A stretch of DNA of 64,000 bases from Olsenella sp. An285 (GTDB lineage Bacteria > Actinomycetota > Coriobacteriia > Coriobacteriales > Atopobiaceae), in assembly GCF_002159625.1 (NCBI RefSeq), contig NZ_NFIZ01000002.1, positions 1 to 64,000 on the forward strand. Reading direction: 5' to 3'. Below the pieces are notes generated by a model, which did no database searches, was not told the DNA's origin, and saw only the letters and a list, made by a program, of their open reading frames with translations. Below are positions 1-64,000 of this stretch, piece by piece. Within the stretch, counting starts at the first letter, position 1, and every line of letters starts with the position of its first letter. The translations under genes were made by a program, and so were the position numbers.

Positions 1-2478
1 CTCGGAGGCGTCGGAGAACTTGTCGAGGACGGACTCGTCGGCGGCGGAGTAGTCACCGAAGAGCTGCTCGTAGTTCTTGAGCATGGTGGCGAACTCCTGG
101 CGCGTCACGAACTGGTCCGGGCGGAAGGTGCCGTCGACGTAGCCCTCGACGAGGCCGAGCTGCCTGCACCAGGCGACGGACTTGGCGTAGAAGGCCTTGC
201 CGTTGCAGTCCTCGAAGCCGGTCTCGTAGCCGAAGATCTCGTTGTAGACGGGGTCGGTCTCGACCTTCCCGTCACGGGCGGCCATGTTGTAGAGGACGAC
301 GGCGACCTCGCCGCGGGTGAGGTTGTTGGTGGCTCCGAAGACGCCCGTGGAGACACCATTGGTGTCCTTGTAGCCGCTCATGATCGTGTTCGCGGAGACG
401 AAGGCCACCTGGTCGGCGAAGTAGCTGTCCCACCTGACGTCGCTGAACAGGGTGTGGTTGTGCACGTCGTTCTCGAAGTCGTTGTAGTTCTGGACGCAGG
501 TGATCTTGAGGTCGCCGGGCATCACGTAGTTGTTCTCGGCGTCGGCGTTGCGGGCCTCGAAGCTGATGGTGTAGACGCCCTCGTCGACGATCTTGTCGAC
601 CTCGTTGCCGGCGGCGTCGGTGATGGTGACCCTGACGACGTCATTGGCGAGCCCGTCGGTGACGAGCCAGACCTTGTTATCGTCCTCGTCGAGGTAGAAG
701 AGGCCGAGGCCGTTCACGTCACCCTCGGGGGCGACGGCGTAGCCGTCCTCGTCCCACGGGAGGTAGTCGTAGTTGCCGACGCCGACCTTGTCGAAGGTCG
801 TGGTCATAAGCTTGTCGGAGCTCACGGAGCCGATGGTCAGCGGGGAGACGGTGATGGTCATCTCAGTGGTTCCGGAGAGCTTGTAGGTGGAGCTCGTGAG
901 CCTCATGGTGTAGGTGCCGGCGTTGATGACCTCGCTGACCTGGTTGCCGTCGGCGTCGTAGTAGGAGACGGTATAGTCGTCTCCCTCAACAAGCGTGGTC
1001 TCGCTACCGTTCTTGACGCCCTTGACGGTGAGGGTGATGTCGTCGAGGACGTCGGTTCCGTCGTAGGTGGTGGCGACGGAGGTGACGACCTTGTTGTTGT
1101 AGGTCACGACCGCGTTGGCGTCTGCGTTCACTGCATCGGCGTAGACTCGAACGGTGAGAATAACCTGCCCGCCGACGGCGTACCCATCAGTGGGGTTGAC
1201 GCGATAAATCGCCGTGTAGGTGCCGGGGTTGTTCCACCAGGCATCGTCGTTGGTCTTTACGTCGCCCTCGCTGTCGTAGACGGCAATCTTCGTGACGGTC
1301 TGCTTGTTCCCCCTCGCATCGGTGGCGACAATCTTCTCGTCGGTGAAGTTGCCTTCCTTTGCGGAGACGATGATCTCCTGGTAGTTGTCAAGAGCCTTGC
1401 CCTCGTAGCTCCACTTTACGAGCTGGCCTACCTTGGAGGCGTTCATCTCGTAGGTGCCGTCGATGTTCTCGTTGTCGGGATCGGCCTTGGTAACGTTGTA
1501 GACGTAACGTGCGTTGTCATACCACACAACGTCATCGTCAAAGGAGGCGGTGAGCTCCTTAGCTATGTTGGAGTCGGCGCCGTAGAAGGTGCCGTCGATG
1601 AAGAGGCCATCAAAGCCCGACGGCTTGGATGAGCTGTCCGAGTAGATCTCGGGGATGTAGACGCTAGGGTTGTTTGCGATGAAGTTAACGTTGTGGCCGA
1701 GCTCGAGCTTCTTAACGGTGACGAGCTGATCGTTGAGGTCGGCCGAGCCGGTGTAGTTGCCCTTGCCGGTGATGAGCACCTTATAGTTGCCCGCATCCAC
1801 GACCGAGTCGACTTCGTAGTCCTTGCTGGTGTCACCGGTGGTGCGATACCACTGGACGTCGATGTCGGAGCCCACGTAGAGGGGCTCGCCGTTCAGAGAG
1901 AACGTGAACTCCTTCGGCTCGGCGTCATAGGTGGTGTCGAGCTCTCCCTCGAGCTTGATGTCGCTGATGTCGACCTGGTTGATGTCGAAGCGGACGTAGT
2001 AGACGCCGCCCTCGTAGCCGCTGCCCTCGAGGGCGGTGATCTTGATCACGTACTCGCCGACGTTGATGATGTCTCCGGTGAGCTCGTCGCCCTCCTCGTA
2101 GCCGTTCGCGCCGCGATTGAAGTACTGGATGTCGTAGGAGGCGTCCTCCTCGGTGGCGTCCACCGTGAAGTCGGGGTGCGAGTCGGCGCCGGGGGCCACG
2201 TCGAGCTGGAGGGCCCTCAGGCTGACGGGCTGGTTGCGCTCGTAGTCAAACTGATAGACATCCCCATCGAGGGTCGGGGTTCCAGACCAATCGCCCTGGG
2301 AGAAGGTAATGGCATCGATGCTGGCGTTCGCAAACGCGCCGTCCGGCTGGGTGAACATCAGGCTGGCGCCGTCGTTGACGCCGGCCGCCATGGCCACCAT
2401 CGGGACCGCGCCCACGGAGAGCACGCCCACGAGGGCCGCGGTCACCGCGCGCGAGGCCTTGTTCCTGCAAGCTGTCAT
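1..2478 (-). CDS. S-layer-homology surface protein (3' end cut by window edge)
   Basis: The reading frame is open from an ATG at 2478 to the window edge: 826 codons with no stop, so the C-terminus is missing. The start is set by a strong upstream AAAGGAG. Residues 1-31 form a signal peptide (KASRAVTAALVGVLSVGAV, then AMA). A long threonine/aspartate-rich ectodomain follows, with repeated beta-sandwich-like modules ending in phrases such as DAGNYKVLITG and NAGTYTMRL. From about residue 675 there are SLH repeats (LFSDV, SANTIMSGYKD, LTRGEVAVVLYNM, EGYVDGTFRPDQFVTRQEFA). SLH domains normally dock exported proteins to cell-wall polymers, so this is probably a large wall-attached adhesin or structural protein. 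Its ligand cannot be read from the sequence. The neighbouring gene also carries SLH repeats. Confidence 0.85.
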   Translation of the reverse strand, partial: MTACRNKASRAVTAALVGVLSVGAVPMVAMAAGVNDGASLMFTQPDGAFANASIDAITFSQGDWSGTPTLDGDVYQFDYERNQPVSLRALQLDVAPGADSHPDFTVDATEEDASYDIQYFNRGANGYEEGDELTGDIINVGEYVIKITALEGSGYEGGVYYVRFDINQVDISDIKLEGELDTTYDAEPKEFTFSLNGEPLYVGSDIDVQWYRTTGDTSKDYEVDSVVDAGNYKVLITGKGNYTGSADLNDQLVTVKKLELGHNVNFIANNPSVYIPEIYSDSSSKPSGFDGLFIDGTFYGADSNIAKELTASFDDDVVWYDNARYVYNVTKADPDNENIDGTYEMNASKVGQLVKWSYEGKALDNYQEIIVSAKEGNFTDEKIVATDARGNKQTVTKIAVYDSEGDVKTNDDAWWNNPGTYTAIYRVNPTDGYAVGGQVILTVRVYADAVNADANAVVTYNNKVVTSVATTYDGTDVLDDITLTVKGVKNGSETTLVEGDDYTVSYYDADGNQVSEVINAGTYTMRLTSSTYKLSGTTEMTITVSPLTIGSVSSDKLMTTTFDKVGVGNYDYLPWDEDGYAVAPEGDVNGLGLFYLDEDDNKVWLVTDGLANDVVRVTITDAAGNEVDKIVDEGVYTISFEARNADAENNYVMPGDLKITCVQNYNDFENDVHNHTLFSDVRWDSYFADQVAFVSANTIMSGYKDTNGVSTGVFGATNNLTRGEVAVVLYNMAARDGKVETDPVYNEIFGYETGFEDCNGKAFYAKSVAWCRQLGLVEGYVDGTFRPDQFVTRQEFATMLKNYEQLFGDYSAADESVLDKFSDASE

Positions 2479-2567
2479 GTGTTGTCTCCTTTCAAAGAGT
2501 CTTTCCGGGAGACGTGGCCAAAGACAGCACTTGAGGTCGGCCATGGCGGGGTCCTCTGCCAACGAAA

Positions 2568-2599
2568 GCGGCCCAGGCCGGGAATCTGGCCTGGGCCGC
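2568..2599 (-). terminator. Hairpin terminator after the subtilase gene
   Basis: There are perfect 12-bp arms (GCGGCCCAGGCC / GGCCTGGGCCGC) around an 8-base loop. On the minus strand the stem is followed by TTTCGTT. It lies about 75 bases past the subtilase stop and before the next gene's ribosome-binding site, so it is probably an intrinsic terminator with a weak U tract. Confidence 0.7.
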
Positions 2600-2673
2600 A
2601 TTGGAGCTGTGTCTGGATCGGGGGAGTCGGTGGCAGCTCGTTCTTCTCGGCAGGTCGTCCTGCGCTTGAGTCC

Positions 2674-4692
2674 CTACAGCACGTCCTTCTCCATCGCGCG
2701 ATGCATCACCTGGGCCACCTCGGCGCGGGAGATGTTGTTGAGCGGGGCCAGGAGGCGGGTTCCGTCCGTCTGCTCCATGCCGGAGATGATGCCCTCGGAA
2801 AGGGCCCACTTTGCGGCGTCGATGGCCCAGGGGCTCGTGAGGGAGCTGTCGGGGAGCCCGTCGAAGGCGGAGCCGTCCACGCCCTCGGCTGTGGCGCCGG
2901 AGATTCGGTAGATGACCGTCATGAGGTCCTGGCGCGTGAGGGGGTCACCCACGCCAAACTCGTTGGAGCCGTCCTCGTACCCGGTGAAGACACCGTTGGC
3001 CACGCACCAGTCGACAGCCTGGGTGTAGTAGTCCTGCGGCACGTCCACGAGGCCGCACGAGGGCGCAGTCTCGCCGTTGCCCAGGTGACGGTAGAGGATG
3101 AGGGCGACGTCCTGGCGCTGGATCTGGTCGCCCACGCCAAAAGCTCCGGAGCCGTTATCGTAGCCGCTCATGATCTTGTTGGCGACGGCGTGGGTGACCG
3201 CGTCGTAGAACCAGCTGCCCGAGGTGACGTCCACGAAGCTCACGGGATTCTCGGCGTGCCAGGCAAGGTGCTCGGCCGCGTCTCCAGCAGAGAGGGCGCC
3301 GTGGCTGCCGCTCGTTTGGGTGCGGTCGTTATCCGTGTCGTTCACGGGGGTGGCCGTGGCGTAGAGCGCCTCGAGGACGTCGTCGACGGTGGCGTCCGGG
3401 TTGGCGGAGATCAGGACTGCCGCGGCGCCGGAGACCATGGGGGCGGAGAGGGAGGTGCCGGAGAGCGCGCCGTAGTTTCCGTCCGCCTCGGCGCTGTAGC
3501 GGGTGTAGGTCGACCAGACGGAGGCGCCGGGCGCGCTGATGTCCTTGTACTGGTTGTAGTCCGACCAGGGGATATTGGTGCCGTCCTGCTCCAGGGCGGT
3601 GACGCTCACGCACTCGTCGTAGTCGCCGGGGTAGACGGGGTCGGTGTAGGGCTTCGAGCGGGAGTCACCGTTGCCGCCGGAGCACACGGAGAGGATCCCA
3701 TGGCTGTTGCGGGCCTCGCGGATGACTGCGCGCAGGGCTCCGTCGGAGTCGAAGCTCTGCCCGTAGGCGCCGAGGCTGAGGTTGAAGACGCGCACGTTCT
3801 GGAGCTCGCCGTCCTCGATGAGGCCGAGGACGTAGTCGTAGGCGCGGACGAGTGAGGCGGAGTCCGCCTTGCCAGCGAAGTCACCGGAGTCGTAGATCAC
3901 CTTGATGGGCAGCACCTGGGCGGCGTTGCGCGTGGAGCCGGCGACGCCGATCCCGTTGTTCGCCACGGCCGCGATGACGCCCGCGACGGCGGTGCCGTGA
4001 CCATAGGCGTCCGTGGAGGCGTTCTGGGAGAGCGGGTGCTCGTTGGCGGAGTCGTAGGCGTGCTCCGCCACGAGGTTGTCCGCGAGGTCCTCATGGTCGA
4101 GCTGGGCGCCGGAGTCCAGCGTGACCACGGTGACGGGGTTGCTCTGCGCGCCCGAGGGGAGCGAATCCCACGCCTCAGCGAGGCCGCTGGCGTAGAGCCA
4201 GTACTGGTTGGGGCTCTCATCCGGGTCAGAGACCTGGGCAAACGGGTCGTTGACGGAGATGCTGGCGAGGGAGGCGATGCCGTCGCTCGGGGCGGCGAGA
4301 GGCGCTGCGGCGGGTGCGCCTGCGGTTTCCTCCACGGCGTCGATGAGGTGGTAGACGTAGTTGAGTTGGGCGCTCTCCACGCCCGGCACGGCCCTGGCCG
4401 CCGCGAGGGCCTGCTCGTCCGCCTGGCCGGAGGCGGGCTGGGCCTCCACGGTCACGGTGCCGTCCTCGGAGGAGACGATGCCGGTGACCTCCACGCCAGC
4501 CGCGTCGAGCGCCGAGTCTGCCTGTGCGAGCAGGGAGGCGCCGTCCGGGGCGGGCGCCTGCAGCGTCACGAGGATGCCGTTGGTTTGGGGGCCGTCCGCG
4601 AGGGCGACGGCAGGGGAGAGCGCGATTGTGCCGACGGTGAGCGCCGCGGAGAGGGCGAACGACAGCGGGAGCGCGTGGAGGGTCTTCTTCAT
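2674..4692 (-). CDS. SLH-anchored subtilisin-like serine protease
   Basis: Secreted endopeptidase of the S8 family, 672 aa from ATG 4692 (AAAGGAC upstream). Residues 1-32 are a signal peptide and about 38-115 look like an I9-type propeptide. The catalytic triad is visible: Asp193 in TLDSGAQLDHEDL, His232 in GHGTAVAGV and Ser414 in GTSLSAPMVSGAA; Asn341 in SGGNGDS is the oxyanion-hole residue. Three SLH repeats follow from about residue 470 (FVDVTSGSWFYDAV, VPQDYYTQAVDWC, SPWAIDAAKWALS), so the enzyme should stay attached to the wall. It may process surface proteins such as the SLH neighbour downstream; that role is inferred. Two in-frame upstream ATGs (4980 and beyond) are rejected because they would hide the signal peptide. 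Confidence 0.93.
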   Translation of the reverse strand: MKKTLHALPLSFALSAALTVGTIALSPAVALADGPQTNGILVTLQAPAPDGASLLAQADSALDAAGVEVTGIVSSEDGTVTVEAQPASGQADEQALAAARAVPGVESAQLNYVYHLIDAVEETAGAPAAAPLAAPSDGIASLASISVNDPFAQVSDPDESPNQYWLYASGLAEAWDSLPSGAQSNPVTVVTLDSGAQLDHEDLADNLVAEHAYDSANEHPLSQNASTDAYGHGTAVAGVIAAVANNGIGVAGSTRNAAQVLPIKVIYDSGDFAGKADSASLVRAYDYVLGLIEDGELQNVRVFNLSLGAYGQSFDSDGALRAVIREARNSHGILSVCSGGNGDSRSKPYTDPVYPGDYDECVSVTALEQDGTNIPWSDYNQYKDISAPGASVWSTYTRYSAEADGNYGALSGTSLSAPMVSGAAAVLISANPDATVDDVLEALYATATPVNDTDNDRTQTSGSHGALSAGDAAEHLAWHAENPVSFVDVTSGSWFYDAVTHAVANKIMSGYDNGSGAFGVGDQIQRQDVALILYRHLGNGETAPSCGLVDVPQDYYTQAVDWCVANGVFTGYEDGSNEFGVGDPLTRQDLMTVIYRISGATAEGVDGSAFDGLPDSSLTSPWAIDAAKWALSEGIISGMEQTDGTRLLAPLNNISRAEVAQVMHRAMEKDVL

Positions 4693-5040
4693 GGCGGGTC
4701 CTTTGGGCGAGAGGTTCTTCTCGGCGATTGCTCGGGTGTTGGGCGCGTGGCGCGTGGTGCGCTGCGGGTGCGGTGCGTTGCGCTTGCGCGACGGTTTGAT
4801 TGTAGGCCAGTTGCCTCGGGCGGCGAGTCCGCGCGGCCCCTTGCGTTGCGAGCGCGTTGCCGCCGCATGGCCCAGCGTTGCCGGCGGGCTTCCGACGTTA
4901 CGGTCCGGCCGCGGGCTCGTAAACAGCGCGCCCGGCTGCGCCTTCAGGCAGCTTGAGGGTGGCACCATCTGCCGCGTCACATCTGCCCTGCGTGCCGGTC
5001 CGCCCTGCGTCCCGGCCGCGCGCGACGTTGGGAGGCCGTC
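4693..5040. promoter_or_regulatory. Divergent intergenic region, subtilase / amtB
   Basis: The gap of 348 bases separates divergent genes, so it must hold both promoters. The amtB ribosome-binding site GGGAGG lies about 7 bases before its ATG. A GTTCTTCTCGG motif sits at 4714. No clear -35/-10 pair or repeat array was recognised. Confidence 0.4.
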
Positions 5041-6318
5041 ATGTATGACACCGGTTCAACCGCCTTCATGCTCGTCTGCACCATGCTCGTACTGTTCATG
5101 ACGCCCGGGCTGGCGTTCTTCTATGGCGGCCTCGCCCGCCGGAAGAACGTGGTCAACACGATGCTCATGTGCTTTGCCGTGATCGGTGTCGTGGGCCTGC
5201 TGTGGGTGATCGCGGGGTGGTCCTTCGCCTACGGCGGGGACGGCTCGCTCCCCTGGTTTGGCGGGCTCGACCAGCTGGGACTCGTTGGCCTGGTCCCGGG
5301 CATGCTCTCCGAGGCGGACGCCGTTCCTGCGGACGCGGTCTACCCCAGCCTGGTTGACGTGTGCTTCCAGATGGCGTTCGCCATGATCACGGCGGCCATC
5401 GTCACCGGGTCCGTTGCGGGGCGCATGCGCTTTGGTGCCGTGCTCGCGTTCATCGGTGTGTGGTCGCTCGTGGTGTATGCCCCGCTTGCGCACATGGTGT
5501 GGGGCGGCGAGGGATCGCTCATCGGCGACGTCATCGGCGCGCTGGACTTTGCCGGTGGCGACGTGGTGCACATCAGTTCCGGCGTCACGGGCCTCATCCT
5601 GAGCCTTGTCCTGGGCGGGCGCGCGGGCTTTGGCCTCAAGAGCTACCGGCCGCACAACGTGCCCTTTGTTGCGCTGGGGGCGGGGCTGCTCTGGCTCGGG
5701 TGGTTTGGCTTCAACGGTGGCTCCGAGTTTGCGGCGGACGAGGTCGCGGCGCTGGCGATGCTCAACACCGTGATTTCCAGCGCGGCTGGCCTGGCGTCCT
5801 GGCTCGTGGTGGAGCGCGTGGCAAGCGGCACGCCCTCGCTCGTGGGCGCCTGCACGGGCCTGGTGGCGGGCCTCGTTGTGGTGACGCCGGCGGCCGGCTT
5901 TGTGGAGCCGTGGGCCGCGGTGGTCATGGGGCTCGTGGTCTCCCCGGTGTGCTACCTGGCCATCTCCAAGCTCAAGGCTCGCTTTGGCTATGACGACGCG
6001 CTCGACGCGTTTGGCTGCCACGGCGTGGGCGGTCTTCTGGGCGGCGTGCTCACCGGCCTCTTCTGCGTGCCCGAGCTCTCCTGGACCGGCAAGGGCGGCC
6101 TGCTCTACACCGGTGATCCGTCGCTGCTGGTGAGCCAGGTGCTCGGCATCCTGGTGACGCTTGCGATCGTAGTGGTGCTTGACCTGGTGATCGTTGCTGC
6201 GGTGCGCGCGGCGTTTGGCGGAAGCCTGCGGGTGAGCGCGCACGACGAGGCGCTCGGCCTCGACGTGACGGCCCACGGCGAGAGCGCGTACCCGGCGTTC
6301 ACCGGACTGGACGCGTAG
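5041..6318 (+). CDS. amtB: Ammonium transporter AmtB
   Basis: Inner-membrane ammonium channel/transporter of the Amt/MEP/Rh family, 425 aa (typical length 400-430). It starts at an ATG with GGGAGG upstream. The sequence is a run of hydrophobic helices. Family landmarks are present: FMTPGLAFFYGGLARRKN near the N-terminus, and the two pore histidines, His177 in GDVVHISSG and His327 in DAFGCHGVGGLLGG. The next gene, 55 bases away on the same strand, encodes a PII protein; amtB-glnK pairing is the classic arrangement in which PII binds and blocks the channel when nitrogen is plentiful. Confidence 0.96.
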   Translation: MYDTGSTAFMLVCTMLVLFMTPGLAFFYGGLARRKNVVNTMLMCFAVIGVVGLLWVIAGWSFAYGGDGSLPWFGGLDQLGLVGLVPGMLSEADAVPADAVYPSLVDVCFQMAFAMITAAIVTGSVAGRMRFGAVLAFIGVWSLVVYAPLAHMVWGGEGSLIGDVIGALDFAGGDVVHISSGVTGLILSLVLGGRAGFGLKSYRPHNVPFVALGAGLLWLGWFGFNGGSEFAADEVAALAMLNTVISSAAGLASWLVVERVASGTPSLVGACTGLVAGLVVVTPAAGFVEPWAAVVMGLVVSPVCYLAISKLKARFGYDDALDAFGCHGVGGLLGGVLTGLFCVPELSWTGKGGLLYTGDPSLLVSQVLGILVTLAIVVVLDLVIVAAVRAAFGGSLRVSAHDEALGLDVTAHGESAYPAFTGLDA

Positions 6319-6373
6319 CTGCGGTTCTTCTCGTGCTCGACACCGATCATTCCCTACTATCAAGGAGTCTCAC

Positions 6374-6712
6374 ATGAAGAAGGTAACGGCCATCATCCGA
6401 CCGGAGAAGCTCGAGGAGCTCAAGGATGCGCTCAACGAGAAGGGTGTCCACGGCATGACCGTCTACGAGGTCATGGGCTGCGGCAGCCAGCACGGTTGGA
6501 CCGAGTACTACCGCGGCAAACCGGTGATGCTCAACATGATTCCCAAGGTCAAGGTTGAGCTGGTGGTGAACAACGCGCAGGTGGACGCGTTGATTGACCT
6601 GGTGTGCGAGGTTGCGCGCACCGGAGAGGTGGGCGACGGAAAGATATTCGTCTATCCCGTGGAGGAATGCGTGCGCATCCGCACCGGAGAGCGCGGCGTC
6701 AAGGCGGTGTGA
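6374..6712 (+). CDS. glnK: PII nitrogen-regulatory protein (GlnK type)
   Basis: 112-aa trimeric PII signal protein that senses ATP/ADP and 2-oxoglutarate. The start follows AAGGAG. The PII core is clear: MKKVTAIIRPEKLEELKDAL, IPKVKVELVV, and the signature TGEVGDGKIFVYPV followed by RIRTGE. Gln39, which helps bind Mg-ATP/2-oxoglutarate, is kept. The T-loop is unusual: where enteric PII has Tyr51 (the uridylylation site) this protein has Val51, in RGKPVMLNMIPK. It is therefore not expected to be modified at that tyrosine. Its linkage to amtB suggests its main job is gating the transporter. Confidence 0.95.
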   Translation: MKKVTAIIRPEKLEELKDALNEKGVHGMTVYEVMGCGSQHGWTEYYRGKPVMLNMIPKVKVELVVNNAQVDALIDLVCEVARTGEVGDGKIFVYPVEECVRIRTGERGVKAV

Positions 6713-6731
6713 GGGGGCGCTTGTCGCTTTG

Positions 6732-7083
6732 CGTTGCGGTCTGTTGGGTCGGGGCGTGGTGGCGGGTTTGGGTGTCGCGAGAACTCCGGCCGGGGCACGG
6801 TTTCGCGCTGCGGCGTCGCGAAAATCGGGGCCGGGGCGCGCCGGGAGGGGCGCGATGCCGGGCGGAGGGTCCTTCTCGCCGCGCGGGACGTGCCCCGGCC
6901 GCGGATTCCGCGACGCCTTGGCGAGGAGTCGTGCCCCGGTCCCGATTCCCGCAACGCCCGGCCTGCCGCTCCGTGCCCCGGCTGGAGTTCTCGCGACGCC
7001 CCGGCCCGTCACCGTGCCCCAGTCCCGAATCCCGCGACGCCCCCGCCCGGAACCGTGCCCCGGCCCGGCAAACCTCAACGCGT
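6732..7083. repeat. 41-bp convergent repeat array A
   Basis: Eight tandem units with a period of 41 (once 42) bases. Three units read CGTTGCG...GGGGCACG on the plus strand (6732, 6773, 6814). After a 34-base centre (6855-6888), five units appear in the opposite orientation, CGTGCCCC...CGCAACGC (6889, 6930, 6972, 7013, 7054). About 28 bases per unit are conserved and 13 vary. Because 41 is not a multiple of 3, repeated reading frames shift from unit to unit, which argues against protein coding. The array fills the gap between the glnK stop and the stop of the minus-strand nuclease gene. A transcript through it would fold into one long imperfect hairpin. Confidence 0.9.
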
Positions 7084-7110
7084 ATTACAGTCCTCAAGTT
7101 ATTTGACGCG

Positions 7111-8226
7111 CTACTCGAACCCGTACGCCTCTACCGGCACCTCGTCCCAGCCATCGTCTCCCTGGTCCGGATCCGGATCCCGTTCGCCTTCATCTTTGCT
7201 CGTGAGACAGCTCCAGTTGACGCCGTCGATTCCCTCGAGCTCGTGCCACAGCTTCTCGCGTCTGCAGCGACGCTCGTTGGCGACCGCACGCGTCACGCGG
7301 ACCTTGCGGATTCCCAGGTCGCGACGGATGGCTTCCGCGAGGCCGTCCATGTAGTCAAGATCTGCGTACTGGCGCCTGGTGACGACGTATTCGTTGAAGC
7401 CTTTGGCGGTGAGCTCGTTGTGGCGCTCGACGTCGGCTGCGTGCTGCTCCGCCCCCTCATGGTCTCGTCCGTCGTACTCCAGAGCCACTCCGCGCAGTGT
7501 CACGCCGCTTGCCCCCGAGTCTCCCGGAGCGCGCAGCAAGATGTCCGGTTTTCTTACGCCGGTTCGCATGGAATCGTGTATGCGCTGGACCTCGACAGGA
7601 TCGTTCATCGACAGCACCTCGAAGCCATAGCCGCCGCGCGCCTTGCTGAGTCCCATTCGGAGCGAGAGTTTGGTCTCGCGCGGCGACGCCGATCTGACGC
7701 ATGCCATCTTGAGGGCACGCCTTGTCTTTGCGGTTCCTGCTACCGGGCCAAGCTGCTCGAGTTGACCTTTGATGAGTTCAGGCGTGGTGAGGGGCTGGTC
7801 ACGCGAGAACATGCCCTTCTCGAGGCCAGGTGCGATGGCGTATGTGCCAAGCATCTCCGAGAGCAGACATACGATTTCGAGTTCCGTGAGCATCGCCGCC
7901 AGCTGAACGACAAGATGCTCTGGTGAGACGCAGCGGACGCCGGGTGCCAATTCTACGGCGGAGCCCGAGGGGAAGGAGGAGATTGCTCGATGCGTCTTCA
8001 CGTGACGCGGGCGCGACCTCGGCGCGTCGTGATCGAGAAGAATCTCGGGCATGTCGATCTCTCGCACACTATCCGGGAGACTGGACATGGCCTGGGTGAG
8101 CTCTTCTTTGGTCGGAGGTCGGTCGGGCAGGTTTGCGTCGCAGCGCTGTCCCTTTGCGAGACGCTTTCGAAGCGACGGGCTGCGAAGCGCCTCAAGTGCG
8201 GTGAAGTGTGTGAGCACGATATCCAT
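7111..8226 (-). CDS. DUF559/Vsr-like PD-(D/E)XK nuclease-domain protein
   Basis: 371 aa from ATG 8226; a longer frame upstream runs into repeat DNA and is rejected. The chosen start aligns with the paralog at 44893-45828 (MDIVLTHFTALEALRSPSLR here, MVTLTDITAMEVWSQSGLLK there). Residues 1-170 form a regulator-like N-terminal part of unknown fold. From about 181 a nuclease-like domain begins: SPRETK (Glu184), RKPDILL (Asp228), GVALEYDGRDH (Glu250, Asp252). This spacing fits the DUF559/Vsr branch of PD-(D/E)XK enzymes. The gene lies between two near-identical 41-bp arrays. No strong ribosome-binding site is seen before the ATG. Activity and target are unknown. Confidence 0.72.
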   Translation of the reverse strand: MDIVLTHFTALEALRSPSLRKRLAKGQRCDANLPDRPPTKEELTQAMSSLPDSVREIDMPEILLDHDAPRSRPRHVKTHRAISSFPSGSAVELAPGVRCVSPEHLVVQLAAMLTELEIVCLLSEMLGTYAIAPGLEKGMFSRDQPLTTPELIKGQLEQLGPVAGTAKTRRALKMACVRSASPRETKLSLRMGLSKARGGYGFEVLSMNDPVEVQRIHDSMRTGVRKPDILLRAPGDSGASGVTLRGVALEYDGRDHEGAEQHAADVERHNELTAKGFNEYVVTRRQYADLDYMDGLAEAIRRDLGIRKVRVTRAVANERRCRREKLWHELEGIDGVNWSCLTSKDEGERDPDPDQGDDGWDEVPVEAYGFE

Positions 8227-8505
8227 GCTCAAAATGCTATGGCTCGCGTGGGCGTGTGCGGCTGACAGGCTGAAAAAGCTCGACACGGAGCTTGCGGGAT
8301 TCTTCACGCCTGCTTTCGCCGCAAGGTGTTTATCGAGGTGGGGGTTTCGCACGAGATTGCTCGAAATGGTGGTGCACGCTGTGTAGATGTCGTGTTTGAG
8401 CAGTTGCCTGGGACGGGTGCGTGCGGGGCTCGGTCTGTGGTGCATTTCTGTGCCGAGCTGGTTGGGGCGGGAGTGTCTGCTGGGGGTTCGGCTCTGGCAT
8501 TTGCG

Positions 8506-8865
8506 CGTTGCGGTCTGCCGGGTCGGGGCGCGGTGGCGGGCCGGGGCGTCGCGAGAACTCCGGCGGGGGCACGGTTTCGCGCTGTGGCGTCGCGAAAATC
8601 GGGGCCGGGGCGCGCCGGGAGGGGCGCGATGCCGGGCGGAGGGTCCTTCTCGCCGCGCGGGACGTGCCCTGGCCGCGGATTCTGCGACGCCCAGACCCAT
8701 CACCGTGCCCTGGCTTCGATTCCCGCAACGCCGCGGCTGGCTTACCGTGCCCCGGTCCGGAATCCCGCAACGCCGCGGCCTGCCGCCCCGTGCCCCAGTC
8801 CCGAATCCCGCAACGCCCCGGCCCGTCACCGTGCCCCAGCCCGGCAAACCGCAACGCCCCCGGCA
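8506..8865. repeat. 41-bp convergent repeat array B
   Basis: Same layout as array A: three units in one orientation (8506, 8547, 8588), a 34-base centre (8629-8662), then five inverted units (8663, 8704, 8746, 8789, 8830) with 41-43-base spacing. Bases 8586-8669 are identical to 6812-6895 of array A (84 bases, including the whole centre), while the 13-base variable parts of the later units differ. It ends about 20 bases from the stop codon of the JetD-like gene. The 279 bases between it and the start of the nuclease gene hold no recognisable gene. Confidence 0.9.
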
Positions 8866-8883
8866 ATGCCGTGAGCGCGCCCG

Positions 8884-10110
8884 CTACAGATCCTCCGCCG
8901 TGAGGATCTCCTGCGGGATGAGCAGCGCGTTCCCGAGGACCACGCGCAGGTACGCGAGCTCTCGCTCCTTGAGGTAGGGCTCCAGTAGCTCGATGCCCGT
9001 CACGCTGACGCCCGCCTGGTCCGTAGGCTCGTTCTCCAGCGGATCCGGGAAGCGCCTCATCGCGCGGCGCAGCATGCGACGATACGCCGCGGCGAAGGGC
9101 TCCACGGCAAAGCGGTCGCCCGCCATCTCGGCGAGCTTTGCCAGGATGGAGAGGCCCGCGCGGTCGAGGTCGCCCCAGTAGAGCACAGTCACGTCCTCGG
9201 CTCCCAGCGTGGCAATGAGGTCGGGCAGCTTGTGCGGGTCATCCACGAGGTACCCGTTGCCAAAGACCACGCCGTGCACGCGCTCGTCGAAGATGCGCTT
9301 GCGCCCGTCGCGGAACATCGCGTTTCTCATGTTGACCCAGGGGTCGAGGTTCTCCGAGACTACGATGCGCAGGTGGCGGTGGTACTTGGGGATGTGGTGC
9401 AGGAGCTCGAGCCTTACCTGCGGGCGCGTGCGCACCACGTCCGTGAGGCCCATGAGGTGCAGGAGCTTGCGGCCGTCGGACTCCGGCGCGAGGAACTTCT
9501 CGTCCCCGAAGACGCGATAGGAGAGCTCGCGCAGGCTGAGGGTGCCGTCGCCGAGGGCTGGCCTGCCGGCGAGCTCGGCGTCGAGCCCGCGAAGCTCGCG
9601 CTCAAAGCGGACGAACGCCTCTGGCGTGCTGAGCAGCCAGCCGTTGATCCACAGGCGCGGATCGAGGTCGATGATGCGACGGCGGATCTCCCCCAGCTCG
9701 GGGGTCTGCTTGCGCACGCAGTTGAGGTGCGCGAGGGTCCGCGTCTCGCGACGGGCAAGCGGGGAGGGCGAGCCCTTCTGGGCGTCCTTCTTGTCATGGT
9801 TCTCCGCCTGGGACTCGACGTCCTTCTCGGCCGGCCGAGCGGGGGATACGGTGAGCAGGTAGCCGCCGTCATCTGCGACGGGCTCGAGTACGCCCAGCTC
9901 GCGCAGGGAGTCCAGGGTCTCCTGCCCGGCGCCGTACTTTGCGAGGATCGCCTCCACGTCCTGGAAGGGAACCGGGTTCTTGCGCAGGCGCACGAGCCCG
10001 CTGGCGATGCCGCCCGCGATGCTGCGCTGCTTGGAGGGGAGCTCCCTGCCCAGGAGCTTTGCCAGGCTCACGACCGCGGCGTGCTCCTGCTCGGTGAGTT
10101 TCTGTGCCAT
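8884..10110 (-). CDS. Orphan JetD/DUF2220-like TOPRIM protein
   Basis: 408 aa from ATG 10110. The N-terminal ~100 residues are helical (KLTEQEHAAVVSLAKLLGRE), followed by a charged linker. The C-terminal half carries the DUF2220 pattern: VVSENLDPWVNM (acidic Glu), GVVFGNGYLV, then VLYWGDLDRAGLSIL with the DxD of a TOPRIM fold. In Wadjet defence systems JetD is the subunit that cuts DNA after the JetABC SMC complex senses topology. No jetA, jetB or jetC lies in this window, so this is a stand-alone relative. It sits between arrays B and C and on the same strand as the nuclease-like gene beyond array B. A DNA-cutting role is inferred from the fold only. Confidence 0.75.
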   Translation of the reverse strand: MAQKLTEQEHAAVVSLAKLLGRELPSKQRSIAGGIASGLVRLRKNPVPFQDVEAILAKYGAGQETLDSLRELGVLEPVADDGGYLLTVSPARPAEKDVESQAENHDKKDAQKGSPSPLARRETRTLAHLNCVRKQTPELGEIRRRIIDLDPRLWINGWLLSTPEAFVRFERELRGLDAELAGRPALGDGTLSLRELSYRVFGDEKFLAPESDGRKLLHLMGLTDVVRTRPQVRLELLHHIPKYHRHLRIVVSENLDPWVNMRNAMFRDGRKRIFDERVHGVVFGNGYLVDDPHKLPDLIATLGAEDVTVLYWGDLDRAGLSILAKLAEMAGDRFAVEPFAAAYRRMLRRAMRRFPDPLENEPTDQAGVSVTGIELLEPYLKERELAYLRVVLGNALLIPQEILTAEDL

Positions 10111-10151
10111 GTCTGCCTTTCGGGATCTGATTGCCGTGCTCAAGGATAGCG

Positions 10152-10534
10152 CGTCGCGGTGTGCGACGGGCGGCGGGGGGTGCCGCGGGCGCTGCGGAAG
10201 CGTGGGGCGCTGCGGGCGGCGGGGACGCTGCGGGTGCTGGGGCGCTGCGGTTTCAGGGGCTGGGGCACGGTTGGCGCTCGAGGCGTTGCGAGTTTGCCGG
10301 GCAGGGCACGGTTGTGCTCGGGAGCGTTGCGAGTTCTTGGGCTGGGGCACGGCGGCATTCCCTGACTACCTTGGGGCAGCGACGTTCAACTGGGGTTTTG
10401 TCCAGCTGCCGTCTCACGCCGAAGGCTCTTCTCGCCCTTGCCTCTCCGCCGTCGTGCCCCAGCTCAAAATGACGCAACGCCTTCCCGCCGAAACGTGCCC
10501 TGGCCCCGATAATCGCCACACGTCCGTCTCGGGG
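10152..10534. repeat. 41-bp convergent repeat array C (degenerate)
   Basis: Same family as arrays A and B but diverged. Clear 41-base units start at 10243, 10284 and 10325 (CGTTGCG...GGGCACGG); weaker GC-rich copies precede them from 10152. After a longer centre (about 10366-10452) two inverted units follow at 10453 and 10494 (CGTGCCCC...CGCAACGC). The array fills most of the 511-base gap between the start of the JetD-like gene and the lipoprotein gene, so it may overlap the promoters of both. The remaining bases hold no recognisable gene. Confidence 0.82.
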
Positions 10535-10621
10535 TCTAGCTCGCAGCTAATGAATCTCCTTCAGTCAGCTGCTAGGGTGCAACTACCCGGAACAGATGAC
10601 TGGAAGGATTGGGTGGTTGCA

Positions 10622-11137
10622 ATGAGAAAGACCGCGCCTATTGCCCGTTTTGCCCTCACGTTTGCGCTGACCGCTGCCGCAGTGGTGGCGCCGGTTGCCC
10701 TTGCAGGTTGCGATGGCTCTTCCTCGGGTGGGGACTCCACCCCCGCTGCCGAGGAGCAGCAGGCGGAGCAGGCCGAGGAGGCGGCGCCCCAGGAGTCCGA
10801 GTACGTTGTCTCCATCGATGGTTCCACGGTGACGACTGACTACCAGGGCGCGCCTGCCATCATCGTTGACTACACCTTTACCAACAACTCTGACGACGCC
10901 ACCTCCTTTGCGGTTGCCTGCTCACAGAAGGCATTCCAGAACGGCGTACAGCTCGAGACTGCCATCGTGTCGGAGGACCTCGGCAACGGCTACATGGCCG
11001 AGATAAAGCCCGGCGCCACCACCACTGCCCGCATGGCCTACAGCCTCACGGACCAGTCTGACGTCACGGTTGAGGTGGAGAAGCTCATCTCGCTCGACGA
11101 CACCGTCCTCGCCGAGGCCACGTTCTCTGTGGCGTAG
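10622..11137 (+). CDS. DUF5067-type lipoprotein
   Basis: 171-aa secreted lipoprotein. The signal sequence ends in a lipobox, VALAGC, making Cys30 the likely lipidated residue. A Ser/Gly/Glu/Gln-rich linker follows, then a single beta-rich domain (SEYVVSIDGSTVTTDYQGAPAIIVDYTFTN in part) resembling DUF5067, a family often fused to lipoprotein signals. An in-frame GTG at 10613 is an alternative start: an AAGGA motif at 10604-10608 is close to the GTG and 13 bases from the ATG. Function is unknown; an extracytoplasmic binding role is possible. Confidence 0.75.
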   Translation: MRKTAPIARFALTFALTAAAVVAPVALAGCDGSSSGGDSTPAAEEQQAEQAEEAAPQESEYVVSIDGSTVTTDYQGAPAIIVDYTFTNNSDDATSFAVACSQKAFQNGVQLETAIVSEDLGNGYMAEIKPGATTTARMAYSLTDQSDVTVEVEKLISLDDTVLAEATFSVA

Positions 11138-11181
11138 TGAGATGCCCGCTCTGATATGCTCGGTGCGAGGGTGGTGAGACC

Positions 11182-11601
11182 ATGGCTGAACGACTGACGG
11201 AGGAGCTGCTGGACGAGCTCCTCTCCACATCGGACCTCGAGGAGTACCTCGAGAGGAACGAGCCCGGCAGGCGCACCCTCTCCGAGTACCTCAACCAGCT
11301 TCTTGCCGAGAAGGGCCTCGAGCGCTCGCGCGTGGTGCGCATGGCTAACCTCAACGACACCTTTGGCTACCAGATCTTCCAGGGCACGCGAAACCCCAGT
11401 CGCGACAAGGTGCTGCAGATTGCCTTTGCGATGGCCCTCACTTTGCGAGAGACCAACCGCGCGCTCACGGCGGCCGGCGTGAGCGAGCTCTACTGCAAGG
11501 ACCGCCGTGACGCGATCATCATCTTCTGCCTGGATCGCGGCTGCTCGCTGCAGAAGGTCAACGAGGAGCTCTATCGCTTTGGCGAGAAGACCATCTGCTA
11601 G
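11182..11601 (+). CDS. XRE-like helix-turn-helix protein
   Basis: 139 aa. Residues about 30-95 read as a lambda-repressor-like HTH: RRTLSEYLNQLLAEKGLERS, then VVRMANLNDTFGYQIFQGTR, NPSRDKVLQIAFAMALT. The C-terminal third is helical and Cys-containing (CKDRRDAIIIFCLDRGCSL). It probably binds DNA. The next gene, about 100 bases downstream on the same strand, is a membrane Ser/Thr kinase, so the HTH protein is a plausible partner or substrate. The start has a modest AGGGTGG upstream. Confidence 0.75.
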   Translation: MAERLTEELLDELLSTSDLEEYLERNEPGRRTLSEYLNQLLAEKGLERSRVVRMANLNDTFGYQIFQGTRNPSRDKVLQIAFAMALTLRETNRALTAAGVSELYCKDRRDAIIIFCLDRGCSLQKVNEELYRFGEKTIC

Positions 11602-11702
11602 CTTGCGGAAGCGGGCGGCGGCCTTGGCCCTCCGCTCCGGACAGGACTCCTCCCGGCGGGGTCGGCGCGGTGGCGTTGGCCCCGCTCTGCTAGGATGGGC
11701 GC

Positions 11703-12965
11703 ATGAACACAGAAGACGAACTCGCCAGCTATCTTGACGCCCTCGAGCGCGACGCCTGCTATCGTGTGGACGCCGTGCTCAAGGAGGGCGCGCTCGAGAC
11801 CACCGAGCGCGTCTCCTTCGTGGGGGAGAACGGCTCGGTGCTGGGGCCGTTCGTGCGCAAGCGCATCGGCGGCGAGTCTGGGCTGGGCGGTGCGTACGAG
11901 ACCGTCTTCGCGGCGCAGCGGCGCGGCGTGCGGCTCGCGCACCTGCCACGGATGGTGGAGTGCCACCGCCGAGACGGCGACCTCGTGGTGGTGATGGAGT
12001 ACGTTCCCGGGGAGACGCTCGGGAGCTGCGTGGAGGCGTGCCGCTCGCGGGAGGAGCGCCTCGCGCTCGTGCGGCGCGCGTTCCCGGACCTCTGCGACGC
12101 CGTCTCCGAGCTCCACGAGCTTCTCGACCCGCCCGTCATCCACCGCGACCTCAAGCCCGATAACGTCATCGTGTCCCCGGGCGGCGTCACCCTCATCGAC
12201 CTGGGAATCGCTCGCGCGTATCGCGACGGAGCCGAGCAGGACACCACGCACTTTGGCACGCGCGCCTACGCCCCGCCCGAGCAGTTCGGATTTGGGCAGA
12301 CCGGCGTCACGAGTGACGTCTATGCCCTTGGTATGCTGCTCTTCTTCTGCGTGACCGGCCGGGAGCCGTCGCAGGCGGACCGCGAGTCCGGCTTTCGCGA
12401 CGCCGCGCTGCCGGAGGGGCTGCGCGTCGTGGTGCGGCGCGCGACCGAGCTCGACCCGTCGGCGCGCTACGCCTCCGTGCGGGAGCTCAAGTCCGCGTTC
12501 TTCTCGGCCCTTGATGGTGAGCCTGCCGTTCCGGAGGGCCCTGCGGAGAAGAGCGGGGAGCTTGCCCCCGCGCCGCCGGACTTTGCCGAGCCGTATGCCC
12601 CGCGGGCAGAGGGCGGCTCGTTCTGGTCTTGGCTTGCTCGGGTGCCCGGATGGGCGGGTGTCGTCTGGGACGTGGTGGTTCTGGGCGTGGCCGCGCTCTG
12701 CGTCGTGGGATGCGTCATGGGCGTGGTTCAGCCTACGCCCGAGAACGCCAAGTGGCCCGCGTGGTATCTCTGGACGTCCTACCTCGTGTTTCTTATGCCC
12801 ATGCTACTTATTGCGTGCTACCTGCTGCTGGATCGTCGTCCGGTGAGGCGGGCGATTCCCGCGCTCGCAAGCCTCTCCGTACGGCAGGAGACGCGCGTAG
12901 GGCTTCTTGCTCTGATCGCGATTTTTGTCGCGTGGGTTCTGACCTCAGCCGCGGCGGGCGTGTAG
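11703..12965 (+). CDS. Membrane-anchored Hanks-type Ser/Thr protein kinase
   Basis: 420 aa. The kinase domain covers roughly residues 45-285. The catalytic loop is VIHRDLKPDNVIV (Asp149), the metal-binding motif is DLG (Asp166, in LIDLGIARAY) rather than DFG, and the activation segment ends GTRAYAPPEQF. The glycine-rich loop is poorly conserved. After a Pro/Glu-rich linker there are three hydrophobic segments (about 315-345, 350-375, 395-415), so the kinase faces the cytoplasm and is anchored at its C-terminus. No PASTA repeats are present. A TAGGAT -10-like hexamer lies just before the start. Pairing with the HTH gene suggests a small signalling unit. Confidence 0.88.
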   Translation: MNTEDELASYLDALERDACYRVDAVLKEGALETTERVSFVGENGSVLGPFVRKRIGGESGLGGAYETVFAAQRRGVRLAHLPRMVECHRRDGDLVVVMEYVPGETLGSCVEACRSREERLALVRRAFPDLCDAVSELHELLDPPVIHRDLKPDNVIVSPGGVTLIDLGIARAYRDGAEQDTTHFGTRAYAPPEQFGFGQTGVTSDVYALGMLLFFCVTGREPSQADRESGFRDAALPEGLRVVVRRATELDPSARYASVRELKSAFFSALDGEPAVPEGPAEKSGELAPAPPDFAEPYAPRAEGGSFWSWLARVPGWAGVVWDVVVLGVAALCVVGCVMGVVQPTPENAKWPAWYLWTSYLVFLMPMLLIACYLLLDRRPVRRAIPALASLSVRQETRVGLLALIAIFVAWVLTSAAAGV

Positions 12966-12970
12966 GCCCG

Positions 12971-13022
12971 TTGACTACCAAAAGTAGGTAATTTACTGTA
13001 TATTTGCAGTTACTTCTAGTAG
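12971..13022 (+). promoter_or_regulatory. Promoter/operator of the toxin-antitoxin pair
   Basis: A locally AT-rich stretch. Two short inverted motifs, CTACCAAAAGTAG (12975-12987) and TACTTCTAGTAG (13011-13022), flank a TATATT -10-like hexamer (12999-13004). TTGACT at 12971 is a possible -35 but is 22 bases away. Paired operator sites of this kind fit autoregulation by a Phd/YefM antitoxin. Confidence 0.5.
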
Positions 13023-13037
13023 GGGAAAGGAACTCGC

Positions 13038-13325
13038 ATGCCAGCCGTTACCTCGCTGTCTGACTTCAACAGGAACCAGTCCGAGGTCATTTCGCGCCTT
13101 TCAGAGACTGAAGAGCCGCTCTACCTCACGCGAAATGGCAAGAGCGCGGTTGTCGTGATGGATGCGGAGGCGTTTGATCGCGCCATGTCCTTTAGGAACG
13201 AGGTTCACGAGAGGGAGATGAGCGTCTACAGGGGTCTTCTTCGCGGATACCAGGATGTTCAGGAAGGTAGGACCTCGGACGCAAAGAGCGCCTTCGCTCG
13301 CGTGCGAGAGCAGAAGGGCTGGTAG
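13038..13325 (+). CDS. Phd/YefM-family antitoxin
   Basis: 95 aa, starting after GGGGAAAGGA. The N-terminus is a typical Phd/YefM DNA-binding fold: VTSLSDFNRNQSEVISRLSE, then PLYLTRNGKSAVVVMDAEAFD. The C-terminal helix would bind and neutralise the toxin encoded two bases downstream. Antitoxins of this family repress their own promoter, matching the paired inverted motifs upstream. Confidence 0.9.
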   Translation: MPAVTSLSDFNRNQSEVISRLSETEEPLYLTRNGKSAVVVMDAEAFDRAMSFRNEVHEREMSVYRGLLRGYQDVQEGRTSDAKSAFARVREQKGW

Positions 13326-13327
13326 AC

Positions 13328-13630
13328 ATGGCGTATGCCGTTGAGCTTACCGAATATGCCGAGTCGTTCCTCCTAGATAACGTCACCAGCGAACGCGTGC
13401 TCGAGAGAATCGAGCGTTCCGTCGAGATGCTTGCCGAGTATCCTGAGGCGGGGCCGTCATACAACCCGGACTACGCTGCGGCAAGACCTCCGTTTCCTTG
13501 TCGGTATCTGCCGCTTTCGGACACGCCGTTCACGCTCTACTATCTGACGGACGATGAGGCTCAGTTGGTGACGGTGTTCGACATCGAGTGGACGGCTGGA
13601 GATCCCCGAGCGAGATTCACCTTCGTCTAA
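13328..13630 (+). CDS. RelE/ParE-family toxin
   Basis: 100 aa, directly after the antitoxin (2-base gap). The sequence fits the RelE/ParE plasmid-stabilisation fold: MAYAVELTEYAESFLLDNVT, a central helix pair, PCRYLPLSDTPFTLYYLTDD and a C-terminal beta strand VTVFDIEW. RelE members cut mRNA on the ribosome and ParE members poison gyrase; the sequence alone does not decide which applies. Confidence 0.85.
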   Translation: MAYAVELTEYAESFLLDNVTSERVLERIERSVEMLAEYPEAGPSYNPDYAAARPPFPCRYLPLSDTPFTLYYLTDDEAQLVTVFDIEWTAGDPRARFTFV

Positions 13631-13646
13631 TTCGTGCAGGGTCTCC

Positions 13647-14279
13647 CTAGCTCAGCTCGCGGACGAACGCCTCCAGCGCCGCGGCGTCGTGGCCGGGCTC
13701 TCGGGTGAAGTGGAACGAGCGCATGCCCGCCGCCTCCGCGCCGATGCAGTTGTCCAGGTTGTCGTCTACAAAGACGCACTCGGCGGGGTCGAGGTCGTAG
13801 CGAACGCAGAGCAGCTGGTAGATGGCCGGGTCCGGCTTCATGAGGCGCTCCATGGCGGAGACCACGTAGCCGTCGAGGTGGGGGAGCACCGGCGCGTGGC
13901 CGAGCTGCTCCATGATGCGCGTGGAGGCATTGGAGAGCAGGTAGATGCCGTAGCCCTCGCCCTTGAGGCGGATGGCGAGGTCGTTGGTGGCGGAGAAGGG
14001 CTCCGAGTGCTCGGGCCAGTGGGCGATGCACTCGTGCAGGTTGGGGTGCAGCCGCTCCGGTAGGTGGGACTCCGCGTAGCGGCGCATGGTCTCGTGCGTG
14101 ATGGTGCCCGAGTCCAGGAGCGACCACATCGTGGTTCCAAAGAGCGCGCCCTGCAGCAGCTCTGCGTCCTCCGGCGTGTCCGTGAACAGGCTCGCGAAGT
14201 AGGGCCCGTCGAAGTTCATGAGCACGCCGCCCATGTCAAAGACGATGTTGCGGATGAGCTTGGACGTGGGCTCGGGCAT
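13647..14279 (-). CDS. HAD-superfamily hydrolase (YihX-like phosphatase)
   Basis: 210 aa from ATG 14279 (GAGGAGG upstream). HAD motifs: I in NIVFDMGGVLMNFD (the second Asp is replaced by Gly-Gly as in YihX-like and epoxide-hydrolase N-terminal HADs), II at LLSNAS, III Lys in MERLMKPDPAIY, IV in CVFVDDNLDN. It is probably a small-molecule phosphatase; the substrate is unknown. Convergent with the toxin gene, 16 bases apart. Confidence 0.85.
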   Translation of the reverse strand: MPEPTSKLIRNIVFDMGGVLMNFDGPYFASLFTDTPEDAELLQGALFGTTMWSLLDSGTITHETMRRYAESHLPERLHPNLHECIAHWPEHSEPFSATNDLAIRLKGEGYGIYLLSNASTRIMEQLGHAPVLPHLDGYVVSAMERLMKPDPAIYQLLCVRYDLDPAECVFVDDNLDNCIGAEAAGMRSFHFTREPGHDAAALEAFVRELS

Positions 14280-14429
14280 GGGGCCTCCTCGGTCGCGGGT
14301 GCTTGCGGAGAGTATAGCGCTGCGGGGGAGGCGGGCGATCGTGTGGATTGATCGGATCGTCCAATGACGTGCGGAAAGGCGTCGTGATCGCCTCAGACTT
14401 GGCTCCACAAGTTGAGAGAGGGGGAGAAC

Positions 14430-15029
14430 ATGGGAGAGACGTTCAGGTCAGAAGGAGCTTGGGTGATTTGTCCGGCAGGTGGGGATCGACCGGTGGAACT
14501 TGTCCGGGTGATAGAAGCGTGGGAGTCCGTGGGAGATGAGGAGCTCGTTGATGGCTGTGTTCCCATGGATGGCAGCATCCGATCCTTCGACGAGGCTGGA
14601 AGAGAATGGTGCGAAGGTCGTGGTGGAGTATTCACCGGCTATTCTTCGGTGAATCAATTTGTCATGGACGTGTTCCACTTTGATCCGATGCGGGGATGCT
14701 GGCATGTGTTCGGGGGAGAAACGCGACAGGCTCTGTGGCCAGTCGCAATGGACGATCTCCATGAGCTAATGGAAATGGGCGACTCATGGGCCGAGGCTCT
14801 GACAAGAATCTTGGCCGCGATTCCAAGGAGGGAAAGGGGGCGCGCGATACTGAGGGTACCCTGCGGTCTGAGGCCCCAGTTCTCTAGGTGGTGTAGGGCG
14901 GTTGTGGAGAGTGGGGGTCTTGATGAGTGTCTTATCAGGGGGACGCACTCTTTTCGTGAGGTGGTGCGGGAATGTGCGGGAGAGCCGGCATCTTCCTTGG
15001 CCGTGGGGGCCTCTTCTGGAATTGGCTGA
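14430..15029 (+). CDS. Hypothetical protein
   Basis: 199 aa from ATG 14430 (AGAGGGGGAG upstream); an in-frame ATG at 14412 is less likely. No family was recognised. The sequence is soluble and mixed, with acidic patches (ELVRVIEAWESVGDEELVDG) and several Trp/Cys residues (REWCEGRGG, RGCWHVFGG, RWCRAVVES). Base composition is lower in GC than the flanking housekeeping genes, as in the adjoining HNH nuclease gene, so both may be transferred. The stop abuts the HNH gene's stop (convergent, no gap). Confidence 0.55.
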   Translation: MGETFRSEGAWVICPAGGDRPVELVRVIEAWESVGDEELVDGCVPMDGSIRSFDEAGREWCEGRGGVFTGYSSVNQFVMDVFHFDPMRGCWHVFGGETRQALWPVAMDDLHELMEMGDSWAEALTRILAAIPRRERGRAILRVPCGLRPQFSRWCRAVVESGGLDECLIRGTHSFREVVRECAGEPASSLAVGASSGIG

Positions 15030-16049
15030 TTAAGCAACAAACAATTCGTTCTCGCGCCTGAACTGCTCGTAATGAATCGAGAGCAGCTCGTCGCTGGGAG
15101 ATTGGGTGGGGTCAGAGGGCTCGCGAAGCTTGACGGACTCGTATCGTGCGTACTCAGTCGAAGAAAGGCGCTTGCTCAGGACCACATCGTGATGATCCGG
15201 GGTTACCGAGATGAGATGGGCATCGTAGAGGAGATGGAGATCCGCACGGAGGAGAAGTCCGTTCTGAACGATCTGGGACCTGCGCCCTCGGTATGGGTTG
15301 ATGTGAGCTGCCTGAAGAACAGTCGTTACGTTTGTGCCAGAGATCGCGCACGCTTCGTTGTAGGCCTCAAGAAGCTTGCTGCGAAAGAGGCTCTGCTGCT
15401 CGCGCCTCACTTGCTGCGCCGTCACTCGGCGACGCTCGTCCTCTCCGTCGTATTCGACGACTATCTGCTGCTGTTCAGGCGAAAGATCGTCGAACCCCTG
15501 CGGTACGAAGGCGCCACGCGCTTCCGTTTCGTGCGAAACGGGACCGTGTAGGGTAAACATGCGCGTGACGCTGTTATAGCACTCAACGAATGCGAGGCCG
15601 CGTACAAGATAGCCGCCTCTTTGCTCGCGGGTCATTACGCCTACGGGAATGCCGTCTTCGAGGCAGTTCATCAGGGCTCGATTGTATTGTTGATTCACGT
15701 CCGACCCTTGGTGGGCGGCGTAGTCGAGAATCCATGTGCCGTCGGCCAGGGGAATGGGAGCCCTGTCATCGTAGCGGCCAGCGCTGTTCGAGTGTACCGA
15801 AAGGGCGTACCTTCGATCTCCGTCATAGGAGATTTGCGCCGCCCCTGGGACGTAGATGCCGGAATCGCGGCTTAGGGGGATGGGCGTCTGGGGCTTGTTC
15901 TCCATGTGGTGGGGGAGCTTGGGGATGGCATTTCCGGTATTAGCGATGAACCAGTCGTAACACGGGACAAACTGCAAGGGTACGAGTTGCTCGGCGCGAG
16001 CAAGCGTGGGAAGAAGAACGGGGCATTCATAGACGAGCTGGCTTGGCAT
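15030..16049 (-). CDS. HNH endonuclease with SRA-like N-terminal domain
   Basis: 339 aa; the start is supported by GGGGAGG. The C-terminus (about 215-290) is an HNH_2 module: RSKLLEAYNEACAISGTN, then LQAAHINPY (His249), QNGLLLRADLHLLYD (Asn263, His272). The N-terminal region (about 65-170) resembles SRA/YDG barrels that read modified bases: GRYDD..., DGTWILDY, NRALMNCLEDGIPVGVM. This layout suggests a modification-dependent (type IV-like) restriction enzyme; the SRA assignment is by pattern only. No methyltransferase lies nearby, which fits that class. A CCATACGTA palindrome lies upstream. Confidence 0.78.
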   Translation of the reverse strand: MPSQLVYECPVLLPTLARAEQLVPLQFVPCYDWFIANTGNAIPKLPHHMENKPQTPIPLSRDSGIYVPGAAQISYDGDRRYALSVHSNSAGRYDDRAPIPLADGTWILDYAAHQGSDVNQQYNRALMNCLEDGIPVGVMTREQRGGYLVRGLAFVECYNSVTRMFTLHGPVSHETEARGAFVPQGFDDLSPEQQQIVVEYDGEDERRRVTAQQVRREQQSLFRSKLLEAYNEACAISGTNVTTVLQAAHINPYRGRRSQIVQNGLLLRADLHLLYDAHLISVTPDHHDVVLSKRLSSTEYARYESVKLREPSDPTQSPSDELLSIHYEQFRRENELFVA

Positions 16050-16163
16050 GTCGGTGGACCTCCCCTCAGCGACTAGATTATACGATGCTCTTGCAGTGGG
16101 CGTCTCTCATGCGACTGGCCGTGTGCTCACGGAGCCCGAGCTCGAGCTATAGGTTGCTACTTT

Positions 16164-16234
16164 GGCCCACCATACGTACCCATCAATATTGGGGCCGATA
16201 TCGCTACAAGAATGCCGGCTACGTATGGTGGGCC
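16164..16234. repeat. CCATACGTA palindrome (copy 1)
   Basis: Perfect 15-bp arms, GGCCCACCATACGTA (16164-16178) and TACGTATGGTGGGCC (16220-16234), around a 41-base loop beginning CCCATCAATATTGGGG. It shares CCATACGTACCC(A/G)TCA with two palindromes at 44737 and 45835. It lies in the gap between two divergent genes, the HNH nuclease and the arsC-like gene. Confidence 0.85.
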
Positions 16235-16322
16235 CTTCCGCATAACGCTCGCCGCGACCGTGCATGATGCCCGGCTGCGGCGTGCTACACTTTTCCCACA
16301 TGACCAGGGGAAAGGAAACACC

Positions 16323-16685
16323 ATGGCTGACGTGCTCTTTGTTGAGTATCCCAAGTGCAGCACCTGTCGCCGCGCAAAGGCGTGGTTGGACGAGCACGGC
16401 GTCTCGTACACGGACCGCCACATCGTCGAGGACAACCCCACGGCCGACGAGCTTGCCGAGTGGCAGGCGCGCTCGGGCCTGCCCGTGCGCCGCTTCTTTA
16501 ACACGAGCGGTCGCCTGTACAGGGAGCGCAACGTGAAGGCCCAGCTCGACGCCGGCATGTCGGACGTCGAGGCCTTTGCCCTTCTCGCTGAGGACGGGAT
16601 GCTCGTCAAGCGCCCCATCGTGGTGGGGGAGGACTTCGTGCTCGTGGGGTTCCGCGAGGCAGAGTGGGAGGAGAAGCTATGCTAA
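16323..16685 (+). CDS. ArsC/Spx-family thioredoxin-fold protein
   Basis: 120 aa. The start follows GGGGAAAGG. The ArsC/Spx/YffB fold is clear: YPKCSTCRRAKAWLDEHG with CxxC (Cys-Ser-Thr-Cys), the DRHIVEDNPTADELAEW segment, FFNTSGRLYRERN and a C-terminal RPIVVGEDFVLVGF. It could be a glutaredoxin-dependent reductase or a Spx-like regulator; without resistance genes nearby an arsenate role is not supported. It overlaps the following cutC gene by 7 bases, indicating one transcript. Confidence 0.85.
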   Translation: MADVLFVEYPKCSTCRRAKAWLDEHGVSYTDRHIVEDNPTADELAEWQARSGLPVRRFFNTSGRLYRERNVKAQLDAGMSDVEAFALLAEDGMLVKRPIVVGEDFVLVGFREAEWEEKLC

Positions 16686-17341
16686 CCAGGGAGTTCTGCG
16701 CCGAGAACATGGAGCTCGTCCCCGCGGCCGTGGCCGCCGGCGCCGCGCGCATTGAGCTCTGCGACAACCTCGCCGTGGGCGGGACCACGCCCAGCTACGG
16801 CGTCATCCGCGCGGCGGTGGCCTTTGCGCGCGAGCACGGCGTTGACGTGATGTGCATGGTGCGCCCGCGTGGCGGCTGCTTCGAGCACACCGCCGAGGAG
16901 GTGGCCATGATGCGCGACGACCTCATCATGGCCAAGAGCCTGGGCGTGACCGGCGTGGTCTTCGGCTGCCTGCGCGACGGCCGCCTCGACCGCGAACTCA
17001 CCTCCGAGCTCGTTCGCCTGGCGCACGAGGACTCTCCCGAGGCTCCCGGTCGCGTTGATGTGACCTTCCACATGGCCTTCGACGCGCTTGCTCCGGAGGA
17101 CCAGCTCGAGGCCATCGACTGGCTGGCGGAGCAGGGCGTGGAGCGCATCCTCACGCACGGCGGCGAGGCGGGCACGCCCATCATGGACAACCTCGACCGC
17201 CTGCACGCCTACGTCGAGCGCGCCGCGGGCCGCATCATCATCCTGCCCGGCGGCGGCATCACGTGGGAGAACGCGGAGGACGTGGCGTCCGCTCTCGGCG
17301 TGCACGAGGTCCACGGCACCAAGATCGTCAAGGTGGCGTAG
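16679..17341 (+). CDS. cutC: CutC-family protein (copper homeostasis, TIM barrel)
   Basis: 220 aa from ATG 16679 (GGAGGAGAAG upstream). CutC signature: NMELVPAAVAAGAARIELCD, then GGTTPSYGVI, VMVRPRGGCF (as CMVRPRGG), MMRDDLIMAKSLGVTGVVFG and LTHGGEAGT. CutC is linked to copper tolerance in some bacteria, but its biochemical activity is uncertain. It is translationally coupled to the arsC/spx-like gene and to the pentapeptide gene one base downstream. Confidence 0.92.
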   Translation: MLTREFCAENMELVPAAVAAGAARIELCDNLAVGGTTPSYGVIRAAVAFAREHGVDVMCMVRPRGGCFEHTAEEVAMMRDDLIMAKSLGVTGVVFGCLRDGRLDRELTSELVRLAHEDSPEAPGRVDVTFHMAFDALAPEDQLEAIDWLAEQGVERILTHGGEAGTPIMDNLDRLHAYVERAAGRIIILPGGGITWENAEDVASALGVHEVHGTKIVKVA

Positions 17342-17342
17342 G

Positions 17343-18032
17343 GTGCCCCGGTCCCGTTCAACGAGGTCGAGGGGCTTTGCGCAGGTCACGCCCAATCTTG
17401 GCGAGAACCTGGGGCTCGAGGACCTTCTCGCCAGGATGGAGGAGCCGGACGCCCGCGTGTCCGGCTCGGCGTTCTCCGGACTCGAGCTCGCGGACGTGAC
17501 GGCGCATGGCACCACCTTCGAGAACGTGGTTTTCCGGGGGTGCACGTTCGACTGCGTGAGCCTCTCCGGCTGTACGTTCACGGACGTGCTCTTCTCGGGC
17601 TGCCGATTCATTCGGTGCGATATGGGACGCTCGTGGCTCAATCGGGTGGACTTCTCGTCTTGCTCCGCCCCGGGAATGACTTTCGTCAAGGGGCGCCTCA
17701 CGGGCGTGCTCGTTGCGGACAGCCAGTTTGGCTACTGCGACCTCGCCGAGGCGTCGGTGAGCCGCCTGCGCGCGAGCTCCACCAGCCTCGCCGAGGCAAA
17801 TGTGTTCTCAACCAAGCTCAGCCACGTGGAGCTGGACCGCTGTGACCTCACGCGTGCCACGCTCTACCGCGTGAGTCTCGCGGGCGTTGACCTCTCCACC
17901 TGCGACATCTCCGGCGTCCGCGTCTCCGGTGACTTCCGCGAGCTACGTGGCGCCGAGGTGAGCGCGGAGCAGGCCGTGCAGCTCGCGGGGCTTCTGGGCA
18001 TCAAGATCAAGGAGGAAGAATGGCTCTCCTAG
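17343..18032 (+). CDS. Pentapeptide-repeat protein
   Basis: About 229 aa from a GTG at 17343, placed one base after the cutC stop with AAGGTGG upstream; the start is not certain. Residues about 45-205 form a right-handed beta-helix of pentapeptide repeats, e.g. FENVVFRGCTFDCVSLSGCT, DVLFSGCRFIRCDMG, ELDRCDLTRATLYRVSLAGV. Some pentapeptide proteins mimic DNA and shield gyrase, many others have no known role; nothing here decides. The 3' end overlaps the thioesterase start by 13 bases. Confidence 0.85.
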   Translation: MPRSRSTRSRGFAQVTPNLGENLGLEDLLARMEEPDARVSGSAFSGLELADVTAHGTTFENVVFRGCTFDCVSLSGCTFTDVLFSGCRFIRCDMGRSWLNRVDFSSCSAPGMTFVKGRLTGVLVADSQFGYCDLAEASVSRLRASSTSLAEANVFSTKLSHVELDRCDLTRATLYRVSLAGVDLSTCDISGVRVSGDFRELRGAEVSAEQAVQLAGLLGIKIKEEEWLS

Positions 18033-18436
18033 ACGAGAACGCCTCCCTCGAGGAGGTTCAGGCGGTCTTCAAGAACGACCGCTTCGCAACGGATGCGTGC
18101 GGCTGCCGCGTGGTGGAGGCCGCGCGCGGGCACGCCGTGACCGAGTTCGACATCACGCCCGGTCACAGGAACGAGAAGGGCGGCGTGATGGGTGGTGCCA
18201 TCTTCACGGTGGCTGACCTCGCGTTTGCGGTGGCGTCCAACGTGGGCGAGTCCGTGACCGTCTCTGTGAGCAGCAACATCGAGTTCATGAGCGGCGCCAA
18301 AGGCAACAAGCTCATAGCCACGGCGGACGTGGACAAGAACGGCCGCACGCTGGCGTTCTACACCTGCTACGTGACCGACGAGCTGGGAACTCCCGTCGCT
18401 CGCGCCACGCAGACCTGCATGCACCTGCAGAAGTAG
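18020..18436 (+). CDS. PaaI-type hotdog-fold thioesterase
   Basis: 138 aa, start inside the end of the pentapeptide gene (GGAGGAAGA upstream). Hotdog/PaaI family pattern: HRNEKGGVMGGAIFTVADLAFAVASN with the HxxxGxxxGG active-site strip, then SSNIEFMSGAKGNKLIATAD. It should hydrolyse an acyl-CoA, perhaps aromatic; the substrate is not shown. It is the last gene of a four-gene run starting with the arsC/spx-like gene. Confidence 0.9.
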   Translation: MALLDENASLEEVQAVFKNDRFATDACGCRVVEAARGHAVTEFDITPGHRNEKGGVMGGAIFTVADLAFAVASNVGESVTVSVSSNIEFMSGAKGNKLIATADVDKNGRTLAFYTCYVTDELGTPVARATQTCMHLQK

Positions 18437-18460
18437 AGACGCGCTGACAGGGGTTGTGTC

Positions 18461-18506
18461 AAAGGGGACGGGGCTGACAAACTACCCCGTCCCCTTTGTC
18501 AGCCCC
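18461..18506. terminator. Two-state palindrome between convergent genes
   Basis: AAAGGGGACGGGG (18461-18473) pairs with CCCCGTCCCCTTT (18485-18497). A second, overlapping stem can form instead: GGGGCTGACAAA (18470-18481) with TTTGTCAGCCCC (18495-18506). It lies between the convergent thioesterase and pfp genes, so it is probably a shared terminator. The GGGGAC core is shared with the palindromes at 26279 and 51016. Confidence 0.7.
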
Positions 18507-18526
18507 GCCCCCTTGTCAGGACCCTC

Positions 18527-19720
18527 TTAGTCGAGGGAGGCCATCTGCGCCGGCAGCTCGCCGACGAGGGGCTTCATGTAGTCGAGGAGCTCCTTGGTGA
18601 CGCCCATGCCGTCCTCGGCGATCCACTCGCGCGGGACGTTCTTGACCCTGTTTGCCACGGAGACGACATCAACGAGCTGGATGTTGATGCTGTACGGGTC
18701 GTTGGAGACGCGCTCGACGGCGCACATCTTGCCCGTCTCGCCCGCAAGCGCCGCGTTGAAGCCGGCGTGCCCGAGGTCGAAGGCCTCGTCAAGGTCGACC
18801 CTGCTGGCGGCATAGCTCGCGCAGCGCTGGAGGGTGGAGAGCTCCACCGAGCGCGTCTTGCAGCCCAGGCGCTCCTTCGTCAGCGCGGCGAGGTAGCGGC
18901 CCGTGCCGGAGAGCGTGGCCAGGTGGCCGAACTCGTCGACGCCCACGCCCGGCTCGGCGGCACGCTCGCAGATGAGCTGGCCGTCGGGGGTGCGCACGCC
19001 CTCGCTCACGCCAACCATCACGGTGTTCTTCTCGTCCAGGATCGAGGCGATGCGCTCCATCAGGACGTCCAGATCCAGCGGCACCTCGGGCAGGAGCACG
19101 AGGTCGGGCGCTGCCAGGGCAAGCGCGCTGGAGGCTGCCAGCCAGCCGGCGTCGCGGCCCATGATCTCGACGAAGGTAACGCTCTTGAGGTCGTAGACGT
19201 TGGCGTCATACGCGATTTCGTTGACGGCGGTGGCCACGAAGCGCGCGGCGCTGCCGTAGCCGGGCGTGTGGTCCGTGTCCACGAGGTCGTTGTCGATGGT
19301 CTTGGGCACGCCGATGAAGCGGATGTCGCTCCCGATCTGGCGGCCGTACTCGGAGAGCTTGGCGATGGTGTCCATGGAGTCGTTGCCGCCGATGTAGAGG
19401 ACGCCCTCTGCGCCGATCTCCTCGAAGCGCTGGAAGAGCCGCTCGTAGGTGGCCTCGTCCTCGGAGGGGAGCGGGAGCTTGTAGCGGCAGCTGCCGAGCC
19501 AGCTGGCGGGGGTGTTGCGCAGGAGCTCGATGTCCACCCTGCTCACGAAGGCCTCGTCCAGGCGGACGGAGCGGCCCTCAAGAAACCCCTGGATGCCGTA
19601 GCGCATGCCCTCGATGCGGGTTCCGTCAAAGACCCCTGCGGCAATCACGCCGGCGAGGCTCGAGTTGATGGCGGTCGTGGGGCCGCCGGACTGCCCCACC
19701 AGAATGCACTTGTCGCTCAT
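18527..19720 (-). CDS. PPi-type 6-phosphofructokinase
   Basis: 397 aa from ATG 19720 (GGAG upstream). The PFK fold begins LVGQSGGPTTAINSSLAGVI. Two substrate-class residues point to pyrophosphate rather than ATP as the phosphoryl donor: YIGGNDSMDT has Asp114 where ATP enzymes have Gly, and VPKTIDND has Lys140 where ATP enzymes have Gly. Such enzymes run fructose-6-P phosphorylation reversibly. Later conserved parts include EIMGRDAGWLAASSAL and PGVGVDEFGHLATLSG. The adjoining gene is enolase, and a PPi-hydrolysing enzyme is encoded at 32187-33854. Confidence 0.92.
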   Translation of the reverse strand: MSDKCILVGQSGGPTTAINSSLAGVIAAGVFDGTRIEGMRYGIQGFLEGRSVRLDEAFVSRVDIELLRNTPASWLGSCRYKLPLPSEDEATYERLFQRFEEIGAEGVLYIGGNDSMDTIAKLSEYGRQIGSDIRFIGVPKTIDNDLVDTDHTPGYGSAARFVATAVNEIAYDANVYDLKSVTFVEIMGRDAGWLAASSALALAAPDLVLLPEVPLDLDVLMERIASILDEKNTVMVGVSEGVRTPDGQLICERAAEPGVGVDEFGHLATLSGTGRYLAALTKERLGCKTRSVELSTLQRCASYAASRVDLDEAFDLGHAGFNAALAGETGKMCAVERVSNDPYSINIQLVDVVSVANRVKNVPREWIAEDGMGVTKELLDYMKPLVGELPAQMASLD

Positions 19721-19800
19721 AAGGGCTCCAATCGTTGCTCGGCTTCCACACATAAGGATATCCGCTTGTCGCCGAGCTCACCAGCGAGGAGGCTGAGCGT

Positions 19801-20028
19801 GCAAAAGTGCCCTTCGGGACGGTAGTGCGGACCGCCGGCTGCAAAACGGGCCTTCGGGCCGGTGGATTTTGGGGGAGATTTGGCGCCGCTGGGAAATAAG
19901 ATTAGATACTTGATATTTATATATGGGATAACGATGGTATGGCCTCCGACGGCTTCCGCAATTCCACCGGCCCGAAGGCCCGTTTTGCAGCCTGACGTCC
20001 GCGCCGCCGGCCCGAAGGGCACTTTTGC
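19801..20028. repeat. Nested inverted repeat with AT-rich core (MITE-like)
   Basis: Outer perfect 18-bp arms (GCAAAAGTGCCCTTCGGG 19801-19818 / 20011-20028) enclose inner perfect 29-bp arms (19838-19866 / 19963-19991). The inner arms each hold a GGGCC-TTCG-GGCC mini-hairpin with a UUCG tetraloop. The 96-base core is AT-rich (TTGATATTTATATATGGG) in contrast to its surroundings. It occupies the 376-base gap between the pfp start and the enolase stop. It could be a miniature transposable element or a double terminator with an internal promoter. No target-site duplication was recognised. Confidence 0.85.
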
Positions 20029-20096
20029 AGGAGAATGCCGCCCCGGGCCAAGCCGGGACGGCATCTCCGTGGTGCTGAGCCGTGCGCGGAGCGGTG

Positions 20097-21398
<1,302 letters not shown>

Positions 21399-21541
21399 TC
21401 AGTTTGACTAGGCTAACTTCACAAGCAAATGTATACCCTATCTAACTCTTGCCAAACTGGCGCACAATGTCGACACAAGCCTTGCCGATTGTGCAGATTC
21501 GCAGAGGTCGCAGACGTGCCGTCACGGCGCGGAGCGCAAGA

Positions 21542-21547
21542 TATACT
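21542..21547 (+). promoter_or_regulatory. Candidate -10 box for the purF-like gene
   Basis: TATACT lies 60 bases before the ATG at 21608. A weak CCGTCA lies 17 bases upstream as a possible -35. The divergent gap also contains GGTATACAT on the minus strand, a possible -10 for eno. Confidence 0.4.
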
Positions 21548-21607
21548 AGTGCGGTTGTCAGGAGCGGAGGGGTGCACGGGGGCGCCGCCGCAGGACTGGG
21601 AGGTCTT

Positions 21608-23029
21608 ATGGGAGCGTTCTTTGGCGCTGTTTCTCACCGTGACGTTGCACTGGACGTGTTCTTTGGCGTCGACTACCACTCGCACCTGGGCACCCGCCGC
21701 GCCGGCATGGTCTCGTGCCGCGAGGGGGGCGGCTTCAACCGTCAGATCCACTCCATCGAGAACACGCCCTTCCGCACCAAGTTCGAGCACGACCTGCCTG
21801 AGCTCTCCGGCACCTGCGCGATGGGCTGCATCTCGGACTCCGACCCGCAGCCGCTTCTCGTCCGCTCCCACCTGGGCGTCTATGCCATCGCCACGGTGGG
21901 CGCCGTGGGCAACGTGGACGAGCTCGTTGAGCGCTTCGAGAAGGACGGCCACCAGTTCATGGCCACCAGCTCCGGTGCGGTGAACATCAACGAGCTCATC
22001 GCCGCGCTCATCAACACCCAGGCCAGCATCGTCGAGGGCATCCGCTACGCTCAGGACCAGATCGAGGGCTCCCTCACGCTGCTCATCATGACCGAGTCCG
22101 GCGAGCTCATCGCCGCGCGTGACGCCATGGGCCGCCTGCCCGTCCTCATTGGCAAGGACGATGACGGCTACTGTGTGTCTTTCGAGTCCTTCGCGTACGG
22201 CAAGCTCGGCTACGCCGACGAGTACGAGCTGGGCTCGGCCGAGATCGTGCGCCTCACCGCGGACGGCTACGAGACCATCTCCCCGGCGCGCGACGAGATG
22301 CGCATCTGTGCCTTCCTCTGGGTCTACTACGGCTACCCCAACTCCAACTACGAGGGCGTGAACGTCGAGGTCATGCGCTATCGCAACGGCGCCATCATGG
22401 CCCGCGACGAGCGCGAGGCCGGCCTGCTCCCCGAGGTCGACTACGTCGCGGGCATGCCCGACTCCGGCCTGCCCCACGGCATCGGCTACGCCAACGAGTC
22501 CGGCGTGCCGCTGGCTCGCCCCTTTGTCAAGTACACCCCCACCTGGCCGCGCTCCTTCATGCCGGCCAACCAGGAGGTGCGCAACCGTGTCGCCAAGATG
22601 AAGCAGATCCCGGTGCCCGAGCTCATCCGCGACAAGCGCCTGCTGCTCGTGGACGACTCCATCGTCCGCGGCACGCAGATGCGCGAGACCATCGACTTCC
22701 TGCGCGACACCGGCGTCTCCGAGGTCCACATGCGCTCGGCCTGCCCGCCCATCATGTACGGCTGCAAGTACCTCTCGTTCTCGCGCAGCCGCTCCGAGTA
22801 CGAGCTCATCGCCCGTCGCAAGGTCCGCGAGCTCGAGGGCGACGAGGGCGAGAAGCACCTCGACGAGTACGCCGACGGCCGCACCGAGCGCGGTCGCTGC
22901 CTGCTGCGCTCCATCTGCGAGGAGATGGGCTTCGACTCGCTGGAGTACCAGAGCCTCGACGGCATGCTCGAGGCCATTGGCATCGACCGTAAGAAGGTCT
23001 GCACCTACTGCTGGAACGGCAAGGAGTAG
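21608..23029 (+). CDS. PurF-like amidophosphoribosyltransferase lacking the N-terminal cysteine
   Basis: 473 aa from ATG 21608 (GGGAGG upstream). PurF enzymes make phosphoribosylamine from PRPP and glutamine; the mature N-terminus is normally the catalytic Cys of CGIFG. Here the protein begins MGAFFGAVSH, with no cysteine at that place, so a working glutaminase is not expected by the usual mechanism. The rest of the Ntn-type domain (YHSHLGTRRAGM) and the phosphoribosyltransferase domain are intact: LLLVDDSIVRGTQM is the PRPP loop (Asp349, Asp350). Clustered cysteines (ACPPIMYGC, CTYCW) near the end may hold an Fe-S site as in Bacillus-type PurF. It may use ammonia or be a paralog with another role. 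Confidence 0.85.
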   Translation: MGAFFGAVSHRDVALDVFFGVDYHSHLGTRRAGMVSCREGGGFNRQIHSIENTPFRTKFEHDLPELSGTCAMGCISDSDPQPLLVRSHLGVYAIATVGAVGNVDELVERFEKDGHQFMATSSGAVNINELIAALINTQASIVEGIRYAQDQIEGSLTLLIMTESGELIAARDAMGRLPVLIGKDDDGYCVSFESFAYGKLGYADEYELGSAEIVRLTADGYETISPARDEMRICAFLWVYYGYPNSNYEGVNVEVMRYRNGAIMARDEREAGLLPEVDYVAGMPDSGLPHGIGYANESGVPLARPFVKYTPTWPRSFMPANQEVRNRVAKMKQIPVPELIRDKRLLLVDDSIVRGTQMRETIDFLRDTGVSEVHMRSACPPIMYGCKYLSFSRSRSEYELIARRKVRELEGDEGEKHLDEYADGRTERGRCLLRSICEEMGFDSLEYQSLDGMLEAIGIDRKKVCTYCWNGKE

Positions 23030-23040
23030 CCGCAGGCGAT

Positions 23041-23122
23041 TGCACAAATTGGGATTGCGCAAAATGGGACGTGCCTGAAACGTGCAGAAAGTTGCACGTT
23101 TCTGGCACGTCCCCTTTTGTGC
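23041..23122. terminator. Bidirectional palindromic terminator, GGGACGTGCC family
   Basis: Arms 23066-23086 and 23093-23113 pair over 21 bases with one mismatch (GGGACGTGCC...GAAACGTGCA), loop GAAAGT. An outer TGCACAAA / TTTTGTGCA pair extends the stem. It lies between the convergent purF-like and radical SAM genes and should serve both. A diverged copy lies at 55951-55999. Confidence 0.8.
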
Positions 23123-23126
23123 AAGC

Positions 23127-24008
23127 CTAGCAGTTGCCGACGAAGACGTGGGCAAGGTGGCGACGCGACACGTCGGCTAAGTGGTAGACGTCGGAGACCG
23201 GGGTGGGCCCTCGGTCCGTCATGTGCCAGCGCGGGAAGAAGCGCGTCACGTGGTGCGTCACCGTCTCGCGGCCGCGCCCGCCGTCAAGGCCGGCCAGCCA
23301 GCTCGCAAGGTCCTCCATCTCCGCCTCGGAGTCATTCATGCCCGGCACCACCAGCGTGGTCACCTCGAGGTGGCAGCGCGGGTCCGCGGCAAGCCGCTCG
23401 ATCGTGCGCATCACGCATGCCAGCGACCCGGCGGCCCCGCCGCACGCGTCGTAGAACGCGTCCGAGAAGCCCTTGAGGTCGATGTTCGCCGCGTCCAGGA
23501 GCCCCTCGAGCCCCTCGAGCACGCCCTCGTTTGCGCAGCCGTTGGACACGAGCACGTTCGCGAGCCCGGCCTCGTGTGCCAGCCGCGCGCAGTCGCGCAC
23601 GTACTCCCAGCCCACCAGCGGCTCGTTGTAGGTGTAGGCGATGCCGGAGACGCGCCCGTCCCGCCGTCTGGCCTCGAGCGTCATGGCAACGAGCTCGTCG
23701 GGCATGACCTCGCGCGTGCGCACGTCCTTCTCGTCCGCCTGCGCGATCTCCCAGTTCTGGCAGAAGGGGCAGCGGAGGTTGCAGCCGTAGCTTCCGACGG
23801 AGACCACGTAGGTGCCGGGCATGAAGCGCGCGAGCGGCTTCTTCTCAACGGGGTCGAGGGCGAGGGAGGTCAGCCTGCCGTAGCTCTCCGCCACGACGGC
23901 GCCGCCCACGTTGCGGCGGGCGCGGCAGGCCCCGAGGCCGCCGGGGGAGAGGCGGCAGCGCCGAGGGCAGACGTCGCAGACGAGCGCGTCGTTCTTCTCG
24001 GCGCTCAT
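23127..24008 (-). CDS. amrS: AmmeMemoRadiSam system radical SAM enzyme
   Basis: 293 aa from ATG 24008, overlapping the upstream gene's stop by 4 bases (ATGA). An N-terminal cysteine motif CDVCPRRCRL is followed by GACRARRN, and the radical SAM cluster motif is CNLRCPFCQNWEIAQ (CxxxCxxC). Later motifs: YTYNEPLVGWEYV, NIDLKGF, TTLVVPGMND. The family is related to pyruvate-formate-lyase activators and is always found with AMMECR1 and MEMO domains. The modified substrate is not firmly known. Confidence 0.93.
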   Translation of the reverse strand: MSAEKNDALVCDVCPRRCRLSPGGLGACRARRNVGGAVVAESYGRLTSLALDPVEKKPLARFMPGTYVVSVGSYGCNLRCPFCQNWEIAQADEKDVRTREVMPDELVAMTLEARRRDGRVSGIAYTYNEPLVGWEYVRDCARLAHEAGLANVLVSNGCANEGVLEGLEGLLDAANIDLKGFSDAFYDACGGAAGSLACVMRTIERLAADPRCHLEVTTLVVPGMNDSEAEMEDLASWLAGLDGGRGRETVTHHVTRFFPRWHMTDRGPTPVSDVYHLADVSRRHLAHVFVGNC

Positions 24009-25438
24009 TCGTGGCGCTCCACGACGAAGCGCTCCAGGCGCACGCTGGGCTCGTCGAGGTCGATGCCACCCTTGCGCGCGGCAATGCGCAGCTGCTCGTC
24101 CACGGTGTCCACGCCGTCGAGGTCCGGAAGGAGAAGCCCCCGGCGCCCGCGGCTTGCGCTCACGATGACGCCAAAGCGGCGCGGGTCCAGCTGCTCGGGG
24201 CCGCTCACGGGCTCCGGCTCCCCAAGGACGTCGACGTCGTAGACGAGCTCGGGGAGCTCGTCCGGCCGCACGGGCGAGAAGCGCGGGTCGTGGCACCCGG
24301 CGGAGACCGCGTTGGAGACGATCTCCTCGGCGAGGCTTGCGCGCACGGGCGCGATGGTGCCGATGCAGCCGCGGAGCTGGCCGTTCTTCTTGATGGAGAC
24401 AAAGGCGCCCGCGCGGCGGGAGAGGAGCTCGGGCGGCACGTCCCCGGGGAGGTCTCGCAGCCGCTCACCCGTGAGGACGCGATGCTCGAGCGAGGCGCGC
24501 GCCAGCCGGACGTACGGGTCCTCCTCCGCGCGGCGGCGAGACATGTCGCCGGCATGCCACGCCTCGTACGCGGCGGCGAAGTCGCGTCCCGCGTCCGACC
24601 CCTCCGGCCCCGCGGGCGTGATCACCGCCACACCGTAGCCCACGCCAAAGGGACCCTCGTACGAGAGGAGCTCGGAGGTGACGGGCGTGCGGTCGAGCGC
24701 GCCGGCCATGATCTGGAAGGAGCGCAGGCCGCACTCGGCCGCCCGCTCGCAGAGCCCCGGATCGGCCGTGAGCAGGTCGAGGAACGCTCCCGCGCCGAGC
24801 GCCCGGCACGCGAGCTCGTCGAAGACGGGGCCGTCCGGGGCAAAGCCGTACGGGCCGTCCGCGGCGAGCTTGTGCGAGAGGTCGCCCGAGGCGACGTAGG
24901 CCACGCGCCGTCCCAGGGTGGCGGCGGCCCGCTGGACGAGCTGCCCCATGCGGTAATGGTCGAGCGGGCTCATGCCGGAGATGCCCATGCGCACCACGCG
25001 GTACGGCGCGAGCTCGCGGCCGCTCGCGCGGAGCTCGTCGTAGGCGGCCTGGATGAAGTGAAGCGGGACGAGCACGCCCCAGTCCAGGCTGCGCTCGCGC
25101 TCCCCGGCGGTGCCGGCGGAAAGGTCGGACTCGCGCGCGAGGCGGCAGAGCTCCGCCACGAGCTCCTCGTCATAGGTGACGCTCGACCCGTCAGCCGCGT
25201 CCCCGAACTGCGCGAACGTGCCGCTCGCGCCGCGTCCGGGCGCTATGTGCAGGTAGTCGAGGTACATCGCCGTGTGCGGGCTCGAGACCACGATGGTCTG
25301 CGGCTCGAGCTCGGCTATGCGACGCGCGGCCTCACGGTACGCGTCCACGGTCCCCTGGATCTCGCGCTCCCGGCCGTGACCGACGCCGGGGACTATGAGG
25401 GGCGGGTGCGGAACTGCGACGGCTATGACAACGGACAT
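24005..25438 (-). CDS. AmmeMemoRadiSam fusion: MEMO (B) + AMMECR1 (A)
   Basis: 477 aa from ATG 25438 (GAGGGGG upstream). Residues 1-270 form a MEMO/extradiol-dioxygenase-like domain: AVPHPPLIVPGVG, VVSSPHTAMYLDY, VASGDLSHKL. Residues about 310-477 form the AMMECR1 domain: GAFVSIKKNGQLRGCIGTI, SAGCHDPRFSPVRPDELP, PDLDGVDTVDEQL. The two parts are separate genes in many organisms; here they are fused and translationally coupled to the radical SAM enzyme. The three activities presumably act on one substrate, but the reaction is unsettled. Confidence 0.92.
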   Translation of the reverse strand: MSVVIAVAVPHPPLIVPGVGHGREREIQGTVDAYREAARRIAELEPQTIVVSSPHTAMYLDYLHIAPGRGASGTFAQFGDAADGSSVTYDEELVAELCRLARESDLSAGTAGERERSLDWGVLVPLHFIQAAYDELRASGRELAPYRVVRMGISGMSPLDHYRMGQLVQRAAATLGRRVAYVASGDLSHKLAADGPYGFAPDGPVFDELACRALGAGAFLDLLTADPGLCERAAECGLRSFQIMAGALDRTPVTSELLSYEGPFGVGYGVAVITPAGPEGSDAGRDFAAAYEAWHAGDMSRRRAEEDPYVRLARASLEHRVLTGERLRDLPGDVPPELLSRRAGAFVSIKKNGQLRGCIGTIAPVRASLAEEIVSNAVSAGCHDPRFSPVRPDELPELVYDVDVLGEPEPVSGPEQLDPRRFGVIVSASRGRRGLLLPDLDGVDTVDEQLRIAARKGGIDLDEPSVRLERFVVERHE

Positions 25439-25571
25439 GCTGCCCCCTCTCGCCGGGTGACAATGGGCGGGTGACAATTGCGTCAGGCTCATCTGTCACC
25501 GTAGCGCGCCTGCTACCATCTTGACAGGAGGGACAGGGCAAACTGTCAGGTTTTGGTCGCGGGAGGCGAGA

Positions 25572-26279
25572 ATGGTCGTGGTGCTCACGGTGCTCGGGGT
25601 GGCGCTCGTCGCCTACGGCGCGCTCATGGCAGCGCTGTACCCTGCGGGCGGGTTCTTCCTCGTGTGGATCGCGATGGGCGCGGCGCTGCTGGCGGCCTCG
25701 CGCGTCGAGCGGGTGCGCCTCTTTGTGTGCGCGGCGTTTGCGGCGGGCGTCATTGCCGTGGGAGCGCTCTCCGCGCTCATAGCCACTACGGCGGCTGCGG
25801 CGCCGCCCGCGGGCATGGACTGCCTGGTGGTGCTGGGTGCGGGGCTCAGGCCGGACGGCTACCCGAGCGAGACGCTGCGCTTCCGCCTTGAGGCGGCGCT
25901 TGAGTATATGAACGAGAACCCCGAGACCACGTGCATCGTCTCCGGCGGGCAGGGCTTTGGCGAGCCCCTGACCGAGGCGGACGCCATGGCGGAGTACCTC
26001 GTGGCGCGCGGGCTGGACGAGTCGCGCATCACCAAGGAGGAGCTCTCTACCACAACGGCCGAGAACGTCCGCAACTCGTCCGAGCTGATCGACCCCAATG
26101 CCTCCGTCGCCGTGGTGACCAACGACTTCCACCTCTACCGCGCGCTCAGGATTGCCGAGAAGAACGGGCTGCCCGGCGCCCACGGCCTGGCCGCCCGCAC
26201 CAACCCGCTCTACCTGCCCCAAGCGACGCTGCGCGAGTGCGCAGCCATCGTGAAGGACGCGCTGGTGGGCAATCTCTGA
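25572..26279 (+). CDS. YdcF/ElyC-family (DUF218) membrane protein
   Basis: 235 aa from ATG 25572 (GGGAGGCG upstream). Two or three N-terminal membrane helices (VVVLTVLGVALVAYGALM, then FFLVWIAMGAALLAAS, AAFAAGVIAVGALSAL) are followed by a DUF218 domain: DCLVVLGAGLRPDGYPSETL, CIVSGGQG, ITKEELSTTTAENVRNS, VAVVTNDFHLYRAL. Relatives such as ElyC and SanA act in envelope/peptidoglycan homeostasis. The stop codon's last base is the first base of a 70-bp palindrome. Confidence 0.88.
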   Translation: MVVVLTVLGVALVAYGALMAALYPAGGFFLVWIAMGAALLAASRVERVRLFVCAAFAAGVIAVGALSALIATTAAAAPPAGMDCLVVLGAGLRPDGYPSETLRFRLEAALEYMNENPETTCIVSGGQGFGEPLTEADAMAEYLVARGLDESRITKEELSTTTAENVRNSSELIDPNASVAVVTNDFHLYRALRIAEKNGLPGAHGLAARTNPLYLPQATLRECAAIVKDALVGNL

Positions 26280-26348
26280 CCCAAAAGGGGACAGGAGCAA
26301 ATTGGGACATCGGCCGATGTCCCAATTTGCTCCTGTCCCCTTTTGGGT
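26279..26348. terminator. Perfect 70-bp palindrome, GGGGACAGG family
   Basis: 35-base arms are exactly complementary with no loop (ACCCAAAAGGGGACAGGAGC... mirrored). It separates two convergent genes (ElyC-like stop at 26279, icd stop at 26355) and carries A/T-rich ends suited to termination on either strand. The AAAAGGGGACAGG phrase recurs at 51016 and, diverged, at 18461. Confidence 0.85.
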
Positions 26349-26354
26349 CACTCG

Positions 26355-27557
26355 CTAGGCGTCGAGGGTCTCGCGGATGGCGAGGATGAACTCGCGCGTT
26401 CCCAGCGTCTCGGGCTCGGGCAGCGACGTGATGCGTGCGAGGTCGCCGGTCATGCGGCCGGACTCGATCGTCTTGACCGTGGCGGCTTCCAGGCGGTCGG
26501 CAAAGTCCACCAGCTCGGGCAGCTCGTCGAGCTCGCCGCGCTTGCGGAGCGCCCCGGTCCAGGCAAAGATCGTGGCCACGGAGTTGGTCGAGGTGGGCTC
26601 GCCCTTCAGGTGCTTGTAGTAGTGGCGCTGGACGGTGCCGTGCGCCGCCTCGTACTCAAAGTATCCGTGCGGGCTCACGAGCACGGAGGTCATCATGGCC
26701 AGGCTGCCAAATGCCGAGGACAGCATGTCGCTCATCACGTCGCCGTCGTAGTTCTTGCAGGCCCAGATGAAGCCGCCCTCGGACTTGACCACGCGGGCCA
26801 CCGCGTCGTCGATCAGCGTGTAGAAGTACTCGATGCCGGCCGCCTCGAACTTCTCGCGATACTCCGCCTCGTAGATGTCGGCGAAGACGTCCTTGAAGCG
26901 GTGGTCGTAGGTCTTGGAGATCGTGTCCTTGGTGGCAAACCACAGGTCCTGCCCAGTGGAGAGCGCGTACTCAAAGCAGCTGCGCGCAAAGCTCTCGATG
27001 GAGGCGTCGAGGTTGTGCTGGCCCTGGACCACGCCGGGGCCGTCGAAGACGTGGACGAGCTCGCGGCGCTCGGTGCCGTCCTCGGCGGTGTAGACGAGCT
27101 CCACCTTGCCGGGGCCGTCGATGCGCATCTCGGAGTTCTTGTACACGTCGCCATAGGCGTGACGGGCGATGGTGATGGGCTTCTTCCAGCAGCTCACCAC
27201 CGGGTCGATCCCGCGCACCACGATCGGAGCGCGGAAGACCGTGCCGTCGAGGATGGCGCGGATGGTGCCGTTGGGGCTCTTCCACATCTTCTTGAGGCCG
27301 TACTCCTCCACGCGGGCCGCGTTGGGCGTGATGGTGGCGCACTTGACGGCGACGCCCAGGCGCTTGGTGGCCTCGGCGGAGTCGATGGTGACCTGGTCGT
27401 CCGTCTTGTCGCGGTACTCGAGGCCGAGGTCGTAGTACTCGGTCTTGAGGTCCACGTACGGGCAGATGAGCTCGTCCTTGATGATCTGCCAGATGATGCG
27501 GGTCATCTCGTCGCCGTCCATCTCGACGAGCGGGGTCTTCATCTCAATCTTGGCCAT
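26355..27557 (-). CDS. icd: NADP-type isocitrate dehydrogenase (eukaryote-like class)
   Basis: 400 aa from ATG 27557 (GGAGGAG upstream); an ATG four codons earlier is rejected for lack of a site. It oxidises isocitrate to 2-oxoglutarate, which also feeds the PII signal read by glnK. Landmarks: [84 protein letters not shown] and [19 protein letters not shown]. Length and motifs match the homodimeric class shared with eukaryotes. Confidence 0.96.
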
Positions 27558-27689
27558 GCGCTCCTCCAAGCATCGTTGACAACCAACTCGTTGAGGGTAG
27601 CACGTGGCCGCGCGTCCGATTCCCTCGCGGGCAAAGCCGAGACCTGCTTGTCACAGAAGGTCACACGAGGGGCGGCTCTGCGCGGTGCC

Positions 27690-29450
27690 CTAGGAGCGAA
27701 CGGCGGTCGCGAGCCATGCCGGCAGGTCGGAGCTTATCACGCGCGCGCAGGCATAGGCGTCCGCGAGCTCGAGGGTGGCGACGGCCTCGTACCCGGACTC
27801 CGTCGCCGCCAGCGCGAGCGCGCGGCCGTCGTGGGGGACGAGCAGCCTGACCTCGTTGGCAACGGGGTCGTAGGCGGGCGTTGCCAGGCGCGGGTTCCTC
27901 ACGACCTCCTCGCGAGACGAGAAGGGCGGCGCGGGCAGCGCGGGGTCGAGGGTCATCTGCGCGAGCGAGGTCACGTAGCGAACGGGGTCGACCGGGTCCG
28001 TGGCGGAGAAGCCCTCGAGCTGCCAGGGGATGTCGCCCGCGCCCGCGGAGAGCTCCGCGCCGATGGGGGAGCCCTCGGGCGTGACGAGGCCGGTGTCAAA
28101 ACGTGCGGAGGGCCCGCCATCAGCCACGACGAGCTTGCCCTCGGCCGTCACGCGCGCGAAGGTCATGACGAGGTAGTCGCTCAGGATGCGGCGACCCTCG
28201 CCCCACTCCTCCGGACGGGCAAGGCCGGCAAGGCGCTCGAGCGCCTCGTCGCGCGATCCGAGAGAGATCGTCTGCGCGAAGGCTCGCTCGGGGTCAGCCT
28301 GCGAGTCGCCGGTCTGGAACGCGCCCCAGGAACCGCGCCGGGCGACGTCGAGCCCCTCGAGGCCCACCTCGTCCGTGGCCCCGGCGTCCACCTCGGTAAG
28401 CGCCCAGCGCTTGCCAGCGACCGCTCGGGCGGACCGCCTGAGCGTGACGCGGACGGGCGTCCTCCCGTCCGCCTGGAGGTAGCGGAGCGAGAACGTCACG
28501 TTGCTGCGGGTGCCCTCGAGCGCTCCGGACGAGCGTGCAACGCGGAAGTCCTCCTCGAGCGTGGCCATGGGGTCCACGTCTGCCGGAAGCACCTGGTAGA
28601 GGGTGCTGAGCTGCTCGCTCGAGCAGCGCACGTCCGCGTGAAAGTCCCGCGGGAGGTCGGACTGGGCGCGCGCGGACACCGCGGCGATGGGCGCGACGGG
28701 CTCCTCCGGCTCAGGTGAGGCGGGCGTCTCCGCCTGCGTGCCTGCGGCGGCATCGGGCTCGGGCGCGGGCTCCGGGGAGAAGTCCGGCTCCGGTTCGGGT
28801 TCCGGGACGTACGTGATGGTAAAGGTGATGGGGGGCACGTGCTCCGCCTCGGGCGCGGGTGTGGGCTCGGGCTCCGCCTCTGTCTTGGGCTCGTCCGGAC
28901 GGTCTTCCCCCGTGGAACGTCCGGATTCTTCGAGGACCTCCGCGGCGTCTTCGGTCTTGGGCTCATCCGGACGGTTCTTCTCGTCAGAATGACCGGAATC
29001 TCCCAGGACCTCCGGCTCCGGCTCGGGCACGGCGGCCTCCGGCTCAGGCTCGGCCACGGCGACCTCCGGCTCGGGCTCCGGGGCGCGCTCGACGTGCCGC
29101 GGCCTCACGGGCTTGAGCGCCTTCGCGCCGCGCTTGCGCTTCCAGGGCTTCCCGCTCGCGGCCGCCTTGTCCGCGGTACCCGCCTCGGAGCGCTCGAGCG
29201 CGCGGTCGTACTCCTCGTTGGCGAGCACGGTGGCGTAGACGTAGCCCTTCTTGAAGACCGTGAGCTTGATGAACTCGGGCAGCTGCTCGCAGAGCTCCCG
29301 CATGGTCTCGCACCCCAGGTCCTCCGGCTGGAGACCGTCCTCGACCAGCGCCTCCTCCACGCGGGGCATGAGGGTCTGGCGCCCGACGCCGAGCGCCTGC
29401 GAGAGAAGCCGGTACAGGTACAGGCGATTGCCGGGCGTGATCTTGGGCAT
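27690..29450 (-). CDS. LOTUS/OST-HTH-like protein with Glu/Pro-rich linker and DUF3825-like domain
   Basis: 586 aa. Residues 1-75 look like an OST-HTH/LOTUS winged helix (LYLYRLLSQALGVGRQTLMP, ELCEQLPEFIKLTVFKKGYV). Residues about 95-265 are a low-complexity linker full of PEPEPE and two imperfect copies of (R/N)RPDEPKTE. The C-terminal 300 residues resemble DUF3825 (RRILSDYLVMTFARVTAEGK, RFDTGLVTPEGSPIGAELS). LOTUS domains bind RNA or helicases, and DUF3825 often accompanies RNA-linked domains, so an RNA-related role is a guess. The two domain calls are by pattern only. Confidence 0.65.
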   Translation of the reverse strand: MPKITPGNRLYLYRLLSQALGVGRQTLMPRVEEALVEDGLQPEDLGCETMRELCEQLPEFIKLTVFKKGYVYATVLANEEYDRALERSEAGTADKAAASGKPWKRKRGAKALKPVRPRHVERAPEPEPEVAVAEPEPEAAVPEPEPEVLGDSGHSDEKNRPDEPKTEDAAEVLEESGRSTGEDRPDEPKTEAEPEPTPAPEAEHVPPITFTITYVPEPEPEPDFSPEPAPEPDAAAGTQAETPASPEPEEPVAPIAAVSARAQSDLPRDFHADVRCSSEQLSTLYQVLPADVDPMATLEEDFRVARSSGALEGTRSNVTFSLRYLQADGRTPVRVTLRRSARAVAGKRWALTEVDAGATDEVGLEGLDVARRGSWGAFQTGDSQADPERAFAQTISLGSRDEALERLAGLARPEEWGEGRRILSDYLVMTFARVTAEGKLVVADGGPSARFDTGLVTPEGSPIGAELSAGAGDIPWQLEGFSATDPVDPVRYVTSLAQMTLDPALPAPPFSSREEVVRNPRLATPAYDPVANEVRLLVPHDGRALALAATESGYEAVATLELADAYACARVISSDLPAWLATAVRS

Positions 29451-29661
29451 GGTCTCTCCTTGGGACGTGACGCCGGGGCCGATGCCGGGCGGCGGTGAGT
29501 TGCGAACTATCTACGTTACTACCCAAACCGCCGCCGCGCTTGCGAGATTACGGTCGGCGGCGTCGCTCCCTCCGCCGCCAGCCGAGAAGGCAATCGGCCG
29601 CAATGGGCAAATTGCTGGCATCGTGGTGACAGCTGACGCGATGACCGACAAAGGGGGCCGC

Positions 29662-30567
29662 ATGTCATCCATTGCCAGGAGAGTCGCGGGCGCAGCAGCG
29701 GTTGCTGCGGGCGTCGCGGCAGGGTCCGCGCTCGCGGCGTGTGCGATCGTGGCCCCGCGCCGCGGTGGCGACGAGCTGGGCGAGCGCTGGTCGCGCATCT
29801 GCCGGCACCGCTACGCCCACAGGGGGCTGCATGCCGCCGGCATTCCGGAGAACTCCCTCGTCGCCTTCTCCAAGGCCCGGGAGCTGGGCTTTGGCGTGGA
29901 GCTCGACGTCCACCTCACGCTCGACGGCGCGCTCGTGGTCTTCCACGACCACACCACGGAGCGCATGTGCGGTCGCGCCGGCACCGTCGAGCAGATGACC
30001 CTGGACGAGCTGGGGGAGCATCGGCTCTTGGGCACGGACGAGGCCATCCCCACGCTCGACGAGGTCCTTCGCCTCTTTGAGTCGGGCGGCGACCTCGGCG
30101 ACCCCGTGGCGCCGGAGCCCGCGCCCATCATCGTGGAGCTCAAGCCATGGGGCGGCAACGCGGCGCTGCTCGCCCAACGTGCGGTCGCCTGCCTCGACTG
30201 CTACCAGGTGGACTACTGCGTGGAGAGCTTCGACCCACGCGTGCTGCAGTGGCTGCGTCGCAACCGCCCGGACGTGCTCCGGGGGCAGCTCACCAGAAAC
30301 TACCTTGGCGAGAAGGACCTCTCGCCGGCGCGTCGTCTGGCGGGCACGGCGCTCCTGGGCAACGCCACGGCCCGACCGGACTTCATCGCGTGCAGGTTCT
30401 CCGACCGCGGCTGCCCGCCCGTTCGCCTGGCGTGCGACGTGCTCGGCGCACGCCTCGTCACCTGGACCATCCGCAACGAGCGCGACCTCCTTGCCAGCGA
30501 GGCCGCCGGCGCCCCGGCGATATTCGAGGGCTTCATCCCCGCACCGGAGTCGATGATCGCCCGCTAG
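29662..30567 (+). CDS. Glycerophosphodiester phosphodiesterase
   Basis: 301 aa from ATG 29662 (AAAGGGGG upstream; an ATG at 29641 is less well placed). An N-terminal hydrophobic segment ([20 protein letters not shown]) may anchor it in the membrane. GDPD core: [63 protein letters not shown], and [11 protein letters not shown]. It would split glycerophosphodiesters into glycerol-3-phosphate and an alcohol. Its last four bases overlap the trmB stop on the other strand. Confidence 0.93.
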
Positions 30568-31397
30568 CCCCGCGTTGCCCCCGCGGCGGCCTTGAGGGCG
30601 CGGTTGCGCAGGTTGGTGACCGTGGCCTGCATGCCGTGCGGCGCGTAGCCAATCCCCTCGAGCGCCTCGAGGTCCTGGGGGAGGTAGGCCGCGAGCGAGA
30701 GCTCGGCGGTCTGGACGGGGTTCTCGGGAGCGGGTCCCGGCGTGGCCGTCAGCGCAAAGACGCGGGCGCCCTGGGCGGCGAGGCGCTCCTCGTACTCGCT
30801 CGAGGGCTCGTCCGGAAGGTCCGCCCGCGCGTCTCGGCTCTTCCAGCGAAGCTCGTAGCCCGCCAGCGGCACCTGCGTGAGCATGAAGTCGAAGAGCGGC
30901 TGGCTGTCCGTGCGCAGGCGCACCTCGCCGCCGTCCGTTAGGACGTCGCGGAAGTCCATGAGGCGCTCCATGCTCGCCATGCGCCGGTGCGCCTCGCGCT
31001 TGCGGGGAAACGGCGTGGGGAAGTTGAGATAGATGCGGGAGAGCTCCCCCGGGGAGAAGAACTCGCAAATGCGCATCCCGTTGCCCGGAACCACCACCAC
31101 GTTGGGGACTCCGCTCTCGCAGACGTGCTGCGCTGCATACGCAACGCAGATGGGCTCGGAGTCCATGGCGACGAAGAGGACATCCGGCTCGCGCCGTGCG
31201 GCCTCGACGGCAAAGGCCCCCTTGCCGCAGCCGAGGTCCAGGCGCACCTCGCGGAAGGAGGGGGCGCCAATCGGGGCGCAGGCCTCTGCCCAGCGGCCGC
31301 GCCAGCGCGCGGGCTCGAGCTCAATGGCGCGGGAGTAGCGCTCGAGGCGCTCCTCCAGCACGAAGTTCTTGGGCAGGCGGGCGTGCATTCCGTGCAT
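30564..31397 (-). CDS. trmB: tRNA (guanine-N7)-methyltransferase TrmB
   Basis: 277 aa, longer than the usual ~215-240. It methylates G46 of tRNA with SAM. Landmarks: FVLEERLERY, LDLGCGKGAFAVEAA (SAM loop), FVAMDSEP and YLNFPTPFPRKREAHRRM. The last motif is normally NFPDPWPKxRHxKRR; here Asp is Thr and Trp is Phe, so the catalytic strip deviates. The start at 31397 or the ATG three codons later are both possible. Confidence 0.85.
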   Translation of the reverse strand: MHGMHARLPKNFVLEERLERYSRAIELEPARWRGRWAEACAPIGAPSFREVRLDLGCGKGAFAVEAARREPDVLFVAMDSEPICVAYAAQHVCESGVPNVVVVPGNGMRICEFFSPGELSRIYLNFPTPFPRKREAHRRMASMERLMDFRDVLTDGGEVRLRTDSQPLFDFMLTQVPLAGYELRWKSRDARADLPDEPSSEYEERLAAQGARVFALTATPGPAPENPVQTAELSLAAYLPQDLEALEGIGYAPHGMQATVTNLRNRALKAAAGATRG

Positions 31398-31457
31398 GGG
31401 TCTCTCTTTCGTAGGCAGGGCGACGTCGCGTGACGAGGCGGGACGACCGCGCGTCCG

Positions 31458-32069
31458 TCAGAGCAGCTCGTCGAGGGTGGCGCCGAAGGACGGCAGGAAC
31501 TCGCGCACGAAGTCAGCGACCTCGGGGAGCTCGGCTGCCATCTCGTCCACCGCCGCGCGGCACGTGCTCTCTGCGCTCGTGAACTCCGCGTTGCCGGCGC
31601 GGGACTCGTCCACGCACTTGATGAGCGCGGAGATCTTGTCCGCGGCCTTCACCAGGCGGCGCAGGTAGCGCTCGTCCTCGCTCGCGTCGTCGGACGGCCA
31701 GAACACGTCCTCGAAGGCGGGACGCAGATCGTCCGGGAGCGCGGCGAGCAGGCGCTCCTCCGCGTTCTTCTCGACCGCCCGATAGGCGTCGCGAATGGTG
31801 CCGTCGTGGTACTTCACCGGCGTCGGCATGTCGCCGGTGATGATCTCCGACGCGTCGTGGTAGATGGCCACCAGGGCGGCGCGCTCGGCGTCGAGCGAGC
31901 GGCCGAACCGCGCGTTGCCGATGACGCACAGCATGTGCGCGATGGACGCGACCTCAAGGGAGTGCTCCGAGAGGTTCTCCGGGCGCGAGCTCCTCATGAG
32001 CGCCCAGCGCTCGATGTACTTCATGCGGGAGAGCAGCGCGAGGAAGTGCGACTCCTGTGATTCGGCCAT
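31458..32069 (-). CDS. HD-domain 5'-deoxynucleotidase (YfbR-like)
   Basis: 203 aa from ATG 32069 (AAGGAG upstream). HD phosphohydrolase residues: SEHSLEVASIAHML (His), YHDASEIITGDMPTPVKY (HD), KAADKISALIKC (Asp). YfbR removes the phosphate from deoxynucleoside 5'-monophosphates, e.g. dUMP/dTMP balance. Same strand as trmB and ppaC but separated by gaps. Confidence 0.9.
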   Translation of the reverse strand: MAESQESHFLALLSRMKYIERWALMRSSRPENLSEHSLEVASIAHMLCVIGNARFGRSLDAERAALVAIYHDASEIITGDMPTPVKYHDGTIRDAYRAVEKNAEERLLAALPDDLRPAFEDVFWPSDDASEDERYLRRLVKAADKISALIKCVDESRAGNAEFTSAESTCRAAVDEMAAELPEVADFVREFLPSFGATLDELL

Positions 32070-32111
32070 GACCGCTCCTTGCTTTGGCTGTTTGACGCAG
32101 CACATGATATA

Positions 32112-32141
32112 CCGCCCGCCGGACAACAATCCGACGGGCGG
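32112..32141 (-). terminator. Hairpin terminator after ppaC
   Basis: CCGCCCGCCGGA and TCCGACGGGCGG pair over 12 bases (one mismatch) around CAACAA, about 45 bases past the ppaC stop. On the minus strand it is followed by TATATCATG rather than a pure U tract. Confidence 0.65.
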
Positions 32142-32186
32142 CACTCCACATGCTTTCTGCTCGAGGTTCTTCTCGCCGGCGCGGGC

Positions 32187-33854
32187 CTAGTCCTGATCCT
32201 CCTGGATGCTCTGCAGCGTTGCCATGAGGGCGGGGATGACCTGCTTCTTTCGGCTCACGACGCCCGGGAGCTTGGCTATGCCGTCGTGCGGCTCGGCGTC
32301 GAAGGCGCGCGCGACGATGTCCTCCGCGCCCTCGCCGTACCACAGAATCTCGCTCGAGGAGCTCTTGACGTCCGTGAAGAGGTAGAACACCAGGGGCAGC
32401 TCCTCCTGCATCGCCGCCTCGCCCAGGTAGGGACCCACGAGCTCCTCGGCGGCCTTGCGGCTCTTCTCGGTCATGTAGCTGCCCTGGCCCACGCCAAACT
32501 TGACGTTGCCGCGGCTGAAGATCTTGAAGTCCGCGCCGAAGACCTCCTCGGCGGTGCGGCCCGTGAGGTCGGCGCCCGCCTCGAACATCTCGTCCGCGTA
32601 GACGTTGATGTCCACGCCCGCGATCTTGGCGAGCGCGGCAGCGGCGTCGCGGTCGAACTGCGTGCAGGTGGGGGAGCGGAACGCCAGCGTGTCCGAGAGG
32701 ATGGCCGAGAGCATGAGCCCGGCGATGTCCTTGGGGATCTCCACGCCGTTCTCGCGGTACATCATGTGGACGATGGTGCAGGTGCAGCCCACCGGCATGT
32801 TGCGGAAGTACGCGGGGCCCTCGGTCTCGATGGAGCCGATGCGGTGGTGGTCGATGATCTCCATGATCTCCGCCTGCTCGAGGCCCTCGACGGACTGCGA
32901 GCGCTCGTTGTGGTCGACGAGGATGACGTGCTTCCTCTTGGCGGCCAGCAGGTTGGGGGAGCTCACGAGGCCCACGTAGTGACTCTGCTCGTCGATGACG
33001 GGGAAGAAGCGGTGGCGCGAGTGGGCCATCATCTTGCGCGCGTCGTCCACGGCGGTGTTGACGCTCACCTTGAGGATGCCCTCGGAGAGCATCTTGGCGC
33101 GCACGGGGATGGACATGGAGATGATGCGCGCGGCGGCGTAGGTGTCGTACGGGGTGGTGATGATGGCGCAGCCGTGGCGCTCCGCCGAGGCGATGACCTT
33201 GCTGGAGACGTGCGCGCTGCAGCAGATGACGAGGCAGCTGGCCTCGCACTCCACGGCGAACTGCTGGGTCTCGTAGCGGTTGGTCACGAGCACGATGTCG
33301 CCGGGGTGGACGGAGTCCTCCATCATCTCGGGCGTGGTGCCCACGCAGACGTTGCCGCCCGTGACGCGGGCGGTGGGGTCGCCGAGGAGCATCTCGCCCT
33401 TGAGGGTGTCGATGATGTTGGCGTAGCAGGTGCGCGCGCTCCCGATGATCCCGCTGTCAAAGACGTCCATGTTGGCGTTGGCGATGTCCTTGACCGCGAT
33501 GAGGCCCTCGAGGTTGTTCTGCTCGTCGGTGATGCAGAGCGTGTCCGTCTTGCTCTCGCGCATGAGGTTCCATGCCGAGAAGAGGCTCATCTCGCCGTCG
33601 ATGCCGCCCTGGCGCTGGATCTCCGTGTCCTTGATCTGCGGGGTGACGGAGGTGATGAGCTCGGGCTCCGCAAAGCCAAAGTGCTTGAGCACGAAGGCCG
33701 TCTCGCGGTTGATGGCGCCCGCGCGGCGCGGCTGGTAGATGTCGGTGTGCTCGACCTCGTTCTTGAGGTGCGCGTATGCGATGGCCGAGCAGATGCTGTC
33801 GGTGTCAGGATGCAGGTGGCCTATGACGTTGACCTTGCGAATCCCCTCTGGCAT
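32187..33854 (-). CDS. ppaC: CBS-DRTGG-regulated family II inorganic pyrophosphatase
   Basis: 555 aa from ATG 33854 (AAGGGGC upstream). A cytosolic Mn-dependent pyrophosphatase: HLHPDTDSICSAIAYAHLKN, VDHNERSQ, IIDHHRIGSIE (DHH), and C-terminal DHHA2 with RGNVKFGVGQG and SRKKQVIPAL. A regulatory insert between the DHH halves holds CBS repeats around a DRTGG-type segment (LCITDEQNNLEGLIAVKDIA, LVICCSAHVSSKVIASA, HRFFPVIDEQSHYVGLVS). Such inserts bind AMP/ADP/diadenosine phosphates and make activity energy-dependent. This matters in a cell whose phosphofructokinase may use PPi. Confidence 0.95.
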   Translation of the reverse strand: MPEGIRKVNVIGHLHPDTDSICSAIAYAHLKNEVEHTDIYQPRRAGAINRETAFVLKHFGFAEPELITSVTPQIKDTEIQRQGGIDGEMSLFSAWNLMRESKTDTLCITDEQNNLEGLIAVKDIANANMDVFDSGIIGSARTCYANIIDTLKGEMLLGDPTARVTGGNVCVGTTPEMMEDSVHPGDIVLVTNRYETQQFAVECEASCLVICCSAHVSSKVIASAERHGCAIITTPYDTYAAARIISMSIPVRAKMLSEGILKVSVNTAVDDARKMMAHSRHRFFPVIDEQSHYVGLVSSPNLLAAKRKHVILVDHNERSQSVEGLEQAEIMEIIDHHRIGSIETEGPAYFRNMPVGCTCTIVHMMYRENGVEIPKDIAGLMLSAILSDTLAFRSPTCTQFDRDAAAALAKIAGVDINVYADEMFEAGADLTGRTAEEVFGADFKIFSRGNVKFGVGQGSYMTEKSRKAAEELVGPYLGEAAMQEELPLVFYLFTDVKSSSSEILWYGEGAEDIVARAFDAEPHDGIAKLPGVVSRKKQVIPALMATLQSIQEDQD

Positions 33855-34010
33855 GGTGCCCCTTCCCCCTGGATGTTTCCCTCGTCTGATTGTGCCACGC
33901 GAGCGGGGACAAATCCTAGCAGTTGCGTGCAAACGGTAGGAAATCCCGTCTTGCGAGGGCGGGGATCGCGAGGCGGCCGGCAGTTTGCCTGGGCCGTTGC
34001 GGTCAAGTTG

Positions 34011-34270
34011 CGTTGCGGAAAACGGGGCGGGGGCAGGCTTGGCGAGAAGTACGTTGTCATATGCGCGGCCGTGGCACGGGGGCGGGCGGTTGGCGGTCCG
34101 TGGGATTCTTCGACGTTGCGACTTCGGGGGCTGGGGCGCGACTTTTGCCACGCCGGGCGGGCCTTGCGGGTCCCATTCCGCCCGGTGTCGTGCCCTGGCC
34201 CCGAATCTGACAACGCGATTTGTTGAAGTCGTGCCCTGGCCCTGTTTTTGACAGCGCCGCGCTGCCCTCC
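34011..34270. repeat. 41-bp convergent repeat array D
   Basis: A smaller member of the same family, in the 478-base gap between the divergent ppaC and ettA starts. Units in one orientation begin at 34011, 34052 (degenerate) and 34114 (CGTTGCGACTTCGGGGGCTG and following). After a centre at about 34155-34188 two inverted units begin at 34189 and 34230 (CGTGCCCTGGCCCCGAATC and following), again 41 bases apart. The rest of the gap carries both gene promoters; TAGAAT at 34287 is a possible ettA -10. Confidence 0.85.
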
Positions 34271-34332
34271 GACCGCTCGGCCCTGTAGAATAGTCGGCGA
34301 ACAAGCCCCTGCTAGAGAAGGCGAGAAACCCC

Positions 34333-36012
<1,680 letters not shown>

Positions 36013-36088
36013 CGCGCGCCCTTCTCGGCGAACGGCGTCGTTTTCCTGAAACCTTATCGACACACAACGTCCACAAGACTGTAGAATT

Positions 36089-36114
36089 GAGGGGCGCCCC
36101 CGAAGGCGCCCCTC
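36089..36114 (+). terminator. Hairpin between ettA and ldh
   Basis: GAGGGGCGCC / GGCGCCCCTC form a perfect 10-bp stem around CCCGAA, followed by GTTGT. CACAACG/CGTTGTG at the flanks could extend it. Confidence 0.65.
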
Positions 36115-36174
36115 GTTGTGAGCCAGACAAGCGAGAAGAGCGACGCATCCGCGTCACGGCGATAGGAGAGTCCC

Positions 36175-37143
36175 ATGAAGTTGGACGGCATCAGGACCCG
36201 TAAGGCGGTCATCATCGGCGCTGGGCGCGTGGGCAGCCACGTGGCCCTCTGCCTCATGTTCCAGCACCTCGTGAACGAGATCGTCTTCGTGGACGTCAAT
36301 GCCGACGCCGCGCGCGCCCAGGCCATCGACCTCGACGACCTGGCCTCCGGCCTCGGCGACTCCTTCACCATCCGCGTGGGCGACTACTCCGACTGCGCCG
36401 ACGCCCACTTCGTGATCCTCACCGCCGGCCGCAGCCGCCGCCCGGGCGAGACGCGCCTCCAGATGCTCGACGGCACCATCAAGGTGCTCGACGGCATCGT
36501 GGGCCCGCTCAAGGAGTCCGGCTTCCACGGCATCCTCATCAGCGTCTCCAACCCGGCCGACATCGTGGTCGAGTACCTCTATCGCAGGCTCGGCCTGCCC
36601 CGCAACCAGGTCTTTGGCACGGGCACCTCGCTCGACTCCGCGCGCCTGCGCCGCGTCCTCTCCGAGACCATCGACGTCTCCAGCCGTCAGATCCAGGCCT
36701 TCTGCATGGGCGAGCACGGCGACTCGATGTTCATCCCCACCTCGCGCATCTCCGTCGAGGGCATCGGCCTGCGCGAGTACCTGTCCCTGCGCGACGACGT
36801 GGTGGACACCATCGACTTCGATGACGTCATGCGCCGTGTGCGCGAGTCCGGCGCCGCGATCATCGCGGGCAAGGGCTGCACCGAGTTCGGCATCGCCTCC
36901 GTGGTGTCCGCGCTCGTGACCTCGATCCTGCACAACGAGAAGCGCGTGGTGCCGCTGTCCGCCCACCTCGACGGCGAGTACGGCGAGTCCGGAATCTCCG
37001 CCGGCGTGCCGTGCGTCATCGGCAGCACCGGCGTGGACTCCGTGCTCGAGATCGACCTCTCCTACGACGAGCGCCGCGCGATGCGCAAGTCCTGCTCGAT
37101 CATCCGCGACTACTGCGAGAAGGTCATGCCCGCGGAGGAGTAG
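36175..37143 (+). CDS. L-lactate/malate dehydrogenase family protein
   Basis: 322 aa. NAD-binding VIIGAGRVGSHVALCLM; catalytic His181 in MGEHGDSMFIP; Asp in NPADI; GTGTSLDSARLR; substrate-binding Arg in GETR. Overall sequence looks like bacterial L-lactate dehydrogenase. However, the specificity loop reads AGRSRRPGETR, placing Arg88 where lactate dehydrogenases carry Gln102 and malate dehydrogenases carry Arg. The Gln-to-Arg swap is known to switch Bacillus LDH toward oxaloacetate. The enzyme may therefore be a malate dehydrogenase, or act on another 2-oxoacid. A strong terminator follows. Confidence 0.85.
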   Translation: MKLDGIRTRKAVIIGAGRVGSHVALCLMFQHLVNEIVFVDVNADAARAQAIDLDDLASGLGDSFTIRVGDYSDCADAHFVILTAGRSRRPGETRLQMLDGTIKVLDGIVGPLKESGFHGILISVSNPADIVVEYLYRRLGLPRNQVFGTGTSLDSARLRRVLSETIDVSSRQIQAFCMGEHGDSMFIPTSRISVEGIGLREYLSLRDDVVDTIDFDDVMRRVRESGAAIIAGKGCTEFGIASVVSALVTSILHNEKRVVPLSAHLDGEYGESGISAGVPCVIGSTGVDSVLEIDLSYDERRAMRKSCSIIRDYCEKVMPAEE

Positions 37144-37164
37144 CCTGCGGCCAGAGTTGTCCTA

Positions 37165-37198
37165 GTCCGCCGTTCGCTCCGCGAGCGGCGGACTTTTT
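37165..37198 (+). terminator. Intrinsic terminator of the ldh/mdh gene
   Basis: GTCCGCCGTTCGC and GCGAGCGGCGGAC form a 13-bp stem (one G-U pair) with a TCC loop, followed by TTTTT at 37194-37198. Canonical form. Confidence 0.92.
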
Positions 37199-37232
37199 CG
37201 TGCCGCGAGGTGCGCTTGGGAAAGGGGCGCGG

Positions 37233-37325
37233 AAATTAGTTCGCATTGGGAACCTGAAATAGCGTGGTATGTCAGCGTTTTCGCAGTTGGACATTTTCTT
37301 TCAGGTTCCCAATGCGAACTAATTT
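37233..37325. repeat. 27-bp perfect inverted repeat
   Basis: AAATTAGTTCGCATTGGGAA... (37233-37259) is exactly mirrored at 37299-37325, with a 39-base loop. It is AT-richer than its surroundings and follows the ldh terminator, upstream of the ABC exporter promoter. It could be a second terminator, a regulator site or a small mobile repeat. Confidence 0.8.
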
Positions 37326-37367
37326 CTGGGACCACCTGGAGCCGCTTACCAATTCGTCACACGCATC

Positions 37368-37399
37368 TTGCCGGGGGGGGGGTTCTCCTAGCGTACAAT
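37368..37399 (+). promoter_or_regulatory. Candidate ABC-exporter promoter with a G10 tract in the spacer
   Basis: TTGCCG (37368-37373) and TACAAT (37394-37399) resemble -35 and -10 boxes 20 bases apart. The spacer starts with an unbroken run of ten G (37373-37382, sharing its first G with the -35). The translation start follows at 37440. The tract is the only homopolymer of that length seen in the window. Confidence 0.5.
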
Positions 37400-37439
37400 G
37401 GCGCGCACGACTGTTACGGACCCCAGGGATGGGAGACCC

Positions 37440-38234
37440 ATGATCACGATCGACCACGTTTCCAAGTCCTACGACGGCGGCGTCACCTGCGCGGTGCGCG
37501 ACCTGACCCTCGAGATTCGCTCCGGAGAGATCTTCGGCCTGCTGGGTCCCAACGGCGCGGGCAAGTCCACGCTGCTCAACATGCTCGCCGGCGTGCTCGC
37601 GCCCACCTCGGGCACCATCGAGCTCGACGGCGTCAACGTGGCGGCGGACCCGCTCGCTGCCAAGCGCAACCTCTGCTACGTGAGCGACTCGCCCGACCAC
37701 CTGCTCCGTCTCAAGGGTCACGAGTTCCTGCGCTTCATCGCTGACGTCTACGAGGTGCCGGATGCCGTGCGCGGCCCGCGCATCGAGGAGCTCGCGCGCG
37801 AGTACGGCATGGAGGGCGAGCTCGACAACCAGATCCAGTCCTACTCGCACGGCATGCGCCAGAAGATGATGATCATGGGCGCCCTGCTGCCGGACCCCGC
37901 CATCTGGATTCTCGACGAGCCCATGACCGGCCTCGACCCCAAGGCGTCGTGGCTGCTCAAGCAGTCCATGCGCCGTCACGCGGACGCCGGCAAGACCGTG
38001 CTCTTCTCCACGCACGTGCTCGACGTGGCCGAGAAGGTCGTGGACCGCGTGGGCGTGATCGCGCACGGCGAGCTGCTCTTCGTGGGCACCGTCGACGAGA
38101 TGCGCGAGCACTTCCGCAGCAACGGCTCGCTCGAGGAGATGTTCCTCGAGCTCACGTCCGAGAACTCGCCGTTTGCCCAGGGCTCTGCCGCGGCGGGCGA
38201 GGGGGACGACACCGCCTCGACGGAGGCCCGCTGA
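37440..38234 (+). CDS. ABC transporter ATP-binding protein
   Basis: 264 aa from ATG 37440 (GGGAGA upstream). Walker A GPNGAGKST, Q-loop region CYVSDSPDHL, signature YSHGMRQKMMIMGALLPDP (S-H-G-M variant of LSGGQ), Walker B IWILDEPMTGLD, H-loop FSTHVLD. This pattern is typical of ABC-2-type exporters. The stop overlaps the permease start (TGATG). The substrate is unknown. Confidence 0.92.
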   Translation: MITIDHVSKSYDGGVTCAVRDLTLEIRSGEIFGLLGPNGAGKSTLLNMLAGVLAPTSGTIELDGVNVAADPLAAKRNLCYVSDSPDHLLRLKGHEFLRFIADVYEVPDAVRGPRIEELAREYGMEGELDNQIQSYSHGMRQKMMIMGALLPDPAIWILDEPMTGLDPKASWLLKQSMRRHADAGKTVLFSTHVLDVAEKVVDRVGVIAHGELLFVGTVDEMREHFRSNGSLEEMFLELTSENSPFAQGSAAAGEGDDTASTEAR

Positions 38235-40027
38235 TGGCGCGCGCGGCCGCCCAGGGGTTCTCCTGGAAGCAGTTCAAGGTGATGCTGCGCGTGGTGATCA
38301 AGGGCGAGCAGCACCTGGACTCCACCGGCATGGGCATGGGGGACGACGGCACCGAGAGGCGCCACGGGTTCTGGGGCTCTCTCGGCTCGGGCGCGCGCAA
38401 GGTGGCCATGGGCCTCCTGTTCCTGCTGCTTGCCGCCATGTTCTTCATGATGGGCTGCATGCTGGGAGAGGTGGGCATTACCCCGTACCAGGCGTTCAGC
38501 CTCTGCGTGGTCTCCCTGGTTGGCCTCACGGCACTCACCGGCCTCTACCAGGCCGTGAACATCCTCTACTTCGTGCGAGACCTCGGCTACTACCTGACGC
38601 TTCCCATCTCGGCCACGACGATCATGTGGGCCAAGCTCGCCCACTTCCTGGGGATGTCGCTGCTCGGCGACCTCATCATCCTGCCCGTTGGCCTGGGGTG
38701 CCTCTTCTCCGTGGGTGCCGCGCCGGGGGCCTGGCTGACCATGGCGCTCGCCTTTGTCCTGGCGGCGGTGGCGGTCAACCTCGCGCTCGTGATCGTGTGC
38801 GTGCCCATCATGCGCTTCTCGCGCCTCGCGCACGACAAGGACCTCTTCTCGCGCGTCTTCGGAGGGCTCATCGTTGTGCTCGCGCTCGCCATCGGCGTGG
38901 GCAGCCAGTTCGCCTTCCAGGGTGACGGGCTCGTCTCGCTCGCGTCCGGCGCGGGAGGGCTGCTCTCCGGCGGCGTCCCCGCGATCGTGATGGGGCTGCT
39001 GTGCCCGCCGTCGCTGCTCGGGCGGGCTGTCGTCGAGGGCGATGTTGCGGTTGCGCTCGCGGGGCTCCTGGGCATGCTCGCGAGCGTGGCGGTCTATGCC
39101 GTCGTCCTCTCCGCCGTCGCGCGTCGGTGGTACTTCGAGGGCGTCCAGGCGCTCCAGGGCGCGGGCGGGAAGCGCGGGCGTCGCGTTCAGGGCGCCGAGC
39201 TCACGCAGGTCACGCGCACCCGCAGCGCGTTCGCCGCCAACCTCAGCCGCGACTGGAAGATGATGGTGCGCGTGCCCGTGTTCTTCAACCAGTTTGTCCT
39301 GAGCTCGCTGCTCATGCCGCTCTACTTCATCGTCATCATGGTCGTGAGCGGTGCCGTGGGCGTCTCCCAGGCGACCGACGCCGGCATGGACCCGGCCACG
39401 CTGCTCGAGATGGCGCGCTCCCTCACGGCTCTTCTTGCCTTCGACAGCCCGGCTCTTGTGTGGTGTGCGGTGGGCGTGGTCGCCTTCGGGCTCCTTCTGG
39501 GCTTCTCGTCCTACTCGTTCACGATGGGCGTGAGCCGCGACGGCGAGGACTTCTTCTTCCTGCGCGGCCTGCCCATGAACTGGAGCGCGTACCTCGCTGC
39601 GAAGTTCGTCTCCCCGTTTGCGCTCTCCACGGTGCCGATGCTCGCGCTCATGGTGGTCGCGCTCGTGGTGCTGGGCGTGCCCGCGCTCCCGGGCATCTAT
39701 CTCGTTGCCGTCTACCTGGGCGCGACGGCCGCCCTGGGCCTGCTCTCCCTGGGGCTCGGCGCGTGCTTCCCGCGGCTTGCATGGGACAACGAGGCGCAGC
39801 TCGTCAAGGGCGGCGGGGCCACGCTCATGGTCTTCGCCGGGCTTGTGGTGGGCGTCGTGGTCATGGCGCTTCCCGCGCTCGCGCTTCTGGGCTGCACGGT
39901 CTGGGGCGTGCTCGAGGCTCCGCTGGCGCTGGGCCTCGCCCTCGCGATCTTTGTTGCGGAGTGCGTCGTCCTTGCGTGGTGGGTGCTCGGGCCCTGCGCG
40001 CGCAGCCTCTCCCGCCGCGAGCGCTAA
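38234..40027 (+). CDS. ABC-2-type exporter permease
   Basis: 597 aa, coupled to the ATPase gene by TGATG. About twelve hydrophobic segments in two halves (e.g. VAMGLLFLLLAAMFFMMGCM, ALSTVPMLALMVVALVVLGV), separated by a basic cytoplasmic stretch (GAGGKRGRRVQGAELTQVTR). The layout fits large permeases that work with one ATPase dimer. Nothing points to a substrate; lipid, peptide or drug export are possible. Confidence 0.88.
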   Translation: MARAAAQGFSWKQFKVMLRVVIKGEQHLDSTGMGMGDDGTERRHGFWGSLGSGARKVAMGLLFLLLAAMFFMMGCMLGEVGITPYQAFSLCVVSLVGLTALTGLYQAVNILYFVRDLGYYLTLPISATTIMWAKLAHFLGMSLLGDLIILPVGLGCLFSVGAAPGAWLTMALAFVLAAVAVNLALVIVCVPIMRFSRLAHDKDLFSRVFGGLIVVLALAIGVGSQFAFQGDGLVSLASGAGGLLSGGVPAIVMGLLCPPSLLGRAVVEGDVAVALAGLLGMLASVAVYAVVLSAVARRWYFEGVQALQGAGGKRGRRVQGAELTQVTRTRSAFAANLSRDWKMMVRVPVFFNQFVLSSLLMPLYFIVIMVVSGAVGVSQATDAGMDPATLLEMARSLTALLAFDSPALVWCAVGVVAFGLLLGFSSYSFTMGVSRDGEDFFFLRGLPMNWSAYLAAKFVSPFALSTVPMLALMVVALVVLGVPALPGIYLVAVYLGATAALGLLSLGLGACFPRLAWDNEAQLVKGGGATLMVFAGLVVGVVVMALPALALLGCTVWGVLEAPLALGLALAIFVAECVVLAWWVLGPCARSLSRRER

Positions 40028-40083
40028 TGCGACAATCTTAGCTGTAGCTGTTGCTCCGTCATCCATTCCAAAGGAGGGCGCGC

Positions 40084-41016
40084 ATGGAGGTTGGCATTCC
40101 GGGCAAGGGTCCGGAGTCCCCGCAGTCTCCGGAGCCCCCAGGGCTTCCAGAGGCTCCGGGGCCCCGTTCTAGCGCCGGGCACGCGGCGAAGTGGGTGCTT
40201 GCGGCCGTGGGAGCCGGCTTCGCCTACCTGCTCGCGCAAATTGTCGCCCTCGTGGCGCTGACCCTTACGCTACCGGCGTCGGACATTGACGGGCTGACCT
40301 TCGTCGCCACGGCGGCGAGCCTCGTCCTGGCTGTGCTCTGGTGGCGTCATCTCAGGCCGGGGGCGCGCCTGCGTCGCGAGGTCGCGCGCCCCTCTCGCCC
40401 GGAGCGCCGCGTTCTTCTCGCCTGCGTGCTGCTCCTACTGGGCGTGGTCCTGCAGGTGACGCTCTCCGTGGCGCTCACGCTGGTGCTGCCGCTCTTTCCC
40501 GAGTTGATGGACTTCTATCTCGAGCTTATGGAGCTCGCGGGAATCTCAGGGCAAACGGACCTTGTGACGTTCGTCGACATGGCCATCCTTGCGCCGACCG
40601 CCGAGGAGGCGATCTGTCGCGGCGTGGCGCTCGAGTTCTGCCTGCGCGCCTTCTGCCCGGAGCCGCGTCCCGCGGCACGCGACGAGATTCCGGCCGCGCG
40701 CTTCTGGGCGGCCAACGTCGTCCAGGCGCTGATCTTTGCCGTCATGCACCTCAACATCGTCCAGGGGGTCTACGCGTTTGGCCTCGGCCTGTTGCTTGGC
40801 TGGGTCGTGCGACGCACGGGAAGGCTGCGCGCCGCGGTTCTTCTCCACATGACCGTGAACGGCGCGTCGGAGCTCATGACGCCGCTGGAGCCCCTCCTTG
40901 ACGGCGCGCTCGTGCCCGCGCTCGTGGTCGGTTGCGTGATCTCGGTCGCGCTGGTGCTGGCCGTCGCGCGCCTGACCGCCGAGCGTCGCGGCGAAGCTCG
41001 CGCCGGCACGGTATAG
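40084..41016 (+). CDS. CPBP-family intramembrane metalloprotease
   Basis: 310 aa from ATG 40084 (AAAGGAGGG upstream). A Pro-rich N-terminal tail (PESPQSPEPPGLPEAPGPR) precedes several membrane helices. CPBP/Abi motifs are complete: APTAEEAICRG (EExxxR-like Glu pair), FAVMHLN (His) and HMTVNG (HxxxN). Relatives process prenylated CAAX proteins or bacteriocin-linked peptides. It follows the ABC exporter and may share its transcript. Confidence 0.88.
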   Translation: MEVGIPGKGPESPQSPEPPGLPEAPGPRSSAGHAAKWVLAAVGAGFAYLLAQIVALVALTLTLPASDIDGLTFVATAASLVLAVLWWRHLRPGARLRREVARPSRPERRVLLACVLLLLGVVLQVTLSVALTLVLPLFPELMDFYLELMELAGISGQTDLVTFVDMAILAPTAEEAICRGVALEFCLRAFCPEPRPAARDEIPAARFWAANVVQALIFAVMHLNIVQGVYAFGLGLLLGWVVRRTGRLRAAVLLHMTVNGASELMTPLEPLLDGALVPALVVGCVISVALVLAVARLTAERRGEARAGTV

Positions 41017-41049
41017 TGTCACCACTGTCTCGTCCGAGAAAGGAACCAG

Positions 41050-42780
41050 ATGCCCGCACAAGGCCCCGACTTCATGGACTTCTTGGAGCAGCTCAGGCGC
41101 GAGGGAAAGGCGGCCTCGACGCAGGGCGGCTCCCTTGTTGAGCAGATGGCAAGGTGGAGCCGCCGCGCGCTCGTTATTGCCGGCATCGTGCTGGTGGTGG
41201 TGTTGGCGGCGAGCTACTGGTGGTTCCATCCCGCCCTCAACCTGGGCAGCCCGCGCGTGTGGACGTGGATCTGCGGCATCTGCCTCGTGGTGATCCTGGG
41301 CCTTGCGGTGGCCGCGGCCCGCAGCACCAAGCACGCCGCCGTCCTCAAGAAGCTCATGGTCCTGCCGATCGCGGTCATCGCCGCGTTCCTGGTGGGGCTG
41401 CTCCTCTCCCAGCCCTTCGTCCCGGGCAACGCCGAGCGCTACGCCACGGTGCTCCAGACCACGGACGGCGACTTCGCCACGGACATCGAGCAGGTTGACT
41501 ACGCCGACGTTCCCGTGATCGACCGTGACTCGGCCATTCTCCTGGGCAACCGCGCGATGGGCTCCATCCCGGAGTACGTGAGCCAGTTCGAGATCGCGGA
41601 CACCTACAGCCAGATCAACTACAACGGGCGACCGGTGCGCGTGAGCCCGCTGGCCTACGCCGACCTCTTCAAGTGGCTCTCCAACCGCGACTCTGGCATC
41701 CCGGCCTACGTGCTGGTGGACATGGTGACGCAGGAGGCCGAGGTCGTGCGCCTTGAGCAGCCGATCCTCTACTCGGACTCCGAGCCGCTCATGCGCAACG
41801 TGGATCGTCACGTGCAGCTCTGCTATCCCACGTACATGTTCGACCAGAAGTCCTTCGAGCTCGACGACGAGGGCAATCCCTGGTGGGTCTACCCGGTGCA
41901 GCGCAAGACCATCGGCCTCTTTGGCGGCACCACCGTCGCGCGCGTGGTCCTCGTGAACGCCTGCACGGGCGAGACGCAGGACTATGCCGTCGAGGAGTGC
42001 CCCACGTGGGTGGACCGCGCCTATCCGGCCGACCTGCTCATCGAGCAGTACAACTGGAGCGGTGCCTACCAGGGCGGCTGGCTCAACTCGTGGCTGGGCC
42101 AGGAGGGCGTGGTGCGCACCACGAGCGGCACCAACGGCGAGCTCGGCTACAACTATCTGGCGCAGGGCGAGGACATCTACCTCTACACGGGCGTGAGCTC
42201 CGTGACGGCGGACAACTCCAACGTCGGCTTCATCCTGGTGAACCAGCGTACCGGCGACTCGCGCTACTACGCGCTCGAGCAGGGCGGCGCCACCGAGGAC
42301 TCCGCGATGGCGTCTGCCCAGGGGCAGGTCCAGCACCTCGGCTACCAGGCAACCTATCCGCTGCTGCTCAACGTGGCGGGGCAGCCCACGTACTTCATGG
42401 CGCTCAAGGACGCCGCCGGCCTCGTGAAGATGTACGCGATGATCAACGTGGAGCAGTACCAGAGCGTGGCCACGGGCTCCACGGTGGAGGAGTGCCAGGA
42501 GGCCTATCTCGGGATGCTCGCCGCGGACGGGCTGCTGGCCGAGGAGGACGCCGCCGTGTCGACGCGCGAGGTCACGGGCACCATAGCGCGCGTGGCGCAG
42601 GCCGTGATCGAGGGCAACTCGCACTTCTACGTGACCCTCGAGGGCGACGAGACGATTTACGACTTTGCCCTGCCCGGCCTCGTGGAGATCGTGACGTACG
42701 CCCCCGGTGACACGATTTCGTTCAGCTGCGCCGAGAAGAACGGCGACGCGACGACCGTCACGGTGACCGAGCTGGCGTAA
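41050..42780 (+). CDS. Large membrane protein with extracytoplasmic domain, unknown function
   Basis: 576 aa; AAAGGAA precedes the ATG, and TATAGT at 41010 is a candidate -10. After a cytoplasmic N-terminus (DFMDFLEQLRREGKA) there are three membrane helices within residues 35-125 (ALVIAGIVLVVVLAASYWWF, WTWICGICLVVILGLAVAAA, VLPIAVIAAFLVGLLLSQPF). The remaining 450 residues are probably outside, rich in Tyr/Asp/Gln, with repeated strand-like phrases (VVRLEQPILYSDSEPLM, GDSRYYALEQGGATEDS). I do not recognise the family. Confidence 0.75.
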   Translation: MPAQGPDFMDFLEQLRREGKAASTQGGSLVEQMARWSRRALVIAGIVLVVVLAASYWWFHPALNLGSPRVWTWICGICLVVILGLAVAAARSTKHAAVLKKLMVLPIAVIAAFLVGLLLSQPFVPGNAERYATVLQTTDGDFATDIEQVDYADVPVIDRDSAILLGNRAMGSIPEYVSQFEIADTYSQINYNGRPVRVSPLAYADLFKWLSNRDSGIPAYVLVDMVTQEAEVVRLEQPILYSDSEPLMRNVDRHVQLCYPTYMFDQKSFELDDEGNPWWVYPVQRKTIGLFGGTTVARVVLVNACTGETQDYAVEECPTWVDRAYPADLLIEQYNWSGAYQGGWLNSWLGQEGVVRTTSGTNGELGYNYLAQGEDIYLYTGVSSVTADNSNVGFILVNQRTGDSRYYALEQGGATEDSAMASAQGQVQHLGYQATYPLLLNVAGQPTYFMALKDAAGLVKMYAMINVEQYQSVATGSTVEECQEAYLGMLAADGLLAEEDAAVSTREVTGTIARVAQAVIEGNSHFYVTLEGDETIYDFALPGLVEIVTYAPGDTISFSCAEKNGDATTVTVTELA

Positions 42781-42823
42781 CCCCGCCGCCGGGCCCTGGG
42801 GCGGGCGCTTAGCTGCGTGTTCG

Positions 42824-43828
42824 TTAGCGCGGTACGCGGTCGTTGTTGATGGGCTCGTAGAAGAGGCGGGCGATCTCGGCGGGGTCGCGGGTCTGACCGA
42901 GCGCCCACATGGTCTTTGCCACGAGCGCCTCGGTGGACATGTCGTCGCCCTTGAGGATGCCGTCCTTCTGCGCGTAGGCGTGACCGACTTCGTAGACGCC
43001 GAGGTCGAGCCCCTCCTCGGGGACCTGCGTGGTCACCACGAGGGTGCGGCCGGAGTCCACCCAGTCGAAGATGGCTTCCTGGTAGGAGCCGTCATGGTCG
43101 GGGATGCCCCCGATGCCAAAGGTCTCGAGGATCACGGCGTCGTAGTCGCGACGCAGAAGGTCGAAGATGCTCGGGCGCAGCTCGGGCGTGAGCTTGAGCA
43201 CGATCACGCGCTCGTTCAGGGTGTCGTAGAAGCGCGGGGCTTCGCCGTTCTTCTCGGCGAGGGGCGTGCCGGCGGGGCGCACGATGCGGCCGCCCCGGAT
43301 GTAGGCCACCGAGGGGTAGTTCATGCTCGTGAACGCGTTGAAGCTCATGGTGCGCTGCTTGTGGGCACGCGTGCCGCAGATGACCTTGCCGCCGAAGACC
43401 ACGTTGACGTCGCGGCTCTGGTCGTCGCAGGCGTAGAGGACGCTGTGGTAGATGTTGAGCTTGGCGTCCGTGAAGGGGTTTGCCATGGGCTGCTGGGAGC
43501 CCGTGAGCACGATGGGCTTCTCGCTCGAGCGTATGAGGTAGGAGAGGGCGGCGGCGGTGTAGGCCATCGTGTCGGTGCCGTGCAGGATGACGAAGCCGTC
43601 GTAGTCATCGTAGGCGTCGCGGACGGAGCGTGCGATCTCCAGCCAGTCGCGAGGGCGCATGTTGGTGCTGTCGATGTTCATGGGCTGAACAAAGTCCAGC
43701 TCGCAGAGGGTGTCGAGCAGTGGGACCTGGCGTGCGAGCTCGGGACCCGTCATGGTTGGGGCCAGGCCGGAGCCGTCCTCTGTGGAGGCAATGGTTCCGC
43801 CGGTGGCGATCATGAGGATTCGCTTCAT
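42824..43828 (-). CDS. ansA: Type I L-asparaginase
   Basis: 334 aa, cytoplasmic (no signal peptide). Asparaginase motifs: ILMIATGGTIASTEDG (nucleophile Thr region), DGFVILHGTDTMAYTAAALS (second Thr/Asp/Lys set), PIVLTGSQQPM, SMNYPSVAYIRGGRI, ETFGIGGIPD. It hydrolyses asparagine to aspartate and ammonia, adding to nitrogen supply. Its start overlaps the stop of the Cof-type phosphatase gene (ATGA), so the two are co-translated. Confidence 0.95.
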   Translation of the reverse strand: MKRILMIATGGTIASTEDGSGLAPTMTGPELARQVPLLDTLCELDFVQPMNIDSTNMRPRDWLEIARSVRDAYDDYDGFVILHGTDTMAYTAAALSYLIRSSEKPIVLTGSQQPMANPFTDAKLNIYHSVLYACDDQSRDVNVVFGGKVICGTRAHKQRTMSFNAFTSMNYPSVAYIRGGRIVRPAGTPLAEKNGEAPRFYDTLNERVIVLKLTPELRPSIFDLLRRDYDAVILETFGIGGIPDHDGSYQEAIFDWVDSGRTLVVTTQVPEEGLDLGVYEVGHAYAQKDGILKGDDMSTEALVAKTMWALGQTRDPAEIARLFYEPINNDRVPR

Positions 43829-44655
43829 GCGCGCTCGCCTCCCAGGAGAAAGCGGCGGATGGCCTCGGCACAGCCGTCGTGGTCGTTGTCCGCCACGACG
43901 ACGTCCGCCTCTGCAAGGGCCTCCTCGGTGGCGTTGCCCATCGCAACGCCAAGACCTGCGGCGCGCAGCATGGGAAGGTCGTTCTCCGCGTCGCCCACGG
44001 CGATGGTGGCCTCGCGGGGGATGCCGAGGAGCTCGGCCAGGGCCAGGAGTCCGGACCCCTTGGTCGCGCCGGCAGGGGAGAACTCGATGCTCGCGTCCTC
44101 GGAGTAGGCGATCTCCACCGGCAGGCTCTCGGTGCGCTCGCGCAGCCCGTCGCGCGCGGCGGGGTCGGCAAGGTGGAAGATGAACTTCTGGACGCTCGTG
44201 GCGGGGTCGAGCAGCTTTGCCATGACGTCGTCCACGGGCGTCGAGGTCGCGTCGTAGAGACCGCGGTAGATGCCCATGCGGTAGTGGTCCATCCTCTCGA
44301 GCTGGGACGTCTGGCAGAACATCTCCGCCCCGGAGAAGACGTCGGTCATGGCGTCGTTGTCCCCAAGGGCGTCCACGGCGGCGGCGATGGTCTTATGCTC
44401 GAAGGAGCTCGTGGAGAGGACGCGGTGCTCCTCGATGTCGTAGAGCACGGTGCCGTTGCAGCAGATCGCGTAGCGCACGTGCCCGAAGCTCGCGTGGTCC
44501 ATCTCGATCATCTTGGGGCTGCGCCCGGAGCAGATGGCGACGACCTTTCCCGCCGCCACCGCATCGTCTATCGCCTGCGTGGACGACGGGAGCACGCGCT
44601 TGCGCGTGTCCAGCAGCGTCCCGTCCATGTCAAAGGCTATGAGCTGGTAGTCCAC
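43825..44655 (-). CDS. Cof-type HAD hydrolase
   Basis: 276 aa. HAD subclass IIB: motif I LIAFDMDGTLLDTRKRVLPS, motif II AICSGRSPKM, Lys in GATKGSGLLALAELLGI, motif IV AVGDAENDLPMLRAAGLGVAMGNA. Such enzymes dephosphorylate sugar phosphates, flavin or pyridoxal phosphates; specificity cannot be read. First gene of a two-gene unit with ansA. Confidence 0.92.
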   Translation of the reverse strand: MDYQLIAFDMDGTLLDTRKRVLPSSTQAIDDAVAAGKVVAICSGRSPKMIEMDHASFGHVRYAICCNGTVLYDIEEHRVLSTSSFEHKTIAAAVDALGDNDAMTDVFSGAEMFCQTSQLERMDHYRMGIYRGLYDATSTPVDDVMAKLLDPATSVQKFIFHLADPAARDGLRERTESLPVEIAYSEDASIEFSPAGATKGSGLLALAELLGIPREATIAVGDAENDLPMLRAAGLGVAMGNATEEALAEADVVVADNDHDGCAEAIRRFLLGGERA

Positions 44656-44736
44656 CGTCTCTCCTCTCGTTTGAACAGAGAAAGGATACCCCGAGCGCGG
44701 CCGGGAGTGTCGGCGGGCGCGGCTCTATTTCGGCCG

Positions 44737-44797
44737 ACCATACGTACCCGTCATTTCTGACGGCAGTCAGCAATCAGAAATGACGGGTACGTATGGT
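44737..44797. repeat. CCATACGTACCCGTCA palindrome (copy 2)
   Basis: Perfect 24-bp arms (ACCATACGTACCCGTCATTT and onward, 44737-44760 and 44774-44797) with a 13-base loop. It lies just upstream of the DUF559-type gene at 44893 and shares its core with copies at 16164 and 45835. Confidence 0.9.
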
Positions 44798-44863
44798 ACC
44801 CCGAGCCACAAAGCAGCGGCCATACCGCCCCCACCCTTTTGGATGAAAAACATCTTGCTTTAA

Positions 44864-44869
44864 TATACT
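44864..44869 (+). promoter_or_regulatory. Candidate -10 box of the DUF559-type gene
   Basis: TATACT sits in an AT-rich patch (CTTTAATATACTTAAAGC), itself a short palindrome TTTAA-TATAC-TTAAA. A start about 7 bases downstream would leave only some 16 bases of leader before ATG 44893, with no ribosome-binding site visible. Confidence 0.4.
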
Positions 44870-44892
44870 TAAAGCAGTACAAATATATTGCT

Positions 44893-45828
44893 ATGGTGAC
44901 ACTTACAGACATAACCGCTATGGAAGTTTGGTCGCAGAGCGGCTTGCTCAAACGGCTGGGCAACCCGTACTCGGCTGGCGGCCTCAGCTGGTCGGTGGGT
45001 TCTATGTTGGAGCTTCGACAAAGCGGACTTGAGCAGCTGGGCATCCATGCGTCGGAAAAAGCCCCCGTACACGTGCTGGTGGACTCCGAGGAGCATAGGA
45101 TCCAGTCAAAAAGCGTGGTCAATCACATATGGTCCGGACGGGTACCCGCCGGCTCACTCTACCTGCTTGCCCCTGGGGTACTCATTGCCTCACCCTCGTT
45201 TTGTTGTCTCCAAATCGCCTCGAGCTCGAGTCTTCCGCGTGTGGCGTCCGTTGTCATGGAGTGTCTCGGAGCGTACGGAAAGGCCGACACCTCTAGGGGG
45301 TTCAGAGACCGAGGGGCGTTGTTCACCCCTGAGGAGCTCGGGAACTATCTCGAGGGGGCGAGGGGCTGCATGGGAGTCAAGAAGGTACGTCGCGCGCTGA
45401 GGCTCGCCCTCTTCCCAACTAGGTCCCCCTTGGAGACCAAAGCCTCGCTCCTGCTGACGCTTCCCCGAAAGCTCGGAGGGTACGGATTGCCCCGTCCCGA
45501 GGTGAACTACGTCATTCGGCCTCGCGCCGAAGACATTCCCTTCAGCCAGTTTGCGAGATACGAGGTCGACCTGTGCTGGCCCAAGAGAAAAGCCATCGTC
45601 GAGGTCGATAGCTACGAGTACCACACGGAGCGCGACCAGCTTGACTCGGACGCCAAGAAGCGTAACTCGCTCAAGAGCATGGGATGGAAGGTCATATCCG
45701 TGACGTTTGGTCAGCTATCCGGGGATGCGCTCGAGGTCCTCGCGCGTCAGGTGGCCCGCGATCTTGGGGTGAGCCTCGAAGGTCCGACTCCGGAGCTTCG
45801 AGATTGGCTCGTGAGTGAGCTGTCCTAA
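44893..45828 (+). CDS. DUF559/Vsr-like nuclease-domain protein (paralog of 7111-8226)
   Basis: 311 aa from ATG 44893; a start at 44839 is possible but lies across the putative promoter, and the paralog supports 44893. The two proteins match along their length: PSFCCLQIAS vs PEHLVVQLAA, LGAYGKADT vs LGTYAIAPG, KVRRALRLALFPTRSPLETK vs KTRRALKMACVRSASPRETK, LGGYGL vs RGGYGF. Nuclease-like residues are Glu181 (SPLETK), Asp226 (YEVDLCWP), Glu237 and Asp239 (IVEVDSYEYH), followed by NSLKSMGWKVISVTF. It lies between two CCATACG palindromes. Base composition is less GC-rich than its neighbours, suggesting transfer. Confidence 0.75.
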   Translation: MVTLTDITAMEVWSQSGLLKRLGNPYSAGGLSWSVGSMLELRQSGLEQLGIHASEKAPVHVLVDSEEHRIQSKSVVNHIWSGRVPAGSLYLLAPGVLIASPSFCCLQIASSSSLPRVASVVMECLGAYGKADTSRGFRDRGALFTPEELGNYLEGARGCMGVKKVRRALRLALFPTRSPLETKASLLLTLPRKLGGYGLPRPEVNYVIRPRAEDIPFSQFARYEVDLCWPKRKAIVEVDSYEYHTERDQLDSDAKKRNSLKSMGWKVISVTFGQLSGDALEVLARQVARDLGVSLEGPTPELRDWLVSELS

Positions 45829-45834
45829 GGACAA

Positions 45835-45893
45835 CCATACGCACCCGTCATTTCCAAGATGAATCCGGCCTAGGATATGACGGGTGCGTATGG
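45835..45893. repeat. CCATACGCACCCGTCA palindrome (copy 3)
   Basis: Perfect 17-bp arms CCATACGCACCCGTCAT (45835-45851) and its complement (45877-45893). It begins six bases after the DUF559-type stop. Both arms differ from copy 2 by the same compensating base change (GTAC to GCAC), which keeps the stem paired. Confidence 0.9.
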
Positions 45894-45924
45894 GCGGCAA
45901 AAGTAGCTCGCGGAGCAGTCCTGA

Positions 45925-47406
45925 TTAGCGGTGGTAGTACGTGTGGCGCTCGTACTTGGGCTCGCAGCAGACGTTGATGCCCAGGTTGCGGTAGGTGCGC
46001 TTGTCCGCCTCGGAGAGGATGACGGAGAAGTAGGCGTCGCAGCCGGCAAGCTGCTCGAGCGCGTCCACGGTGGCCTCCGCCTGGTCGTTGGTGGCAGAGG
46101 AGAGCGAGAGCGCGATGAGCATCTCGTCGGAGTGCAGGCGCGGGTTGTGGCTGCGCAGGTGCTCGGTCTTGAGGTGGCAGATCGGCACGAGCGCCTCCTC
46201 GCTCACCACGTAGGTCTTCTTGGGGATGCCCGCCATGTGCTTGGCGGCGTTAAGCAGAAGCGAGGCCGCGGCGCCCATGAGCTCGGAGGTCTTGCCGGTC
46301 ACGAGCTCGCCGTCGGGCAGCACCATCGCGGCGGCGGGGCCGCCGGTGGCCTCCTCCTTCTCCAGCGCCGCCTGGTGGGCGGGGGAGTAGTCGGCCGAGA
46401 CGTCGACCTGGCTCATGAGCAGCTCGATCTTGGCGAGCGCCTCCTCGCCCTTGCCGGTGCGGCGCAGCTCCTCGGCCGCGGCAAAGTAGCGGCGCACGAT
46501 CTCGTTCTTGGCGGCCTCGCGGCAGACCTCGTCGTCCGAGATGCACAGGCCCACCATGTTGACGCCCATGTCCGTGGGGGACTGGTAGGGGCTCTCACCC
46601 GCGATCTTGTCCATCATGGCCTTGAGCACGGGGAAGGTCTCCACGTCGCGGTTGTAGTTGACGGTGACCTCGCCATAGGCCTCGAGGTGCCAGGGGTCGA
46701 TGATGTTGCGGTCGTCGAGGTCGGCGGTCGCGGCCTCGTACGCCACGTTCACGGGGTGCTTGAGCGGCAGGTTCCAAACGGGGAACGTCTCGTACTTGGC
46801 GTAGCCCGCCTCGATGCCGCGCTTGTTCTCGTGGTAGAGCTGGCTGAGGCAGGTGGCAAGCTTGCCCGAGCCGGGGCCGGGCGCGGTCACCACCACGAGC
46901 GGGCGGGAGGTCTCGATGTAGTCGTTCTTGCCAAAGCCCTCGTCGGAGACGATGTGGTTCACGTCCGAGGGGTAGCCGTCGATGAGGTAGTGACGGTACG
47001 ACCTCACGCCCAGGCTCTCCAGGCGCCGCTCGAAGGCCTCCGCGTGCGGCTGGCCGGTGAAGTGCGTGATGCAGATGCCGCTCACGAGGATGTCCAGCGC
47101 GCGGAACGAGTCCATGAGGCGCAGCGCGTCCTCCTCGTAGGTGATGCCGATGTCCGAGCGGCGCTTGGCGTTCTCGATGTTGTCCGCGTTGATGACGATG
47201 ATGACCTCGACGTCATCCTTTAGGCTCTTGAGCATGCGGATCTTGGAGTCGGGGGCAAAGCCGGGGAGCACGCGGCTCGCATGGTAGTCGTCGAAGAGCT
47301 TGCCGCCGAACTCGAGATAGAGCTTGCCGCCAAACTGGCCTATGCGCTTGCGGATCTTCTCGGCCTGGAGCGAGATGTACTTGTCGTTGTCAAATCCGAT
47401 GCGCAT
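45925..47406 (-). CDS. DUF1846 family protein
   Basis: 493 aa from ATG 47406, usual for the family (~500). Typical features: GFDNDKYISLQAEKIRKRI, LYLEFGGKLFDDYHASRVLP, VTAPGPGSGKLATCLSQLYH (P-loop-like), TFPVWNLPLKHPVNVAYEAA, PICHLKTEHLRSHNPRLHSD. The family is widespread in anaerobes and Firmicutes; its nucleotide-binding look is clear but its reaction is not established. It stands alone here. Confidence 0.9.
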   Translation of the reverse strand: MRIGFDNDKYISLQAEKIRKRIGQFGGKLYLEFGGKLFDDYHASRVLPGFAPDSKIRMLKSLKDDVEVIIVINADNIENAKRRSDIGITYEEDALRLMDSFRALDILVSGICITHFTGQPHAEAFERRLESLGVRSYRHYLIDGYPSDVNHIVSDEGFGKNDYIETSRPLVVVTAPGPGSGKLATCLSQLYHENKRGIEAGYAKYETFPVWNLPLKHPVNVAYEAATADLDDRNIIDPWHLEAYGEVTVNYNRDVETFPVLKAMMDKIAGESPYQSPTDMGVNMVGLCISDDEVCREAAKNEIVRRYFAAAEELRRTGKGEEALAKIELLMSQVDVSADYSPAHQAALEKEEATGGPAAAMVLPDGELVTGKTSELMGAAASLLLNAAKHMAGIPKKTYVVSEEALVPICHLKTEHLRSHNPRLHSDEMLIALSLSSATNDQAEATVDALEQLAGCDAYFSVILSEADKRTYRNLGINVCCEPKYERHTYYHR

Positions 47407-47474
47407 GGGCTTCCTCTCTCTGCGGCGTTCCAACCAGACAGAGTAGCACGCCCGCGCCCGGCGTTGTGACGAAG

Positions 47475-47855
47475 TTATGCTGCCAGCGAGAAGTACAGGA
47501 GGTCCACGACCGTCCCCAGGACGAGGAAGTCAACGGAGGCCACGGTCACGGCGGCGCCCCACGGCATGCCCACCTCGTGCCAGAACATGCGGAAGGTGTC
47601 GTCCTCGTGCGGGGTCATAGTGTCGCTCGGGCGGTCGCGCCCAGAGATGAACAGGCCGCACCCGCCCGTGATGAGCATGAGCGCGCCCACCAGGAGGAGC
47701 AGCTTGCGCGACCAGTCAAGCCCCGTGGACCAGCTGAGCCCATGCGCCAGGAAGGCAAACAGGAACACCACGACGCCCAGCCCAAGGGCCGCCATGGCAC
47801 CCAGGCGCAGCACCCTTGCGGCTCCTGCCAGGCCCTTCCTCGCGTTCTCACCCAT
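47475..47855 (-). CDS. Small membrane protein, unknown
   Basis: 126 aa from ATG 47855 (GGGAGG upstream). Three hydrophobic helices (LGAMAALGLGVVVFLFAFLA, LLLLVGALMLITGGCGLFIS, VASVDFLVLGTVVDLLYFSL) with an Asp/His-rich loop between the last two (DRPSDTMTPHEDDTFRMFWH). I do not recognise the family. Confidence 0.7.
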   Translation of the reverse strand: MGENARKGLAGAARVLRLGAMAALGLGVVVFLFAFLAHGLSWSTGLDWSRKLLLLVGALMLITGGCGLFISGRDRPSDTMTPHEDDTFRMFWHEVGMPWGAAVTVASVDFLVLGTVVDLLYFSLAA

Positions 47856-48069
47856 CGGGAACCTCCCGTTCCTCTCCTGCGCCGGCAGCGACGCCCGCCC
47901 GCTAGGAACTCCAATTGTGGGCCACTCGGGGCCCGCGCGCAAACGGTCAAACGTGGAGGCGGGGTTTCCATTGTGTTCAGGAATTGTCAAGGGAAATGCG
48001 AGCCTCGCCGATAAGAGCTAGAATACCGCCGTCATTTTGATAACCGTTACTCACGGGGGAGTAATCAAT

Positions 48070-49338
48070 ATGGATAAGAAGATGGTTGTTCGTCACAGCG
48101 AGAACCTCGGCGAGGACCTCGTCGTCAACGTCTACGGCACCGCGGGCCAGCCCGTCGTGGCGTTCGCCCCGCAGGGCCAGGCGCCCGAGAACCTCGAGGA
48201 GGTCGGGCTCGTGGACGAGCTCTCCGACTACCTCGACGCCGGCGTCATCCAGCTCTTCTGCGTCAACAACGTGGACAACGAGTCCTGGGGCGGCACCGGC
48301 GACGCCGCGGAGCGCGCCGCACGCCAGGAGGCCTACTACCAGGCCGTCTGCGACGAGCTCGTGCCGCTCGTGCACGAGGTGAGCGGCTCCGAAGCCCGCC
48401 CGCTGGCCCTGGGCTTCGACCTTGGCGCCACGCACGCCGCGATCTTCGCGCTCCGTCGCCCGGACCTCTTCCAGGGCTGCGTGTGCCTCTCGGGCATCTA
48501 TGACGCCCGCCGCTACTTCGGCGACTGGATGGATGCGACGCTCTACGACAACACGCCCTGCGCCTTCCTGCCCAACATGCCGGCCGACCACCCCTACGTC
48601 GCGCTCTACAACCAGCGCCAGCTGCTCTTCTGCACCGGCCAGGAGGCGAGCGAGGCCGAGAGCGTCCGCACCACGCGCGAGATCGACGCCAACCTGGTTC
48701 GCCTGGGTGTTGAGGCTTGGTGCGACTACTGGGGCGGCGACGTCTCCCACACCTGGTTCTGGTGGAAGAAGCAGATCCGCTACTTCCTGCCTATCGTCCT
48801 CGAGGACGTCGAGAAGACCACGGCTGCCGAGAAGTCCACGGCCAAGAAGGCCCCTGCCCGCAAGCGCACCACCACGCGCAAGAGCACCGCTGCCAAGAAG
48901 CCCGCGACCAAGAAGGCCGCTGCCGAGAAGGACGTGAAGGCCGCGGAGGAGAAGCCGGCCGCCGCCAAGAAGACGACCGCCAGGAAGACGACCGCCAAGG
49001 CCGCCGCGACCAAGGCCACCGAGGCAGAGAAGCCGGCGACCAAGACCGCGGCCAAGAAGGCCACGACCATCGCCAAGGCCGAGAAGCCGGCGGCGCCCGC
49101 CAAGGCCACCAAGGCCGCCGTCCCGGCCAAGGCCGAGGACGCCCCCGCCGCCAAGCCGGCCGCCAAGAAGACCACGGCTCGCAAGACCGCGACCAAGGCC
49201 GCCAAGGCCGAGGCCACGGCTGAGACCGCGGGCGCCGAGAAGCCGGCTGCCGCCAAGAAGCCCGCTGCCAAGACCACGGCCGCTAAGGCCACGGCCGCCA
49301 AGACCACCACGAGGAAGCGGAGCACGAGCGAGAAGTAA
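48070..49338 (+). CDS. Esterase-like alpha/beta protein with histone H1-like Lys/Ala tail
   Basis: 422 aa from ATG 48070 (GGGGGAG upstream). Residues 1-245 resemble the COG4947/esterase-D family: LALGFDLGATHAAIFALRRP (nucleophile elbow), GCVCLSGIYDARRYFG, GGDVSHTWFWWKKQIRYFLP. The elbow normally reads GxSxG; here it is GFDLG, with Asp117 in place of Ser, while His227 is kept. It may be a non-catalytic relative, or use Asp as nucleophile. Residues about 248-422 are a low-complexity Lys/Ala/Thr tail (AAKKTTARKTTAK-like repeats) similar to histone H1/AlgP tails that bind DNA. The next gene (ATP-grasp) overlaps by one base. Confidence 0.82.
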   Translation: MDKKMVVRHSENLGEDLVVNVYGTAGQPVVAFAPQGQAPENLEEVGLVDELSDYLDAGVIQLFCVNNVDNESWGGTGDAAERAARQEAYYQAVCDELVPLVHEVSGSEARPLALGFDLGATHAAIFALRRPDLFQGCVCLSGIYDARRYFGDWMDATLYDNTPCAFLPNMPADHPYVALYNQRQLLFCTGQEASEAESVRTTREIDANLVRLGVEAWCDYWGGDVSHTWFWWKKQIRYFLPIVLEDVEKTTAAEKSTAKKAPARKRTTTRKSTAAKKPATKKAAAEKDVKAAEEKPAAAKKTTARKTTAKAAATKATEAEKPATKTAAKKATTIAKAEKPAAPAKATKAAVPAKAEDAPAAKPAAKKTTARKTATKAAKAEATAETAGAEKPAAAKKPAAKTTAAKATAAKTTTRKRSTSEK

Positions 49339-50558
49339 TGAACTTCGTCTTCGTCTCCCCTCAGTTCCCGTCCGTCTACTGGCGCTTCTGCGCCGCGCTG
49401 CGGCGCGACGGCGCGCGCGTGCTCGGCATCGGGGACACCCCGTACGACCAGCTCGCGCAGGAGGTCAAGGACTCGCTCGACGAGTACTACTGGGTCTCCA
49501 GCCTCGAGGACTACGACCAGGTCTTCAGGGCCGTCGCGTTCTTCTCGTTCAAGTACGGGAAGATCGACTGGATAGAGTCGAACAACGAGCACTGGCTCGC
49601 GCAGGACGCGCGGCTCCGGGAGGACTTCAACGTCCTCACGGGGCCGCGCCCCTCTCTTCTGGCCCGCTGGCAGAGCAAGGCGGAGCAGAAGCCCCTCTAC
49701 GCCGCGGCGGGGGTCCCGACCGCGCGCCAGGCCCGCCTCACCTCTTTTGACGAGACCCGCTGGCTCATCGGCGAGATGGGGCACTTCCCGGTCTTCGCCA
49801 AGCCCGAGTTTGGCGTGGGCTCTGGCGGCGCGCGGCTGCTCACCTGCGACGACGACCTCAGGGAGCTGCTCGCGGACCACGGCGGCGTCCCCTATGTGGT
49901 CGAGCAGTACGTGGAGGGGGACATCTGCTCCTACGACGCCATCCTCGACAGCCGGGGCGAGCCGCTCTTTGAGAACCAGGAGGAGTTCCCGCCCTCGATG
50001 GCGGAGGTGGCGCGCCTGGGGCTCGACATGAGCTACCGCTCCTGCCCGGAGGTCGACCCGGAGCTTGCCCGCCTCGGGCGAGCCGTGACGCGCGCCTTCG
50101 GGCTTGCCAGGCGCTTCGTCCACCTGGAGTTCTTCCGCCTCGCGCACGACCGGCCCGGCCTCGGCGCGGCGGGGGACTACGTGGGGCTCGAGGTCAACGT
50201 GCGCCCGCCCGGAGGCCTCACGCCCGAGATGATGTGCTGGGCGCACGGGCTCGACGTCTACCAGGCGTGGGCGGACATGGTCTGCTACGACGAGCTGCGC
50301 CACGCGGCGCCCAAGGACGTCCCCGCGTACTGCGCGTACGCCGGTCGCCGCGACGCCCGCGCCTACGCCCACGACGAGGCGGAGGTTCGCGAGCGCTGGG
50401 GGCGCGCGCTGGTGTCCGCCGGGCGCGTGCCCGACGCGCTCTCGGACGAGCTGGGAAACTATCAGTTCACGGCACGCCTCGCCACGGCCGCAGAGGCGGA
50501 CGAGTTTGTCGCCTACGTTCACGAGCCCGCGGATGAAGGGGGAAGAGATGGAGATTAG
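49338..50558 (+). CDS. ATP-grasp ligase-like protein
   Basis: 406 aa, start overlapping the previous stop (TAATG). ATP-grasp fold: LLARWQSKAEQKPLYAAAGV, HFPVFAKPEFGVGSGGARLL (nucleotide-binding Lys and Gly-rich loop), YVVEQYVEGDICSYDAIL, GLEVNVRPPGGLTPEMM (metal-binding Glu and Asn). It should join a carboxylate to an amine or thiol with ATP; the substrates are unknown. Pairing with an esterase-family gene and a GNAT acetyltransferase in one overlapping unit suggests a small biosynthetic or modification pathway. Confidence 0.88.
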   Translation: MNFVFVSPQFPSVYWRFCAALRRDGARVLGIGDTPYDQLAQEVKDSLDEYYWVSSLEDYDQVFRAVAFFSFKYGKIDWIESNNEHWLAQDARLREDFNVLTGPRPSLLARWQSKAEQKPLYAAAGVPTARQARLTSFDETRWLIGEMGHFPVFAKPEFGVGSGGARLLTCDDDLRELLADHGGVPYVVEQYVEGDICSYDAILDSRGEPLFENQEEFPPSMAEVARLGLDMSYRSCPEVDPELARLGRAVTRAFGLARRFVHLEFFRLAHDRPGLGAAGDYVGLEVNVRPPGGLTPEMMCWAHGLDVYQAWADMVCYDELRHAAPKDVPAYCAYAGRRDARAYAHDEAEVRERWGRALVSAGRVPDALSDELGNYQFTARLATAAEADEFVAYVHEPADEGGRDGD

Positions 50559-51015
50559 GCGCGCTGGCGAGAAGGACCTCGAGGGCGTCCATCGTCTGCT
50601 GGGCCAGGTGCTCGCGGTGCACGCCGAGGGCAGGCCGGACCTCTTCCGTGCGGGGACCCGCAAGTACACCGACGAGGAGCTCCTTGGCATCTTCGCCGAC
50701 GACTCTCGCCCGGTCTTTGTTGCCGTGGAGGGCGGCGAGGTCCTGGGTCACGCCTTCTGCGAGCTCAACGACTACCGTTCCAGCAACAACATGCAGCCGA
50801 TTCTGAGCCTCTACGTCGATGACATCTGCGTGGACGACCTGCACCGTCACCAGGGGGTGGCGAGCGCTCTCTATCGGCACGTCATCGACTACGCCCGCGA
50901 GCTGGGCTGCCACAACGTGACCCTCAACGTCTGGGAGTGCAACCCGGGAGCCCGCGCGTTCTACGACGCGATGGGGATGTCCGTGCAGAAGACCTGCCTC
51001 GAGCAGGTGCTGTAG
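50548..51015 (+). CDS. GNAT-family N-acetyltransferase
   Basis: 155 aa from ATG 50548 (AGGGGGAAG upstream), overlapping the ATP-grasp stop by 11 bases. GNAT motif A is present: YVDDICVDDLHRHQGVASAL (acetyl-CoA pyrophosphate loop), then LNVWECNPGARAFYDAMGM (motif B). The target amine is unknown; linkage to the ATP-grasp enzyme suggests it acts in the same pathway. Confidence 0.9.
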   Translation: MEIRRAGEKDLEGVHRLLGQVLAVHAEGRPDLFRAGTRKYTDEELLGIFADDSRPVFVAVEGGEVLGHAFCELNDYRSSNNMQPILSLYVDDICVDDLHRHQGVASALYRHVIDYARELGCHNVTLNVWECNPGARAFYDAMGMSVQKTCLEQVL

Positions 51016-51127
51016 GCCCGTCAAAAGGGGACAGGTGCAGAAGGCCAGATAAAACCTGCCAACAGTGGGTCTCTTTCCACTATTGGCAGGTTATCTGGCC
51101 TTCTGCACCTGTCCCCTTTTGACGGGC
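51016..51127. terminator. Long palindrome between convergent genes, GGGGACAGG family
   Basis: Arms of about 50 bases, nearly exact: GCCCGTCAAAAGGGGACAGG... from 51016 mirrored to 51127, with a two-base bulge and one mismatch near the loop (GTCTCTTT). It abuts both stops (GNAT at 51015, cysE at 51127). Confidence 0.85.
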
Positions 51128-51774
51128 TACTTCTCGAGGACCCAGCTCTTGCCAAAGTCGTCCGTGACGCAGACGAAGTCATCGAAGAGCGGGCACTCGC
51201 GGGTGCGGACCACGCGCGCGGGGTTGCCCACGACGGTGGTGTTGGCGGGCACGTCGTCCACCACCACGGAACCCGCGCCAACGCGCACGCCGTCGCCCAC
51301 CGTGATGGCGCCCAGCAGGATGGACCCCGCGCCCACCATGACGCCGCTCCCCAGCGTGGGATGGCGCTTGCCTCCGTGCTTGCCGGTCATGCCGAGCGTC
51401 GCCCCCTGGTAGATGAGGCAGTCGTCGCCGATGATGGCCGTGCCTCCTATGACCACGCCGATACCGTGGTCTATGGTGAAGCGGCGGCCGATCTGCGCCG
51501 CGGGGTGGATGTCCGCGCCGTACCTCACGCGCGTGCGCATGGCGAGCCAGAGCGCCAGCGTGCGGTGCCCGTGCTCGTAGAGCCAGTGCTGCCGGCGGTA
51601 CGCGCGCACGATGCGAAAGCCCACGGAGAAGCGCGTGATGTCGCTCACGCTCTCTGCCGAGGGGTCGCGCTCGAAGGCCGCCTGGGCGTCCTCGCGTATG
51701 AGGTCGCGCAGGCCGAGCGGCCCGTTCTTCTCGCCTCTCGCGGAGCGCGCGGAGGGTGTGGCCACGGCCTCCAT
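51127..51774 (-). CDS. cysE: Serine O-acetyltransferase
   Basis: 215 aa. It makes O-acetylserine from serine and acetyl-CoA, the substrate of the cysK product encoded just upstream. Hexapeptide left-handed beta-helix: GADIHPAAQIGRRFTIDHGI, VVIGGTAIIGDDCLIYQGAT, GMTGKHGGKRHPTLGSGVMV, ending VVGNPARVV. Its start overlaps the cysK stop by one base (TGATG), so the two are coupled and may form the cysteine synthase complex. Confidence 0.96.
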   Translation of the reverse strand: MEAVATPSARSARGEKNGPLGLRDLIREDAQAAFERDPSAESVSDITRFSVGFRIVRAYRRQHWLYEHGHRTLALWLAMRTRVRYGADIHPAAQIGRRFTIDHGIGVVIGGTAIIGDDCLIYQGATLGMTGKHGGKRHPTLGSGVMVGAGSILLGAITVGDGVRVGAGSVVVDDVPANTTVVGNPARVVRTRECPLFDDFVCVTDDFGKSWVLEK

Positions 51775-52691
51775 CAGAGACCCACCGAGAGGTAGCGCTC
51801 CCCCGTGTCCGGGAGCACGGTGACCACGGTCTTTCCGGCGAGCTCGGGCCGGGCGGCAACCGTGAGCGCCGCGTGCGCGGCGGCGCCCGAGGAGATGCCC
51901 ACGAGAAGGCCCAGCCCACGCGCCAGGAGCCGTGCCGTGGCGAGCGCGTCGTCCGAGCTCACGGGCATGATCTCGTCCACGAGCGAGCGGTCGAAGTTGC
52001 CCGGCACGAAGTTTGCGCCTATGCCCTGGATCCCATGCGGTCCGGAGGCGCCGCCCGCAAGGACCTGGGACTCCGCGGGCTCGACGGCCACGGTCAGGAG
52101 CTGAGGGTTCTTCTCCTTGAGAAAGCGAGCGGATCCGCAGAGCGTGCCGCCCGTCCCCACGCCGGCAACCAGCACGTCGACCTTGCCCTCCGTGTCTGCC
52201 CAGATCTCGGGGCCGGTGGTCTCGTAGTGCGCCTGCGGGTTGGCTGGGTTGTCAAACTGCCCGGCGATGATTGAGTTGGGGGTGGTCGCGGCGAGCTCCT
52301 CGGCGCGGGCGACCGCTCCGGCCATGCCCTCGGCGCCGGGCGTGAGGACGACCTCCGCGCCGTAGGCGGCGGCGAGCGCGCGGCGCTCCACGCTCATGGT
52401 GTCCGGCATGGTGAGGACGAGGTGGTAGCCGCGTGCGGCCGCCACCATGGCAAGCCCCACGCCGGTGTTGCCACTCGTGGGCTCGATGATGGTGCCGCCG
52501 GGGGAGAGCCTGCCCTCGCGCTCGGCGGCGTCGACCATGGCGCGTGCCACGCGGTCCTTGGCGGAGCCCCCGGGGTTGGCGGCCTCGAGCTTTCCCAGCA
52601 CGCGCGCGCCGCCCCCCTCGCCCAGCAGGGCGGTGAGCTCAACGAGCGGTGTCGACCCTATGAGGTCCTCGACGGTGCGTGCGACGCGCAT
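51774..52691 (-). CDS. cysK: Cysteine synthase A
   Basis: 305 aa from ATG 52691 (GGGAGG upstream). PLP enzyme of the beta family, forming cysteine from O-acetylserine and sulfide. Landmarks: [25 protein letters not shown] (Schiff-base Lys), [34 protein letters not shown] (phosphate cradle), [12 protein letters not shown]. First gene of the cysK-cysE unit. Confidence 0.96.
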
Positions 52692-52811
52692 GATGCCTCC
52701 CTCTCCGGCCTTCGCGTATGGCAAGGGTGTCACCTATAAACCCACCCTGCAAGTAGGAATTACAGCGCCGTAACAAAGGCGCCGTCGCAGGGGTCCGGCG
52801 GGGCGGCGTCC

Positions 52812-53246
52812 CTAGTAGAGCGGTAGCTTCCCGGTCAGCGGGTCAATCTCCTCGGTGGGCAGGGGCTCGAAGGCGAGGCAGGTGTAGGTGGGTTCGCCGT
52901 GGAACTCGGTGTGCCCGGCGTCGCGCACGAGCGCGACGGCAAAGCCAAGCTCGCGCCCGCGCTCGGCGAGGTCTAGGAGCTCCTCCTCAGAGTCCACGTA
53001 GACGCACACCTTGGCCACGCCGGCGTCGAACCAGTCCGTGAGCGGCGTGCGGTCGTCCTCGTCGTGGTAGAGCCAGGCCCAGCCGTCGCCCGCCTGCACG
53101 TCCGCCCCGCGGCCCTCGCGCGCGATGGCCATGAGGACGGCCTCGACGCAGGCGTGCCCCGCCTGCGCGGCGATCTTTCCCTTGCGCATCTTGAGGTCTC
53201 GGCGCATGACGATCATCTGCTTGGCAAGGTAGCTGCTCGAGGGCAC
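52812..53246 (-). CDS. Pth2-type peptidyl-tRNA hydrolase
   Basis: 144 aa. PTH2 family, typical of archaea and eukaryotes but found in some Actinomycetota: KQMIVMRRDLKMRKGKIAAQ, AGHACVEAV, then VCVYVDSEEELLDLAERGRE and LVRDAGHTEF. It releases peptides from dropped peptidyl-tRNA, or is a related hydrolase. A long perfect inverted repeat lies just upstream. Confidence 0.88.
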   Translation of the reverse strand: MPSSSYLAKQMIVMRRDLKMRKGKIAAQAGHACVEAVLMAIAREGRGADVQAGDGWAWLYHDEDDRTPLTDWFDAGVAKVCVYVDSEEELLDLAERGRELGFAVALVRDAGHTEFHGEPTYTCLAFEPLPTEEIDPLTGKLPLY

Positions 53247-53270
53247 GGGGGTTCCTTTCTCTGGGGGCGG

Positions 53271-53380
53271 GGCTTGACAGTTTGCTCAGGCTTGACAGTT
53301 TGCTCAGGTCCAGCTGTCAAGTGCCTAGACTTGACAGCTGGACCTGAGCAAACTGTCAAGCCTGAGCAAACTGTCAAGCC
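53271..53380. terminator. Perfect 51-bp inverted repeat
   Basis: 51-base arms (53271-53321, 53330-53380) are exactly complementary around TGCCTAGA. Within each arm TTGACAGTTTGCTCAGG is present twice in tandem, so the stem is built from an internally repeated motif. It lies between the stop of the CDF gene and the start of pth2, both on the minus strand. Confidence 0.85.
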
Positions 53381-53388
53381 CGGCGCGG

Positions 53389-54567
53389 TCACTGGCGAGG
53401 GGAGACGTAGGAGTCGTCGATGGTGATCTTGCAGACGGCCTGCGGGTAGCGCTGGGTCACGAGCTCCGAGATGCGGCGGCGCAGCTCGGAGGAGCCCATG
53501 CCAAAGCCCGCGGGGCGCACGCAGTCAAAGATGACGTTGGTGTGCGTGGGGCCGGGCACGCAGCGCAGGTCGTGGATGGAGAGGCGCTCGTCGATGCTCT
53601 TGACGGCGAGGTCTATCCAGTGGCGCATGTCTCGCGCCTGAGGGTCGTTGGTGACGATGGGGTCGTAGTGCAGCGTCATCACGAGCCCCTCCTCGTCCTT
53701 GAAGTCCTGCTCGATGTTGTCAAGAAGATCGTGCTGCTCGAAGGGGTCGCCCTCGCCCGCCATCTCCACGTGCGCGCTCGCGAACTGCCTGCCGGGGCCG
53801 TAGTCGTGGACCATGAGGTCGTGCGTGCCCAGCACGCCCGGATAGCTCAGGATCTTTCTGCGGATGTGCTCGACGTACTCGGGGTCGGGCACCTTGCCCA
53901 GCAGCGGGCTCACTGCCTCGCGGACGAGCTCCACGCCGCTCCAGAGGATGAAGCCGCCCACGGCAAGGCCCGCCCAGCCGTCGAGGTTCACGCTCGTGAC
54001 CTGGGAGATGACGGCCGAGGCGAGGACGGCCGCGGTTGCGATGACGTCGTTTCTTGAGTCCACGGCCGTGGCCTCGAGCGTCTCGGACGAGATGGTGCGC
54101 CCCAGGCGCCGGTTGAACGCCGCCATCCACAGCTTGACCGCCATGGAGGCAACGAGCACCACCACGACGGCGGGGCCGAAGTCCACCGCCTCGGGGTGGA
54201 CGATCTTCTCGACGGAGCTGGTGACCAGGTTGAGACCGATGGCGCACACCAGGACCGCCACCACGAGGCCGGCGAGGTACTCGTAGCGCCCGTGACCGTA
54301 GGGGTGGTCCTCGTCCGCCGGGCGGCTCGCAAGCTTGAAGCCCAGGAGGCTCACCACGTTGCTCGAGGCGTCGGAGAGGTTGTTCACGGCGTCCGCCACG
54401 ATGGAGACCGAGCCGGCGAGAAGGCCCACGGCCCCCTTGCCCAGGCAGAGCGCGACGTTGCAGACGATGCACGTGACGCTCGCCACGAGGCCGTAGCGCG
54501 TGCGCACGGTCGGGCTGTCCACGTTGTCCGCGTCTGGGACGAAGGTGCGCACCAGCCAGTCAGTCAT
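53389..54567 (-). CDS. Cation diffusion facilitator transporter
   Basis: 392 aa membrane protein that exports divalent metal ions by proton exchange. CDF features: SIVADAVNNLSDASSNVVSL (metal site Asp/Asn and helix II), HPYGHGRYEYLAGL, later DSRNDVIATAAVL (second metal-site helix) and a cytoplasmic domain with histidines (GTHDLMVHDYGPGRQFASAH). Zn, Mn or Fe specificity is not shown. No metal-responsive regulator lies next to it. Confidence 0.93.
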   Translation of the reverse strand: MTDWLVRTFVPDADNVDSPTVRTRYGLVASVTCIVCNVALCLGKGAVGLLAGSVSIVADAVNNLSDASSNVVSLLGFKLASRPADEDHPYGHGRYEYLAGLVVAVLVCAIGLNLVTSSVEKIVHPEAVDFGPAVVVVLVASMAVKLWMAAFNRRLGRTISSETLEATAVDSRNDVIATAAVLASAVISQVTSVNLDGWAGLAVGGFILWSGVELVREAVSPLLGKVPDPEYVEHIRRKILSYPGVLGTHDLMVHDYGPGRQFASAHVEMAGEGDPFEQHDLLDNIEQDFKDEEGLVMTLHYDPIVTNDPQARDMRHWIDLAVKSIDERLSIHDLRCVPGPTHTNVIFDCVRPAGFGMGSSELRRRISELVTQRYPQAVCKITIDDSYVSPRQ

Positions 54568-54614
54568 GAGTCTCCTCCCGGGCCCGATTCAAACGAGTGG
54601 GAGTATACCCGCAC

Positions 54615-55706
54615 TCAGGCGAGGCGGGCCGCCTTGAGCAGGGGAATCCTCATGATTCTGTCAATCAGGAGCGCAAGGGCGAGAAGGGCGAGGCTAAAGA
54701 CCGTTCCCACGGCCAGCAGGAGCCACTCCGAGCGGTCCAGCGACCACTGGCACACCTGCGTCGCGACGGGCTGCCAGAGGGGCGAGAAGATCGACTGCGT
54801 GATGTAGAAGCCCAGTACGGAGGGGGAGGCCGCGCACACCAGCCTCGTGGCAGCGCTCTCGCTCTCGGCCTGCCGGGGCCGCGCGGCGAGCGCGACGGCG
54901 CAGACGGCGAGCACGAAGGAGAGGAGCGAGGTCGACTTGAAGGAGAGGGCGTCCATGACCGCGAGGTCGCCCGCGAGGGCGGCGAGCCCCTCGGCCACGA
55001 GCGTGGCGGCGACTCCGCACGCGAGCGCCAGGAGCGCGCGCTCGAGGCGGGCCCTCGCGAGGAGGCCGCCCGTGAGGAAGGACGCGAGATAGGTGACGGC
55101 GCTCATGAGCTTCCGCCACTCCAGGAGGTCGCGGACCTCCTCACCGGGGGAGACGAAGGCGATGTAGGCGTTGACGGCAAAGACGCAGGCCACGAGGGCA
55201 AACGTCACGCCGCCCACGTGCGGCAGGCGGCGCCACGCCCAGCCGATGACGGGGCAGAGCGCTACGACCACCAGGTAGACCCATATGAACTCGAGCCCGC
55301 CCACGAGCCAGCCCGTCTCGGCGAGGGAGACCCCGGGGACGGGCGTCACCCAGGCGCTCACGGCAAGCGCAGCCGCGGCGTAGAGCGCGACGGAGAGGAC
55401 TATCGCCAGGGCGCGGCGCGCCGTCGAGCGTGCCTGCTCGTGCCAGTAGCCCGGCTGCTCCGAGGCGTCGGCGGCGCGCGGCAGGAGAAAGAGCCCGGAG
55501 ACGAGGAAGAAGACGTGGTTGCCAAAGGCGCCGAGCAGGCTCACCACGCCAAGTATGAGGGCGACGGGGGCGGAGGGCACCCACCAGCCCAGCTGAGCCA
55601 TGTCAAACCAGGGGAGCAGGGTGTGGAAGACGGCTATGCCCGCTATGGCAACGAGCCGCAGCGCCTCTATGCGCGGGTTGCGTCGCGGTGCGGGGCTCTG
55701 GCTCAT
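54615..55706 (-). CDS. Acyltransferase 3-like membrane protein
   Basis: 363 aa from ATG 55706 (GGGAGGAGC upstream). About ten membrane helices. The N-terminus matches acyltransferase-3 proteins: RNPRIEALRLVAIAGIAVFH, with the conserved Arg/His pair, then LGAFGNHVFFLVSGLFLLPR. Such proteins acetylate surface sugars or wall polymers. No glycan cluster lies nearby. Confidence 0.85.
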   Translation of the reverse strand: MSQSPAPRRNPRIEALRLVAIAGIAVFHTLLPWFDMAQLGWWVPSAPVALILGVVSLLGAFGNHVFFLVSGLFLLPRAADASEQPGYWHEQARSTARRALAIVLSVALYAAAALAVSAWVTPVPGVSLAETGWLVGGLEFIWVYLVVVALCPVIGWAWRRLPHVGGVTFALVACVFAVNAYIAFVSPGEEVRDLLEWRKLMSAVTYLASFLTGGLLARARLERALLALACGVAATLVAEGLAALAGDLAVMDALSFKSTSLLSFVLAVCAVALAARPRQAESESAATRLVCAASPSVLGFYITQSIFSPLWQPVATQVCQWSLDRSEWLLLAVGTVFSLALLALALLIDRIMRIPLLKAARLA

Positions 55707-56020
55707 GCGCTCCTCCCGTCGGGCTCTAGCGGGCATCACGGGGCCAGTATACGCCCTTCGCCGCTCCAAACGCGCCGCCCGCGAACCTGCCACCAATCTG
55801 ACGGCGCTTGTCACTTTTTGTACCGTCCCAGCTCAGAGCCGTCAAATCTGGTCGCAGGGCGCCGCGGGGGCGATTTTGGCGCGCCACGGCGGGGCTCGGC
55901 CTCCCCGCTCCTTCCCTACGATGTGGCCCCGCACGAAGCGCCCGTCAAAGGGGGACGCGCCCGTTTCGTGCAGAAGCTTGCATGTTTCAGGCACGTCCCT
56001 TTATGTGCAAGGAGGTCGAG
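55707..56020. other. Intergenic region with GGGACGTGCC-family hairpin
   Basis: Gap of 314 bases between divergent genes. At 55951-55999 a diverged copy of the 23041 palindrome is seen: GGGGACGCGCCCG...GTGCA, loop, TGCATGTTTCAGGCACGTCCC, then TTTATGTGCAAGGAGG. The last part runs into the prepilin peptidase ribosome-binding site, so the hairpin could affect its translation. The rest is GC-rich with no gene. Confidence 0.6.
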
Positions 56021-56530
56021 ATGGTTGCGGTTGCGGAGGGCGCGGCGCTCGTGGTTCTGGCGGTCGCCCTCGTGCGGGCCGCCCGGGCGGACCTGGAGAG
56101 GCGCGTCATCCCCAACGGGTGCTCGGCGGCGGTTGCGGCGTCAGGGCTCGCCTCGGCGCTGCTGAGGGCGCTCGACGAGGGCGGGCCGGCGCCCGTCGTG
56201 CGCTCGGCGCTCGGCGCGGCAGTCGTCCTTTGCGTGATGGTCCTCGCCGCCGCGGCGTCGCGACGGCTCACGGGGCGCGCCGGGGTGGGCGGAGGCGACG
56301 TCAAGCTGCTCTGCGCCGCGGGCGCGTGGGCCGGTCCCGCATGGGGGCTCGCGGTGGTTGCCGGGGCGTGCGCGACGTCACTCGCCCTCTCCGGAGCGGA
56401 GTACGTGTTTCGGCGTTTGACCGGGCATAAGAATGTTATCTACCGCCTTGGTGCTACCGCTGGCGGAATTCCCCTGGGGCCCGGAATCGCCCTTACCACG
56501 TTGACGGTGCTGCTGCTGGGACGGCATTGA
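56021..56530 (+). CDS. A24-family prepilin peptidase (short form)
   Basis: 169 aa from ATG 56021 (AAGGAGG upstream). Aspartyl protease motifs are kept: RAARADLERRVIPNG (first Asp) and GVGGGDVKLL (GxGD, second Asp), among five or six membrane helices. The N-terminal methyltransferase domain of full prepilin peptidases is missing, as in TadV/CpaA-type enzymes. No pilin, tad or general secretion genes lie nearby. Confidence 0.85.
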   Translation: MVAVAEGAALVVLAVALVRAARADLERRVIPNGCSAAVAASGLASALLRALDEGGPAPVVRSALGAAVVLCVMVLAAAASRRLTGRAGVGGGDVKLLCAAGAWAGPAWGLAVVAGACATSLALSGAEYVFRRLTGHKNVIYRLGATAGGIPLGPGIALTTLTVLLLGRH

Positions 56531-56579
56531 GGGGATTGGTATTTGAAGGAAGGCGCGGCGCCGTCCGCAGCTTTCCCGT

Positions 56580-56607
56580 TTGACCTCCGTGGCGTGGGTG
56601 GTATACC
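56580..56607 (+). promoter_or_regulatory. Candidate metF promoter and long leader
   Basis: TTGACC (56580-56585) and TATACC (56602-56607) are 16 bases apart and form the best promoter match in the gap 56531-56828. It would give a leader of about 215 bases before the metF ATG. The leader is GC-rich, with stems such as CCCGTA/TACGGG, but no known SAM or cobalamin riboswitch was recognised. Short reading frames in it look non-coding. Confidence 0.5.
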
Positions 56608-56828
56608 CAGAGAGGTCGTGTCCGGGCCAGCTCCGGCCGACCGCCCCGGGCGCAGCGGCCCCCGACCAAAGCGCCCGGGCTCTCGTTGTCCTTCTCGCCT
56701 CGTGCGCCATGACCCTCGCCCGTGCCACCGCGCCCGTAGGTCCGGGCTGTTACGGGTACCGAGCCGCCGCCTTCTCCCGTCCCTGCGGCGAGTAAGATAG
56801 CCCCAGGGTTTCGAGGAGAGGGGCTGGC

Positions 56829-57698
56829 ATGAGGATCGCAGACAAGCTCGCGGGGCATCAGACGTTCTCGTTCGAGATTTTCCCGCCCAAGGGGGACATG
56901 CCGCTCGAGACCGCGTACGCCGTGGCCAGCGAGATGGCGGCCGATCGCCCGGACTGGATATCCGTCACCTACTCCGCCGGGGGCTCGGGCAACTCGGCCA
57001 ACACGGTCCCCATTGCCGGGCAGATCGAGCACGACCTTGGCGTGACCGCGCTCGCGCACCTCACCTGCCTCGGCTCCGCGCGCGAGGACGTCGACGCCTA
57101 CGTGGCCGAGCTCGCCTCGGCGGGCGTGGAGAACGTGCTCGCCCTGCGCGGCGACCGGGCGCCCGGCCGCGAGGCCAAGGACTTCGCGCACGCCTCGGAC
57201 CTCATCGCGTACCTGCGCTCCTCGGGCGCGGACCTCTGCATAGGCGCCGCGTGCTACCCGGAGGGACACGTCGAGTCGCCCTCGGAGGAGGAGAGCTTCC
57301 GCTCGCTCTACCTCAAGCAGGAGGCCGGTGCGGACTACCTCGTCTCCCAGCTCTTCTTTGACAACGAGGACTTCTATCGCTTCCGCGAGAAGTGCCTGCG
57401 CCATCGCGTGCGCCTGCCCATCGTGGCGGGCATCATGCCCTTCACGAGCGTGAAGCAGATCCAGCGCATGGCCTTCACCTGCGGCGCGTCCATCCCCGCA
57501 AAGGTGGTCAAGTGCCTCGTCCTCGCCGGCGACGACCCGGCGGACCAGGCGCGCGCCGGCGTGGAGTACGCGTGCGAGCAGCTCTGCGACCTCGCCGCCA
57601 ACGGTGTGGACGGCCTGCACGTCTACAGCATGAACAAGCCGTCCGTGGCCCACGCTGCCCACGAGGCCCTTCTCGCCTGCGGCTACCTGGAGGCATAG
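56829..57698 (+). CDS. metF: Methylenetetrahydrofolate reductase
   Basis: 289 aa flavoprotein that makes 5-methyltetrahydrofolate for the methionine synthase downstream. Landmarks: FSFEIFPPKGDMPLETAYAV, ISVTYSAGGSG, AHLTCLGSAREDVDAYVAEL, NVLALRGDRAPG, GADYLVSQLFFDNEDFYRFR, LPIVAGIMPFTSVKQIQRMA, GVDGLHVYSMNKP. Start after AGAGGGG. The next gene begins one base after its stop. Confidence 0.97.
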   Translation: MRIADKLAGHQTFSFEIFPPKGDMPLETAYAVASEMAADRPDWISVTYSAGGSGNSANTVPIAGQIEHDLGVTALAHLTCLGSAREDVDAYVAELASAGVENVLALRGDRAPGREAKDFAHASDLIAYLRSSGADLCIGAACYPEGHVESPSEEESFRSLYLKQEAGADYLVSQLFFDNEDFYRFREKCLRHRVRLPIVAGIMPFTSVKQIQRMAFTCGASIPAKVVKCLVLAGDDPADQARAGVEYACEQLCDLAANGVDGLHVYSMNKPSVAHAAHEALLACGYLEA

Positions 57699-57699
57699 C

Positions 57700-58413
57700 G
57701 TGCCTCCCGTCCGCCGGGACTACGACGTCCGCTCCGTCGAGCGCGCGGAGGTCCTGCGCTACCTGGGCTACGCCGGCCAGCCCGTCACGCCGGAGCTCGA
57801 CGCCCGCATAGACGAGGTGGTCGCGAGCTGCCTGGCCACGTGCCGCCCGTGCGGCGCCACGCGCGTCTTCGACGTCGCCGGGCATGGCGAGAGGGACGGC
57901 GCGCCCGTGATCGAGCTCGCCGGCACCGCCCTCTCGCTCGAGGGGCGCTCCATCGCCGAGCATCTGGACGGCGCCGTGGCGGTGGGCGTGCTCGCCGTCA
58001 CGGCGGGCATGGGCGTGGAGGCGGAGCTCCGGCGCCTCTCTCTCACGGACCGTCTGGCGCAGGTGATCTTTGACGCGGCGGGCACGGCGGCGGTCGAGCG
58101 GGCGGCGGACGCGGCGGAGGCCGACGTCGTCGCCGAGGCGGCGGCGCGCGGGCTCCACTGCGGGACGCGCTTCTCGCCAGGCTACGGCGACCTACCGCTC
58201 TCCACGCAGCCGGTCCTTCTGGGGGCGCTGGACGCGGGGCGCCTCCTGGGCATCACGCTCTCGCCCGCGCTCCTCATGTCGCCCACCAAGAGCGTCACCG
58301 CCGTGGTCGGCCTCTTCGAGCGCCCGCGCCCGGGCGTGCGCACCAGCTGCGCGGGCTGCCCCTGCCGCGACTTCTGCGTGCTCCTGCGTGCCGGCAGCAC
58401 CTGCCGGGGATAG
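57700..58413 (+). CDS. Stand-alone methionine synthase reactivation domain
   Basis: 237 aa from a GTG at 57700 (GGAGG upstream), one base after metF. It matches the C-terminal activation domain of cobalamin-dependent MetH: RFSPGYGDLPLSTQPVLLGA and LLMSPTKSVTAVVGLFERP, ending in a cysteine cluster (SCAGCPCRDFCVLLRAGSTC) that may hold an Fe-S centre. In full-length MetH this domain binds SAM to re-methylate oxidised cobalamin; the MetH encoded downstream lacks it, so the two proteins probably work together. Confidence 0.92.
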   Translation: MPPVRRDYDVRSVERAEVLRYLGYAGQPVTPELDARIDEVVASCLATCRPCGATRVFDVAGHGERDGAPVIELAGTALSLEGRSIAEHLDGAVAVGVLAVTAGMGVEAELRRLSLTDRLAQVIFDAAGTAAVERAADAAEADVVAEAAARGLHCGTRFSPGYGDLPLSTQPVLLGALDAGRLLGITLSPALLMSPTKSVTAVVGLFERPRPGVRTSCAGCPCRDFCVLLRAGSTCRG

Positions 58414-58436
58414 GCCCCTCTGCGCCTCCCCGCCGG

Positions 58437-58619
58437 TTGAGGTGCGGCGGCGCGACAGTTCTGGGCCCGAAACCGTCGAGATCTCGCACGCCAAACTTTG
58501 AGGTGCGGCAACTCGACTGTTTGGCCGAGAAGAACGTCGAGAATCCGCACGCCAAACGTTGAGGTGCGGCAGCGCGACAGTTCTGGGCCCGAAACCGTCG
58601 CGATCTCGCACGCCAAACG
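58437..58619. repeat. Three tandem 61-bp hairpin repeats
   Basis: Units at 58437, 58498 and 58559, each exactly 61 bases, opening TTGAGGTGCGGC and closing CGCACGCCAAAC. Each unit is an imperfect inverted repeat (GGTGCGGC..CGAC / GTCG..CGCACGCC). Units 1 and 3 share the middle TTCTGGGCCCGAAACC; unit 2 has a different middle containing GGCCGAGAAGAACG. They fill the gap between the reactivation-domain gene and metH; TACGAT at 58654 is a possible metH -10. Confidence 0.88.
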
Positions 58620-58692
58620 GGCCACCCGTCACGCGCAGGAAACCCGGCACTGCTACGATGGGTCGAGAAGAACCTCGACCTCGGGAGCAGCC

Positions 58693-61149
58693 ATGACACG
58701 TGAGAAGAACCGCGAGCGCCGCGTGCGCGACGACCGCCTTGCCGCAGTCCTGCGCGGGGAGGAGTTCCTGCTCCTTGACGGGGCCATGGGGACCCAGCTC
58801 CAGGAGCGCGGCCTTGCCGCCGGGGAGCTGCCGGAGCTTCTCTGCCTCACGCACCCCGAGACCGTCACCGAGGTCCACGCAGCGTACGTGACCGCAGGGG
58901 CGGACGTGGTGACCACCAACACCTTTGGCGCCAACGCCGCAAAGCTGGGTGACGCGGCCACCGTGGAGGACGTGTTCTCCGCTGCCGTGGCCTGCGCCCG
59001 CGCCGCTGCCCCGCGCTACGTGGCGGCCGACCTCGGCCCCACGGGGCAGCTCCTGGAGCCCATGGGCACGCTCGCCTTCGAGGACGCCTACGAGCTCTTC
59101 GCGCGGCAGGTGCGCGCGGCGGACGCGGCCGGGGCGGACCTCTTCGTCATAGAGACCATGGCGGACCTCGCCGAGGCAAAGGCCGCACTTCTCGCCGTGC
59201 GCGAGAACTCGGACCTCCCCGCCTTCGTCACCATGACCTTCCAGGAGGACGGCCGCACCTTCCTCGGCACCACGCCGGAGGCGGCGGCGCTCACGCTCTC
59301 ATCGCTCGGGGCGGACGCCGTGGGAATCAACTGCTCGCTCGGCCCGGCCGAGGTGGCGCCGCTCGTGGGGCGCATGCTGCCCTGGGCGGACTGCCCCGTC
59401 ATGGTGCAGGCCAACGCCGGCCTGCCGCGCGTGGAGGGGGAGGTCACGGTCTATGACGTGGGACCGGAGGAGTACGCCGCCGCAGTGGCGGGCATGCTCG
59501 ACGCCGGCGTCACCGTCGTGGGCGGCTGCTGCGGCACCACGCCTGGGCACATAGCCGCCGAGCGGGCGCTCCTTGCCGGGCGCGCCCCCTTTGGGCGCCG
59601 GCCTCGGGACAGCTTTGCCGTTGCCGGCCCCCAGCGCGTCGTCGCGCTCGAGGCGGGCCAGGTGGGCGTCATCGGCGAGCGCATCAACCCCACGGGCAAG
59701 CGCCTCATGAAGGAGGCCCTGCGCACCGGCAACCACGACCACGTCATAGCCGAGGCCATAGCCCAGGAGCGCGCCGGGGCGCAGATCCTTGACGTCAACG
59801 CCGGTCTGCCGGAGATAGACGAGCGGGCGGTCATGTGCCGCCTGGTCTCCGAGCTTCTCTCCGTGACCACGCTGCCGCTGCAGATCGACTCCTCGGACCC
59901 CGCGGTCGTGGAGGCGGCGGTGCGCAGCTATCCCGGAAAGCCCCTCATCAACTCGGTCAACGGCAAGGCGGAGTCGCTTGCCGCGGTGGTGCCCCTGGCT
60001 GCCCGCTACGGGTGCGCCCTCGTGGGCCTCACGCTGGACGAGGACGGGATTCCCGACACGGCGGAGGGCCGCCTCGCCGTTGCGCGCAAGATCGTGGCCG
60101 CGACGGATGCCGCCGGCATCCCGCGGCACGACGTGGCGATAGACTGCCTCGCCATGGCGGCCTCCACGGACCAGACCGCCCCGGGCACCATCCTCTCCGC
60201 CATCCGGGCGGTGAAGGAGGAGCTCCCGGGCGTGCGCACCGTCCTCGGCGTCTCCAACATCAGCTTTGGCCTGCCCTTCCGCCCCCTGCTCAACGCCACC
60301 TTCCTTGCGGCGGCCCTGGGCGCGGGGCTCGACCTCGCGATCATCAACCCGGGCGTGCGGCGCATGATGGACGTGGTCGACTCCTGGCGCGTGCTCTCAG
60401 GGGAGGACGAGCAGGCCCGCTTCTACGTGGAGCACTACGCGGACCGCAGCGACGCCGTCCCCGCGGCGGGCGCTCCCGCGACGGGCGAGAAGAACGGCGC
60501 GCCCGCGCCCGCCGGGCTGCCGGACGACCCCGTCGAGCGCGCACGTGCCCTCGTGATAGACGGGCGCGGCGGGCCCATGGCAGACGCGATGTCCGAGATC
60601 CTCCGGGAGCGCGACGCGCTCTTCGCCATCAACGAGGTCCTCGTGCCGGCTCTTGACGAGGTGGGGCGGCGCTTTGAGGCGGGGTCCTTCTTCCTGCCGC
60701 AGCTCATGGCCTCTGCCGAGGCGGCCAAGGCGGGCTTCGAGGCAATACGCGCGAGCGTGCCCGCGGGCGAGGCCTCGGCGGGCAAGGGTCCGATCGTGGT
60801 GTGCACCGTGCGCGGGGACATCCACGACATAGGCAAGAACATCGTGCGCATGCTGCTCGAGAACTACGGCTTCGAGGTCATCGACCTCGGGCGCGACGTG
60901 GACCCCGAGGTCGTGGCGCGCGCCGTTGAGGAGCGCCACGTGCGCCTGGCCGGGCTCTCGGCCCTCATGACCACAACGGTTCCCGCCATGGCGGAGACGA
61001 TCGAGCTTCTGCGCAAGCGCGCGCCGTGGTGCAAGGTCGTCGTGGGCGGCGCCGTGCTCACGCCGGAGTACGCGCAGATGGTGGGGGCGGACTACTACGC
61101 CAAGGACGCCACCGAGACCGCGCGCATAGCCTCCGAGCTCTTCTCGTAG
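58693..61149 (+). CDS. metH: Cobalamin-dependent methionine synthase (no activation domain)
   Basis: 818 aa from ATG 58693; full MetH is about 1200. Domains in order: homocysteine-binding barrel (LLDGAMGTQLQERGL; Zn ligands Cys in GINCSLGP and the pair in GGCCGTTPGH), pterin/methyl-THF-binding barrel (GERINPTGKRLMKEAL, LDVNAGLPEIDE, LGVSNISFGLPFR), cap (RDALFAINEVLVPALDEVG) and B12 domain (GDIHDIGKNIVRMLLENYGF, with the cobalt-ligand His). A Pro/Ala linker (ATGEKNGAPAPAG) joins the barrels to the cap. The missing reactivation domain is encoded at 57700-58413. Confidence 0.96.
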   Translation: MTREKNRERRVRDDRLAAVLRGEEFLLLDGAMGTQLQERGLAAGELPELLCLTHPETVTEVHAAYVTAGADVVTTNTFGANAAKLGDAATVEDVFSAAVACARAAAPRYVAADLGPTGQLLEPMGTLAFEDAYELFARQVRAADAAGADLFVIETMADLAEAKAALLAVRENSDLPAFVTMTFQEDGRTFLGTTPEAAALTLSSLGADAVGINCSLGPAEVAPLVGRMLPWADCPVMVQANAGLPRVEGEVTVYDVGPEEYAAAVAGMLDAGVTVVGGCCGTTPGHIAAERALLAGRAPFGRRPRDSFAVAGPQRVVALEAGQVGVIGERINPTGKRLMKEALRTGNHDHVIAEAIAQERAGAQILDVNAGLPEIDERAVMCRLVSELLSVTTLPLQIDSSDPAVVEAAVRSYPGKPLINSVNGKAESLAAVVPLAARYGCALVGLTLDEDGIPDTAEGRLAVARKIVAATDAAGIPRHDVAIDCLAMAASTDQTAPGTILSAIRAVKEELPGVRTVLGVSNISFGLPFRPLLNATFLAAALGAGLDLAIINPGVRRMMDVVDSWRVLSGEDEQARFYVEHYADRSDAVPAAGAPATGEKNGAPAPAGLPDDPVERARALVIDGRGGPMADAMSEILRERDALFAINEVLVPALDEVGRRFEAGSFFLPQLMASAEAAKAGFEAIRASVPAGEASAGKGPIVVCTVRGDIHDIGKNIVRMLLENYGFEVIDLGRDVDPEVVARAVEERHVRLAGLSALMTTTVPAMAETIELLRKRAPWCKVVVGGAVLTPEYAQMVGADYYAKDATETARIASELFS

Positions 61150-61156
61150 AGCGCAG

Positions 61157-61191
61157 CGGGGCGGCGGGCCGTTGAGCTGCCCGCCGCCCCG
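61157..61191. terminator. Hairpin between convergent metH and lipoprotein genes
   Basis: CGGGGCGGCGGGC and GCCCGCCGCCCCG form a perfect 13-bp stem with a 9-base loop just past the metH stop. No U tract follows on the plus strand. Confidence 0.65.
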
Positions 61192-61217
61192 TCTGGCGTC
61201 GTTCGCCTTACCCGGTT

Positions 61218-62345
61218 CTATAGGCCTACCGAGTCCACGCCGAAGACTGCCTGGTCATGTGTAAACCCCTCGAACTCGAGCTGGCCGATGAGCTCGTCTC
61301 TTGAGAAGGAGCTGTAGTCGAGGTATTGCTGCGCCGACTTTGCTGCCTGCTCGTTCCAGTCGGCTCCGCAGGAGTCGACTGCGTAAGTGGCCTGCTCAGT
61401 TGTAAACCCCTCGAACTCGAGCTGGTCGATGAGGCCAGTGTAGGAGAAGGCCGAGTAATCGAGATAGTCTCCGGCCTGGCCGAGCGCCTGCGCATTCCAG
61501 TCTGCCCCGCAGCGGTCGACCGCCCACGTCGCATCCTCGGTGGAGAACCCCTCGAACTCGAGCTGGTCGATGAGGCCGGTGTAGGAGAAGTGCGAGTAGT
61601 TCAGATAGCTCGCTGCGCTTTCCAACGCATTCTGCTGGCTTACGGAAGCGGCGGAAGTGTCGGGAGCAATCGGGGCAGGCTCTTCAGCCGTGTCAGATGC
61701 TGTTGGGGTAGGGTCCTCGTCGTTCGTCTCAGGCTCTTCCGTCGGCTGGTATGCCGCGAGGTTGCCGGCGAGGGCGCTCGTGATGGCGTTCTCGACGCCC
61801 TCGTCGGGAACCCAGCCGTCGTCGGTCTTCGTGAAGTCGAGCTGGACGGTCGAGGTCTTGGTGCCGATGCCCTCGAGCACGCTCAGCATCTCCTCGCCCA
61901 GGCGGGCGTAGAGCGCCTCCTCGTCGGTGGCGAGCGCGAGAATCTCCGGGTCCGATGCCAGCTCGGTCATTGCGGACTCGATCTCGCCGGGGATGGCCTC
62001 AACATCCTTGAACGTGAGGCTGGTCTCCGCCGTGGCTGAGTCGCCGTTCACCGTCACATTTCCGATCTCGTAGTCGAATCCTCCGAGCACCGCCCGTACC
62101 ATGTCCTCCCCGGTGATGCCGAAACTCTCGAGGGTCTCCGTCGCCGCCCCCAGGCTCTCCGTCAGCGTACCCATCGTCTCCTCGTCGAGCTCCTTGAAGG
62201 GCTCGAGCTCCGACGCGATGAGCTCCCGGATGACCTCCTCGGGGTTCGGCTCCTGCGTGCCGCAGGCCGTCACGCCAATGCAGCAGGTCAGCGCGAGCGC
62301 GAGGGCGGCCAGCCCCGAGATTATCCGGCTGAGGTGCTTGTTCAT
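61218..62345 (-). CDS. Lipoprotein with three Ltp-type repeats
   Basis: 375 aa from ATG 62345. Lipobox VTAC with Cys28 as the lipid site. Residues 30-200 form a helical/beta domain resembling DUF5105; 201-238 is a Pro/Thr/Glu linker. Residues 240-286, 287-333 and 334-375 are three copies of a ~47-aa Ltp (PF07553-type) repeat: ESAASYLNYSHFSYTGLIDQ, LEFEGFSTEDATWAVD, CGADWN. Ltp repeats are known from a phage lipoprotein that blocks DNA injection by related phages, and also occur in bacterial surface proteins. A superinfection-exclusion role is possible but not shown. Confidence 0.88.
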   Translation of the reverse strand: MNKHLSRIISGLAALALALTCCIGVTACGTQEPNPEEVIRELIASELEPFKELDEETMGTLTESLGAATETLESFGITGEDMVRAVLGGFDYEIGNVTVNGDSATAETSLTFKDVEAIPGEIESAMTELASDPEILALATDEEALYARLGEEMLSVLEGIGTKTSTVQLDFTKTDDGWVPDEGVENAITSALAGNLAAYQPTEEPETNDEDPTPTASDTAEEPAPIAPDTSAASVSQQNALESAASYLNYSHFSYTGLIDQLEFEGFSTEDATWAVDRCGADWNAQALGQAGDYLDYSAFSYTGLIDQLEFEGFTTEQATYAVDSCGADWNEQAAKSAQQYLDYSSFSRDELIGQLEFEGFTHDQAVFGVDSVGL

Positions 62346-62601
62346 CAGGTCCTCCTTGCGTCGTTGGTCCCTCAAGTATGAGGCAGGGCTTTCAGACTGC
62401 TTCAAGCTTTCGGCCGGCGGGCCCACATCGGGGGCGGGGAGCCCAATGCCCGTGCCGTGCCAAGACCGCTCGCCGGCCAGACGTTCTTCTCGCCGATTGC
62501 CCGACACATTCCGGAAATCTGTTGGATACGCTGAACTGACTATGCCGTGGCCGAGGGGGCCGCGGTGCGCAATAGACTCCAGAAGTGCAAGGAGAGGGCC
62601 T

Positions 62602-64000
62602 ATGGCAAGAATGCACGTCATGGAGCAGAGCGAGTCCCAGGCGATCATGTCGAGCATGCACGAGATGCTCGAGAAGCGCCTCTCGGTGAGCTCACTCGCC
62701 CCATGCCCCGTCGAGTTCACGGCCTCCTACGTGGCGATGTGCGCCACGCAGAGCTGTGGCAAGTGCACGCCGTGCAGGAACGGTCTGCGCATGCTGCGTC
62801 ACCTGTTCAACGACGTGCTCAACAACCGCGCCACGATGGAGACGCTCGACCTCATCGAGTCCACCGCGCGCACCGTCTACCTGTCGAGCGACTGCGCGAT
62901 CGGCTACGAGGCCGGCGAGGTCGCGCTCATGGCCATCCGCGGCTTCCGCGACGACTTCGAGCACCACGTGCAGAAGCACGCGTGCGGCTTCGCGCAGCAC
63001 CAGACGGTGCCGTGCGTCTCCGGCTGCCCGGCCGGCGTGGACATCCCGGGCTACATCGCCCTGGTGGAGGCCGGCCGCTACACCGAGGCCGTGCGCCTCA
63101 TCCGCAAGGACAACCCGCTGCCGCTGGTCTGCGGCCTCGTGTGCGAGCACCCGTGCGAGATGCACTGCCGCCGCGGCATGGTGGACGACCCGATGAACAT
63201 CCGCGGCCTCAAGCGCTACGCCGTGGAGCACGCGGGCGACTACAAGCCCATCATCAAGGCCCCCACCAAGAAGCGCGTCGCCGTCATCGGCGGCGGCCCG
63301 GCGGGCCTCTCGTGCGCGTACTACCTCACCCTCATGGGCCACAGCGTCAAGATCTTCGAGCAGCGTCAGCACCTCGGCGGCATGCTCCGCTACGGCATCC
63401 CCAACTACCGCTTGCCGCGCGAGCAGCTTGACTCCGAGATTCAGTGGATTCTCGACTGCGGCATCGAGGTCGAGAGGAACCACAGCGTCGACGGCGACGA
63501 GCTCAACCGCCTGCGCAAGGAGTACGACGCCGTCTACCTGGCCATCGGTGCGCACTCGGACAAGAAGCTCGGGCTTCCGGGCGAGGACGCCGAGGGCGTC
63601 ATGTCCGCCGTCCAGCTCCTGAGGGACATGGGCGACAACAACCCGCCCGACTTCGAGGGCCTCACGGTCGCCGTCGTGGGCGGCGGCAACGTGGCCATGG
63701 ACGTGGCCCGCACCTCCGTGCGCCTGGGCGCCAAGAAGGTCGTCATCGCGTACCGTCGCCGCGTGGCGGACATGACGGCGCAGGACGAGGAGATCGCCGG
63801 CGCCGAGGCCGAGGGCTGCGAGGTCATGGACCTGCACGCGCCCAAGGAGGTCGTGGTGGACGAGTCCGGCCGCGTCTGCGGGCTCAAGGTCGAGCCGCAG
63901 ATCATCGGCGGGCTCAAGCGCGGGCGCCCCGCGCCGCGCACCGCGGAGGGCGGCGACGTCGTGGTCCCGTGCGACCGCGTCATCGTGGCCATCGGCCAGG
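62602..64000 (+). CDS. GltD-like NADPH/flavin oxidoreductase with NuoF-type Fe-S domain (3' end cut)
   Basis: Open from ATG 62602 (AAGGAGAGG upstream) to the window edge, 466 complete codons. Residues about 40-115 resemble the Fe-S domain at the end of NuoF (CATQSCGKCTPCRNGLRMLR). Then a Fer4_20-type domain (CVSGCPAGVDIPGYIALVEA, CGLVCEHPCEMHCRRG), FAD-binding VAVIGGGPAGLSCAYYL, and NAD(P)H-binding VAVVGGGNVAMDVARTSVRL. This is the order in glutamate synthase small-subunit-like proteins that move electrons between NAD(P)H and Fe-S partners. The real partner lies beyond the window. Confidence 0.88.
   Translation, partial: MARMHVMEQSESQAIMSSMHEMLEKRLSVSSLAPCPVEFTASYVAMCATQSCGKCTPCRNGLRMLRHLFNDVLNNRATMETLDLIESTARTVYLSSDCAIGYEAGEVALMAIRGFRDDFEHHVQKHACGFAQHQTVPCVSGCPAGVDIPGYIALVEAGRYTEAVRLIRKDNPLPLVCGLVCEHPCEMHCRRGMVDDPMNIRGLKRYAVEHAGDYKPIIKAPTKKRVAVIGGGPAGLSCAYYLTLMGHSVKIFEQRQHLGGMLRYGIPNYRLPREQLDSEIQWILDCGIEVERNHSVDGDELNRLRKEYDAVYLAIGAHSDKKLGLPGEDAEGVMSAVQLLRDMGDNNPPDFEGLTVAVVGGGNVAMDVARTSVRLGAKKVVIAYRRRVADMTAQDEEIAGAEAEGCEVMDLHAPKEVVVDESGRVCGLKVEPQIIGGLKRGRPAPRTAEGGDVVVPCDRVIVAIGQ

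Follow-up and report, generated by a model that had tools for sequence, protein, structure and literature searches.

A DUF559-like gene lying between two repeat arrays points to an enzyme-plus-repeat system of a previously unrecognised type. The arrays were found in the window, that is, the whole 64,000-nucleotide stretch of Olsenella sp. An285 DNA analysed here, and DUF559-like genes are associated with such arrays. We consider it probable (about 0.6) that the two form a two-part system in which the protein binds the arrays and helps to maintain or spread them. In the proposed mechanism, a nuclease-like protein would be one part and its own dispersed sites the other. The protein, with putative AbiEi-like and PD-(D/E)XK nuclease-like halves, is encoded between two convergent arrays, and the same bipartite motif builds further convergent arrays in intergenic DNA genome-wide. 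The protein would bind a row of motifs along one face of the helix, with the arms converging head-to-head in the middle, and cutting or nicking at this complex would lead repair to copy, resize and spread the arrays. In this way the gene would sustain a set of non-autonomous arrays, a role much like the one ascribed to RAYT for REPINs.

The repeated site is CGTYGCG-N12-GGGGCACG, which is 27 bp long and recurs about every 41 bp. Its gap is exactly 12 nucleotides in all 17 window copies with at most one mismatch, in a scan that permitted 9 to 17; five simulated windows gave 0, 0, 1, 0 and 2 copies by equal criteria. An earlier reading made from the letters of the DNA alone (the sequence-only reading) had described a 41-bp unit with a gap of ~13. 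Scanning and spacing place array A at 6730..7082, past the stop of the DUF559-like gene and between that gene and glnB, and array B at 8504..8858, each with three plus and five minus sites (+++-----). Array C (10241..10522, in the JetD/DUF5067 gap; +++--) and array D (34009..34258) have three plus and two minus sites each, and all four belong to one family. Every array consists of two convergent arms, head-to-head across a variable centre. Arrays A and B have a 187-nt stretch in common at 94% identity, and they end 29 bp past the DUF559-like stop and 26 bp past the JetD-like stop, respectively. The sequence-only reading had correctly reported three arrays and two minus-strand genes in the order array A, DUF559-like gene, array B, JetD-like gene, array C, with an array past the stop of each gene; the convergent two-arm layout and array D had escaped it. 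The array centres contain two short modules, GTTCTTCTCGCC and CAACTGGG, whose role there is left unexplained. Inspection of the arrays by eye revealed neither a target-site duplication nor a terminal sequence.

The distances that span the centre step by 10.45 bp in 28 arrays of this genome (R=0.975, 0 of 5000 simulations in which every distance was jittered by up to 10 bp), a set from which array B was left out as a copy of A and to which only two-armed arrays were admitted, so that L057 of this genome dropped out. The phasing is weaker over all 17 distinct distances from all genomes (R=0.80, 2 of 5000). Such stepping implies that both arms occupy the same helical face.

The DUF559-like gene (7111..8226, minus strand; 371 amino acids) was analysed through its homologues, a structure model with fold search, and flank tests. 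The start common to the homologues is at 8226, and longer open reading frames begin at 8352 and 8847. All 23 aligned homologues keep residues E184, D228, E250 and H256. Thus, of the key residues named beforehand (Glu184, Asp228, Glu250 and Asp252), the first three hold and D252 is not invariant. By Pfam the window protein falls below the cut-off, with MTES_1575 (PF18741) as best match at E 0.09 to 0.11; among the 23 homologues, 10 match MTES_1575 and one matches DUF559 (PF04480) at E<=0.1. It owes its DUF559 label to homology with the window paralogue at 45004, a protein that clears the PF04480 cut-off, so that of the two family names first given to these genes only JetD passes Pfam directly. 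To our knowledge, the family has no established function. MTES_1575 is treated in PMC3710099, in the portion of that article available. It is nonetheless widespread in the order: at E<=1e-30 the profile finds matches in 139 of 297 genomes, belonging to 56 of 107 genera. All 31 genomes of the genus carry DUF559 paralogues, so partner presence across genomes is no clean test.

The modelled protein resembles AbiEi in its first half and a nuclease in its second. Structure comparison, in which Z values were middling overall, gave a Toxoplasma mitoribosomal protein as best row (Z 8.8, rmsd 3.8, 106 aligned) and, among the lower rows, the endonuclease-like 3hrl (Z 8.6, rmsd 2.5, 93 aligned), AbiEi 6y8q (Z 8.0, rmsd 3.5, 119 aligned), Hjc 4tkd (Z 6.3) and TnsA entries 1f1z (Z 6.3, rmsd 8.1) and 1t0f (Z 6.1, rmsd 3.1, 97 aligned). 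We take 3hrl, Hjc 4tkd and the TnsA entries to be PD-(D/E)XK proteins. The predicted nuclease domain appears to have both the PD-(D/E)XK fold and the acidic residues (E184, D228 and E250). The AbiEi match covers the C-terminal part of AbiEi; the published AbiEi DNA-binding domain, according to the accessible text of PMC7319586, is N-terminal. Foldseek alone returned no match at E<=0.001, a profile search of solved structures produced no more than two matches, both at chance level (E 0.056 and 0.15), and NCBIfam gave no usable name for JetD or for either DUF559-family protein of the window.

The association between gene and arrays was evaluated by a flank test, in which both flanks of a gene have to share a repeat with a score of at least 25. 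Eighteen of 20 Thermophilibacter DUF559-like loci passed, although the 20 loci occupy about six genomic places and are therefore not independent. In other genera 11 of 20 loci passed and nine failed, and among 135 controls (genes of 230-450 aa from 20 stretches in four genomes) two passed, one of which is, and the other of which adjoins, a DUF559-family gene. At thresholds of 18, 20 and 25 the counts were 19, 19 and 18 of 20 for Thermophilibacter, 11, 11 and 11 of 20 for other genera, and 13, 4 and 2 of 135 for controls; the DUF559 loci were picked from hit lists, neither at random nor by their arrays. Distant paralogues failed in 11 of 20 cases and passed in nine, one pass (L201) resting on a common GTTCTTCTCG module. 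Inverted arms together with a 40-42-bp period were seen in 24 of 39 DUF559-adjacent gaps versus 1 of 14 other gaps, and inverted arms alone in 36 of 39 versus 7 of 14. A clean convergent motif was found at 15 of 20 loci. No description of a link between DUF559 and repeats came up in searches of open-licence papers.

The motifs differ between DUF559-like genes, and two families coexist in one genome (G001). We searched four flank motifs of DUF559-like genes from other species, and all proved to be dispersed in their genomes. The motifs of the two G001 genes have 126 and 80 copies there; the second also has 62 copies in G010, where the homologue is 86% identical, 37 in G040, including copies flanking a DUF559-like gene (C36:944-2059), and 0 in G005. 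A third motif has 104 copies in a genome of another genus versus 3 and 1 in two relatives, and a fourth has 12 in another family versus 0 and 0. Reversed-pattern controls gave 0 or 1 per genome. Furthermore, the more alike two of the proteins are, the more alike are their motifs (Mantel r=0.68, n=17, 0 of 20000 permutations). The set omits L136, L137, L138, L142 and L145, where motif finding yielded nothing cleanly convergent, and includes the L144 motif turned round. On the basis of these per-gene motifs tracking the protein, the same-face phasing and the AbiEi-like fold, the DUF559-like protein probably binds the arrays specifically.

Across this 2.4-Mb genome there are 30 arrays of the window family, 29 of them in gaps between called genes. 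The sequence-only reading had proposed testing whether DUF559- or DUF2220-type genes are enriched beside the same unit. Among 98 immediate neighbours of retrieved same-motif arrays, these two genes stand only in the window and at its orthologous locus L086. With 30 scattered arrays and no same-motif enrichment, that test taken alone would have refuted the idea. We rejected same-motif enrichment as the sole partner test. When the question was put from the gene side, DUF559-like genes of other species turned out to be flanked by arrays of other motifs. The notion that most Thermophilibacter species are without arrays was likewise discarded, since those examined carry other-motif arrays. Outside the genus, a second array model with stricter filters found one weak match in each of nine genomes; the array search yielded at least 116 matches (E<=1), with 150 of 2226 candidates scored. 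Window-type arrays also occur in two genomes without a close DUF559 gene (G009, best E 7.9e-15; G015, 1.7e-16). The contig of L092 stops 20 bp past the array unit downstream of JetD, and loss of a DUF559-like gene beside this array in assembly is possible, which is relevant to G009. In three related species one orthologous array keeps its position, differing by units; this is as compatible with slow upkeep as with spread. Overall, we lean slightly towards enzyme-driven spread or upkeep of the arrays.

An alternative that we regard as unlikely is that the protein is a domesticated regulator or chromosome organiser serving the host, with the arrays as its sites, immobile today. Both the same-face phasing and the array position retained in three species would suit such a role, as would the binding of inverted repeats in promoters by AbiEi-family antitoxins, reported in the available part of PMC7319586. 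However, the 29 gap arrays of this genome, counted without L055 (whose array overlaps a called ORF), lie between convergent genes in 11 cases, same-strand genes in 10 and divergent genes in 8. This lack of promoter bias led us to reject promoter elements as a class and argues against the host-serving role, as do the nuclease-type residues kept in 23 of 23 homologues and the motifs that differ by gene, with two families in G001.

Defence or addiction seems to us quite improbable. Here the nuclease would turn on foreign DNA or on the cell itself, with the arrays as marks of self, as sites that retain the enzyme or as antidote-like decoys. The joining of a nuclease-like domain to an AbiEi-like domain would fit this reading, and several different motifs in one genome would be in keeping with recognition, but neither DUF559-family protein of the window matches any PADLOC model at E<=0.01. 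We know of no defence or addiction system that needs tens of dispersed intergenic arrays.

Very unlikely, in our judgement, is a reading of the arrays as REP-like hairpins or guide-like RNA units served by another enzyme, with the DUF559-like gene as a passenger. The one compact array that was folded (L084) forms a strong single-strand hairpin (z -8.4), and REPINs are also inverted pairs (PMC3116915, in the text available). However, 150 nt of array C, comprising the plus arm and part of the centre, folds no better than shuffles (z -0.22), the centre distances follow the B-DNA repeat, and the motif tracks the DUF559-like protein. The phasing, which favours double-stranded DNA, and the array C fold speak against a hairpin-only reading, and the identity of the arrays as an RNA family was rejected because an Rfam search of the window gave no match at the gathering threshold.

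The sequence-only reading had proposed that the arrays serve the DUF559-like and JetD-like genes alike. This is supported by the gene order in the window and partly in L096, L098 and L103 and by repeats of various families on one JetD side in about 10 of 15 named loci, but is highly improbable: none of 10 other JetD genes tested has a repeat common to both flanks, JetD lacks an adjacent DUF559 in 10 of 14 named loci with a JetD call, and L094 and L095 have no array beside JetD. The proposed tie thus survives for the DUF559-like gene, in a form other than that proposed, and fails for JetD. The JetD/DUF2220-like gene (8884..10110, minus strand; JetD_C above the Pfam cut-off) is a syntenic neighbour. 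In the flank test, which covered 10 of the 15 named JetD loci, the window JetD itself passes (score 38) because arrays B and C are of one family. The JetD-side arrays examined differ in motif (L099 was counted through an identical gap in L128), and those on the downstream side accompany DUF559 (L096, L098, L099 and L103) or a contig end (L092). Although a JetD-like gene is present, a PADLOC scan of nine window proteins in the interval 2674-13630 matched none of them to JetA, JetB or JetC of Wadjet. We judge JetD to be a bystander outside the system.

In its parts, the proposed two-part system of DUF559-like protein and arrays resembles REPIN-RAYT, AbiEi and Tn7. In REPIN-RAYT, as described in the available sections of PMC3116915, the enzyme gene has the repeat in its flanks, there are many inverted, non-autonomous intergenic copies, and some genomes hold several enzymes, each with its own repeat class; the accessible text of PMC8049555 adds that the repeats are found even where a genome lacks the enzyme gene. 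Similarly, the repeat lies in the DUF559-like gene flanks (18 of 20 Thermophilibacter loci versus 2 of 135 controls), is dispersed, in this genome as inverted pairs in intergenic DNA, and occurs in G009 and G015 without a close enzyme gene. In contrast to RAYT, a Y1 (HUH) tyrosine transposase, the enzyme here appears AbiEi-like and PD-(D/E)XK-like, and the four Pfam families matched by the 23 homologues at E<=0.1 include no Y1 transposase. The repeats also differ, being 27-bp bipartite units in arrays of about 41-bp period, phased as double-stranded DNA. The type IV antitoxins AbiEi and Rv2827c bind inverted repeats (PMC7319586, available part) and resemble the first half of the modelled protein (6y8q, Z 8.0). 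Unlike them, the window protein has a predicted fused nuclease-like domain, its two neighbours, glnB and JetD, match no toxin model, so that there is no adjacent AbiEii, and its sites are dispersed over the genome rather than confined to one promoter. The ends of Tn7 carry several TnsB sites in inverted orientation, and TnsA is among the fold matches (1f1z and 1t0f); here, however, there is one protein, no transposon ends or cargo were recognised, and both orientations occur in each array. CRISPR and TIGR-Tas likewise have tandem ~40-bp units adjoining a nuclease-like gene, but the present arrays have both orientations, commonly two-unit arms, a unit middle that is not random, and locations at tens of places.

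We tentatively extend the two-part reading to an undescribed self-spreading class, a step on which we remain somewhat doubtful. In this class an AbiEi-like reader joined to a TnsA/Vsr-like nuclease would bind face-phased, head-to-head rows, cut at the centre, and copy, expand and seed arrays; each protein lineage would change its motif together with its whole array set, and several independent pairs would exist per chromosome across the order. The dispersed sites already give the DUF559-like family a testable substrate, as the motif sits in the gene flanks. If the system is as proposed, the enzymes credited with keeping intergenic repeat populations would gain a second, unrelated type. Studies of DNA recognition would have a naturally occurring series of protein-motif pairs to draw on, and a single protein could be seen to shift specificity jointly with tens of genomic sites.

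A second DUF559-family gene in the window (44896..45828, plus strand) is ~30% identical to the first. It has an inverted pair, CCATACGYACCCGTCATTTC, upstream at 44738..44796 and again downstream at 45835..45893, and a further, less exact copy of this pair is found at L058:12367/12406.

Sequence scans of the window bore out the order array A, DUF559-like gene (7111-8226, minus strand), array B, JetD-like gene (8884-10110, minus strand) and array C that the sequence-only reading had reported, and revealed a fourth array with the same site at 34009-34258. The array unit is a 27-bp site, CGTYGCG-N12-GGGGCACG, repeated in steps of mostly 41 or 42 bp, and each array consists of two facing arms: the left arm carries plus copies, the right arm carries minus copies, and the centre between them varies in length. 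The window holds 17 site copies with at most one mismatch, the gap being exactly 12 in all of them, as compared with 0-2 copies in five simulated windows; under the same array-calling rule, 305 kb of shuffled sequence gave zero arrays. In the whole genome (2.41 Mb, 33 contigs), a sequence-only site model gave at least 116 matches at E<=1, and 30 arrays were found across 23 stretches, one of them (locus L057) being a single site. Twenty-nine of the 30 sit between called genes, the one in L055 overlapping a called ORF. Because the flanking genes of these 29 are split between convergent (11), same-strand (10) and divergent (8) orientations, we rejected promoter elements, as a class, as an explanation for the arrays.

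The partner of the arrays is the DUF559-like gene. We searched for a repeat common to the 450 bp on each side of a gene (threshold score at least 25) and found one at 18/20 DUF559 loci from other genomes of Thermophilibacter, which we infer to be the genus of the window organism, these homologues having been picked regardless of arrays. The test was also passed by 11/20 loci from other genera, by 9/20 distant DUF559 paralogues, in one case by virtue of a common GTTCTTCTCG module, and by 2/135 control genes. Both passing controls share one location (L154:6200-9250, genome G032): one of the two belongs to the DUF559 family (hmmsearch E 1.4e-25), and three copies of a ~110-bp inverted element surround this gene and its neighbour. 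Inverted arms with a 40-42-bp period occurred in 24/39 DUF559-adjacent gaps versus 1/14 other gaps of the same loci, and inverted arms alone in 36/39 versus 7/14. A motif finder returned a clean convergent motif for 15/20 DUF559 loci, mostly on both sides, and these motifs vary by lineage. A second DUF559-family gene of the window (44896-45828) has an inverted pair, CCATACGYACCCGTCATTTC, on both sides, with a further, less exact copy in L058; the region 44738-45893 is thus a second, simpler gene-repeat pair.

The link between arrays and nuclease genes held for the DUF559-like gene but not for JetD, which we judged to be a bystander. None of 10 other JetD genes has a repeat common to both flanks (scores 10 to 15), whereas the window JetD does (score 38), since the arrays on its two sides, B and C, belong to one family. 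The proposed test for enrichment of either gene beside arrays was negative too: among 98 immediate neighbours of same-motif arrays in five genomes, DUF559 and JetD are confined to the window and its orthologous locus in G011 (L086), a distribution that would by itself have been enough to refute the sequence-only proposal. We consider it very improbable that the arrays function with both genes, and retain that slight chance because repeats near JetD are common across the 15 named JetD loci. Window-related arrays lie near JetD in L092, L096, L098 and L103, other repeats, identified by eye or from scores, in L093, L097, L101, L102 and L105, and an inverted repeat in L099, whose gap is identical to that of L128. 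JetD is adjoined by DUF559 in L096, L098, L099 and L103, and glnB is called beyond it in 6/15 loci; in L097 only 41 bp separate JetD from glnB, where the window has array-DUF559-array.

The JetD homologues (66-74% identity, one 61%) come from Olsenella, Thermophilibacter provencensis, Atopobium and uncultured Atopobiaceae. Across related species (8884-10110 in the window; L091-L105), JetD stays beside the gene p139, which is near JetD or JetD's place in 14/15 loci; L104 is a 3.3-kb contig, and in L091 JetD is not called on its strand. No Jet partner was found in the scanned window neighbourhood. A nearby kinase gene (11703-12965) matches PADLOC PD-T4-6 models (best E 3.7e-33), which may be due merely to the kinase fold.

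The DUF559-like protein has 371 residues, counted from the start common to its homologues. In the structure model (pLDDT 82.8, pTM 0.82), the stretch 1-176 superposes on the C-terminal portion of an AbiEi antitoxin (6y8q; Z 8.0, rmsd 3.5, 119 aligned) and the stretch 179-306 on the endonuclease-like protein 3hrl (Z 8.6, rmsd 2.5, 93 aligned); Holliday-junction resolvases and TnsA rank lower. Ranked first of all, over this same part, is a mitoribosomal protein of Toxoplasma (Z 8.8, rmsd 3.8, 106 aligned). The Z values are middling, and Foldseek used alone returned zero significant matches to the model. E184, D228, E250 and H256 are invariant in 23/23 homologues; of the key residues proposed earlier, D252 varies.

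The innermost plus-to-minus site distance steps by 10.45 bp over 28 arrays of this genome (R=0.975, equalled by 0/5000 jittered sets), as do its 12 distinct centre distances (R=0.968, 0/5000 simulations). Tandem spacings >45 bp, pooled over all genomes, have a period of 10.3 (R=0.91, 0/5000); phasing is weaker when the distinct centre distances are pooled in the same way, 17 in number (R=0.80, 2/5000), and two further motif families, with few values available, have periods of 10.30 and 10.25 bp (33 and 87 of 3000 simulations). Such stepping fits same-face binding on double-stranded DNA and is unexpected for RNA or a free hairpin; proteins on both arms may occupy one face of the duplex, which would give the observed stepping. 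One compact array from a related species, when folded, formed a strong hairpin.

Genome G001 carries 126 copies of the motif of one DUF559 gene and 80 of another (reversed-pattern controls 0). The second motif has 62 copies in G010, whose DUF559 homologue is 86% identical, 37 in G040, where it also flanks a DUF559-like gene, and 0 in G005. A third motif has 104 copies, largely in 41-bp steps, in G099 of another genus, and 3 and 1 in two relatives (controls 1, 0, 1); a fourth has 12 in G235 of another family, among them three inverted pairs with a spacing of 108-109 bp, and 0 in two other genomes. In G030 the dispersed motif matches, by eye, that upstream of its own DUF559 gene (L141), which lacks a downstream array and failed the flank test. 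Motif similarity tracks protein identity (Mantel r=0.68, 0/20000 permutations, n=17 genes), to which shared descent contributes. Within G001 the motif follows protein lineage, not genome: similarity is 0.24 between L135 and L139, both of G001, and 0.96 between L135 and its G010 homologue L140. Ten genomes have DUF559-like genes at one syntenic place (L129-L132, L134, L136, L141, L143-L145); since several motifs differ among them, the change seems to have occurred in place.

The nearest known arrangement, as described in an excerpt of PMC3116915, is REPIN-RAYT, whose layout is matched by the DUF559 arrays but whose enzyme is not. The DUF559-array system seems to be new in kind and apparently works like REPIN-RAYT; we set it apart because neither this enzyme nor phased double-stranded arrays belong there. 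The open-licence literature searched held no report of a DUF559-repeat link. REPINs also occur in genomes without a RAYT gene, according to an excerpt of PMC8049555. G009 and G015 have window-type arrays, yet no close DUF559 gene. Assembly loss is possible in G009, because L092 (taken as its contig C3) ends 20 bp past an array unit downstream of JetD, right where relatives hold the gene.

The kinase-p139 gap contains a full array in L096, a shorter one in L103 and, in the corresponding position of L098, what by eye is just one inverted pair. Arrays or array-like repeats, with different motifs where read, occupy the gap before JetD in the window, L093, L097, L101, L102 and L105, and the other compared rows gave no array signal. 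Since gap contents vary in this way, arrays reuse places and change in unit number; no target-site duplication could be recognised at them.

Other repeats are present in the window. At 58414-58692, tandem units of 61 bp that contain inverted arms are perhaps another array family. Long palindromes around GGGGAC/GTCCCC (18437-18526, 26280-26354 and 51016-51126; AAAAGGGGACAG in two) are a different kind of intergenic repeat, and further strong inverted repeats, unmatched to the arrays, lie in gaps at 53247-53388, 19721-20096 and 37144-37439. Across 41 loci, the density of GTTCTTCTCGCC in arrays is ~15 times, and in other gaps 6.5 times, that in coding DNA; L097, L101 and L105 each show, by eye, a related stretch ahead of a tRNA-like sequence.
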